Source: Colwellia sp. (GTDB taxonomy: Bacteria; Pseudomonadota; Gammaproteobacteria; Enterobacterales; Alteromonadaceae). Taken from it: a stretch of DNA of 37,632 bases. How positions within the stretch are numbered: the stretch's first letter is position 1; the number at the start of each line of letters is the position of its first letter. The notes beneath the pieces were generated by a model. The model worked only from the letters and a program-made list of their open reading frames with translations, had not been told where the DNA came from and did not search any database. The DNA lies in the NCBI GenBank assembly GCA_026196955.1, contig JAPHTO010000157.1, positions 1-37,632 of the forward strand, given 5' to 3'. This document shows, in pieces, positions 1 through 37,632 of the stretch. Position numbers and translations under genes: made by a program.

Positions 1-3000
1 AAGTTATTAATGTACTTGGATTTAGATCCTGCACGTTGGCCTCAAGGGGCGAGCAATATTCAAAATCACTCAATTCTTCAAAAGTTTTTTGCTAAACAAG
101 GTATTGATAATGGTAATGGAAGTAACACAAGTTTCGGTGAAGAATACCTAATAGATAAGCTTGATGAAGTACATAATCAATATCCATTAATAGACGATGC
201 AGATAGCTCACAGCACAGTGCGTTGGTTGATGCTATTCAGGGAAAAGACTTAGTTATCGAAGGGCCGCCAGGCTCCGGTAAATCTCAAACTATAACTAAT
301 TTAATAGCAGCGGCTATCTCTCAAGGCAAAAAAGTACTATTTGTAGCTGAGAAAATGGCTGCACTTCAAGTTGTAAAATCTAGACTATCTAGAGCCGGTT
401 TAGGTGATTTTTGTCTAGAATTACACAGTCATAAAACACAGAAAAAACAAGTATATGAAAATATAGCCAAGAGAATAAACAACCAAGATGATTATCGTTA
501 CCCGTCATCAATTGATATTGATATCCAAATGTATGAAGAGAAAAAAGAAGCATTAACTCGTTATGCTAATTTGATCAACAGTACATGGAAAAACACCGGG
601 AGAACAATTCATCAAATCTTTTCTACAGCAACACGATATCGTGAAGAATTCGCAAATATTTCGCTAGAAGATATTAAGCCTGATCACATTAATGGCCAAA
701 GCTTCGATGAAATATCATCAAGAAGAACCACTGATGAACTTAAAAAATATGCTGATGTTTTTGATGAGGTAAAAAAACAATTTGGTTCAGAGGCTGAGTT
801 ATCAGACCATCCTTGGTTTGGTGTCTACAATAAATCTATCCAGCTATTTGATTGTGATGACGTATGCAAACTATTGGTTACTTGGGATAGCACTATTGCT
901 GCATTAGAACAAGCCGCTATCCCATTTAATGAACAACTTAATAATGATGTAGTCAGCGATATTAGTTCATTGAAACAAGTATTAGCTGACAGTAACAAGA
1001 TACCTAAATTAAAAGGTACTGAGTACCTACAAGCTCTAAGCTTAATTACGCCTCAGAAAGAAAATGAATTAACTGAATACATCAAGCAATATAAAGCGAC
1101 ATCTAAGTTGTTAGAGTCGTTGAAAGAATTATTTGAACTAACCGTTTTAAACGAAGGTGAAAGCCTAGAACGCTTTACAAAATCGAATCAAAATTTACAA
1201 AAAGAGTGTAAGAGCCTCGAATTAAAGCTAACTAATATTTTTCAACAGTTACAGCTGCTTAAAACATTAAGAGACGTAAGTCTTTCGCTTTCAGATGATT
1301 TAAAAACATTAACGGAGCAAGATAACAGTTTATCTGACTTATTATCCCCATCGTATAATGGCTTTTTAGAATGTAAGCAGTACTTTGAACATATTAACGC
1401 CCTCGATATAACGCTAATATCTAGAAGACATGATCTATTTGATAATGAACTTTTAGACCAGCACCTAGCTAATTTAGAAGAGCTTCTTCCTAAAATTCAA
1501 CCTCTACACAAGAGTTTAGAACAACACTTTAACCTAGAAAATTTACCTACAGCAAATGAACTAAAAGAAATTGATAGCATTATGAAAAATGCAGGAATTT
1601 TCTGTTGGTTTAGTAGTGAGTGGCGAGCAGCTAAATCTAAACTGCTTATGTATGCGAAAGGGTTGAAGCCTAAAGTTAAAAAGTTAGTACCATTTATTGC
1701 TAGCTTAACATCGTATCGAGAGTTGATAGATCAATTAAACAAAGAGTCTGCTTACCAAACTTTGCTACAACATGAGTTTAAAGGGATTGATACACCAATA
1801 GCTGAACTCATCAGCCTTAGAGCTTGGTATAAAGATATTCGGGCCTCGTATGGTGTAGGCTTTGGTAAAAAAGTGTCTTTTGCTAATTCATTATTTTCTA
1901 TCGAGAGTGAATTATTTAAAGGGTTAAAGCATTTAGCTGCATCAAAATCACTTGCCGAATTTGAGCAGTTTTCTCAATTGTTTCCTCAACTTGAAAGTGT
2001 TTTTTCGCATCCATTATTTAACGACAAAAATACAGATTTGTCAGCAGATGTTGGAATTTCATCGTTTGTTGATGAACTAGAAAGCGATATTAAAACTTTA
2101 CAATCCTCATCCAAGAAAGACTTTACTATAAGTCAGTTAACAAAGTGTATTGAGCAAGTTTCAGCTTTACTTAGCACAGAACACTTACTTGATGAGAATA
2201 ATATTGCTAGGGAGTTATTTGATGAAAGCACTCAATTGTCAATTAGAAATGACTCAAGATCACAACTCATAAAAATAGAATCTACATTAGAACTAAGTAG
2301 AGCAATTAATTTGCTCGAATCAGAGCCTTTAAAAGAATACTTATTAAGTAATGTTAGCGGTGAAGCACTTCAGCTAATTACGGCTAATTTAGACAATCTT
2401 TCAATTGCGTTTAATAGCTATCAACTTACATTACAGGAATTTTCTCATAAAGTTGACTTGGATGAGAACGCTTGGTTTAAAGGCACAAAGGGTAAATTTA
2501 CGCTCTTGCAAGAACGCAATAACAAAGCGATTAGCCAACCTCGTTGGTTAAGCACTTGGGTCGACTTTATAAGAATAAGATCATCCTTGTCAGATAAAGG
2601 ATTAGAAAATTTATTACGTTACACCGAAACCGGTGCTTTAGATCTAGAAAATATTGAACAAATCTATGTTTACTCAGTATTTGATATTCTGGCCAGAGAA
2701 ATCATAAATGAAAACCAAGAGTTAGCTTATTTTTCTGGGGCTGACCAAAATGCAATTCGTAAACAATTTAGAGAATACGACAATAAGCTAAAAACATTAC
2801 AACAAGAGAAAATAGCTTATCAAGTCGCACAAACTGGCGTGTCTAACACCGTTTCTGGTATTTCTAGCGGCAAGGTTTCTTCTTACACAGAAATGGGTCT
2901 TATTAATAATGAAGTGAACAAAAAAACGCGTCACGCACCTATAAGACAACTAGTTAGAAGAGCTAGTAAATCTTTAGTGGCTTTAAAACCTTGTTTCATG

Positions 3001-4623
3001 ATGGGGCCGCACTCAGTAGCTCAATATCTAGCACCAGGTCAATTAGAATTTGATTTAGTAGTAATGGATGAAGCATCACAAATTAAACCTCAAGATGCTT
3101 TAGGTACTATTGCTCGCGGTAAACAATTAGTTGTTGTTGGTGATCCAAAGCAGTTACCACCCACTAGCTTTTTTGATAAAGCCGTTGATAACGATGATGA
3201 AGACACCACAGCGATAGAGCAATCAGAAAGCATCCTCGATGTTTCTTTCCCTATGTTCAATGCTCGTAGGTTACGCTGGCATTATCGCTCGCGTCACGAA
3301 AGCTTAATTGCCTTTTCAAACCAAGAGTTTTACGACAGTAACTTAGTGGTATTCCCATCACCATCAAGTAAAAGTGATGAATTTGGTATTAAATTTACCC
3401 ACGTAAAAAGTGGTCGCTTTGTAAATCAGCATAATATAGAAGAAGCTAAAGTCATTGCCGAAGCAGTGAGAAACCATTTATTGCATCGCCCACATGAATC
3501 GTTAGGTGTGGTTGCTATGAGTTCAAAACAGCGAGAGCAAATAGAGCGTTGTGTGGAAGAACTATCTAAAGATGACCCGCAATTTAGAGATGCATTAGCA
3601 GATAACGCAAACACTGAAGAAGCATTGTTTTTGAAAAACCTAGAAAACGTGCAAGGTGATGAAAGAGACGTTATCTATATTTCATGCACCTACGGTCCAC
3701 AAGAAGCTGGTGCCGCACAAATGCCACAGCGTTTTGGCCCAATTAATTCAGCAGCAGGTGGTAGACGCTTAAACGTATTATTTACGCGTTCTAAAAAACG
3801 TATGCATGTATTCAGTTCGATGACCGAAGGCCACATTGTCGCATCAGAAACATCAAGCCCTGGTGTGCAAGCGCTGAAAAGCTTTTTAAGCTTTGCCCAA
3901 ACAGGTAAGCTTCAACAGCAAAAACATACTGGTAAACAGCCAGATAGTGATTTTGAGATTTCAGTGATGAACGCCCTAAAACTTGAAGGGTTCAATTGTG
4001 TGCCACAAGTTGGGGTTGCCGGTTACTTTATTGACCTAGCGGTACAAGATCCAGGACAGCCAGGGCGATATTTAATGGGCGTAGAATGTGATGGAGCAAC
4101 ATACCATTCGGCTAAATCTGCACGTGATAGAGACAGATTGCGCCAATCAGTATTAGAAGGGTTAGGCTGGAATATTAAACGAATTTGGTCAACCGACTGG
4201 TTCAAAAACCCACAGGCCCAATTAAAACCAATTATTGAAGCATTACATCAGCTAAAAACTGAAGTACCTGAAAATGTAGAAATAGAATCTGAAGTTGAAG
4301 AAATTGAAAATGTTGTCGAGCATGAGGTCCAAGTACTACATGAGCTAGATAAGTTTATCCACTCAGATGATTCATTAGAGGTAAAACTTCAAAAGTTTGC
4401 CGAAGAAGCTATTCCAAGTAACGATGAAGTGCCGTTAGCAAGTAGATTGCTAAGGCCAGCTATGATCGCAGCTTTATGTGAATTTAAACCTATTTCTAAA
4501 AGTGAATTTCTAGAAGTTATTCCGCCTTATTTACGCTCAGCAACATCAACAGAACATGGTAGATACCTTGAGCAAGTGTTGAATATTATTGCGGAAGATG
4601 AAGAAGAAAAACCTAACGTGTAG
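1..4623 (+). CDS. DUF4011-type SF1 helicase with C-terminal Vsr/MTES_1575-like endonuclease (5' end outside window)
   Basis: The frame is open to the first base of the window (first Met at 10), and the N-terminal DUF4011 region expected of this family is absent, so the gene probably begins upstream. Numbering from Met 10: Walker A GPPGSGKS at 85-92; a long charged, coiled-coil-like insert over about 170-950; Walker B DEAS near 1019; GDPKQLPP near 1045; HYRSRHE near 1095; QGDERDVIYIS near 1214; and GGRRLNVLFTRSKKR near 1250. These are SF1 (AAA_11/AAA_12) motifs. Residues 1314-1400 form a PD-(D/E)xK-like nuclease with D1342, E1359-x-DG, YH at 1365-1366 and the typical ending RIWSTDWF. DUF4011-helicase-Vsr proteins have been reported as single-gene anti-phage systems (Hhe-type). 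Its position just upstream of a type I restriction operon fits a defence island. The domain call is firm; the phage-defence role is inferred. Confidence 0.8.
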   Translation, partial: KLLMYLDLDPARWPQGASNIQNHSILQKFFAKQGIDNGNGSNTSFGEEYLIDKLDEVHNQYPLIDDADSSQHSALVDAIQGKDLVIEGPPGSGKSQTITNLIAAAISQGKKVLFVAEKMAALQVVKSRLSRAGLGDFCLELHSHKTQKKQVYENIAKRINNQDDYRYPSSIDIDIQMYEEKKEALTRYANLINSTWKNTGRTIHQIFSTATRYREEFANISLEDIKPDHINGQSFDEISSRRTTDELKKYADVFDEVKKQFGSEAELSDHPWFGVYNKSIQLFDCDDVCKLLVTWDSTIAALEQAAIPFNEQLNNDVVSDISSLKQVLADSNKIPKLKGTEYLQALSLITPQKENELTEYIKQYKATSKLLESLKELFELTVLNEGESLERFTKSNQNLQKECKSLELKLTNIFQQLQLLKTLRDVSLSLSDDLKTLTEQDNSLSDLLSPSYNGFLECKQYFEHINALDITLISRRHDLFDNELLDQHLANLEELLPKIQPLHKSLEQHFNLENLPTANELKEIDSIMKNAGIFCWFSSEWRAAKSKLLMYAKGLKPKVKKLVPFIASLTSYRELIDQLNKESAYQTLLQHEFKGIDTPIAELISLRAWYKDIRASYGVGFGKKVSFANSLFSIESELFKGLKHLAASKSLAEFEQFSQLFPQLESVFSHPLFNDKNTDLSADVGISSFVDELESDIKTLQSSSKKDFTISQLTKCIEQVSALLSTEHLLDENNIARELFDESTQLSIRNDSRSQLIKIESTLELSRAINLLESEPLKEYLLSNVSGEALQLITANLDNLSIAFNSYQLTLQEFSHKVDLDENAWFKGTKGKFTLLQERNNKAISQPRWLSTWVDFIRIRSSLSDKGLENLLRYTETGALDLENIEQIYVYSVFDILAREIINENQELAYFSGADQNAIRKQFREYDNKLKTLQQEKIAYQVAQTGVSNTVSGISSGKVSSYTEMGLINNEVNKKTRHAPIRQLVRRASKSLVALKPCFMMGPHSVAQYLAPGQLEFDLVVMDEASQIKPQDALGTIARGKQLVVVGDPKQLPPTSFFDKAVDNDDEDTTAIEQSESILDVSFPMFNARRLRWHYRSRHESLIAFSNQEFYDSNLVVFPSPSSKSDEFGIKFTHVKSGRFVNQHNIEEAKVIAEAVRNHLLHRPHESLGVVAMSSKQREQIERCVEELSKDDPQFRDALADNANTEEALFLKNLENVQGDERDVIYISCTYGPQEAGAAQMPQRFGPINSAAGGRRLNVLFTRSKKRMHVFSSMTEGHIVASETSSPGVQALKSFLSFAQTGKLQQQKHTGKQPDSDFEISVMNALKLEGFNCVPQVGVAGYFIDLAVQDPGQPGRYLMGVECDGATYHSAKSARDRDRLRQSVLEGLGWNIKRIWSTDWFKNPQAQLKPIIEALHQLKTEVPENVEIESEVEEIENVVEHEVQVLHELDKFIHSDDSLEVKLQKFAEEAIPSNDEVPLASRLLRPAMIAALCEFKPISKSEFLEVIPPYLRSATSTEHGRYLEQVLNIIAEDEEEKPNV

Positions 4624-4683
4624 TTAATATCGAATAAATATTTATCAAACCTAACTACATGAATTAATAACAAATTAAATGTT

Positions 4684-4711
4684 CGGTGTTACTAAAATGT
4701 TTAGAGCACCG
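4684..4711 (+). promoter_or_regulatory. Hairpin in the hsdM leader
   Basis: CGGTG and CTAAA pair with TTTAG and CACCG around an ATG loop, with a small internal bulge (3 nt against 2 nt). The hairpin ends 26 nt before the hsdM start codon and just upstream of the AAAGG ribosome-binding site. It could be a weak terminator or attenuator for the upstream gene, or an operator. There is no T-run, so a classic intrinsic terminator is unlikely. Confidence 0.35.
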
Positions 4712-4737
4712 TATAAAAAGAATCAAAGGTAAAGTTA

Positions 4738-6333
4738 ATGGCAACTGCTAAAAGCAAAAAGAGTAATACCGCAAACACCAATTTTGAAGAAACCCTATGG
4801 GATACCGCTAATAAACTGCGTGGTAGTGTTGAGTCGTCTGAATACAAACACGTGGTATTAAGTCTTATCTTTTTAAAATTTATCAGTGATAAATTTGAAG
4901 ACAAACGCCAAGCCTTAATTGATGGTGGCATGGGCGACTTTGTTGACCAAGTTGAATTCTACATGCAAGACAACGTGTTCTACTTGCCTGAGGAAGCTTG
5001 TTGGTCGTTTATTAAAAAGAACATGAAGCAAGACGACATTGCGGTAAAAATTGATACCGCATTGCATACGGTTGAAAAGAATAACCCTTCATTAAAAGGC
5101 GCATTGCCAGAGAACTACTTTAGCCGTTTAGGGCTTGTTACCAGTAAGCTTGCGTCACTTATCGATACTATTAACAACATCGACACAGCCGCTAGCGAAT
5201 GTGAAATGACTGAAGAAGATTTAGTTGGTCGCGTTTACGAATACTTCTTAGGTAAGTTTGCTTCAAGCGAAGGTAAAGGTGGTGGTGAATTCTATACGCC
5301 AAAATCAGTAGTAGCGTTAATTGCTGAAATGATAGAGCCATTTAAAGGTAAAATTTACGATCCGTGTTGTGGCTCAGGCGGTATGTTTGTGCAGTCGTTA
5401 AAGTTTATAGACAGCCATAAAGGTAATCGTAAAAACATCGCTATTTACGGCCAAGAGTACACGAATACTACCTATAAACTAGCCAAAATGAATCTCGCGG
5501 TTCGTGGTATTTCAGGTAACTTAGGTGAAGTCGCTGGAGACAGCTTTTTTAAGGACCAACACCCTGATTTAAAAGCGGATTTTATTATGGCCAACCCGCC
5601 GTTTAACCAAAAACAATGGCGTAGCGATAGCGAATTAGTAGACGATGGCCGTTGGGCTGGTTTTGATATACCACCAACAGGAAATGCTAACTATGCGTGG
5701 ATCATGCACATGATCTCAAAGCTGAGTGAAAACGGCACCGCAGGTTTTGTATTAGCGAATGGTTCAATGAGTTCAAATACTGGTGGTGAAGGTGCCATTC
5801 GACAAAAGATAATCGAGCAAGACTTAGTGGATTGTATGATCGCCTTACCGGGGCAGCTTTTCTACACCACACAAATTCCAGTGTGTTTATGGTTTATCAC
5901 CAAGAATAAGAAAGAAGATTCTGAAAGAGGCTATCGTAACCGCCAAGGTGAAACGCTATTTATTGATGCCCGTGAAATAGGCTCAATGATCAGCCGAACC
6001 AATAAAGAATTAACTACGGATGATATTGCAGGTATAACTCGCACTTATCATGCATGGCGTGGCGAGAAGACAGATGCCGATGGCAACGAATTAGAAAGTT
6101 ATGAAGATGTAGCTGGTTACAGTAAGTCAGCATCACTTGAAGACATTAAAGTTAATGATTTTGTATTAACACCAGGTCGTTATGTTGGCGCTGCTGAAAT
6201 TGAAGACGATGGCATTCCGTTCGAAGTAAAAATGAAAGAGTTAAGTAAAACCTTATATAGCCAAATGGAACAGGCAGAAGAATTAGATAAAGCGATTCGC
6301 CAAAACTTGGAGGTCTTGGGTTATGTCGAATAG
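4738..6333 (+). CDS. hsdM: Type I restriction-modification system, DNA methyltransferase subunit M
   Basis: 531 residues, the usual HsdM length. It transfers a methyl group from S-adenosylmethionine to adenine N6 at the site chosen by HsdS, as part of an M2S core. An N-terminal HsdM_N helical domain (about 10-150) is followed by the N6_Mtase domain. Motif I, DPCCGSGGMF, lies near 208-217 and binds AdoMet. Motif IV, NPPF, at 286-289 is the catalytic motif typical of N6-adenine methyltransferases. The start is supported by AAAGG ten bases upstream. It overlaps hsdS by 11 nt, so the two are translationally coupled. It is the first gene of a restriction operon that runs to about 21237. Confidence 0.96.
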   Translation: MATAKSKKSNTANTNFEETLWDTANKLRGSVESSEYKHVVLSLIFLKFISDKFEDKRQALIDGGMGDFVDQVEFYMQDNVFYLPEEACWSFIKKNMKQDDIAVKIDTALHTVEKNNPSLKGALPENYFSRLGLVTSKLASLIDTINNIDTAASECEMTEEDLVGRVYEYFLGKFASSEGKGGGEFYTPKSVVALIAEMIEPFKGKIYDPCCGSGGMFVQSLKFIDSHKGNRKNIAIYGQEYTNTTYKLAKMNLAVRGISGNLGEVAGDSFFKDQHPDLKADFIMANPPFNQKQWRSDSELVDDGRWAGFDIPPTGNANYAWIMHMISKLSENGTAGFVLANGSMSSNTGGEGAIRQKIIEQDLVDCMIALPGQLFYTTQIPVCLWFITKNKKEDSERGYRNRQGETLFIDAREIGSMISRTNKELTTDDIAGITRTYHAWRGEKTDADGNELESYEDVAGYSKSASLEDIKVNDFVLTPGRYVGAAEIEDDGIPFEVKMKELSKTLYSQMEQAEELDKAIRQNLEVLGYVE

Positions 6334-7744
6334 TATAAAGTTATCTGAATTATGCTCGGATATATCTTACGGCTATACTGCCAGTGCAGATAGCGAAGAA
6401 GTTGGTCCTAAGTTTTTACGAATAACCGATATACAAGGTGGAGTGGTCAATTGGGAAGATGTACCATTTTGTAAGATTGATTCTAAAAACTTGGAAAAGA
6501 ACCTATTAAGAAAAGGTGATATCGTTGTTGCCCGAACGGGCAATAGCACTGGTGAAAATTATATATTTGATTCAGAATATGATGCAGTTTTTGCCTCTTA
6601 CTTAATTAGGTTTAGAGTTAATCCAGAACTAGCGAATCCATATTTTGTTTGGCTGCAAATGAGAACGCAAACATGGTGCAGCTTCGTATCTGGTTCTAAA
6701 AGTGGTTCAGCGCAGGCAGGAGCTAATGCAAAAGTTTTAGGGTTATTTGAAGTAGAATTACCAGAGAGACATATCCAAGATAAAATAGTTGATATTGTCT
6801 TTGACTATTTCAATAAAATAGAACTAAATCGCCAAACTAACCAAACCCTAGAACAAATTGCGCAAGCGTTATTTAAAAGCTGGTTTGTTGATTTTGATCC
6901 AGTTTTCGACAACGCCCTTTCTAGCGGTTTGGCGGTTAACGACTTTCCTGAAGCCTTACAGAAAAAAGCACTTTCTAGACAACAGCAACGTCAACAAGTG
7001 CAACAATCAATCGCCACAGGTGAGCTTGAAGCTAAACCACTACCCGAAGACATCAGCCAACTCTTCCCAAGCGAATTTGAACAAACCGATGAACCATCAA
7101 TCGGCATCAACGGCTGGATACCTAAAGGGTGGCAGACAAACACATTGCACAACATGGTTGATACTATTTCTGACACTTATAAGTTAAAAGAAGTGGATGA
7201 AGTTATCTTTCTAAATACAGGTGATATAGAAAACGGGAAGTTCTTACACAACGATTTTTCACCCACAGAGGGACTACCAGGCCAAGCTAAGAAATCAATC
7301 TCCAAAGGCGACATTTTATATAGTGAAATTAGGCCTAAAAATAAGAGATTTGCCTTTGTTAATTTTGATGCAAAAGAGTACGTTGTATCAACTAAATTAA
7401 TGGTACTTAGAGCTAAAGAAGGTATCTCCTCATTACTGCCATATTTTATTTTAACTCAAGATAAAGTTGTAAATGAATTACAACATGTTGCAGAACACCG
7501 TTCTGGTACTTTTCCACAGATAACCTTTAAAGAATTGCAAAAAATACAGATGGTTTTTCCTGAATCATCTGAACTACAGGATTATTTTGTAGAGCAACAT
7601 TTGAAGCAAATCTTTAATAAAAGGCTCGCATCTATTGAACAAAGCGAGCAGCTAGAAAAGCTTAGAGATACGCTCTTACCAAAACTAATTTCAGGTGAAT
7701 TGCAGCTTCCAGCCGAAATTATAAATGCCGAGGTTCCTGCTTAA
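6323..7744 (+). CDS. hsdS: Type I restriction-modification system, specificity subunit S
   Basis: 473 residues with the two-half layout of HsdS. The first target-recognition domain covers about 1-165 and is followed by the conserved helical spacer, with the motif ALFKSWFVDFDPV near 185-198. The second target-recognition domain covers about 265-430 and ends in the second conserved helix, with LRDTLLPKLISGEL near 448-461. The protein sets the split recognition sequence for both methylation and cleavage. GGAGG lies just upstream of the start, inside the hsdM end. I see no second hsdS, inverted partial copy or recombinase nearby, so phase variation by hsdS shuffling is not suggested. The stop codon overlaps the start of the next gene by one base. 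Confidence 0.95.
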   Translation: MSNSIKLSELCSDISYGYTASADSEEVGPKFLRITDIQGGVVNWEDVPFCKIDSKNLEKNLLRKGDIVVARTGNSTGENYIFDSEYDAVFASYLIRFRVNPELANPYFVWLQMRTQTWCSFVSGSKSGSAQAGANAKVLGLFEVELPERHIQDKIVDIVFDYFNKIELNRQTNQTLEQIAQALFKSWFVDFDPVFDNALSSGLAVNDFPEALQKKALSRQQQRQQVQQSIATGELEAKPLPEDISQLFPSEFEQTDEPSIGINGWIPKGWQTNTLHNMVDTISDTYKLKEVDEVIFLNTGDIENGKFLHNDFSPTEGLPGQAKKSISKGDILYSEIRPKNKRFAFVNFDAKEYVVSTKLMVLRAKEGISSLLPYFILTQDKVVNELQHVAEHRSGTFPQITFKELQKIQMVFPESSELQDYFVEQHLKQIFNKRLASIEQSEQLEKLRDTLLPKLISGELQLPAEIINAEVPA

Positions 7745-8817
7745 TGAGTGACGTTTTGCTGTGGGAAAACATCAAGGATGACTTTGCACAAGCTAGCTTG
7801 ATAGTTGGCAACGGCGCAAGCATGGCTGTATCAACTAGCTTTGGTTATGACTCGTTATATGATGCTGCCGTTGAATTAAAACATATATCTAAACCAGTTC
7901 AAGATGTCTTTGATAGCTTTGAGGTTAATGATTTTGAGTTGGTTTTGCGTAGATTATGGCAAGCAAAATTAGTTAATACTGCATTAGGTATAGAGCATGG
8001 CAAAGTTGAAGCGTCATACCAACAGGTAAGAACGGCGTTGATTGCAACGGTTCGCGATGTTCATGTTTCTTACCAAGAAGCAGAAGAGCACTTAGTGCAT
8101 ATTTATAAGTTCATGCAGCCATTTAGTAAGGTGCTTTCACTTAATTATGATTTGATCGTGTATTGGGCTGCCATGCTAGGTAATCGGGAATTAGGCCCTT
8201 GGTTTAAAGATTGTTTTACACCTGATTACTTTTGCTCTGGCTGGCAAGAACGTGCTGAACCATATGGTGCAGCTAAAGGCGCTACTTTATTCTTTTACCC
8301 CCATGGAAATCTGGTCTTACACCATCACGAATTTTCAAGTGTTAAAAAAATCACTGCTAGAGCTGATGGTGACTTACTTGAAAGTATATTAGATAAGTGG
8401 GAAAGAAGAGATTTAGCTCCTGCTTTTGTATGTGAAGGTACGCAAGAATCAAAAGAACAATCTATCTCAAGCTGTGATTATTTAGAAAAAATATTTTATG
8501 AAGTACTTCCTGACGTAGGCCAAAATATTGTTATTTATGGTTGGTCTATGGCAGAACAAGATGAGCATTTACTGCAACAGATTAGTAAAAGTAAAGCTAA
8601 AAAAATTGCTGTATCAGTATATAAAGCTGATGAAACATCCATGGGTAGAGTTGAAAAACAACTAACTGACATTGGTGTTGAAGAGGTGGTTTTCTTTGAC
8701 TGTGAAAGCGCAGGTGCATGGAATATGCCATCTACAGAATTTTTAAAAGAACAAGAAGACGAACAGAAAGCAATAGCTGAAGCAATTCAAAAGCTATCGC
8801 TAAAAAAAGCGCATTAA
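7744..8817 (+). CDS. DUF4917 / SIR2-like protein, candidate NAD-binding effector
   Basis: 357 residues resembling DUF4917, a family with a SIR2-like Rossmann fold. Visible motifs are GNGAS at 22-26 (dinucleotide-binding loop), LNYD with N134 and D136 (matching the SIR2 TNxD motif), and PHGN with H187 (matching the catalytic histidine). A later region has EG followed by a helix and SSCDYL, then IVIYGWSMAEQDEHLL near 259-274, typical of the family's C-terminal half. The start codon shares one base with the hsdS stop, so its translation is coupled to HsdS. SIR2-like proteins in several anti-phage systems (Thoeris, DSR, SIR2-HerA) destroy NAD+; that this one does so is inferred from the retained N and H. 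No other enzymatic domain is seen. Confidence 0.75.
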   Translation: MSDVLLWENIKDDFAQASLIVGNGASMAVSTSFGYDSLYDAAVELKHISKPVQDVFDSFEVNDFELVLRRLWQAKLVNTALGIEHGKVEASYQQVRTALIATVRDVHVSYQEAEEHLVHIYKFMQPFSKVLSLNYDLIVYWAAMLGNRELGPWFKDCFTPDYFCSGWQERAEPYGAAKGATLFFYPHGNLVLHHHEFSSVKKITARADGDLLESILDKWERRDLAPAFVCEGTQESKEQSISSCDYLEKIFYEVLPDVGQNIVIYGWSMAEQDEHLLQQISKSKAKKIAVSVYKADETSMGRVEKQLTDIGVEEVVFFDCESAGAWNMPSTEFLKEQEDEQKAIAEAIQKLSLKKAH

Positions 8818-8819
8818 GT

Positions 8820-8894
8820 GGTTATTATATAACTAAGAGCAGAAGTTATAGAGTTGTTGAGTACTTAAAACTTAGCCTGAGACTACTAATAACC
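8820..8894 (+). promoter_or_regulatory. Structured intergenic region with nested inverted repeats
   Basis: GGTTATTA at 8820-8827 is perfectly complementary to TAATAACC at 8887-8894. Inside it, CTAAG at about 8833-8837 can pair with CTTAG at about 8872-8876. The whole could fold into one large stem-loop in the 122-bp gap before the kinase-helicase gene. I cannot tell whether it is an operator, a leader structure or chance in AT-rich DNA. No convincing -35/-10 pair was found. Confidence 0.3.
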
Positions 8895-8939
8895 AAAATA
8901 TATAAACCTGAAAGGTTAATTAAATAATAAGAAGTAAAT

Positions 8940-11900
8940 ATGGATATCAAATATTGGGACGGTGGCCTTGAGCGCCACGAAATCGATGCGATTAAAAAAA
9001 TTGAAAATGTATTAAGTACGCCTAATGTGCAAAAGCATAAAGGCAAAAGTTCAAATCAAGGGCAAGGGTTTGAAGCGCTTCAAGCGTTAAAGAAGCTTTT
9101 TAATGAGGGCTGGAAAGGTTATGCAGGTTTTCGCTTTATCAATAAGCATAAGCAAGGCGAAATAGATTTACTGATAGTAACTCACTGTAATATTTTAATT
9201 ATTGAACTTAAAGACTGGAATGGTAAGCCTGTTACTTCAAATCGTGGAAAATGGTTTTGGGGAAATGAAGATAGGGGCACATCCCCGGTAGAGCTTACTC
9301 GAAAGAAAGAATTTATACTTAAAAACTTGCTTAAACCATTTGCAGGAAAGTTTAAAAATGAAGGACGAGTTCCTCATGTACATTTTTTAGTAGTAATGAG
9401 CGGTGATAGTAACTTTTCTAAGCTACAAAAAAATGATTTAGCCCATACCTTAACGTTAACTGATTTTTGTAAATTATGTTCTAACGAAGGTCAGTTTAAT
9501 AAACGCTTTACTCCTCACCCAGATGCAAAAGTATTGCTGCAAGATATCCCACTGTTAGAAAAAAGCTTACTGCTTAATGATAAAAAAGTAGAAGCTAGAC
9601 CGTTATCAGTTGATGGCTGGTTAGGGCAAGAGCAAATTTTTGATCACCCGAATGAGGTTTATAAAGAGTACCTTGCTCAAAGTGAAGCCGACAAAAATGA
9701 TCGTGCCATTATCCGCAGCTGGGATTTTGATAAACTTTCAAATCATGATGCTAAAACCCCTGATGGACGTATAAAAATTGCCTCTCGTGAACGTGAAGTA
9801 CTCACAAAAATCAAAAGAGAAAATAGAGAGCTGTACGAGCATTGTGTTTCTTCACTAACAATACCGACTAAAGAGAAGATAACCTCGCAGTACAACGAGG
9901 TTGTTGAGCTTCCTCATGGTCATGAGCGCCTTAATGACTTTATCGCTACCTATGGTGAAAACTTAGCCATTGATGAGCGTGTTAACTTGGTTAGAGTGTT
10001 AATAGCTCGCTTTGCAGATTTGCATCAACTACAACTAGCTCACCGAGATATCGGTAAACACAGTATTTGGTTAAGTACTGGGCAGCGTGTTGCGCTTTCA
10101 AACTTTATTTCGGCATTTGCTCGCAAGAAAGAAACCGTAGGTGATATTCGTGATGAACTATCGGTATACAATCAAACTACACCTTCGCTATCTCCCTATC
10201 ATTACGATGTTTCTCGCCTTGCTATCATTGCGTGGTCAATTCTTGAAGCTAAACGATTAACACCTGCGCTTGAAAAATCGTTAGAGGTGGAGCTTTCACA
10301 ATCTGATGCGTGGTATGGCGACACGTTATTAAAAGCATTCAACGGTAAAGACTTTGCTAATGCTGGTGAGTTTTTAGATGTATTGGTTGAACAAGAACCA
10401 AGTAAAGAAGCCGCTTTTAGCTTTTCAACGCAAGAGCTAGAACGATTTGTTAAGGCTAGCAAAATAAGCAAATTGCATCCTGAAGTAGAAGAAATTTCTG
10501 CAAACGATTCAAAAGAAGTATATAAGGCCGACACCGGTGTAGTGAAAGTTTGGAATAATATTAACCCTACTGACATAAATGCCGGTCTCGGGCTTCGCAC
10601 GTTATCGTTTTTAGAACGAGTCGAAAAATTGCAAAGCCTTAATCTAAGTTTTATCCCCACCGTTGTTGATTACGGCATTACCGCACGAGATAGCTCATTG
10701 TATTTGGTGAGTGAATGGATTGAGGGTGAAGCTTTAGATCCTTATCGAATGCGTAACCGCAGAAATGATATTGTAAAAAGCTTAGTAGCCCATATTGAGC
10801 ATATGCACTCATTAGGCTTTGCTCATGGTGACTTAAAACCTGAGAACGTTATTGTTAATAAGCATGGTGACGTTTTTATTATTGATGTTTTAGATTTTCA
10901 TCATGATGCTGAAGAGCTGCTTAATACCGAATATAGTCCGGCTGATATCGATAATAGCTCAGCTTTTGAACGTGATAACTATGCAGTAATGAAGATAAGT
11001 GCAGAGTTACTAGAAATTGACTGGGGCACTGAGAGCTCAAACTTTGAAGCAGTTAGCCAAGCTATTATTCATGAGCTTGAAGACGTTGATTTTGGCTTTA
11101 GGGAATTAACTCGTTTTAAAGATGCTGTTTTAAATCCAGAAAAAACAACACAACCATCGGTTGAAACGATTGATATTGAAATAGGAGGAGCAAGAGAAAA
11201 TTTTGATCCTCTAACAATATACCCTGATAACGGTAAGTTATATGTTTCGATAGAAGAAAGTGATAAGAAAGCTTCTGGTTTGGTAATGAGCTTTTGTGGA
11301 TTAGGTGGCTTCTTTAGGCTTTTCTTCGATCAAGTAAGTTTCACTTTTGAACATGGCTTAGCGCCTAAAACAAGAGATAGTATTTCTCCTAGAGATATCG
11401 AAAATGCTGTTTTAGAACTTCCTTTTGCTATTCGTATTACTCAAGGTAGAGCAAGTAATCTAGAAGTGCTCAATAGACGTATTCGACAGTTTTATAGTTT
11501 CGAAAATGCAGTTAAACAATTTCAGTTAAAACAGAGAAAAGTAGCGCCGCTTTCAATAGAACAACCCAACGATATTATTGAGGATGAGATCAGTGTTGAG
11601 CCGATATCGACCAAAGAGCTTTGGAAGGCAATTCTTAAAACAGAGACTGAATCTCATCCATATGTAGAGCTTATTGGTGAGCCTAGAACACATAAGGATG
11701 ATAAAGACATTCTAATCCTGCCATATGAAGCTGAGAAAGATCCACTTGATGGTTTTACCGCTAAAGATCAAGTTGAAGCGATTATCGTTAATGATGAAGA
11801 AGACTACTTTATTGGCGAAGTTAATTTATCAGCCTCAGGATTGAATAGAGTGCAGTTATCTCGCTATTCGAATAGAGCTCACCGATTAACTGAAGAAGAT

Positions 11901-13877
11901 ATCATTTTCTTTCGTAGTAAAGCGGATAAGTCTTCTTTTAATAAGCGAAAGAACGCATTAACTCGTATTCTTGAACAAGATTCAGTTGTTGAAAACTTAT
12001 CAGATTATTTTGAGCCTGACTGTGACATAGCGCCTACAGACTATGATTTAACTGTCACCGATGAAGACTTTAAACGTTATGACCGAAAAGATGATAACGG
12101 TAATGCTATTAAGCTTAATGAGAAGCAACGAATAGCCTTTCAAAAACTTCTAAGGTTTGGCCCACTTTCAATGCTGCAAGGACCACCTGGTACAGGTAAA
12201 ACTGAGTTTATTGCTGCTTTTGTTCATTACCTAATTGAAAAACAAGGCACTGAGCGAATTTTATTGGTAAGTCAGTCACATGAAGCTGTAAATACTGCTG
12301 CTGAACGAATTCGCAAACACTGTGGCCGTTTAAAAACGGATCTTGATGTGGTGCGTTTTAGTCGAAGTGAATCAACTATTTCTCACTCTTTACGTGATGC
12401 TTATTCTGACAATATTGTTAGTCAAAAAGTAGAACAATTCGAAACTCAATTAAAATATCGAGTGTTGAACCTAGCTAAGTCATTAAAAGCTCCTGCTGAA
12501 TATTTAGAAGCCTATTTAACCTTAGATAAGCAAATCCTTTCACACATTATCGAGCAACAAAATGCATTAATAGCGCTTGATGATGAAGAGTTAGTTGCTA
12601 AACAGAAGAAAGAGCTTAAAAAACAAATTGGTGAAAGGAAGTCATTAATTAACAGTAGACTGCCACAGAGTATACGTACCAACAAAGATTGGCATGATAA
12701 TTTGAGCGAGGTTCGTGAAGGCTTAATTAAAGATTTAAACCATGAGTTTGCTATTGAACCAAATATCTCTAGCTCAGTTCAACGACTAGTGAAACTGTCG
12801 AAAGATATGATACGACTTATGCAATCTGGCAATGCCAATATAGATGAATTTTTGGCTCGTTCAAAGCAACTGGTTGCAGGTACTTGTGTTGGTATTGGTA
12901 ACTGGAATATTGATATAGCAAGTAATCAATATGACTGGGTCATTATTGATGAAGCGGCTCGTTCTATAGCAAGTGAACTTGCTATAGCTATGCAAGTAGG
13001 TAAACGAGTGTTACTGGTGGGCGATCATAAGCAATTACCTCCGCTTTATACCGACCCTCACAAAAAAGCGTTAGCAAGACATTTAGGTATTCAATCATCG
13101 AATGATATTGATGAATTAATTGAAAGTGACTTTGCTCGTGCGTTTGAAAGTGATTATGGAAAACAAGTAGGTGCAAAACTACTTGTACAATATCGTATGG
13201 CTCCTGCTATTGGTACTTTGGTTTCTCAGTGTTTTTATGATGGTGAGTTAGAAAATGGTGAGAGAAATATCCCTGATATTTACCGTGATGTGCCCAAAGC
13301 ATTGAGTTCAGTTGCAACGTGGCTTGATACATCGAATTTAAATAAAAAAGCACATCATCAAACGGGGTCTGGTCGAAGTATTTACAACGATGCTGAAGCT
13401 GATGCTATTGTCGATTTGCTTAAACAGGTTGATGAAAACGAGGCTTTTGTTCATTCATTACTAGAGCAAGTAAAAGAAGGTGAAGCTGCTATTGGTGTTA
13501 TTTGTATGTACGCCGAGCAAAAAAGACGTATTAGACAAAAAGTTAAAAAAGCCTCTTTATCTGATGAACTAACTAAATTATTGAAAATTGATACTGTAGA
13601 TAGTTATCAGGGTAAAGAGAATCGCGTGATTATTTTATCGGTAACCCGTTCAGAGCAAAAACAAGGTGCAGGATTTTTAAAGCTACCAAACCGAATTAAT
13701 GTTGGCCTTTCAAGAGCTATGGACCGTTTGGTAATTGTTGGTGATAAGAGAATGTGGCAAGGAAAGAATAGCCAATTGCCATTTGGTAAGGTTATTAAGT
13801 TTATGGAAGAAAACGCTAGTGAAGACTTGTATCGCTTTGTAGGTATTACAACCAAGAAATTTAAGAAGGCGGTATAA
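8940..13877 (+). CDS. NERD nuclease - pseudokinase - Ser/Thr kinase - SF1 helicase fusion protein
   Basis: 1645 residues. The N-terminal NERD domain has D76 and E89-L-K91, a PD-(D/E)xK nuclease signature. A first kinase-like domain has HRDIGKHS at 368-375, but the loop Asn is Ser and the DFG position reads SNF (387-389), so it is probably a pseudokinase. A second kinase domain, about 505-700, keeps K536, HGDLKPEN at 629-636 (catalytic D631) and D649 in DVLDF, so it may be active. Then comes an SF1 helicase of AAA_11/AAA_12 type: Walker A GPPGTGKT at 1081-1088, DEAA at 1337-1340, GDHKQLPP from 1361, and DSYQGKENRVII followed by NVGLSRA near the end. NERD plus kinase recalls PglW of BREX type 2, but that protein has no such helicase. 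It probably senses or processes DNA and phosphorylates a partner; this is inferred. The next gene starts 5 nt later. Confidence 0.85.
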   Translation: MDIKYWDGGLERHEIDAIKKIENVLSTPNVQKHKGKSSNQGQGFEALQALKKLFNEGWKGYAGFRFINKHKQGEIDLLIVTHCNILIIELKDWNGKPVTSNRGKWFWGNEDRGTSPVELTRKKEFILKNLLKPFAGKFKNEGRVPHVHFLVVMSGDSNFSKLQKNDLAHTLTLTDFCKLCSNEGQFNKRFTPHPDAKVLLQDIPLLEKSLLLNDKKVEARPLSVDGWLGQEQIFDHPNEVYKEYLAQSEADKNDRAIIRSWDFDKLSNHDAKTPDGRIKIASREREVLTKIKRENRELYEHCVSSLTIPTKEKITSQYNEVVELPHGHERLNDFIATYGENLAIDERVNLVRVLIARFADLHQLQLAHRDIGKHSIWLSTGQRVALSNFISAFARKKETVGDIRDELSVYNQTTPSLSPYHYDVSRLAIIAWSILEAKRLTPALEKSLEVELSQSDAWYGDTLLKAFNGKDFANAGEFLDVLVEQEPSKEAAFSFSTQELERFVKASKISKLHPEVEEISANDSKEVYKADTGVVKVWNNINPTDINAGLGLRTLSFLERVEKLQSLNLSFIPTVVDYGITARDSSLYLVSEWIEGEALDPYRMRNRRNDIVKSLVAHIEHMHSLGFAHGDLKPENVIVNKHGDVFIIDVLDFHHDAEELLNTEYSPADIDNSSAFERDNYAVMKISAELLEIDWGTESSNFEAVSQAIIHELEDVDFGFRELTRFKDAVLNPEKTTQPSVETIDIEIGGARENFDPLTIYPDNGKLYVSIEESDKKASGLVMSFCGLGGFFRLFFDQVSFTFEHGLAPKTRDSISPRDIENAVLELPFAIRITQGRASNLEVLNRRIRQFYSFENAVKQFQLKQRKVAPLSIEQPNDIIEDEISVEPISTKELWKAILKTETESHPYVELIGEPRTHKDDKDILILPYEAEKDPLDGFTAKDQVEAIIVNDEEDYFIGEVNLSASGLNRVQLSRYSNRAHRLTEEDIIFFRSKADKSSFNKRKNALTRILEQDSVVENLSDYFEPDCDIAPTDYDLTVTDEDFKRYDRKDDNGNAIKLNEKQRIAFQKLLRFGPLSMLQGPPGTGKTEFIAAFVHYLIEKQGTERILLVSQSHEAVNTAAERIRKHCGRLKTDLDVVRFSRSESTISHSLRDAYSDNIVSQKVEQFETQLKYRVLNLAKSLKAPAEYLEAYLTLDKQILSHIIEQQNALIALDDEELVAKQKKELKKQIGERKSLINSRLPQSIRTNKDWHDNLSEVREGLIKDLNHEFAIEPNISSSVQRLVKLSKDMIRLMQSGNANIDEFLARSKQLVAGTCVGIGNWNIDIASNQYDWVIIDEAARSIASELAIAMQVGKRVLLVGDHKQLPPLYTDPHKKALARHLGIQSSNDIDELIESDFARAFESDYGKQVGAKLLVQYRMAPAIGTLVSQCFYDGELENGERNIPDIYRDVPKALSSVATWLDTSNLNKKAHHQTGSGRSIYNDAEADAIVDLLKQVDENEAFVHSLLEQVKEGEAAIGVICMYAEQKRRIRQKVKKASLSDELTKLLKIDTVDSYQGKENRVIILSVTRSEQKQGAGFLKLPNRINVGLSRAMDRLVIVGDKRMWQGKNSQLPFGKVIKFMEENASEDLYRFVGITTKKFKKAV

Positions 13878-13882
13878 CTGTT

Positions 13883-15268
13883 ATGGAAAACACAACGATT
13901 GAATTTAATGAAATAGATTATATTGTGCCTACTGAAACATTTGGCATTGAATATTCCTATTTAAGTAAACAAGGCTTTCCGTTCATAAAAGAATTTTTGC
14001 TTAAAGCACTTTATATTTCACCGCTTTCTAAGTTTGAACTGTCTTCATTTTTTGGCTTTAACCAACGTGAATTGGCTGCTGCTATTGAAGAGCCTATCAG
14101 TAAAGGTGAAGTTGCATATTCTGAAGAAGGAAAGCTATTTTTAACCACATTGGCAAAAGGTTACTTTTCATCATTAGATGATAAGCCTATGATTGAGAAA
14201 CCACGGTCTAGAACTTCTTCTGTTTCATTTGAATTAGCTGGGTTTAATAAGGTTAAAAACCAGCATGAAAATTGGCACACAGGTCTTCGTTTAAGTGTTA
14301 ACCATGAAGTACAAAGTTTAAGTGAGCAGCATGCAATAGCTATGTTCACTAAACACTTTCAGCGGCTAGTAGAAAGAGGTGAATTGGGGGTTATTAAAAC
14401 TCATGATAACTCGTTACCTAGTCTGTATTCAGTTGATAAAGTGTCTCGAAAGAAAACTATCGCTCACAGGGTTAAGCGTAAGTTTGAGATAGATTTAGAC
14501 AGCCGAATTAAGCCTTTTTACGTTGATAAACTTTACGAAAATGATGAGGCGATAACACAGGCTATTGCAAAAGAAACTGACAACATTAGATTGGGTGACA
14601 ACATAGATAGCATTGCTGCCGCATGGGATGCTCTTGAAGATATGTCTGTTAGTCGTTTTATCAAAAATGACAGTATCGACTTTCGAGGAATGGCCGCTGA
14701 AATGGTAGCTGGCTCATTTGATAAACCGTATGAGCTTTTGGTTGGCCCATTATATGGTAGACAACCTTGGGCTGTTGTTGAAAATAATTTAAAGAAACTC
14801 AAGCCTCATAAAAAGACGCAAAAACCAAGAGAACTATGCTGGTTTGGTGCTAATACTCGTTATTGGGGAATGAGTGAAGGTTTTACTAAAGCTAAAGATA
14901 GCCTGAATAACTATAAAACTAATGGAAAAAATACCAATTATAAGCTGAAGGTGTATTTACCTTGTGATGACAATCAAAATGTTGAAAGGCAAGCTGGTAG
15001 AGCATGGAAGCACAAATTAGGTAGCATTGAGTTTTGTGAAGGTATTAGAAACGGCTTATTTGATGGTAGCGTTGAGGTTTTACTCTTAGATAATGAGTTT
15101 GCTGCGGTAAGTTATCACTTATCACTACCTGATCTTAGCCCTGTTCATATACCTCTAGGTTTTTTCACCACAGACCAAAAGTTAGTTGCCAAAATAGCTC
15201 GCGTTGCTAATGAGTTTTTGAAAGGCTCGGTATCTCACGGTAAACCGAATTTAATCGGTAAATTATAA
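13883..15268 (+). CDS. Uncharacterised partner of the kinase-helicase (461 aa)
   Basis: I do not recognise this family. The start lies 5 nt after the kinase-helicase stop, so the two are almost certainly co-translated and probably work together. The first 90 residues are helix-rich, and the stretch SKFELSSFFGFNQRELAAAIEEPISKGEVAYSEE around 50-85 (described, not all conserved) looks like a winged-helix DNA-binding fold. The C-terminal half contains a mixed alpha/beta region with WFGANTRYWGM near 313-323, then alternating strands near 350-430 ending in SPVHIPLGFF. No nuclease, ATPase, membrane or zinc motif is visible, and there is no HKD motif, so a phospholipase D-type nuclease is not supported. 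Composition matches the neighbouring island genes. It is a real gene with unknown function, and its fixed place between kinase-helicase and hsdR is the best clue. Confidence 0.8.
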   Translation: MENTTIEFNEIDYIVPTETFGIEYSYLSKQGFPFIKEFLLKALYISPLSKFELSSFFGFNQRELAAAIEEPISKGEVAYSEEGKLFLTTLAKGYFSSLDDKPMIEKPRSRTSSVSFELAGFNKVKNQHENWHTGLRLSVNHEVQSLSEQHAIAMFTKHFQRLVERGELGVIKTHDNSLPSLYSVDKVSRKKTIAHRVKRKFEIDLDSRIKPFYVDKLYENDEAITQAIAKETDNIRLGDNIDSIAAAWDALEDMSVSRFIKNDSIDFRGMAAEMVAGSFDKPYELLVGPLYGRQPWAVVENNLKKLKPHKKTQKPRELCWFGANTRYWGMSEGFTKAKDSLNNYKTNGKNTNYKLKVYLPCDDNQNVERQAGRAWKHKLGSIEFCEGIRNGLFDGSVEVLLLDNEFAAVSYHLSLPDLSPVHIPLGFFTTDQKLVAKIARVANEFLKGSVSHGKPNLIGKL

Positions 15269-15294
15269 TAATCAAAGGATTTTCTGAGGCGTAT

Positions 15295-18200
15295 ATGAAG
15301 TTTACAGAAGCACAATTAGAAGCAGCTATTATAGAGTTACTCGGTGATCAAGGATATCCATACACCTCTGGTGCTGACCTTTCGTCAACTGATGGTTCTA
15401 GGCAACCTGAGCAAGTGCTCATTAAAGATGACTTAAGAACCTATTTAGCTAATCGTTATGCTGCTGATGAAATCACCACAGGTGAAATTGAAAGCATTAT
15501 TCTACAGCTCGAAACCTTGCCTGTAGGTGACTTATATGAAAGTAATAAAACCTTCTGTAAATGGTTAAGTGATGGTTTTTTATTAAAACGTGAATCAGGT
15601 AGTAAGCCAGGTGAAGCTTCTAAAAAAGATTTATATATTCAGTTGATTGACTACGAAGAAGTAGCGGTTGCTCAAGAATCATATGAAGCGTTACCTATGG
15701 TAGCTGAGCAAAGCGTATCTTATGTTGCAACAACACAGCACAACATTTTTAAAATGGTTAATCAGCTAGAGATTGACAGTCCATCAGCTGATAACTCCAT
15801 GCGTATTCCTGATGGTATTTTATATATAAATGGCTTACCTGTGGTGGTGTTTGAATTTAAGAGCGCTATTCGTGAAGAGCAAGCCACATTACATCATGCC
15901 TACGAACAATTAACCGTTCGTTATCGCCGTGATATTCCCCAGTTATTTGTTTTCAATGCACTCTGCGTTATTAGCGATGGTGTAAATAATAAAATGGGCA
16001 ATGTATTTGCACCTTATGATTTTTATTATGCATGGCGCAAGGTTACTGGTGATGAATCAATAGAGCAAGATGGTATTAATGGCTTGCATACTATGTTGCA
16101 GGGCTTGTTTGATAAAGAACGTTTGTGTGATGTTATTCGTAACTTTATTTACTTCCCTGATAAATCAAAAGGTGAAGTGAAAATAGTTTGTCGTTATCCA
16201 CAATATTACGCTGCTAGAAAGCTCTATGAGAACATTAAAAAAGAGCGAAAGCTACCTTCTCTTGATGGTAAAGGCTGTGAAGGCGGTAGTGGTAAAGGCG
16301 GAACTTATTTTGGTGCAACGGGCTGTGGTAAAAGCTTTACCATGCAGTTTTTATCCCGCTTATTAATGAAAAGCGTTGAATTTGAAAGCCCGACCATCGT
16401 ATTAATAACTGATAGAACAGATTTAGATGATCAGCTATCCCAACAATTCTCAAATGCTAAAAGCTATATTGGCGATGATCATATTGTTAGTGTTGAAAGC
16501 CGCGACCAACTAAGACAACTACTTAAAGGCCGACAAAGTGGCGGTGTCTTTTTAACGACTATTCATAAGTTTACCGAAGATATAGAAGTATTAACTGAAC
16601 GTACTAATGTTATATGTATTTCAGATGAGGCACATCGTAGCCAGGTTAATTTAGACCAAAAGGTGGTAATTACTGAGAAAGGCCCTAATGCCGGAGTGAG
16701 GCGCACATACGGCTTTGCAAAGTATTTACATGACTCATTACCTAATGCGACCTTTGTTGGTTTTACTGGCACGCCTATTGATGCCACGTTGGACGTATTT
16801 GGTAAGGTTATTGATGCTTATACCATGTCAGAGTCGGTTAAAGATGAAATAACGGTTCGCATTGTTTATGAAGGCCGTGCGGCAAAAGTATTACTTAACA
16901 ATGCCAAGCTTGAAGAAATAGAAGCCTATTACAAGCAATGTGAAGATTCTGGTAGCAATGAACATCAAATAGAAGAAAGTAAGAAAGCTACTTCGAGTAT
17001 GAATTCGATTTTGGGCGATCCTGATCGTATCCGTACGCTTGCTAAAGATTTTGTTGAACACTACGAAGGACGCATCAATGAAGGCTCGACCATAAAAGGT
17101 AAAGCCATATTTGTAAGTAGCTCTCGTGAGATTGCTTACCTGTTTTACCAAGAACTTGAAGAGTTGCGTCCACAATGGTTTGAAATACTGGAGTGCGAGA
17201 AAGGCTCAACGTTAACTGAGCAAGAGCGTAAGAAAATCAAACCTATGGAGCGTGTCAAAATGGTTATGACACGTGGTAAAGATGATCCAGAAGCCTTGTA
17301 TAACTTACTAGGAACTAAAGAGTATCGCAAAGAGTTAGACCGTCAATTTAAGAATGATAAATCTAATTTCAAAATCGCTATTGTCGTAGATATGTGGCTT
17401 ACCGGTTTTGATGTACCGTTTCTTGATACGATTTACATTGATAAGCCATTGCAAAAACATAACCTTATTCAAACCATTTCTCGTGTTAACCGCAAGTTTT
17501 CAGGCAAGCATAAAGGTTTAGTGGTTGATTACATCGGTATTAAAACTGCGATGAATAAAGCGTTAGCGCAGTTCTCAAAGTCAGAAGAAACTAACTTTGA
17601 AGATATCAATCAGTCGGTTATTGCTGTTAAAGATCATTTAGATCTGCTTAACCGCATCTTCCATAAATTCGATTCCTCGCCTTATTTCACTGGCGAGCCA
17701 GTGGCACAGTTAAATTGCTTAAATAATGCGGCTGAATTTGTACTATCTGTAGGCAAACTTGAGAAACGATTTATGGCGTTAGTTAAGCGCCTTAAAGCGG
17801 CTTATGATGTTTGTTGTGGTAGCGAGAAGCTATCTCAACAAGAACGTGATTTTATTCATTTCTATCTTGCTGTGCGCTCTATCATCTACAAGTTAACCAA
17901 AGGTGAAGCTCCTGATACCGCACAAATGAACGCTAAAGTACGAGAAATGATTGCAGAGGCGCTTAAAAGTGATGGTGTAGAGGAAATATTCAAACTTGGC
18001 AATGATGATGGTGAGATTGATATTTTCGATGAAGACTATCTTGCCAAAATTGGCAAGATAAAGCTGCCCAATACCAAGATAATGCTGCTACAAAAAATGT
18101 TAGCAAAAGCCATTGATGAAATGAAAAAGGTTAATCTTGCTCAGGGAGTCGATTTCACTAAACGTTTTAAGGCTTTAGTTGAAAAGTACAATGAGCGAAA

Positions 18201-18597
18201 AGAAGAAGATGTATTGGTGAGCGAAGTATTAGAAGACTTCTCTGATGAGATCATCAATATGTTTACCGACCTTAAAACAGAGATGGATTCCAACGATGAT
18301 TTAGGTATTAGCTTTGAAGAAAAAGCCTTTTACGACATCTTAAAATCGTTGGCTGTTAAGTATGACTTTACCTACCCAGACGATAAATTGATTGAGTTAT
18401 CACAAGCGGTAAAAGAAGTTGTTGATGATAAAGCCAAATATACCGACTGGAATAACCGTGACGATATTAAGGCTGAACTAAAAGTTGACTTAATCATGCT
18501 GCTCGCCAGGTTTGGCTACCCACCAGTAAGTCGAGACGAAGTGTATAAAGAGATTTTTGCGCAGGCTGAGAATTTTAAGAAAAACAGAGGTGTGTAA
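15295..18597 (+). CDS. hsdR: Type I restriction enzyme, endonuclease and translocase subunit R
   Basis: 1100 residues, EcoKI-like HsdR. It uses ATP to translocate DNA and cut it when the HsdS site is unmethylated. The N-terminal nuclease has D173 and E187-F-K189 (PD-ExK). The SF2 motor has Walker A GATGCGKS at 340-347, DEAH at 444-447, FTGTP near 490, and the motif VI region with QTISRVNRKF near 727. Just before Walker A there is a short glycine-rich segment (about 321-337) that may be an extra loop. The C-terminal 300 residues are the helical region that binds the M2S core. It is separated from hsdS by three other genes (7.5 kb), which is unusual. Its stop shares one base with the next start codon. 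Confidence 0.95.
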   Translation: MKFTEAQLEAAIIELLGDQGYPYTSGADLSSTDGSRQPEQVLIKDDLRTYLANRYAADEITTGEIESIILQLETLPVGDLYESNKTFCKWLSDGFLLKRESGSKPGEASKKDLYIQLIDYEEVAVAQESYEALPMVAEQSVSYVATTQHNIFKMVNQLEIDSPSADNSMRIPDGILYINGLPVVVFEFKSAIREEQATLHHAYEQLTVRYRRDIPQLFVFNALCVISDGVNNKMGNVFAPYDFYYAWRKVTGDESIEQDGINGLHTMLQGLFDKERLCDVIRNFIYFPDKSKGEVKIVCRYPQYYAARKLYENIKKERKLPSLDGKGCEGGSGKGGTYFGATGCGKSFTMQFLSRLLMKSVEFESPTIVLITDRTDLDDQLSQQFSNAKSYIGDDHIVSVESRDQLRQLLKGRQSGGVFLTTIHKFTEDIEVLTERTNVICISDEAHRSQVNLDQKVVITEKGPNAGVRRTYGFAKYLHDSLPNATFVGFTGTPIDATLDVFGKVIDAYTMSESVKDEITVRIVYEGRAAKVLLNNAKLEEIEAYYKQCEDSGSNEHQIEESKKATSSMNSILGDPDRIRTLAKDFVEHYEGRINEGSTIKGKAIFVSSSREIAYLFYQELEELRPQWFEILECEKGSTLTEQERKKIKPMERVKMVMTRGKDDPEALYNLLGTKEYRKELDRQFKNDKSNFKIAIVVDMWLTGFDVPFLDTIYIDKPLQKHNLIQTISRVNRKFSGKHKGLVVDYIGIKTAMNKALAQFSKSEETNFEDINQSVIAVKDHLDLLNRIFHKFDSSPYFTGEPVAQLNCLNNAAEFVLSVGKLEKRFMALVKRLKAAYDVCCGSEKLSQQERDFIHFYLAVRSIIYKLTKGEAPDTAQMNAKVREMIAEALKSDGVEEIFKLGNDDGEIDIFDEDYLAKIGKIKLPNTKIMLLQKMLAKAIDEMKKVNLAQGVDFTKRFKALVEKYNERKEEDVLVSEVLEDFSDEIINMFTDLKTEMDSNDDLGISFEEKAFYDILKSLAVKYDFTYPDDKLIELSQAVKEVVDDKAKYTDWNNRDDIKAELKVDLIMLLARFGYPPVSRDEVYKEIFAQAENFKKNRGV

Positions 18598-19661
18598 TGG
18601 CTATTTATAAAATAGATACCGATAAATTAGTAGCCATTGAAAGGACGACATTTGATCAGCAAGGCTTGCTAGAAAGGCAGCATATTCAAGCGATGCTGAG
18701 GGACCAGATTGATATTATAAGCCCTGATACCATGGTCGTTTCAGAAGAGTTTGGTGAATGGGATGAGAGTAAACGAAGAATTGACTTATTAGGCATAAAT
18801 AAGTCCGGTAATTTAGTTGTTATTGAACTAAAACGAACAGAAGATGGTGGCCATATGGAGCTACAAGCACTTCGCTATGCTTCAATGATATCCACACTAA
18901 CTTTTTCTAAGCTAGTTCAAATTTATGAAAAATACCTAAAGGCTCGAAATATTGAGCTAGATGCAGAAAAAACATTGTTAAGCTTTTTGGGTTGGGAAGA
19001 GCCTGATGAGGATAATTTTGCACAAGAAGTAAAAATTGTTTTAGCTTCAGCTGAGTTTTCGAAAGAATTAACTACATCTGTAATTTGGTTAAACGATTTT
19101 GGGTTAGATATCAGGTGCGTAAGAATGCACCCTTATGTTGATAATAATAACGTTCTCATAGATATCCAAACAGTAATACCTGTTCCTGAAACAGCTGATT
19201 ATCAAATAAAAATTAGAGAGAAAAAACAAAAAGAACGAGCTTCCAGAAGTGCCTCTCGTGACTTAACAAAATTTAATTTGACCGTTAGTGGACAATCTAT
19301 TAATTCGTTAAATAAGCGTAAATTGATACACAATTTAGTCTCATCAATAGTGAATTCTGGCCATACTCCGATAGAGATACAAATCATAGTAGATGGCGTG
19401 TCAGAAAGGACGGCAAAATTGTTTGAAGTGTTTGATGGTGAGCTTAATGAGGCTGATTTACATGCAGTAATTATGGCTGATGATCCTGGCGGGAGACACC
19501 CTAGAACAGCAAGGTTTTTCTGTAAAGAAGGTGAATATTACTTTAATGATGGTAAGACCTATGTTTTAAGTAACCAGTGGGGGCACGGAACATTAGAAAC
19601 AGTTGAAGCTCTTTCGCTAGCTTTTCCATCTTTAAATGCTAGTTACTGTCCGTCAGAGTAA
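18597..19661 (+). CDS. NucS/DUF91-like PD-(D/E)xK nuclease
   Basis: 354 residues. The N-terminal half has the endonuclease pattern RRIDLLGINKSGNLVVIELK, with D63 and E77-L-K79 as metal-binding and catalytic candidates, followed by a helix rich in aromatic and basic residues. This matches the DUF91/NucS-like RecB-fold family. The C-terminal part (about 215-354) has a small basic linker then an alpha/beta module that I do not recognise. The start codon overlaps the hsdR stop by one base (TAATG), so it is translated with HsdR. It may be a second nuclease that cleaves DNA brought in by the restriction complex, or an independent defence nuclease. The fold call is good; the substrate is unknown. 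Confidence 0.75.
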   Translation: MAIYKIDTDKLVAIERTTFDQQGLLERQHIQAMLRDQIDIISPDTMVVSEEFGEWDESKRRIDLLGINKSGNLVVIELKRTEDGGHMELQALRYASMISTLTFSKLVQIYEKYLKARNIELDAEKTLLSFLGWEEPDEDNFAQEVKIVLASAEFSKELTTSVIWLNDFGLDIRCVRMHPYVDNNNVLIDIQTVIPVPETADYQIKIREKKQKERASRSASRDLTKFNLTVSGQSINSLNKRKLIHNLVSSIVNSGHTPIEIQIIVDGVSERTAKLFEVFDGELNEADLHAVIMADDPGGRHPRTARFFCKEGEYYFNDGKTYVLSNQWGHGTLETVEALSLAFPSLNASYCPSE

Positions 19662-19694
19662 TTTGTTTTGGCTTCAAGAAAGGTTATCAATAAT

Positions 19695-20282
19695 ATGAGA
19701 GAACAATTTGAAGTAAATGGCTTTTTCTACGAAGAAAAAGGATATAAATGTCGTAAGTATCTCGATATTAAAAGAGTGAATTCTTTAACAAGTACACCTG
19801 ATATTATGGTGGTGATGATGAACCCTGGCTCATCGTATCCACTTGATAAAATTGATAACAATACCATCCCTTCTGCCGCTGTTCCTGACAAAACTCAAGA
19901 TCAGATTATGAAAGTAATGAATAGCGCTGGTTTTAATTATGCTCGAATCTTAAATTTATCAGATCTGAGAACTCCAAAGTCTAGTGCTTTATATAAATTT
20001 TTGAAATCAGAAGAGTCTAAGAGTTTTCCTCATTCAATTTTTAATGTCGAACGCAAACGAGAGTTCAAAAGCTTATTTATTGAGGATGTTCCGGTAATTT
20101 ATGGTTGGGGTGTTAATAGTTCATTAAACTCATTAGCTGAATTAGCGGTTAAGACGATAAATCGTGATGATGCAATTGGACTAAAGAAGCTAGGCAATGA
20201 GTATTCATATTACCATCCATTACCTCAAGTATTTAATGACCAAATAGAATGGGTAAATAAAATTACTAACCTTATTAAATAA
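19695..20282 (+). CDS. DUF1643-like protein
   Basis: About 195 residues from ATG at 19695. A longer reading from TTG at 19668 adds nine residues, but AAAGG at 19679-19683 lies about 11 nt before the ATG, and nothing resembling a ribosome-binding site precedes the TTG, so I prefer the ATG. The pattern VVMMNPGSS near the start, then DKTQDQI, GFNYARILNLSDLRTPKS and a late VIYGWG stretch resemble DUF1643, whose members have an 'MLNPS...D.T' core of unknown function and are common near restriction and mobile genes. It follows the nuclease gene by about 33 nt and is probably in the same operon. No catalytic role is known. Confidence 0.6.
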   Translation: MREQFEVNGFFYEEKGYKCRKYLDIKRVNSLTSTPDIMVVMMNPGSSYPLDKIDNNTIPSAAVPDKTQDQIMKVMNSAGFNYARILNLSDLRTPKSSALYKFLKSEESKSFPHSIFNVERKREFKSLFIEDVPVIYGWGVNSSLNSLAELAVKTINRDDAIGLKKLGNEYSYYHPLPQVFNDQIEWVNKITNLIK

Positions 20283-20322
20283 CATACCTTATTAACTTCA
20301 ATATTCCTGGGAGAACAATCCT

Positions 20323-21237
20323 ATTTTCGCTCAAAAAAAGAAAAGACAACACTATGTGTGGAGACGATATTTAAAGTCTTGGCAAGTGAAGTCAAAAATC
20401 GCTTGTATGCGTAATAAAAAGCACATTTTCTCCACTTCTGATCTTATGAATATTGGGCAACAGAGTTACTTTTATAAAGTGAATAAGCTAAGTGCGGAAG
20501 ATATAGAGTTCGTAAGGCAAGTATTTTTAAGTGACGTATCAAAATTTGTTAGTTCAGTTTATTCTAGATTGTTTTCCTTATTTTCTATGGTTGAACAATT
20601 AGATGAACATCAAGTTACAGATGAAAAGCTTGAAATTTTAAAAAAGAACTACGCAAATAATTTAGAAGAAGAACTACAGTCAGAAATTGAATCTCAAGGC
20701 GATAAGTATTTAAATGAACTGCTTAACGGTGATACGCAATTTTTTACTGAAGAAGAAGGTTCGGCACATTTTATAAACTATATCTGCATGCAATTTTTAA
20801 GGACCAAAAAACAACATGACAACCTTATTAATATGGCCACAGGCCCTGATAAAGATAAAATTATAAAGTGCGCTAATTTAATTCGCATAGTATTTTCTAC
20901 AAAACTTGCTGCAAATATATATGGCGATAGAGATAAGTTTAAATTAGTACTAGTTTCGAATGATTCAGGCATACCATTTTTAACTTGCGATCAACCTGTA
21001 GTTAATTTCTTGGCGTTAAATACGCCGATTGGAGAGCAGGTAGAAGAGTTTGGACTGTATTATCCAATATCGCCAAATAAAGCCGTATTTTTGGTTGAAA
21101 AAGGAGTTTTTGGATCTGTTACAGCCATGAAGTTTAATGAAGAATCTGTAAAAGAGTTTAACAATATTATGGTTCAGAATTCTCATGAGCAAATTTACTC
21201 AGTTTCTGAAGAGCAATTACAATCTATTAGTATTTAA
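20323..21237 (+). CDS. DUF4238 family protein, possible ATT start
   Basis: DUF4238 members begin near their N terminus with a 'QHYVP..YLK.W'-like motif. Here KKKRQHYVWRRYLKSW is encoded across 20335-20382, so the GTG at 20356 would cut the motif in half. The frame upstream of GTG holds no ATG, TTG or CTG before a stop at 20293-20295. The only plausible start is ATT at 20323, preceded by TGGGAG at 20308-20313 with good spacing. That gives 304 residues. Other family features are the middle FLTCDQPVVNFL and the nearby YYPISPNKAVFL (the 'SDxPv ... PLSP' region). Function is unknown; members occur beside defence and mobile genes. It is the last gene of the operon and ends just before a strong inverted repeat. 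Confidence 0.7.
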   Translation: MFAQKKKRQHYVWRRYLKSWQVKSKIACMRNKKHIFSTSDLMNIGQQSYFYKVNKLSAEDIEFVRQVFLSDVSKFVSSVYSRLFSLFSMVEQLDEHQVTDEKLEILKKNYANNLEEELQSEIESQGDKYLNELLNGDTQFFTEEEGSAHFINYICMQFLRTKKQHDNLINMATGPDKDKIIKCANLIRIVFSTKLAANIYGDRDKFKLVLVSNDSGIPFLTCDQPVVNFLALNTPIGEQVEEFGLYYPISPNKAVFLVEKGVFGSVTAMKFNEESVKEFNNIMVQNSHEQIYSVSEEQLQSISI

Positions 21238-21243
21238 TTTTAT

Positions 21244-21278
21244 CAACATGTAAAGCTGTAATACACCTTTACATGTTG
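21244..21278. terminator. Inverted repeat between convergent genes, likely bidirectional terminator
   Basis: CAACATGTAAAG at 21244-21255 is perfectly complementary to CTTTACATGTTG at 21267-21278, giving a 12-bp stem with an 11-nt loop. Further pairing of TTATCA with TGATAA is possible outside. It lies just after the DUF4238 stop and overlaps the end of the convergent XRE gene. It has no clear T-run on either side, so termination efficiency is uncertain. Confidence 0.55.
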
Positions 21279-21535
21279 CTTGATAAGTTTGAGTTAAAAC
21301 TTAACTCTTTTAACTTACATAGCCCGGCAGATGTATCAAGCTTTAGAGCTTCGCAATACTGAACGAATTCAAATACGTTCAGTTTCCTTTCACAAGTTTC
21401 AATTTTAACCACAAACTGGTGTGGTTCATCCAATAGTTTGCCAAGATCACGAACACTCAGCCCTTGCTCAATTCGAGCAGACCTCAACCAATCTATCAAC
21501 GCTTTATAGCGGTCATCATTTATATGTTTAATCAT
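21269..21535 (-). CDS. Small XRE/Cro-CI family transcriptional regulator
   Basis: 88 residues. A helix-turn-helix of the Cro/CI type covers about 17-58: LRSARIEQGLSVRDLGKLL, then EPHQFVVKIETCERKLNVFEF. It is single-domain and has no sensor part. It is transcribed away from the 208-residue gene at 21661, and two GGCAC...GTGCC dyads lie between the two genes. It is therefore likely to bind these dyads and repress itself and the divergent gene. The ribosome-binding site in front of its ATG is weak (AAAGAT further upstream), which suits a low-level repressor. Confidence 0.85.
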   Translation of the reverse strand: MIKHINDDRYKALIDWLRSARIEQGLSVRDLGKLLDEPHQFVVKIETCERKLNVFEFVQYCEALKLDTSAGLCKLKELSFNSNLSSNM

Positions 21536-21562
21536 GTTTTTAATTATCTTTTATATATCACT

Positions 21563-21590
21563 TGGCACCAAAATGGTGCCGATCTATACT
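21563..21590 (+). promoter_or_regulatory. Promoter for the 208-aa gene, overlapped by operator
   Basis: A -35 TTGGCA at 21563-21568 and a -10 TATACT at 21585-21590 are separated by 16 bp. The -35 lies inside the first dyad, so a bound repressor would block RNA polymerase. The predicted start of transcription is near 21597, within or next to the second dyad, about 64 nt before the ATG at 21661. Confidence 0.6.
21564..21580. promoter_or_regulatory. Operator-like dyad 1
   Basis: GGCACCAAAATGGTGCC: perfect 7-bp arms around AAA. It has the length and symmetry of an XRE dimer site, sits between divergent genes and covers the -35 of the rightward promoter. Confidence 0.65.
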
Positions 21591-21600
21591 AAGTCAGGCC

Positions 21601-21617
21601 GGCACTGATGCGGTGCC
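21601..21617. promoter_or_regulatory. Operator-like dyad 2
   Basis: GGCACTGATGCGGTGCC: 5-bp outer arms match dyad 1 exactly, and the centre is less symmetric. Centre-to-centre distance from dyad 1 is 37 bp, about 3.5 helical turns. It is flanked by a further 9-bp inverted repeat, TATACTAAG (21585-21593) and CTTAGTATA (21617-21625). Confidence 0.6.
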
Positions 21618-21660
21618 TTAGTATATCAATAATTAAGTGTTTTGACATTAGGAGTAAAAC

Positions 21661-22287
21661 ATGACGAATAAAGATGATGAACTGTTATTGGCGCTAGCGC
21701 AGTTTGGGTGCTATCACATGTTGAAAAATATATTGAATGAACAAAAACTTTTTACTGGTGTAAAAAATCATTTATTTATGGTTAATAAGAATGAGTTTGA
21801 AGGTTCAGTCAATGTTGGTAAGTGTGTTAATTTTATAAAGGAGACTTTTCTTAAGCAGGGAATAGATGGGATTGATCGTATACTCAATAATGACATACCA
21901 TATAGTAAATCAAAAATAGCTCCTCTAGAGGCAGTTAATCACATTATTCCAGATACTTGGCAGGTAGTTACGGTTCCTCAATTGGGCCCTGAAGATAAAG
22001 GTTTTAAGCTAATTGTAAATTGGAGAAATAGTGATAAATATCAAATAACCCAATCAGCAACAGACTTCTCACATATTGATGAGTATGACTACTATTATGT
22101 TTGGCGAGAAAATATCAAAAACTCTTATTTACTGCATAAAGGTATCGTGAATCCACTCAGTTACTCAGCAGCGTTGGCTTCAGTTAATAGATTTGTAACT
22201 CCTTATGTGAATTTATCTCAACCTTGCTCTTTTTTCGAAGCTTATCAATTTTCAGAATTTTTAAGTAAGGGGGTAAAAGTTAGTTGA
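21661..22287 (+). CDS. Uncharacterised protein under XRE control (208 aa)
   Basis: I do not recognise the family. The ATG is preceded by a strong AGGAG at 21650-21654, so it is well translated once transcribed. The protein is soluble and mostly helical at the start (LLLALAQFGCYHMLKNIL), with a central beta-rich part around 95-155 containing QVVTVPQLG, KGFKLIVNWRN and DEYDYYYVWREN, and a final helical section with SYSAALASVNRFVTPYVNL. No signal peptide, membrane helix or enzyme motif is visible. A tightly repressed gene paired with a divergent XRE repressor in a defence island could be an effector or a control protein; this is inference from layout only. Confidence 0.7.
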   Translation: MTNKDDELLLALAQFGCYHMLKNILNEQKLFTGVKNHLFMVNKNEFEGSVNVGKCVNFIKETFLKQGIDGIDRILNNDIPYSKSKIAPLEAVNHIIPDTWQVVTVPQLGPEDKGFKLIVNWRNSDKYQITQSATDFSHIDEYDYYYVWRENIKNSYLLHKGIVNPLSYSAALASVNRFVTPYVNLSQPCSFFEAYQFSEFLSKGVKVS

Positions 22288-22326
22288 GTAAACTTATGAT
22301 TCTTTTGGAATCTAATAACGCTATTA

Positions 22327-22354
22327 TTGGTGATGTTATTCTTCGTTTTATAAT
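22327..22354 (+). promoter_or_regulatory. Candidate promoter for the moxR - VWA operon
   Basis: TTGGTG at 22327-22332 and a consensus TATAAT at 22349-22354, spacing 16 bp, about 70 bp before the moxR ATG. The rest of this 137-bp gap holds only small stem-loops (GATTC/GAATC near 22301-22315; TTAGT/ACTAA near 22376-22388). Confidence 0.5.
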
Positions 22355-22424
22355 ATGTAACCATAAGTGGTATGATTAGTTAGACTAATAAATTTATCGT
22401 AGTAAAAAATTGATTGAGGGTGAA

Positions 22425-23264
22425 ATGATTTTTGATAGTACAGAAAACTATGTAATGGGGCGAGATCTTCAATTAGCAGTTAATGCAGCTATTACATTAG
22501 AAAAGCCCTTGTTAATTAAAGGTGAGCCAGGAACAGGAAAAACGATGTTAGCTGAAGAAATAGCTAACAGCTTAGGTCTAGAGTTAATCCAATGGAACAT
22601 AAAATCAACTACTAAGGCTCAGCAAGGTTTATATGAGTATGATGCAGTATCAAGACTCAGAGATTCCCAACTTGGCGATGATAGAGTTCATGATATTTCA
22701 AACTATATTTTGAAGGGTAAACTTTGGAATGCATTTGAAGGTCAAAAGAAAAAAGTTTTATTGATAGATGAAATTGATAAAGCTGATATCGAATTTCCAA
22801 ATGATTTACTTCAAGAGCTAGATAAAATGGAATTCAATGTATACGAAACCAATGAAACTATCTCAGCTGAACAGCGCCCAATTGTTATCATTACCAGCAA
22901 CAATGAGAAAGAGCTTCCTGATCCTTTTCTAAGAAGATGTTTTTTTCATTACATTCAATTCCCAGACAAAGAAGAAATGCAGCAAATAATTGATGTACAT
23001 TACCCTAATATAAAACAAACTCTATTAGACGAAGCATTGAGAGCTTTTTTTGATTTACGAGAAGTACCTGGATTAAAGAAAAAACCATCAACCTCTGAGT
23101 TATTAGATTGGCTAAAACTTTTATTAGCGGAAGATATCCCATTAGAAGTTTTGCAAAGTAAAGATGGAAAACAATCAATTCCTCCTATGCACGGTGCTTT
23201 ATTAAAAAATGAACAGGACATTCACTTATTCGAAAAATTGGCATTTATGGCTCGACGAGGCTAA
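22425..23264 (+). CDS. MoxR-family AAA+ ATPase
   Basis: 279 residues from ATG 22425; a TTG at 22410 is in frame, but GAGGG at 22415-22419 fits the ATG. Walker A GEPGTGKT is at 33-40, Walker B LLIDE has D115-E116, the sensor 1 region is VIITSNNE near 156-163, and the arginine region ELPDPFLRRCFFHYI starts near 163. MoxR ATPases act as chaperones that help mature or load metal or cofactor enzymes and usually pair with a VWA protein, which here lies at 23805. Codon use is AT-rich and AGA-rich like the island. The last 114 residues are about three-quarters identical to the fragment at 23435-23789, so this copy may have replaced the resident gene. Confidence 0.88.
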   Translation: MIFDSTENYVMGRDLQLAVNAAITLEKPLLIKGEPGTGKTMLAEEIANSLGLELIQWNIKSTTKAQQGLYEYDAVSRLRDSQLGDDRVHDISNYILKGKLWNAFEGQKKKVLLIDEIDKADIEFPNDLLQELDKMEFNVYETNETISAEQRPIVIITSNNEKELPDPFLRRCFFHYIQFPDKEEMQQIIDVHYPNIKQTLLDEALRAFFDLREVPGLKKKPSTSELLDWLKLLLAEDIPLEVLQSKDGKQSIPPMHGALLKNEQDIHLFEKLAFMARRG

Positions 23265-23289
23265 TAAATTTAAGACTTAAAATTTATTA
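23262..23289. repeat. Perfect 10-bp inverted repeat at the moxR stop codon
   Basis: TAATAAATTT at 23262-23271 and AAATTTATTA at 23280-23289 flank AAGACTTA. The repeat begins at the stop codon itself. It is all A/T in the stem, so it is a poor terminator; it may be part of a recombination site. Confidence 0.5.
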
Positions 23290-23412
23290 CATTTTCGGAC
23301 AAAAATGAGAAAATTAAGACTAAAATGAAATTTATAAAAATCAGCGACTTTCAAGTCGCTCTAACCCTTAACATTATTGGAATAGGAACAGTTAAGTCTT
23401 ATTTTAAGTCTT
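23271..23412. repeat. Cluster of AAGACTT-type direct and inverted repeats at a gene-duplication junction
   Basis: TAAGACTTAAAAT occurs at 23271-23283, and a variant TAAGACTAAAAT at about 23315-23326. In the opposite orientation, ATTTTAAGTCTT lies at 23401-23412 and TTAAGTCTTATTT just before it, overlapping. AAGACTTAAAAT and ATTTTAAGTCTT form a 12-bp inverted pair bracketing about 140 bp. Between them, GCGACTTTCAAGTCGC (23344-23359) is a tight palindrome. The cluster lies between the full moxR and the truncated moxR, as expected of the ends or crossover sites of a small element. Confidence 0.5.
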
Positions 23413-23434
23413 TATTTTTTCCACGTAGTACAGC

Positions 23435-23789
23435 AATACCCGATGCCTTTCTCAGACGCTGTTTTTTCCACTATATAAGTTTCCCCGAAAAAGCTGAAAT
23501 GCAAGCCATTGTTGATGTACATTTTCCTAATATTAAACAAAAGCTGTTAGATGAAGCCTTAGCGCTATTTTTTGATTTACGTGATATTCCAGGATTAAAG
23601 AAAAAGCCTTCTACTTCTGAGTTAATAGACTGGCTAAAGCTTTTGTTAGCGGAAGATATTTCTCCTGAAACTTTGCATGAAACTAGAAGAAATAAGGTTA
23701 TTCCTCCTTTGCATGGCGCCTTATTAAAAAATGAACAGGATGTGCATTTATTTGAAAAGTTAGCTTTTATGCATCAAGGCCGTCGCTAG
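23435..23789 (+). pseudogene. 3' fragment of a second moxR gene
   Basis: Homology to the complete MoxR upstream starts abruptly at the IPDAFLRRCFFHYI motif (matching residue about 165 of the full copy) and runs to the natural end, roughly 74% identical over 114 residues by eye. Walker A and Walker B are missing, so it cannot be an active ATPase. An ATG at 23325 gives a 154-codon reading frame, but its first 37 codons are repeat DNA unrelated to MoxR. Codon use is less AGA-rich than the upstream copy and closer to the following VWA gene, which starts 15 nt later. I read this as the resident gene's remnant. Confidence 0.8.
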
Positions 23790-23804
23790 TTTAGGGGCGT
23801 ATTT

Positions 23805-24977
23805 ATGTTAGTCGACTTTTTTACTAAAGTTCGCGAGTACAAAGTTCCTTGTACATTACGTGAACTATTAGATTTAATTCGTGCTGTAGAGCAAAAAGTA
23901 GTCTTTGCAAATATTGATGACTTTTATGCGCTAAGTCGTACCATTTTAGTTAAAGATGAAGCGCACTTTGACAAGTTTGATCGTGCTTTTACTGACTACT
24001 TTAAAGGTGTTGCTAGCCTTGAGTTAGATTTATCAGGCATCCCAGAAGACTGGCTAAAAAAGCAGTTTGAAAAGCAATTAAGCGCTGAAGAAAAAGCACA
24101 AATTGAAGCGCTAGGCGGTTTAGACAAGTTAATGGAAACGTTAGCCGAGCGTTTGAAAGAACAAGAAAAACGCCATCAAGGAGGCAATAAGTGGATTGGC
24201 ACAGGCGGCACATCACCATTTGGTGCTTATGGTTATAACCCAGAAGGTGTACGCATAGGGCAAGATAGCTCAAGGCACAGAAAAGCAAGTAAAGTGTGGG
24301 ATAAACGACAATTTAGAAATTTAGATGCCAATGTTGAAATAGGCACTCGAAATATGAAAGTCGCCTTACGTAAATTACGGCAATTTGCTCGCACTGGTAG
24401 CAGTGAAGAATTAGCCCTTGATGACACTATCTCTGCTACCGCACGTAATGCGGGTTATCTTGATATTAAGATGAAACCTGTACGACATAATGCCATAAAA
24501 GTGCTAATGTTTTTTGATATTGGTGGTTCAATGGATGACCATATTAAAGTTTGTGAGCAATTATTTTCTGCGGTTCATGGCGAATTTAAACACCTTGAAT
24601 TTTTCTACTTTCATAATTGTCTTTATGAAACCGTATGGAAAGATAATGCCCGTCGTCACAGTGAAAAAATCGATTTAATGCAAGTTTTGCATACCTATAG
24701 TCGAGATTATAAGGTGATTTTTGTTGGTGATGCCACTATGGGACCTTATGAAATAACGTATCCCGGCGGCAGTGTTGAGCATTGGAATGAAGAAGCCGGC
24801 AGTGTGTGGATGAAGAGACTAACGGATCATTTTGATGATGTTATTTGGCTAAATCCGCAAGAAGAGCCACAATGGTCTTATTATGCATCCATTAGCATTA
24901 TGTCGCAGCTTGTTGATAATAAGATGTATCCATTAACGCTATCGGGCTTAGGGCAGGGTATAAAAGCTTTACTTTAG
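23805..24977 (+). CDS. VWA domain-containing CoxE-like protein
   Basis: 390 residues, cytoplasmic. An N-terminal helical part contains a polar linker (residues about 120-150 with KRHQGGNKWIGTGG). The VWA domain starts near 230 with FFDIGGSM, giving the metal-site residues D238, G240 and S242; the usual first Ser of DxSxS is replaced by Gly. A later GDATMGPYE has D309. CoxE-like VWA proteins work with MoxR ATPases to remodel target proteins. AGGGG lies ten bases before the ATG. It follows the moxR fragment by 15 nt, which supports the view that moxR and this gene were once a single operon. Confidence 0.88.
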   Translation: MLVDFFTKVREYKVPCTLRELLDLIRAVEQKVVFANIDDFYALSRTILVKDEAHFDKFDRAFTDYFKGVASLELDLSGIPEDWLKKQFEKQLSAEEKAQIEALGGLDKLMETLAERLKEQEKRHQGGNKWIGTGGTSPFGAYGYNPEGVRIGQDSSRHRKASKVWDKRQFRNLDANVEIGTRNMKVALRKLRQFARTGSSEELALDDTISATARNAGYLDIKMKPVRHNAIKVLMFFDIGGSMDDHIKVCEQLFSAVHGEFKHLEFFYFHNCLYETVWKDNARRHSEKIDLMQVLHTYSRDYKVIFVGDATMGPYEITYPGGSVEHWNEEAGSVWMKRLTDHFDDVIWLNPQEEPQWSYYASISIMSQLVDNKMYPLTLSGLGQGIKALL

Positions 24978-25016
24978 TTTTATGGTTAATCAATTAGAAA
25001 ATAAAGGGAATAGTTT

Positions 25017-26240
25017 ATGACTCGTCAATCGCTTTTAACTCACACTGATGCGAATCAAAACGATCTTAATGGCTTAACGGAGGACGAAACAAAACACTTT
25101 TTGACACCTTTTGCGTTTAAAATGGATAAGTCGTTATTTGGTTTGCCATTAGCTTCACCGAGCAAGCGTGGTGTTGCCTTGTTGATTGATTTAGCATTAA
25201 TTGCTTTATTGAGCGATATCTCAGCGGGTGTTTTAGCGTTAGCTATTGCAATAACCTTATATCGACTAGGCAATAAAAAACGTGCCCAAACACGTGGAAA
25301 AGTTAAAGGTTATAAACGTCGTGCCATGATGCGCTTTGTTGCGGCTGTGATGGTGTTTATTGTTTTGCTTGATACTTTTCCCCCTTTATTTGAACAACTT
25401 GGCATTACCACTCCTAGCCCTGAACTTTCTGTTGCTGATACCTCTTTATCGCTAGGGCAGTCTTTAAAGTTAGCTGGCTATGCTGCTTCAGCTATTCAAA
25501 CGGTAGCAGAGAGCAATTGTAAAAACTTATCGTGTTGGCAACAAGAGCTAGATTCCGTCGCAGAAAAGGTAGCTGTTATCAGTGATGAAAGCGATATTGA
25601 CATGTCTAAAGAGCAGCTTAATGAAATATTTATTGAAGCGAGTGAAGCAAGCCAGTTAACACCTGAAGAGCAAGCGCAGTTAGTGATTTCAATGCATGCT
25701 GCTTATCAAGCGCGGCTTTTGGCATTGACAAGTGATGACGCCGTTACTACAACGAATTACTCTCCTCCTCAATTACCCAAACTTCCCGATGAAGATAATG
25801 TATTGTTTGAGAAGGATAAAGTGATGGTGCTAAACGATGATGGCCAGTTAACAGATCTAGACTCTTTTTCAGAGTCTGAAAAGCAGAAAAAGCCTGTTTA
25901 CTCTATTATTGAGTGGGTTAAAGGTATCATTAATGATCTTGGTTTAGGTTTTGGTTGGGCGACCTTTTACTTCACCGCTTTTATTGCCTTAGGGCAGGGG
26001 CAAACGTTAGGTAAAAAACTATTGGGCATAAAGGTGTTACAGCTTGATGGTACGCCATTATCTTTATGGGATAGTTTTGGACGATACGGTGGCTATGGCG
26101 CAGGGCTTGCGACAGGCTTGCTCGGATTTATCCAAATTTACTGGGATCCTAATAGGCAAGCTATCCATGATAAAATATCGGCAACTGTGGTTATCGATCT
26201 TCGACAAAGCCGTTTAGCTAAAGAATATCAATTTGATTAA
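25017..26240 (+). CDS. RDD family membrane protein
   Basis: 407 residues. The N terminus is cytoplasmic-looking, then SKRGVALLIDLALIALLSDISAGVLALAIAITLYRLG (split here across two hydrophobic helices, about 43-83) gives the first membrane pair with an R-x-D pattern typical of RDD. A third helix lies near 104-122 (MRFVAAVMVFIVLLD). A long polar, probably periplasmic section of about 180 residues follows. The C-terminal part has helices near 310-330 and 350-375, with LGQGQTLGKKLLGIKVL and the closing DPNRQAIHDKISATVVI, the most recognisable RDD signature. It follows the VWA gene by 39 nt, with AAAGGGA before the ATG, and is probably co-transcribed. Role unknown; perhaps the membrane partner of the MoxR-VWA pair. 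Confidence 0.85.
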   Translation: MTRQSLLTHTDANQNDLNGLTEDETKHFLTPFAFKMDKSLFGLPLASPSKRGVALLIDLALIALLSDISAGVLALAIAITLYRLGNKKRAQTRGKVKGYKRRAMMRFVAAVMVFIVLLDTFPPLFEQLGITTPSPELSVADTSLSLGQSLKLAGYAASAIQTVAESNCKNLSCWQQELDSVAEKVAVISDESDIDMSKEQLNEIFIEASEASQLTPEEQAQLVISMHAAYQARLLALTSDDAVTTTNYSPPQLPKLPDEDNVLFEKDKVMVLNDDGQLTDLDSFSESEKQKKPVYSIIEWVKGIINDLGLGFGWATFYFTAFIALGQGQTLGKKLLGIKVLQLDGTPLSLWDSFGRYGGYGAGLATGLLGFIQIYWDPNRQAIHDKISATVVIDLRQSRLAKEYQFD

Positions 26241-26258
26241 ACTTCTTGCTACTCGGTG

Positions 26259-26717
26259 TTATTTTTCTGTTTTACGGCTGGCTTTAAAAACGGCACTATT
26301 ATTTTTATCTAACAAATATAGCGTACCCTTTTCAAACCTGTAACGCTTGATGTTAGCCAGTGCCGTTAAAAAATTATTTTCTTGAGTCATTATTACAGGC
26401 GAGCACATTTTTCGGGTAATAGCCGTGGGGCTTATGGTTATATGGTTATTAACCAAGGCGTAGCGAGTTGTGAAGTTATTACAACTTGCTGAGCCGCTAA
26501 CGCTTTGATTATCGGAAAAAATGAAGTGAGCAGGAATAGAAGCTAAAACCTTTTCACCTTGAATAGCTTCTACTTGCCATGTACCGAGTAACGGGTTATC
26601 AGCACCTTGTTGAGATACTTTTGTAGTGGGACCTTCAGTATTTGTTAGTGTGCTATGCCCACAGCCAAAGAGTAATAACAAACTAAATGCAGTGATGAGC
26701 TTATTTGAATGTATCAT
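26259..26717 (-). CDS. META/HslJ-domain lipoprotein
   Basis: About 152 residues from the ATG at 26717, which has GGAG six bases upstream. Earlier in-frame TTG (26732) and ATG (26729) starts are less well placed. A lipoprotein signal peptide ends in LLLLFGC, so the mature protein is lipid-anchored. The META domain follows: LLGTWQVEAIQG, then GSASCNNFTTRY and a late MCSPVIMTQENNFLTAL, matching HslJ-like proteins linked to heat and novobiocin tolerance. It lies 9 nt after the DUF5916 gene's stop on the same strand (allowing for the leader), so they may be co-transcribed. It converges with the RDD gene, with only 18 nt between stops. Confidence 0.85.
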   Translation of the reverse strand: MIHSNKLITAFSLLLLFGCGHSTLTNTEGPTTKVSQQGADNPLLGTWQVEAIQGEKVLASIPAHFIFSDNQSVSGSASCNNFTTRYALVNNHITISPTAITRKMCSPVIMTQENNFLTALANIKRYRFEKGTLYLLDKNNSAVFKASRKTEK

Positions 26718-26741
26718 GATTATCTCCATCAACTCCCTTTT

Positions 26742-29153
26742 TTAGGGTGCCCACGCATAACTTATTTTAGTAAAAAAAGTGCGCTCTTCTCGTGATAAAT
26801 CATTGATATCGTCATCTTGGAAACTACTGTCTGAATACCCTAAGAAAAACACTGTTTGTGGTGTTAATTTATAAGCATAGATCAACTGACTAGATAAGCT
26901 CTTATTGGTTTTAGAAACATTAACAAAAGGATTGTTGTCAGGATTACGGTTAACGTCACTGTATACAAGATTGAGCTTTAGATAGCTGTAGACATCAAAC
27001 TGATAAGATAATCTAAGCTCTGACAGCTTAGCAATATAAACATTATCTTCTATACCATGTTCATTATTCGCATCAAGTTTGCTATAGGTTTGGTAAAAAT
27101 CAAACTCGAGGTGATCAGTGATATTAACGGTTATATTGGCGGCAACTTCGATTAAATCACCTAAGCGATCATTGCGATAATCTATTTTATCGCCAGCTGT
27201 GACTTCAAGTGACAGGTAAGTACGATTAGTTGGCTTGATAGTACCCGATAGTGTCGCTTGGTTTTCATCAAAGCGCGTGGTGTTACCGTCAATGGCTAAA
27301 TTCGACTCGTCATGTCGTAAGCCAACTTTTTCCCCATGGGTTAACATCAGATCAAAGGTCGATTGCATTGGCCCGTCAATATTAAAGCTTGTAGTTAAAG
27401 AGCGCTCAATCAGCTCATCATCTTGATTATGCTTTATCTGCCACTGCCCTGAAAGTCGAGCTTGTTGCCAAAAACTGTCTTGGTCACCGTAAAATAAGCG
27501 ATCCACTAAGGCGGTATTTTTTTTAATATCTGCTTGTGGCATAAAACCTAAATCGGCACGAAAGCCGCTGCCAATATTTTGGTGGTTTAGGTTAACCTGC
27601 CAAAATTCAGAGCTGTGTTTGTAGTCAAGTTTGTAGGCTTGATCGCTAAAACTTGACTGGTTAATGTTAGCTGCTTGTGTGCGATGAACTTGTTCAGTAA
27701 AGCCACAATTACCAAAAGTGCAGTCAGTATTTTTACTCGGCCTGCAGTCATCTTTTAAGCAAAAGTTTTCAAATAGATCATCAGGATACTGGGTATCAGA
27801 GCTTAATAGTTGGGCTCTAAATGTATCAGATTCTGTCAATCGATATTGACCATCAAGGCCGGCTAAGTAATTGTGATAATCGTTTGCTGTTCTAATGGTA
27901 GAGATAGCACCTATTGATATGTCTTCATCGTAGTCGTAGCGGTACCTTAAGGCAGTCGAATGGCTTTCTTCATTTAATGATGCGATTTCTGAGCCTAAAT
28001 TCCCCGGCACTAAAAAATTCGTTTCAGTGTCATTAGTGACAAAGAATCCATAACTATGTTGATCCGTTCGGCCAGTTAATTTTCCACCGTAATCAGGATC
28101 AGCAATGTTTCGTGTATACACTAAATTGTAATCGCTACTAAAATAATCAGCGTTATCGAGGAAAAAAGCACGTTTTTCATCATAAAATAGCGAAAAGGTT
28201 GTATTGATACTGAGTTGGCCGCTATCACTTTCTACGGCTGAAAAGTCAGGGTTTAAGGTCGCATTTAATAAATTGTTAGTGTTAATTCCCCAACGTAAGT
28301 CAAGGCCTGCTTCAATATCATTCTCGCTATGCCAGTCATCACTCACATCATAAATATCACGTTTTTCGTCTCGGCTTGCGGTAAGCGTGGGAGTTAATCT
28401 GACATTATGACCTATCTCGGCATTTTCAAAGCCAATCGCTTCAGGATATTGGCATAGCCAGCAAGGGTTATCTCTATTTAATGGCACGTGAGAAATACGT
28501 AAAGTAGTGTCTCTAGGGTAAATGCGTATTAACTCTATTGCCCACTTTTTCTTCTCATTATTTTCTTTAAAATTGAGAATGTTGTATGGGATTGCCATTT
28601 CAACCTGATAACCTTGCTCGGTTATTTTACCGTAGGCAAACCAATGACCATCCCACAACGTATTCGCTGCTGCGGTTATCTCGTTGAAGGTAGCATCATT
28701 TTGCACGCCATAAGGGTTAACAAAAAACTCATAATTTTGTCGACGATTATTGTTGGTATCTAGCTTTATACCGACGACATCATCAAACCATTTGGTATCT
28801 CTTTCCCCTAAAAATCCTTGAATTTTGCTTGGCTCTGGATCGTAGGCAATAAAAGCAACATAAAGAAACTTGCCGTTTTCAATGAGTTTAGCAGTAGTTT
28901 TTACTGGGCTAGGTAAGTTATCCCAAGGACTATTAACAATGTCTAGCTCTACAGTTAAGGCATCTGACCAAAGTGTTTCGTTGAGTTCGCCATCAAGGGT
29001 AATATCTCCATTGTTATGTGGAATATTTAAAGGTTTCAGCATGACAGCTGTATTAGTTGGGACTGCATCAGTTGCCTGAGCCGTTGAAATTGTTGATATT
29101 ATCAACAAGGTATTAAAAAGCACTATCAAGCTACTACAGCTAAGCTTTAGCAT
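26742..29153 (-). CDS. DUF5916 outer-membrane protein with N-terminal CBM9-like domain
   Basis: 803 residues. A signal peptide ends at AQA near residue 27. A CBM9-like sugar-binding fold covers about 45-225 (ITLDGELNETLWSDA, then YVAFIAYDPEPSKI and GYQVEMAIPYNIL). The rest, from about 250, is the DUF5916 region, with NATLNPDFSAVESDSGQ near 300 and many alternating strands typical of a beta-barrel, ending on an aromatic-rich strand (FFTKISYAWAP). Family members are outer-membrane proteins of marine bacteria and probably bind or import glycans; the substrate is unknown. Cysteine-rich loops (CWLCQ and a CLKDDC...CTFGNC cluster near 470-490) may form disulfides. Confidence 0.85.
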   Translation of the reverse strand: MLKLSCSSLIVLFNTLLIISTISTAQATDAVPTNTAVMLKPLNIPHNNGDITLDGELNETLWSDALTVELDIVNSPWDNLPSPVKTTAKLIENGKFLYVAFIAYDPEPSKIQGFLGERDTKWFDDVVGIKLDTNNNRRQNYEFFVNPYGVQNDATFNEITAAANTLWDGHWFAYGKITEQGYQVEMAIPYNILNFKENNEKKKWAIELIRIYPRDTTLRISHVPLNRDNPCWLCQYPEAIGFENAEIGHNVRLTPTLTASRDEKRDIYDVSDDWHSENDIEAGLDLRWGINTNNLLNATLNPDFSAVESDSGQLSINTTFSLFYDEKRAFFLDNADYFSSDYNLVYTRNIADPDYGGKLTGRTDQHSYGFFVTNDTETNFLVPGNLGSEIASLNEESHSTALRYRYDYDEDISIGAISTIRTANDYHNYLAGLDGQYRLTESDTFRAQLLSSDTQYPDDLFENFCLKDDCRPSKNTDCTFGNCGFTEQVHRTQAANINQSSFSDQAYKLDYKHSSEFWQVNLNHQNIGSGFRADLGFMPQADIKKNTALVDRLFYGDQDSFWQQARLSGQWQIKHNQDDELIERSLTTSFNIDGPMQSTFDLMLTHGEKVGLRHDESNLAIDGNTTRFDENQATLSGTIKPTNRTYLSLEVTAGDKIDYRNDRLGDLIEVAANITVNITDHLEFDFYQTYSKLDANNEHGIEDNVYIAKLSELRLSYQFDVYSYLKLNLVYSDVNRNPDNNPFVNVSKTNKSLSSQLIYAYKLTPQTVFFLGYSDSSFQDDDINDLSREERTFFTKISYAWAP

Positions 29154-29431
29154 ACATTTTTCCGTAAATTTATCGTTATTATAAGTATTTGCATTTAAAA
29201 CTGTTGAAGTGAGTTTTAAAGATTATTTTTTACAAAGGTAACCATGCAATTTTGTGATAAATTGTTACAAATTTTAACCATTAACACAATATTTACTTTC
29301 TTTTTCAGTAATTAAACTTCATGAGTTAATCGAGAGTATCTTAAGTTTTGTGACTAATTTAGTTGAAGTCTTGAACTATCGGGGTAAACTTGCCTAGTGA
29401 GTTCATGTTTTCTATCCACTGAGTTTTTCGC
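29154..29431. other. Divergent intergenic region
   Basis: 278 bp between the DUF5916 gene and the DUF599 gene, very AT-rich. It should hold promoters for both directions. I see one weak candidate for the rightward gene, TTGAAG near 29363 with a TAAACT-like -10, but no convincing operator, RNA gene or repeat. Confidence 0.4.
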
Positions 29432-30160
29432 ATGCCATTTTCTGTTACTGATATTATTGCATTATTGGTTTTTTTTCTGTCTTGGTCAGGTTATACCTGG
29501 TTTGCTCGCAGAAAAGCCAAGACCACCAATTGTATTGCGCGTTGTTTACATCAACATAGAATTCATTGGATGTACGAAACTATCACGCGTGAAGTCAGGG
29601 TAGGTGAGGCCGCTTTATTATCAAATTTAGAGCGCAATATTGCTTTTTTTGCTTCTAGTACGCTATTAATTCTTGCGGGTTTATTAACGCTTTTTGCTAA
29701 AATAGAAACCTTAGAAAGTGTTATTTCGTCACTACCATTTGCTGATTATTCTAATCATTTAGCCATTCAGTTAAAACTAAGCTTACTAGCCTTTATTTTT
29801 GTGCTGTCATTTTTTCAGTTTACTTGGTCAATGCGTCAGTATGGGTTTGTCAATGTTATGGTCGGTGCTGCGCCTATTGATACATCAGGACTTAATGAAA
29901 ACTTAAAAGCATATGCCCTGCAAATAGCCATAGTTCAAGATCAAGCGGCTCATTCTTACAACTATGGTTTACGATCATATTATTTTGCTTTAGCTGCTAT
30001 GTGTTGGTTTATTCATCCTTTTTTGTTTATGTTAATGAGTCTTTGGGTGGTTTACACCTTATATATGCGAGAGTTTAATTCTAAAGCGGTGAAAGCGATT
30101 ACAGCAGGTAAGTATTATTTGCAGCAAGAAAGGGATAAAAAGAACACGGCTAATGATTAA
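29432..30160 (+). CDS. DUF599 family inner-membrane protein
   Basis: 242 residues with hydrophobic helices near 7-22, 70-89, 112-132 and 184-212. The pattern NCIARCLHQHRIHWM near 32-46, RVGEAALLSNLERNIAFFASSTLL and the FFQFTWSMRQYGF section are typical of DUF599. The function of the family is unknown. The last 8 nt overlap the next gene, so both are probably made together. The ribosome-binding site is weak. A 68-codon frame starting at 29397 in another phase is not a gene. Confidence 0.85.
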   Translation: MPFSVTDIIALLVFFLSWSGYTWFARRKAKTTNCIARCLHQHRIHWMYETITREVRVGEAALLSNLERNIAFFASSTLLILAGLLTLFAKIETLESVISSLPFADYSNHLAIQLKLSLLAFIFVLSFFQFTWSMRQYGFVNVMVGAAPIDTSGLNENLKAYALQIAIVQDQAAHSYNYGLRSYYFALAAMCWFIHPFLFMLMSLWVVYTLYMREFNSKAVKAITAGKYYLQQERDKKNTAND

Positions 30161-30662
30161 GAGTAAAGCTAGCAATCCAAATGCCTATCAGCATTATTCG
30201 GTACAAGATTTTGATAGTTATGATTGTTTAAAATTGTCGAAGCGTTTTTATTTGGCGCTATTGTTTATTTTACGAGGTTATATTGTTTGGTTGCTATCAG
30301 TAACCAATATGCGTGATAGAGTTAGTATAATTCAATGGGTTTACCCTGAAACATCATTGTTTTATTTAAGTTTATTTTCCGGCGCCGTTGGCTTATTTGT
30401 GCTATTAATAATTAGTTTACGTCGCCCTGATGCATACGCTTGGGTGCCTTTTTGTTGGCGGTACACGCGAGTAATCATTATAGTGGCATTATTATTTGAT
30501 TTATCGACGCATATCGTTGGCTATCTTTATTGGCAATTATCCTCTACTTCTTGGTTAATCACACAAAGTATTGTCACAGCAGTATTGATTTATATGTGTT
30601 ATAGCAGCGAACGACTCAATCTAAATTTAAATGAATTTCCACAAAAATTGCCTGAAGAATAA
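30153..30662 (+). CDS. DUF2919 family membrane protein
   Basis: 169 residues with four hydrophobic stretches (about 33-50, 68-87, 105-123 and 128-147). The start YSVQDFDSYDCLKLSKRFYLALLFILRGYIVW and the motif SLRRPDA in the middle fit DUF2919 (YfeZ-like). Its start overlaps the DUF599 gene by 8 nt. Role unknown. Confidence 0.8.
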   Translation: MIKSKASNPNAYQHYSVQDFDSYDCLKLSKRFYLALLFILRGYIVWLLSVTNMRDRVSIIQWVYPETSLFYLSLFSGAVGLFVLLIISLRRPDAYAWVPFCWRYTRVIIIVALLFDLSTHIVGYLYWQLSSTSWLITQSIVTAVLIYMCYSSERLNLNLNEFPQKLPEE

Positions 30663-30678
30663 TGAACAGGTTATTGTT

Positions 30679-30713
30679 ATACCAAACGGCTCAATAAATA
30701 GTCCGATTGGTAT
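30679..30713. repeat. REP/MITE-like inverted repeat (ATACCAA ... TTGGTAT)
   Basis: ATACCAA, A, CGG pairs with CCG, A, TTGGTAT: 11-position arms with one mismatch around a 13-nt loop. It fills the gap between the DUF2919 gene and dnaQ. Short palindromes with TACCAA/TTGGTA ends are common interspersed repeats in Alteromonadales genomes (general knowledge). It may also act as a terminator. Confidence 0.5.
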
Positions 30714-30741
30714 TAGTTAATATTAATAAAGGTTTAAAATA

Positions 30742-31506
30742 GTGAACGAAAACACTAACCAAGAACAACGACTTATTATTCTTGATACTGAAACGACAGG
30801 TATTAATCCGAAAGAAGGTCATCGTATTGTTGAGATTGGCTGCGTAGAAATGATTAATCGTCAGCTAACGGGTAGAACTTATCATGCTTATATCAAGCCG
30901 CTAGATCAACGTGGTCAAGTGCTGCAAATGGAACAAGAGGTTATCAATGTTCACGGCTTAACTAATGACTTTTTAGATGATAAACCTATCTTTTCGCAGG
31001 TTGCTGATGAGTTTATTGACTTTATTCGTGGCGCTGAGTTGGTTATTCATAATGCTAAGTTTGATGTTGGTTTTATGGATCATGAGTTCTCATTAATTAA
31101 TTTTGCCAATCGCTCAGGGCAAAAAGTGCCCATGACTGCGGATATCTGTACGATCACGGATACCTTAAAAGTCTCTAAAGATGAGTTTGGCTCACCTAAA
31201 ACCTTAGATTATCTGGCACGCTTTTATAAAGTTGATGGGTTAATCGATCGTACTTATCACGGGGCATTAATTGATGCTCAGTTGCTTGCTTTTGTTTATA
31301 TCGAAATGACTCGAAAGCAGTCCACGTTGAATTTATCTGTTGGCGATCATGATAGTAATGATGCAAATGCGATAAGACGTCTCAGTGCAGATCGAGAAAA
31401 ACTAAAGGTTATTAGGGCTTCTGCCGATGAAATAGAAGCACATCAAGAAAGATTGTCAATTGTTAAACAAAAAGGGGGAGAGCCACTTTGGACAAAACCA
31501 AGTTAG
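30742..31506 (+). CDS. dnaQ: DNA polymerase III epsilon subunit (3'-5' proofreading exonuclease)
   Basis: 254 residues from a GTG start preceded by AAAGG. It removes mismatched nucleotides during replication, as part of the polymerase III core. Exo I is LDTETTG (D15, E17), Exo II is NAKFDVGF (D108), and Exo III is H173-x4-D178 (HGALIDAQ): all five DEDDh residues are present. The C-terminal extension, about 190-254, matches the region that binds the alpha subunit. The next gene begins 19 nt before its stop. The usual neighbour rnhA is not in the window. Confidence 0.93.
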   Translation: MNENTNQEQRLIILDTETTGINPKEGHRIVEIGCVEMINRQLTGRTYHAYIKPLDQRGQVLQMEQEVINVHGLTNDFLDDKPIFSQVADEFIDFIRGAELVIHNAKFDVGFMDHEFSLINFANRSGQKVPMTADICTITDTLKVSKDEFGSPKTLDYLARFYKVDGLIDRTYHGALIDAQLLAFVYIEMTRKQSTLNLSVGDHDSNDANAIRRLSADREKLKVIRASADEIEAHQERLSIVKQKGGEPLWTKPS

Positions 31507-32798
31507 TCGCGTTAATGGTGGTTTTTTATCTTTATTTATTTAGTCAATCTTCTGCCTTTGCCCAAGACACTGAAAAAGAGAGCTTTAAACGCACCGAAGT
31601 TAAGTATCAAACTGATAATATTACCAATCAAATTCCTTATTTTGACAATCGATTTCGTATTGACGCAGAGCTTGATGAAATAACACTACTCTTTTATCGC
31701 GTACGTGGTAGCAAGCCTATTATTTTAGTACGACCAGATGGCAGCAAATTAAGGGTCAATAAATTTGATCGTGATAAAGTTGAATGGCACGACGATAGCA
31801 CTTTTGACATGATCAAAATTAAAAAGCCAATGCCAGGGCCATGGCAGGCAATTGGCGATATCTTACCTGAAAGCAGGATACTCATTGTCTCTGATGTGAA
31901 AATTGCCGTAGATCCCTTACCTGAAATAGTGCTTGAAGGGGAAACATTAAAAGTAACTGGTCAATTATTTAATGAAGAAGACAGTATAGATACGCCGAAC
32001 TTTCGTAATGTGGTAAAACTTGATGTGCATTTTTATAGCACTAACAACTCGATATACGAAAACTTTGGTGCTAATGCCATTAAAGTTACCTCGTTTCATG
32101 ACGATGGAGAAATGCTTGATGAGTACGCCGGTGATAGCATTTTTACTGGTGAATTTGAATTAAATTTTGCTCCCGGCGAATGGCAACCTGTCTATTTAGT
32201 TAAGTTACCAATGTCAACGCGTGAACTACGCCAAAAACCGATAATTTTACATAAGACACCCATTACAATTTCAGTAGTCGCATCTGAATCTGAAGACACC
32301 CCACACAGTATGACGCTAACAATCGATCCTACTTATGTGATGCCAGATAGCTTGGTTTTTCAAGGTAAAGTAACCTTTCCTGACAGACAGGTTGAGCCTT
32401 TTTCAATCATGGACGATCAAAAGGGTGAAACACGCATTAAAGACATTCGTTACACTGAAGGAGGCGTGCACCGTATTAGTTTAAGTGCTTTTGGTAAAAC
32501 TGTTTCTGGGCGAGAGTTTAGGCTAGTTGTACCAGAATTTAGTTTTAATGTTAAAGCAAGTGAAAATCAGTTTGCATCTATTGTCGATGAGAGTGGTGTA
32601 GAGCAAGATACTGCCATGGATATTACAGAAAATATATTAGCAGACAAAGAAGCCGAGTTAGCGCTAGCACGAGCGGCTCAAGAACAGGCAGAAGAAGAAA
32701 AAAGTATGCAAACTATACTGTTGATTGCCGCTGGAAATACGGTTGTTATTGTGTTGGCGCTAATTGCTTTTTTGTTTGTTCGAAAAAGAAAAGGCTAG
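31488..32798 (+). CDS. TIGR03503-like membrane-anchored protein
   Basis: 436 residues from a TTG start, supported by GGGGGAG seven bases upstream and by the signal peptide that follows (VVFYLYLFSQSSAFAQ, cleavage near 25). The middle is beta-rich and extracytoplasmic, with LDEITLLFYRVRGSKPIILVRP near 65-86 and a Ig-like section with FHDDGEMLDEYAGDSIFTG near 204-222. A glutamate-rich helix (380-406) leads to a C-terminal membrane helix (about 408-430) and a basic tail RKRKG. This matches the TIGR03503 family of marine gammaproteobacteria. It overlaps dnaQ by 19 nt; the function is unknown, but a periplasmic anchored role is likely. Confidence 0.7.
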   Translation: MDKTKLVALMVVFYLYLFSQSSAFAQDTEKESFKRTEVKYQTDNITNQIPYFDNRFRIDAELDEITLLFYRVRGSKPIILVRPDGSKLRVNKFDRDKVEWHDDSTFDMIKIKKPMPGPWQAIGDILPESRILIVSDVKIAVDPLPEIVLEGETLKVTGQLFNEEDSIDTPNFRNVVKLDVHFYSTNNSIYENFGANAIKVTSFHDDGEMLDEYAGDSIFTGEFELNFAPGEWQPVYLVKLPMSTRELRQKPIILHKTPITISVVASESEDTPHSMTLTIDPTYVMPDSLVFQGKVTFPDRQVEPFSIMDDQKGETRIKDIRYTEGGVHRISLSAFGKTVSGREFRLVVPEFSFNVKASENQFASIVDESGVEQDTAMDITENILADKEAELALARAAQEQAEEEKSMQTILLIAAGNTVVIVLALIAFLFVRKRKG

Positions 32799-32807
32799 CA
32801 AATTTCG

Positions 32808-32839
32808 GCTAGTAGGGGAGTAGCTGCTCCTAACCTAGC
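32808..32839. terminator. Stem-loop between convergent genes
   Basis: GCTAG and a GGGGAG-containing arm pair with CTCC...CCTAGC, giving an imperfect stem of about 11 pairs. It fills the space between the TIGR03503-like gene and the convergent GFA gene. There is no strong T-run, so it is a probable rather than certain terminator. Confidence 0.45.
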
Positions 32840-32840
32840 A

Positions 32841-33251
32841 CTATTTACTTCGGTATTGAGGGAACTGAGGTAAGGTGTCGTTGATCTCGTACCAACTCGC
32901 TTTAGAGTCAGTATAAATATGAGCATCAACATGTAGCGCTTCAAGAGTATCAAAAGCTGCTAATGCTATTTCTATCGTTTGACCATGGCGATTATGCGTA
33001 GATTCAAATAACAAACTCGAACCACAACAGCCGCAAAAAGTTCTAATGCTGTCATTTTCTGCTTGGTATGTTTTTAATAACGCTTTGCCTGATAACCAAT
33101 GCAGATCAGCTTTTCTCGCTTCAACAAAGGTAGAAAAAGCAGCGCCGTGAAACTTTTGACACATAGTGCAATGACAATGTCCTATAGGCCCTTGAAACTT
33201 AGTCACTTCAAAAGTTACTTGTTTGCATAAGCAGCTGCCAATATTTTTCAT
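32841..33251 (-). CDS. GFA-fold (glutathione-dependent formaldehyde-activating / CENP-V) protein
   Basis: 136 residues from ATG 33251; the codon before it is an in-frame TTG, but AAGG spacing favours the ATG. The GFA zinc pattern is complete: CxC near 7-9, HCHCxxC near 25-31, and FCGCCG near 73-78. Some relatives bind S-hydroxymethylglutathione, but most have unknown substrates. It lies 9 nt downstream of the solute-binding protein gene on the same strand (counting to its stop). Confidence 0.9.
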   Translation of the reverse strand: MKNIGSCLCKQVTFEVTKFQGPIGHCHCTMCQKFHGAAFSTFVEARKADLHWLSGKALLKTYQAENDSIRTFCGCCGSSLLFESTHNRHGQTIEIALAAFDTLEALHVDAHIYTDSKASWYEINDTLPQFPQYRSK

Positions 33252-33263
33252 CAAGCTTTAACC

Positions 33264-34043
33264 TTATTCGGTTTTTAAATATTTACGCACCAATGTTTTA
33301 TATTCAGAGGTGTTTTTTACGTCATTAATTTTTTGCATAAGTTTATTAATGTCATGCTTGTTTGCAAATGCTTTTGAAAAAGCGATATAAGCAGGAAGCC
33401 TATTATCCGAAATTTTCACCACATCTACTTTATCATTTACATTAAGATTAGCTAGCGATGAGTCACAAACATATTCAACACAAGCAACCAAATCAACACG
33501 TGAAAGTACTAGCATTTGAATTGCATGTTCATGCTCTTTAACTTCTAAAACATTAATTTTTCCAGTATGTTCAGCTTCATCAAAAGCCTTCCCCATACTC
33601 ATGGCTCTTTTTTTAGCAATAATTCTTTTAGCGCCAATTTCTGCAATACTATTAAGGGTAAAATCATCACCTTTTCGTTTTAACAGTACGGTATAAAAAT
33701 CAATCAATGACTCATCAGGGTAAGTAATAAACTCTTCGCGCTCTTTGGTATATAGTGTAGGAATTAAAGCATCATAACGACCAAGTTTAACTTCATGCAT
33801 TCCCCTTACCCATGGCATAACGTTAATAGTGATGTTTATGCCTGTTTGCTTTTTAATTAAAGAAAAAAAATCGACAAATAAACCTTGGGGATTACCTTGC
33901 TTTCCAATGTAAACAAAAGGTTTACTGCTAGGTGCTGCAACAGTAAAGCTTAACACAGAAGATTCAGCTGTATGCGCTTTAAAACAGGTAACTAGCAATA
34001 AAATATTCAGTGGAAGTAGTAGGAAAGTGTTACTCAGTCTCAT
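33264..34043 (-). CDS. Periplasmic solute-binding protein (SBP_bac_3 type)
   Basis: 259 residues from ATG 34043; an in-frame TTG at 34061 lies deeper in the upstream gene and would add six residues before the hydrophobic core. A signal peptide (RLSNTFLLLPLNILLLV, cleavage after about 26) is followed by the two-lobed binding fold: KPFVYIGKQGNPQGLFVDFFSLIKK near 40, PWVRGMHEVKLGRYDALIPTLY near 80-101. Most single genes of this type in Alteromonadales have no ABC permease partner; none is visible here. It overlaps the helicase stop by 14 nt, which may couple it to that gene. Confidence 0.85.
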   Translation of the reverse strand: MRLSNTFLLLPLNILLLVTCFKAHTAESSVLSFTVAAPSSKPFVYIGKQGNPQGLFVDFFSLIKKQTGINITINVMPWVRGMHEVKLGRYDALIPTLYTKEREEFITYPDESLIDFYTVLLKRKGDDFTLNSIAEIGAKRIIAKKRAMSMGKAFDEAEHTGKINVLEVKEHEHAIQMLVLSRVDLVACVEYVCDSSLANLNVNDKVDVVKISDNRLPAYIAFSKAFANKHDINKLMQKINDVKNTSEYKTLVRKYLKTE

Positions 34044-35379
34044 CCAAATCACTGTTTTCAATTTGTTGCGCTGTTAGGGGCTTTTTGCGTTTAAGTATTG
34101 GCATATCACCAACATCTTGGGCTGCATGAAAGGTTTTTCTCGTTGATTTTTTAACTTTACTCTTTTCCGTTTTTACAGCTTTAGTCACTTTAGTATCAGT
34201 TTTTTGGTTTTTGGCTTTCTTGGGCTTCAAACCTTTAAACTTAGCCTTTAAACCGTCAACTTGATCAAAGTGAATAGTTTGCTCTAGTAGTCCTTCAACA
34301 TTTTTAAAGCTTAACCAGTCTTTAGGGCCAACAAAAGCAATAGCATCACCTTGAGATCCCGCACGTCCTGTACGTCCAATTCGATGAATAAACTCTTCTG
34401 TATGCTTTGGCATATCAAAATTAATCACTAAAGAGACATTGACTAAATCTAAGCCGCGAGAGGCTAAATCTGTGGTAACAAGTATTTTTTGATGTCCTTT
34501 GCTAAAGCCTTCCATGATTTGATTACGCTGACTCTGGTTTAATTCGCCACTTAAGGCAACCGCGCTTAACTCCGCTTTAATCAGTATATTCGCTAATCGC
34601 TCTGTATCACTACGGGTTGCGGTGAAAATAATGACTTGCTGGTAATTTTCATGACTTAAAAAATGCTGTAGTAATGCTTCTTTATGCTCAAGGTTGTCCG
34701 CCAAGTAAAAGCGCTTGTTAATATCTTTATGTTCAGTAAAAGCGCCACCAATAGCGATACGCTTAGGCTTTGTTAATAGCTCTTGGGCGAAGTCATTTAC
34801 TTGGGCGTGATCAAGTGTTGCTGAAAACAATAAGGTTTGACGCTTTCTATGATCAGCAGCTTTATTAATTTGGCTAAGCTCTTTAGCAAAGCCTAAATCA
34901 AGCATGCGATCTGCTTCATCTAGAATGAGCAACTCTAAACCATTTAAGTAAAAGTGACCTTGGGTTAAATGATCTGCTAGACGTCCTGGCGTGGCGACAA
35001 TAAAGTGTGGATCTTTCTCTAATACCTTGACCTGATCATTAAAATTTTCACCACCTAAGATCAGCACCGCTTTAAATTGAGTATTGGCAGTAAATAAGCG
35101 CAATTGACTAAACACTTGCTTAGCTAGCTCTCGTGTCGGGGTTAATATCACCACACGTGGGTCTCGCTTAGACAAGGCACGATTTTTAGTTAACCGCTGC
35201 AGGGCAGGAATGATAAAGGCTAAAGTTTTACCAGATCCTGTTTTTGATGAGGCAATTAAATCATGCCCTTGCATTGCTGCGGGTATTGCTTGTTGTTGAA
35301 TTTCAGTTGGCTCAGTAAAACCTAAATGTTCTACTGTCTTCATTAACCGATTTTCTAAACCAAAATCACTAAATTGCAC
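34030..35379 (-). CDS. DEAD-box ATP-dependent RNA helicase (SrmB/RhlE-like)
   Basis: 449 residues. It unwinds short RNA duplexes, probably in ribosome assembly. Visible motifs: Q motif with GFTEPTEIQQQAIP (20-33), Walker A SSKTGSGKT (44-52), PTRELA (81-86), DEAD at 154-157, LLFSATLD near 178, and HRIGRTGRAG near 334. The tail from about 370 is strongly basic (KKAKNQKT, KSKVKKSTRK) and should bind RNA. The YLADNLEHKEALL section favours SrmB over RhlE, but I cannot settle the subfamily by eye. Confidence 0.92.
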   Translation of the reverse strand: MQFSDFGLENRLMKTVEHLGFTEPTEIQQQAIPAAMQGHDLIASSKTGSGKTLAFIIPALQRLTKNRALSKRDPRVVILTPTRELAKQVFSQLRLFTANTQFKAVLILGGENFNDQVKVLEKDPHFIVATPGRLADHLTQGHFYLNGLELLILDEADRMLDLGFAKELSQINKAADHRKRQTLLFSATLDHAQVNDFAQELLTKPKRIAIGGAFTEHKDINKRFYLADNLEHKEALLQHFLSHENYQQVIIFTATRSDTERLANILIKAELSAVALSGELNQSQRNQIMEGFSKGHQKILVTTDLASRGLDLVNVSLVINFDMPKHTEEFIHRIGRTGRAGSQGDAIAFVGPKDWLSFKNVEGLLEQTIHFDQVDGLKAKFKGLKPKKAKNQKTDTKVTKAVKTEKSKVKKSTRKTFHAAQDVGDMPILKRKKPLTAQQIENSDLDETE

Positions 35380-35417
35380 TCATTTCTCCTAAGGGCAAAG
35401 TAAAATAAAAACAGCAG

Positions 35418-36830
35418 TTAACCCGCTGCAATACGCTCTTCAACAACCACTAATGCTTGATCAATACGCGCCAGTACTTTGTCTTTATCAAGTAAAGCCA
35501 GTGTTATATCAAGTGAAGGAGAATTGCCACCGCCGGTAGCTGCAACACGTAATGGCATACCAACTTTCCCCATACCTACCTCTAATTCTTCTGCTGTGTC
35601 GTTTATGGCAGCATGAATAAGCGCAGGCTCCCAGTTAGTTAAGGCAGCAAGCTTGGCTTTAACTAATAGTAAAGGCTCTTTTACTACTGGGCGCAAATGT
35701 TTTTTCACCGCTTTTGCATCAAGCTCAGAAAAGTCTTCATAGAAATAACGTGAAATTTCGGCCATCTCTTTCAGTGTTTTTACTCGGTCAGCTTGTACTT
35801 TTACTATTTCAGCAAGTGCTGGGCCGTTGTCAGTGTTAATGCCTTGCTCATTCATATGCCATGCTAAATGTTCAGCCACATATTCAGGCGCCAAGGTTTT
35901 CATATAATGCTGGTTAACCCAAATAAGTTTATCTGTGTTAAAACCTGATGGTGCACGATTACAGTCTTTTAGATCAAATAGCTCAATCATTTCCTCACGA
36001 GAGAAAATTTCTTGATCGCCATGTGACCAACCCAAACGCACTAAATAGTTTAGTAATGCTTCAGGTAAATAGCCGTCATCGCGATATTGCATAACGCCAA
36101 CTGCTCCGTGACGCTTTGATAAACGTTTGCCATCATCACCTAAGATCATAGGGATATGCGCATATTCTGGAATGTCTGCACCTAATGCTGCCAGGATATT
36201 GATTTGTTTTGGTGTGTTAGAAATATGATCATCACCGCGAACAACATGACTTACTTTCATATCCCAATCATCAACAACAACGGTCAAGTTATAAGTTGGC
36301 GTGCCGTCAGAGCGAGCAATGATTAAATCGTCTAGTTGCTCATTGCTAATAGTGATATCGCCTTTAACCATATCTTTAATAACAACACTACCTTCTAGCG
36401 GGTTTTTAAAACGAATAACAAAAGGTTTATCGTCAGGGTAGTCTGTGCGATCACGCCATAAACCGTTATATTTTTCAATTTCACCTTTTGCTTTTGCTGC
36501 TTCACGCATAGCTTCGACTTCTTCCGCTGTACTATAGCAACGGTATGCATTACCTGAATCAAGTAATTGCTGGATAACTTCTTTATAACGGTCAAAACGT
36601 TTAGTTTGAAAATAAGGACCATGAGTCCATTCAAGGTTTAACCAATTCATGCCATCCATGATGGCATCAACAGAAGCTTGAGTTGAACGTTCTATATCAG
36701 TATCTTCAATACGCAAGATAAAATCACCGCCATTTTTCTGCGCATAAAGCCAGCTGTATAAAGCAGTTCGAGCACCACCTACATGTAAATAACCAGTAGG
36801 GCTAGGAGCAAAACGAGTAGTTAAAGTCAT
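35418..36830 (-). CDS. gltX: Glutamyl-tRNA synthetase
   Basis: 470 residues, the length of E. coli GltX. It charges tRNA-Glu with glutamate in two ATP-dependent steps. The class I signature HIGH reads LHVGG at 15-19, preceded by APSPTG, and the KMSKS loop reads KRLSKRHG in the middle of the protein. C-terminal helical domains for anticodon recognition are complete. The E. coli zinc site (two Cys, then Cys and His) is reduced to one Cys (RCYSTAEE), so this copy is probably zinc-free. It is a single gene with its own candidate promoter. Confidence 0.97.
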
Positions 36831-36850
36831 AAAAATCTCAATATCAAAAA

Positions 36851-36877
36851 CCTAAGAGATGATACTATCGCCTTAGG
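36851..36877 (-). promoter_or_regulatory. Hairpin in the gltX leader
   Basis: CCTAAG at 36851-36856 and CTTAGG at 36872-36877 are perfectly complementary, with a 15-nt inner part. It lies 21 nt before the gltX start. No T-box or known aminoacyl-tRNA leader is recognised; it may only shape the transcript. Confidence 0.35.
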
Positions 36878-36906
36878 GGAATAAATTAGCTTAAAAAATT
36901 GGCGGC

Positions 36907-36915
36907 ATTTTAGCA
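36907..36915 (-). promoter_or_regulatory. Candidate extended -10 promoter of gltX
   Basis: On the minus strand, TGCTAAAAT is an extended -10 (TGn plus TAAAAT) about 77 bp before the gltX ATG. There is no good -35 at the right distance, which extended -10 promoters can tolerate. Confidence 0.4.
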
Positions 36916-37078
36916 TTGTGTTTAAGTTAATTCACCTTTTAACAGGATTAGTTTCTGTAAAGTAGCTAAAGTTATGATTATGTATTGATAAGAATGCAGA
37001 CAAAAACGTCGTAATGAACAAAAAAAAATCAAACAGCAAGATATTTAAAAATAATTAGCAATTTTAGCAGCTTTTATG

Positions 37079-37106
37079 TTGACAGCTTTTTGGATCTCCC
37101 TATAAT
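37079..37106 (+). promoter_or_regulatory. Near-consensus promoter of the tRNA cluster
   Basis: TTGACA at 37079-37084 and TATAAT at 37101-37106, both perfect, with 16 bp between. A GC-rich segment ACGCCCCC follows directly, as in stringently controlled stable RNA promoters. The first tRNA begins 17 nt after the -10. Confidence 0.85.
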
Positions 37107-37122
37107 ACGCCCCCACAGAGAC

Positions 37123-37198
37123 GGACGATTAGCTCAGTTGGGAGAGCACCGCCCTTACAAGGCGGGGGTCACTGGTTCAAGCCCAGTATCGTCCACCA
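37123..37198 (+). tRNA. tRNA-Val (anticodon TAC), copy 1
   Basis: 76 nt with the CCA end encoded. Acceptor stem GGACGAT pairs with ATCGTCC; the D arm has GCTCAGTTGGGAGAGC; anticodon stem CCGCC/GGCGG encloses CTTACAA (anticodon TAC); the T arm has GGTTCAAGCCC. It reads GUA and related valine codons. Confidence 0.97.
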
Positions 37199-37237
37199 TC
37201 TTTCTTTAGAAGGGTGCTTTGAGTAAACAAATATCGC

Positions 37238-37314
37238 GGAGTGGTAGTTCAGTTGGTTAGAATACCGGCCTGTCACGCCGGGGGTCGCGGGTTCGAGTCC
37301 CGTCCACTCCGCCA
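37238..37314 (+). tRNA. tRNA-Asp (anticodon GTC)
   Basis: 77 nt with CCA encoded. Acceptor GGAGTGG pairs with CCACTCC, with G as the discriminator base; the anticodon loop is CTGTCAC with anticodon GTC; the T arm has GGTTCGAGTCC. It differs from the E. coli tRNA-Asp at only a few paired positions. It is separated by 39 nt from the first tRNA-Val and 16 nt from the second. Confidence 0.97.
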
Positions 37315-37330
37315 CTTGTTTAATTATGTT

Positions 37331-37406
37331 GGACGATTAGCTCAGTTGGGAGAGCACCGCCCTTACAAGGCGGGGGTCACTGGTTCAAGCCCAGTATCGT
37401 CCACCA
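37331..37406 (+). tRNA. tRNA-Val (anticodon TAC), copy 2
   Basis: Identical over all 76 nt to copy 1, including the CCA end. It is the third gene of the Val-Asp-Val cluster and probably part of the same transcript. Confidence 0.97.
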
Positions 37407-37407
37407 C

Positions 37408-37459
37408 TTCTTTTGAAACTCTAAAAATTTCTCAGTATTAAATTACATAATATTTTCTA
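37408..37459. repeat. tRNA-flank repeat, copy A
   Basis: 52-nt sequence directly after tRNA-Val copy 2, repeated at 37581-37632 with four mismatches, spacing 173 bp. Both copies follow a tRNA-Val 3' end (intact here, decayed in the second). Confidence 0.8.
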
Positions 37460-37490
37460 CAGTTAAAACTTAATTCTGTCTTTGATATGA

Positions 37491-37573
37491 CATTAAAGGT
37501 TAGTACGGTGCAGCACCTTCTACTCTTTACAACCCGCTCCACATCACTAATTCAAGCCTAGTATCGTTCACCA
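37491..37573 (+). pseudogene. Decayed tRNA-Val copy
   Basis: The 3' part (from about 37552: ATCACTAATTCAAGCC, then TAGTATCGTTCACCA) matches the T arm, acceptor strand and CCA of tRNA-Val with a few substitutions. Further upstream, GCAGCACC and TTTACAA correspond to the D-arm end and anticodon loop, but the anticodon stem no longer pairs and the 5' acceptor strand is not recognisable. It cannot make a functional tRNA. The 5' limit is approximate. Confidence 0.7.
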
Positions 37574-37580
37574 ATTCCAA

Positions 37581-37632
37581 TTCTTTTGAAAATCCAAAAA
37601 ATTCTCAGTATTAAATTACATAATGTTTTCTA
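37581..37632. repeat. tRNA-flank repeat, copy B (runs off the window)
   Basis: Second copy of the sequence at 37408-37459, 48 of 52 positions identical. It lies after the tRNA-Val pseudogene and reaches the last base of the window, so it may continue. Confidence 0.8.

Follow-up and report, generated by a model that had tools for sequence, protein, structure and literature searches.

What three genes are doing between hsdS and hsdR of a type I restriction operon, and whether they work as one device or as separate systems sharing a site, is the question raised by the window, by which we mean the whole stretch of 37,632 nucleotides from Colwellia sp. analysed here (contig JAPHTO010000157.1, positions 1-37,632, forward strand). 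Open reading frames and domain searches confirm the layout described in the sequence-only reading, in which three genes on the same strand stand between hsdM-hsdS and hsdR, with the coordinates given below. The genes of the locus are as follows.

10..4623, + strand: Hhe-like helicase-nuclease, C-terminal part (the contig starts at base 1 of the window)
4738..6333, + strand: hsdM, type I methyltransferase subunit (Pfam N6_Mtase 362 bits, HsdM_N 78 bits)
6323..7744, + strand: hsdS, specificity subunit (Pfam Methylase_S)
7744..8817, + strand: DUF4917 / PDC-S21, predicted SIR2-fold NADase, 357 aa (Pfam, PADLOC, AlphaFold2 model)
8940..13877, + strand: mkoA, 1645 aa (PADLOC MkoA; Pfam NERD, Pkinase, AAA_11, AAA_12)
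13883..15268, + strand: mkoB, second Mokosh type I protein, 461 aa (PADLOC MkoB)
15295..18597, + strand: hsdR (Pfam HSDR_N, SWI2_SNF2, T1RH-like_C)
18597..19661, + strand: PDC-S11 candidate with weak NucS_C similarity (PADLOC PDC-S11 436 bits)

The domains of HsdM, HsdS and HsdR are all present and their frames are complete, and the frames of DUF4917, MkoA and MkoB are not chance openings, since full-length relatives exist for all three. Two of the junctions had already been noticed and are real, namely the 1-nt stop/start overlap between hsdS and DUF4917 (TAATG, 7742-7746) and the 5-nt gap between mkoA and mkoB (13878-13882); a 122-nt gap between DUF4917 and mkoA (8818-8939) and one of 26 nt between mkoB and hsdR are added here. 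No terminator-like site was found on the + strand in the gaps from hsdS to hsdR, and a promoter scan, with 22 sites against 47 in shuffled sequence, was uninformative. Upstream, the Hhe-like protein scores 1519 bits against the PADLOC Hhe model, aligning to positions 361-1900 of its 1911, carries an MTES_1575 nuclease domain plus AAA_11/12, and is also found before hsdM in two related loci (L085 and L057). Downstream, the PDC-S11 candidate overlaps hsdR by 1 nt and is common to another relative, L063, at 98%.

Two of the three inserted genes could be assigned to a described system. MkoA matches the PADLOC model PDLC03921 with 1885 bits over residues 1-1637 of 1645, and MkoB, encoded directly downstream, matches PDLC03923 with 346 bits over residues 1-454 of 461. 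Near full-length matches of both proteins and the same gene order identify the pair, at the level of family models, as Mokosh type I, which according to others destroys phage transcripts; what sets the window's pair apart is its nested position between DUF4917 and hsdR. The 461-aa protein previously called unknown is MkoB, and the statement that no described system has these genes does not hold for two of the three. The label NERD-kinase-helicase was right by Pfam domains: MkoA consists of a NERD nuclease-like domain, a kinase domain and an SF1 helicase, and inspection of its sequence reveals a second kinase-like stretch before the kinase domain, without the usual Lys and Asn. Nine aligned sequences, the window's included, are invariant at E74, D76, E89 and K91, at H629, G630, D631 and N636, and in GPPGTGKT (1081-1088), which we take to be NERD, kinase and helicase motifs. 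A PLD-like domain has been tabulated for Mokosh (PMC10952713). Pfam detected no PLD match in MkoA or MkoB, and the model of MkoB, built from two sequences, is too poor to show its fold (pLDDT 32). A sequence search of the PDB with MkoB gave nothing below E 0.09; viral contigs yielded no MkoB and, for MkoA, six distant helicases. Because the N-terminal half of MkoA matches PglW and MAD6, MADS and BREX type 2 were also considered, and both were rejected: MAD2, MAD5 and MAD6 reached 48, 37 and 118 bits against NCBIfam cut-offs of 720, 400 and 460, and PglW reached 96 bits, in its N-terminal part only, against a cut-off of 990.

The remaining gene belongs to a family that Pfam names only DUF4917 (PF16263, 290 bits) and is a member of the PADLOC candidate family PDC-S21 (352 bits). 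Its AlphaFold2 model (pLDDT 89.7) finds as best PDB match the Sir2 subunit of SIR2-HerA (E 7e-10, TM-score 0.55), and all 30 PDB matches with E < 0.001 are defence SIR2 proteins; TM-scores by query length over these first 30 (0.38-0.59) are moderate, though the E-values are convincing. The NYD and HG motifs align with the SIR2 protein of SIR2-HerA (E 0.0094), and N134 and H187, presumably the catalytic Asn and His of SIR2 proteins, are invariant in two alignments (14/14 and 40/40 sequences; viral rows L206, L223, L227, L228 and L233 were left out of alignment A3). The protein is thus predicted to have a SIR2 fold with its catalytic residues kept, and the earlier label SIR2-like is right by fold. 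The earlier view that defence genes are inserted into a type I operon is supported. By analogy with its family, the protein would degrade NAD in response to a trigger. It would share its fold with the SIR2 effectors of SIR2-HerA (Nezha), KomC, ThsA, AVAST5 and SPARSA, but stands alone, without an attached HerA, Ago or sensor domain, at a sequence identity of 10-16%. Papers citing a guilt-by-embedding screen (bioRxiv 2024.01.29.577857) indicate that the names of PDC families in general stem from it, and PDC-S21 was thus presumably discovered as an embedded gene. Among the papers listed in searches of the open PMC literature, PDC-S21 is named in none and DUF4917 in one.

The co-occurrence check proposed for the idea of one integrated device was run on a sample of 394 genomes of the order, with flanks of 18-20 kb. 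Twelve of them bear MkoB. MkoAB lies inside an hsdS-hsdR interval in two (the window's own included), adjoins another type I operon in one, and in the other nine stands without a recognised hsdM, hsdS or hsdR in the 18-20 kb fetched; DUF4917 lies inside the interval in 5 of 14 genomes. In a class sample the MkoB profile hit 17 of 369 genomes, namely the window's own, with a full-length protein, and 16 with weak partial matches, which were not counted. The modules can be separated in both directions. In one genome (G404, L057) DRT4 takes the place of DUF4917, and in another (G721, L181) the order is hsdM-hsdS-DUF4917-hsdR, with DUF4917 as the sole gene in the interval and no MkoAB; its sequence is 86% identical to the window over 7658-8787, and homology resumes from 15294. 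Conversely, MkoAB occurs without recognised hsd genes on a Vibrio casei plasmid (L020) and in two further genomes (G484 and G446; L170, L171) at 89.9-93.9% nucleotide identity, with homology that begins shortly before mkoA, at 8916-8922, and ends at 15268, the mkoB stop codon, and DUF4917 is found without recognised hsd genes in L179, L180 and others. Besides the window, G526 (L173) and Catenovulum maritimum (L064) have all three genes, although the DUF4917 of L064 is only 35-36% identical. Because the full combination recurs, in the last case with a diverged DUF4917, the three genes may not be wholly independent; joint presence in two genomes of the 394 (own included), against about 0.4 expected if they were independent, is too few to decide.

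A wider comparison places the insert in a site that takes many kinds of cargo. From 86 loci chosen by HsdR similarity, 18 without a recognised M, S or R (L064 included) were dropped. Forward ORFs lie in the S-R interval in 46 of the 68 usable loci and the M-S interval in 6 (45 and 6 of 64 after removal of near-duplicates), and cargo is optional, since 22 of the 68 have no forward ORF in the S-R interval. The cargo comprises 109 forward and 11 reverse ORFs, with DRT4, Dsr2, KwaB, Gabija, ThsB, Fic and others among its types. PADLOC defence families are matched by 28 of 38 cargo proteins tested, which were hand-chosen, mostly one per cluster, after removal of proteins under 150 aa, and 10 have no match; among the 28, the match in L068 is weak and the best match of L106:6350 spans about 50 residues. 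Exchange at the site is well seen in L063, where hsdM is 90% and the sequence from hsdR onward 95% identical at the nucleotide level, and the interval holds an unrelated gene for a 1089-aa protein, of a family whose tested members match nothing in PADLOC or Pfam. The window's HsdS has a whole-protein identity of 36-38% to those of L063, L057 and L085, against 90-98% for HsdM and HsdR of these loci. Between L085 and L131 the cargo is 97%, M and R are 96 and 99%, and S is 40% identical; therefore S and cargo turn over separately. In relatives with different cargo, the start codon of hsdR marks an abrupt return of homology: across 15 relatives, hand-chosen among the closer loci, median identity is 0.25 at positions -20 to -1 and 0.87 at +1 to +30. 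Two plasmid relatives of HsdR were examined among the 40 listed of 2827 records; a Klebsiella plasmid carries M-S-R without cargo, and in an E. coli plasmid record hsdR is preceded by a 3-kb stretch without listed genes.

Truncated copies of the 5' end of hsdR lie upstream of the full gene in 4 of 85 loci searched (L142 was left out): L060, L064, L065, which has two, and L098. In contrast to the other scars, the repeat in L060 begins 241 bases ahead of hsdR. The copies lie between cargo modules and are scars of stepwise insertion. A candidate decayed remnant of hsdR in the window's 122-nt gap (25 nt, 19 identical, p 0.023 against shuffles) was not significant and was dropped, as other hsdR stretches score equal or higher and the equivalent gap in L064 gives p 0.30. 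It is possible, though less likely than not, that the hsdR 5' end is a recurrent docking site, where arriving modules join within the first 20-80 codons and recombine into hsdR, with DUF4917 no passenger but a SIR2 effector tied to HsdS and the type I methylase its sensor. If this were true, older modules would be capped by an hsdR 5' scar, the youngest would adjoin hsdR, and the operon would be a layered record of acquired defence.

The interval between hsdS and hsdR has already been published as a defence hotspot. The RRDM island of enteropathogenic E. coli has DarTG2 there, and its report calls the site a potential recombination hotspot and mentions another gene pair in it in four genomes (PMC12255303). 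As in the window, a complete foreign defence module sits between hsdS and hsdR, but the RRDM cargo is a toxin-antitoxin pair in an operon led by rptR with TAGCTA sites (PMC12255303); in the window, the 114 nt between the Hhe-like gene and hsdM contain no TAGCTA and are too short for a 79-aa gene. Similarly, the type I cluster on Vibrio VPI-2 contains TgvAB, an embedded two-gene defence system that can work without HsdR (PMC11411939); there the cargo is neither Mokosh nor SIR2 but a type IV modification-dependent restriction system. The window follows the pattern of DarTG2 and TgvAB, with complete modules on the same strand between hsdS and hsdR which also occur without hsd genes. As far as our search of the open PMC literature reached, there is no account of Mokosh in an hsd operon, and the additions made here are Mokosh and DUF4917 as cargo, the hsdR scars, and the position of DUF4917 directly or one gene after hsdS in 7 of 25 other genomes.

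Sequence comparison thus documents the identity of the modules, their separate occurrence, sharp junctions, varied cargo and hsdR scars, and we consider it likely that this operon's hsdS-hsdR interval docks other defence genes, here two separable modules that arrived stepwise and provide layered defence. Module one would be DUF4917, a single-gene SIR2-fold protein translated right after hsdS, and module two the two-gene Mokosh type I, with MkoA (NERD-kinase-helicase) and MkoB. With functions read from the respective families throughout the locus, a single transcript from before hsdM would carry all the genes, HsdMSR would cut unmethylated phage DNA, and Mokosh and the SIR2 protein would each respond to its own, presumably independent, trigger, with RNA destruction and NAD breakdown as their respective outputs. 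The modules probably came in succession through recombination that kept hsdR whole: DUF4917 would have arrived behind hsdS, as in L181, MkoAB then between DUF4917 and hsdR, as in the window, and a Fic gene would have joined separately, between MkoAB and hsdR of a different lineage, as in L064. This order is the one we infer; loss in L181 would also fit.

The alternative with most in its favour, unlikely on balance, is that DUF4917 is a true type I accessory, a SIR2-fold effector that binds the HsdM2S complex or is kept off by it and is set off by an encounter of the complex with unmethylated or disturbed DNA, with Mokosh a separate passenger. DUF4917 follows hsdS at a higher rate than a passenger would require: among 25 genomes other than the window's own, drawn from two samples, it comes directly after hsdS in 5 and one gene later in 2. 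The linked copies are spread over at least three branches of the DUF4917 tree (3 label changes, compared with 7.6 in shuffles; rows L188, L247, L249 and L252 left out), the linkage extends to distant type I families (L245, with the order S-DUF4917-M, L242 and L251), and the 1-nt overlap with hsdS recurs in L064 and L181, with 1 nt between the genes in L182. However, no hsd gene was recognised nearby in 18 of the 25 genomes, some on short contigs, homologues lie on three examined plasmids without listed hsd genes, and an hsd-linked copy of 220 aa (L190) is truncated, so that the operon tolerates DUF4917 loss; moreover, the interval takes many unrelated genes, and adjacency alone is therefore expected.

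The first proposal, of a single backup device made of all three genes and licensed or inhibited through methylation by HsdMS, has the shared strand, the short gaps and the recurrence of the trio in L173 and L064 on its side, but we regard it as very improbable: nothing found here speaks for licensing by methylation, MkoAB is already described as a system and in 9 of 12 genomes has no recognised hsd gene near it, DRT4 replaces DUF4917 in L057, and DUF4917 fills the interval by itself in L181. Passive accretion, in which recombination heaps genes up in a defence island and they gain neither shared expression nor a benefit from their position, would account for the hsdR remnants and the fast exchange of cargo, both signs of frequent recombination, yet it seems exceedingly improbable, as 109 of 120 cargo ORFs share the direction of hsdR and forward ORFs occur in far more loci at S-R than at M-S; genes accreting at random should preserve neither the strand nor the frame of hsdR.

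On the preferred reading, of a docking interval holding two separable modules, a puzzling three-gene insert becomes a set of known parts and a general rule for this family of type I operons, in which entire defence systems are swapped in and out between hsdS and hsdR, with little change in hsdM and hsdR themselves. The interval is therefore a place to seek new defence genes, such as the 1089-aa family, and the hsdR scars could be used to work out in what sequence defences were acquired. The repeated pairing of DUF4917 with hsdS allows a direct test of whether a restriction enzyme may cooperate with an effector predicted to deplete NAD.

The type I operon of the window and the genes lodged in it are arranged as follows:

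10-4623, + strand, Hhe-like helicase-nuclease gene, cut by the contig start and lacking profile positions 1-360 of 1911
4738-6333, + strand, hsdM
6323-7744, + strand, hsdS
7744-8817, + strand, DUF4917 / PDC-S21 gene (357 aa)
8940-13877, + strand, mkoA (1645 aa), assigned by PADLOC MkoA
13883-15268, + strand, mkoB (461 aa), assigned by PADLOC MkoB
15295-18597, + strand, hsdR
18597-19661, + strand, PDC-S11 candidate

The limits of the three-gene insert, its overlap with hsdS and its internal 5-nt gap, as first read from the sequence, were correct on recheck. The truncation of the Hhe-like gene is probably the assembly end, because window base 1 is also the first base of the contig; such a gene also lies upstream of hsdM in two related loci (L085 and L057). 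A search of the Colwellia genome (3.97 Mb, 167 contigs) with N6_Mtase recovered the window hsdM and one further partial match (27 bits). Downstream of the island, 22410-24977 holds an AAA ATPase gene, a small gene and a gene weakly similar to VWA (CoxE-like), and three tRNA genes (tRNA-Val, tRNA-Asp, tRNA-Val) clustered at the right end of the window (37123-37406) mark a possible island boundary.

The sequence-only reading knew of no described system for these three genes and left the 461-aa protein without a name. Two of the three match PADLOC models of an anti-phage system already described, Mokosh type I, and we assign them to it: the 1645-aa protein matches MkoA (1885 bits, residues 1-1637) and the 461-aa protein matches MkoB (346 bits, residues 1-454). 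In an alignment of nine MkoA proteins, including that of the window, the residues characteristic of active forms of the NERD, kinase and helicase motifs do not vary. The PLD-like domain listed for Mokosh in a review table (PMC10952713) gave no Pfam match, and the MkoB structural model was of too poor quality to judge. Mokosh degrades viral transcripts, according to PMC11291487. Elsewhere, MkoAB stands behind genes for a methyltransferase, a DEAD helicase and a GIY-YIG protein in E. coli ET565 (L026:4692-17263); on a Providencia plasmid (L021) a similar set adjoins it, oppositely oriented, and an IS3-family element interrupts mkoA on a Vibrio casei plasmid (L020:11812-17995).

The 357-aa product is DUF4917 (PF16263) in Pfam and candidate PDC-S21 in PADLOC. 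Its structural model (pLDDT 89.7, from 40 aligned sequences) has 30 PDB matches with E <0.001, every one a defence SIR2 protein (SIR2-HerA, PsSIR2, KomC, SPARSA, ThsA, AVAST5), with moderate TM-scores of 0.38-0.59. N134 and H187, within NYD and HG motifs, are invariant in both DUF4917 alignments. The initial description of this gene as SIR2-like holds for the fold of the predicted model.

The complete trio was found in three loci: the window, G526 (order M-S-235 aa-DUF4917-MkoA-MkoB-R) and Catenovulum maritimum (L064), where DUF4917 is 35-36% identical and MkoAB 94-95% identical. In genome G404, a DRT4 reverse transcriptase, not DUF4917, precedes MkoAB-R, and genome G721 has M-S-DUF4917-R without Mokosh. 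Among 394 genomes of the same order, MkoB occurs in 12 and DUF4917 in 14, and the fetched surroundings of these genes were inspected. Two of the 12 (our own and G526) have MkoAB in the hsdS-hsdR interval, and in one (G488, M-S-R-MkoA-MkoB) it comes directly after another type I operon; no hsd gene was recognised in the fetched MkoAB surroundings of the other nine. DUF4917 occupies that interval in 5/14 (our own, G526, G721, G556 and, as a truncated copy, G477). Across the phylum, 13 of 378 sampled genomes carry DUF4917, directly after hsdS in three of the 12 other than our own (G889, G941 and G922, the last cut by contig ends). Pooling both samples, DUF4917 is near hsdS in 7/25 non-own genomes, directly after it in five and one gene on in two. 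In a tree built from 25 DUF4917 proteins, the nine hsd-linked rows need three changes, versus 7.6 in shuffles, so the link was gained, or lost, more than once. The proposal had been that the three genes form one system tied to hsdMSR; judged by whether homologues occur together and beside hsdMSR, their distribution over the sampled genomes therefore speaks largely against it in the case of Mokosh and only partly against it in that of DUF4917.

The survey of the S-R interval covered 80 named loci and six stretches from five genus or order relatives, all picked by HsdR similarity; M, S and R could all be recognised in 68/86. Forward ORFs (80 aa or longer) occupy the S-R interval in 46/68 loci and the M-S interval in 6/68; 22 have none in S-R. 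With near-duplicates removed (L058/L071 are one locus, and four loci come from Acinetobacter tandoii), the counts are 45/64 and 6/64. Cargo ORFs are 109 forward and 11 reverse, and the 99 forward proteins of at least 150 aa fall into 56 clusters. Thirty-seven of these and one protein from L064 were tested with PADLOC (threshold 1e-6 in the first two search batches, 1e-10 in the rest): 28/38 match a family, that of L068 weakly, and ten gave no PADLOC match. The families include DRT4, Dsr2, KwaB, GajA, GajB, ThsB, Tmn, SoFic, HEC-01, HEC-02, OLD/AriA-like and several PDC. The largest cluster (L113:8472-9998 and 11 relatives in 11 loci) comes mostly from Bacteroidota loci, mostly as the gene immediately upstream of hsdR; two members scanned with Pfam carry Schlafen AlbA_2 and HATPase_c_4 domains, and the one tested had no PADLOC match. 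A candidate unknown defence gene encodes 1089-1091 aa in three S-R intervals (L063:3171-6440, L072:6729-10004, L084:6735-10004); the L063 protein is 90% identical to that of L084 and 47% to that of L072, and the L063 and L072 members match neither PADLOC nor Pfam.

Comparison of relatives places a sharp junction at hsdR. Median identity to the window in 15 relatives, hand-picked among closer loci, is 0.25 over the last 20 bases upstream of hsdR and 0.87 over its first 30. L063 is 90% identical to the window in hsdM nucleotides and 95% for 6 kb from the hsdR start codon on, with a different S (38%) and the unrelated 1089-aa gene in the interval. The MkoAB copies of the Vibrio casei plasmid and genomes G484 and G446 share common flanks, and their homology to the window runs from 8916-8922 to the MkoB stop codon (15268). 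S and cargo are replaced independently of each other: between L085 and L131, M is 96%, R 99%, cargo 97% and S 40% identical.

Five truncated hsdR 5' copies (scars) lie upstream of full hsdR in 4/85 loci searched:

L064, about 31 codons, beginning at the hsdR start codon
L065, two copies of 20 and about 31 codons, beginning at the hsdR start codon
L098, 53 codons, beginning at the hsdR start codon
L060, 82 codons; a direct repeat of 486 bases (96.5% identical) includes this copy and the 241 bases preceding hsdR

The L064 scar occupies the position of the hsdR start behind MkoAB in the window, and is followed by a Fic-type gene and full hsdR. In L065 (5829-13336), the two remnants part three cargo blocks ahead of full hsdR. 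The simplest reading is that modules would be inserted stepwise at the hsdR 5' end, the newest adjoining hsdR. An hsdR-like remnant in the window's own 122-nt gap was rejected (similarity weak, not significant), as was a further scar in L104 (E 0.038, 24% identity), which looks like chance.

Most likely, the modules would stand side by side, HsdMSR restricting DNA and Mokosh and the SIR2-fold protein each answering its own trigger, perhaps all from one transcript. A single transcript is consistent with, though not proven by, the spacing, the common strand and the gaps, in which no + strand terminator-like sites were found. We deem a functional tie of DUF4917 to HsdS the most interesting alternative, because their pairing is seen again beside distant type I families; the licensing of Mokosh by methylation, raised in the sequence-only reading, finds no support. 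The locus resembles published ones: in E. coli the hsdS-hsdR interval holds DarTG2 and was suggested to be a recombination hotspot (PMC12255303), TgvAB is embedded in a type I cluster (PMC11411939, which also cites RloF between hsdR and hsdS), other type I loci hold second systems, often PrrC (PMC12629846), and PDC candidates were themselves derived from guilt-by-embedding (PMC12988326, PMC10855318). No description of Mokosh or DUF4917 as hsdS-hsdR cargo was found in the open-access literature searched (PMC). Given DarTG2, TgvAB, RloF and PrrC, defence genes embedded in type I loci are thus an already known kind, to which the window locus adds another case.
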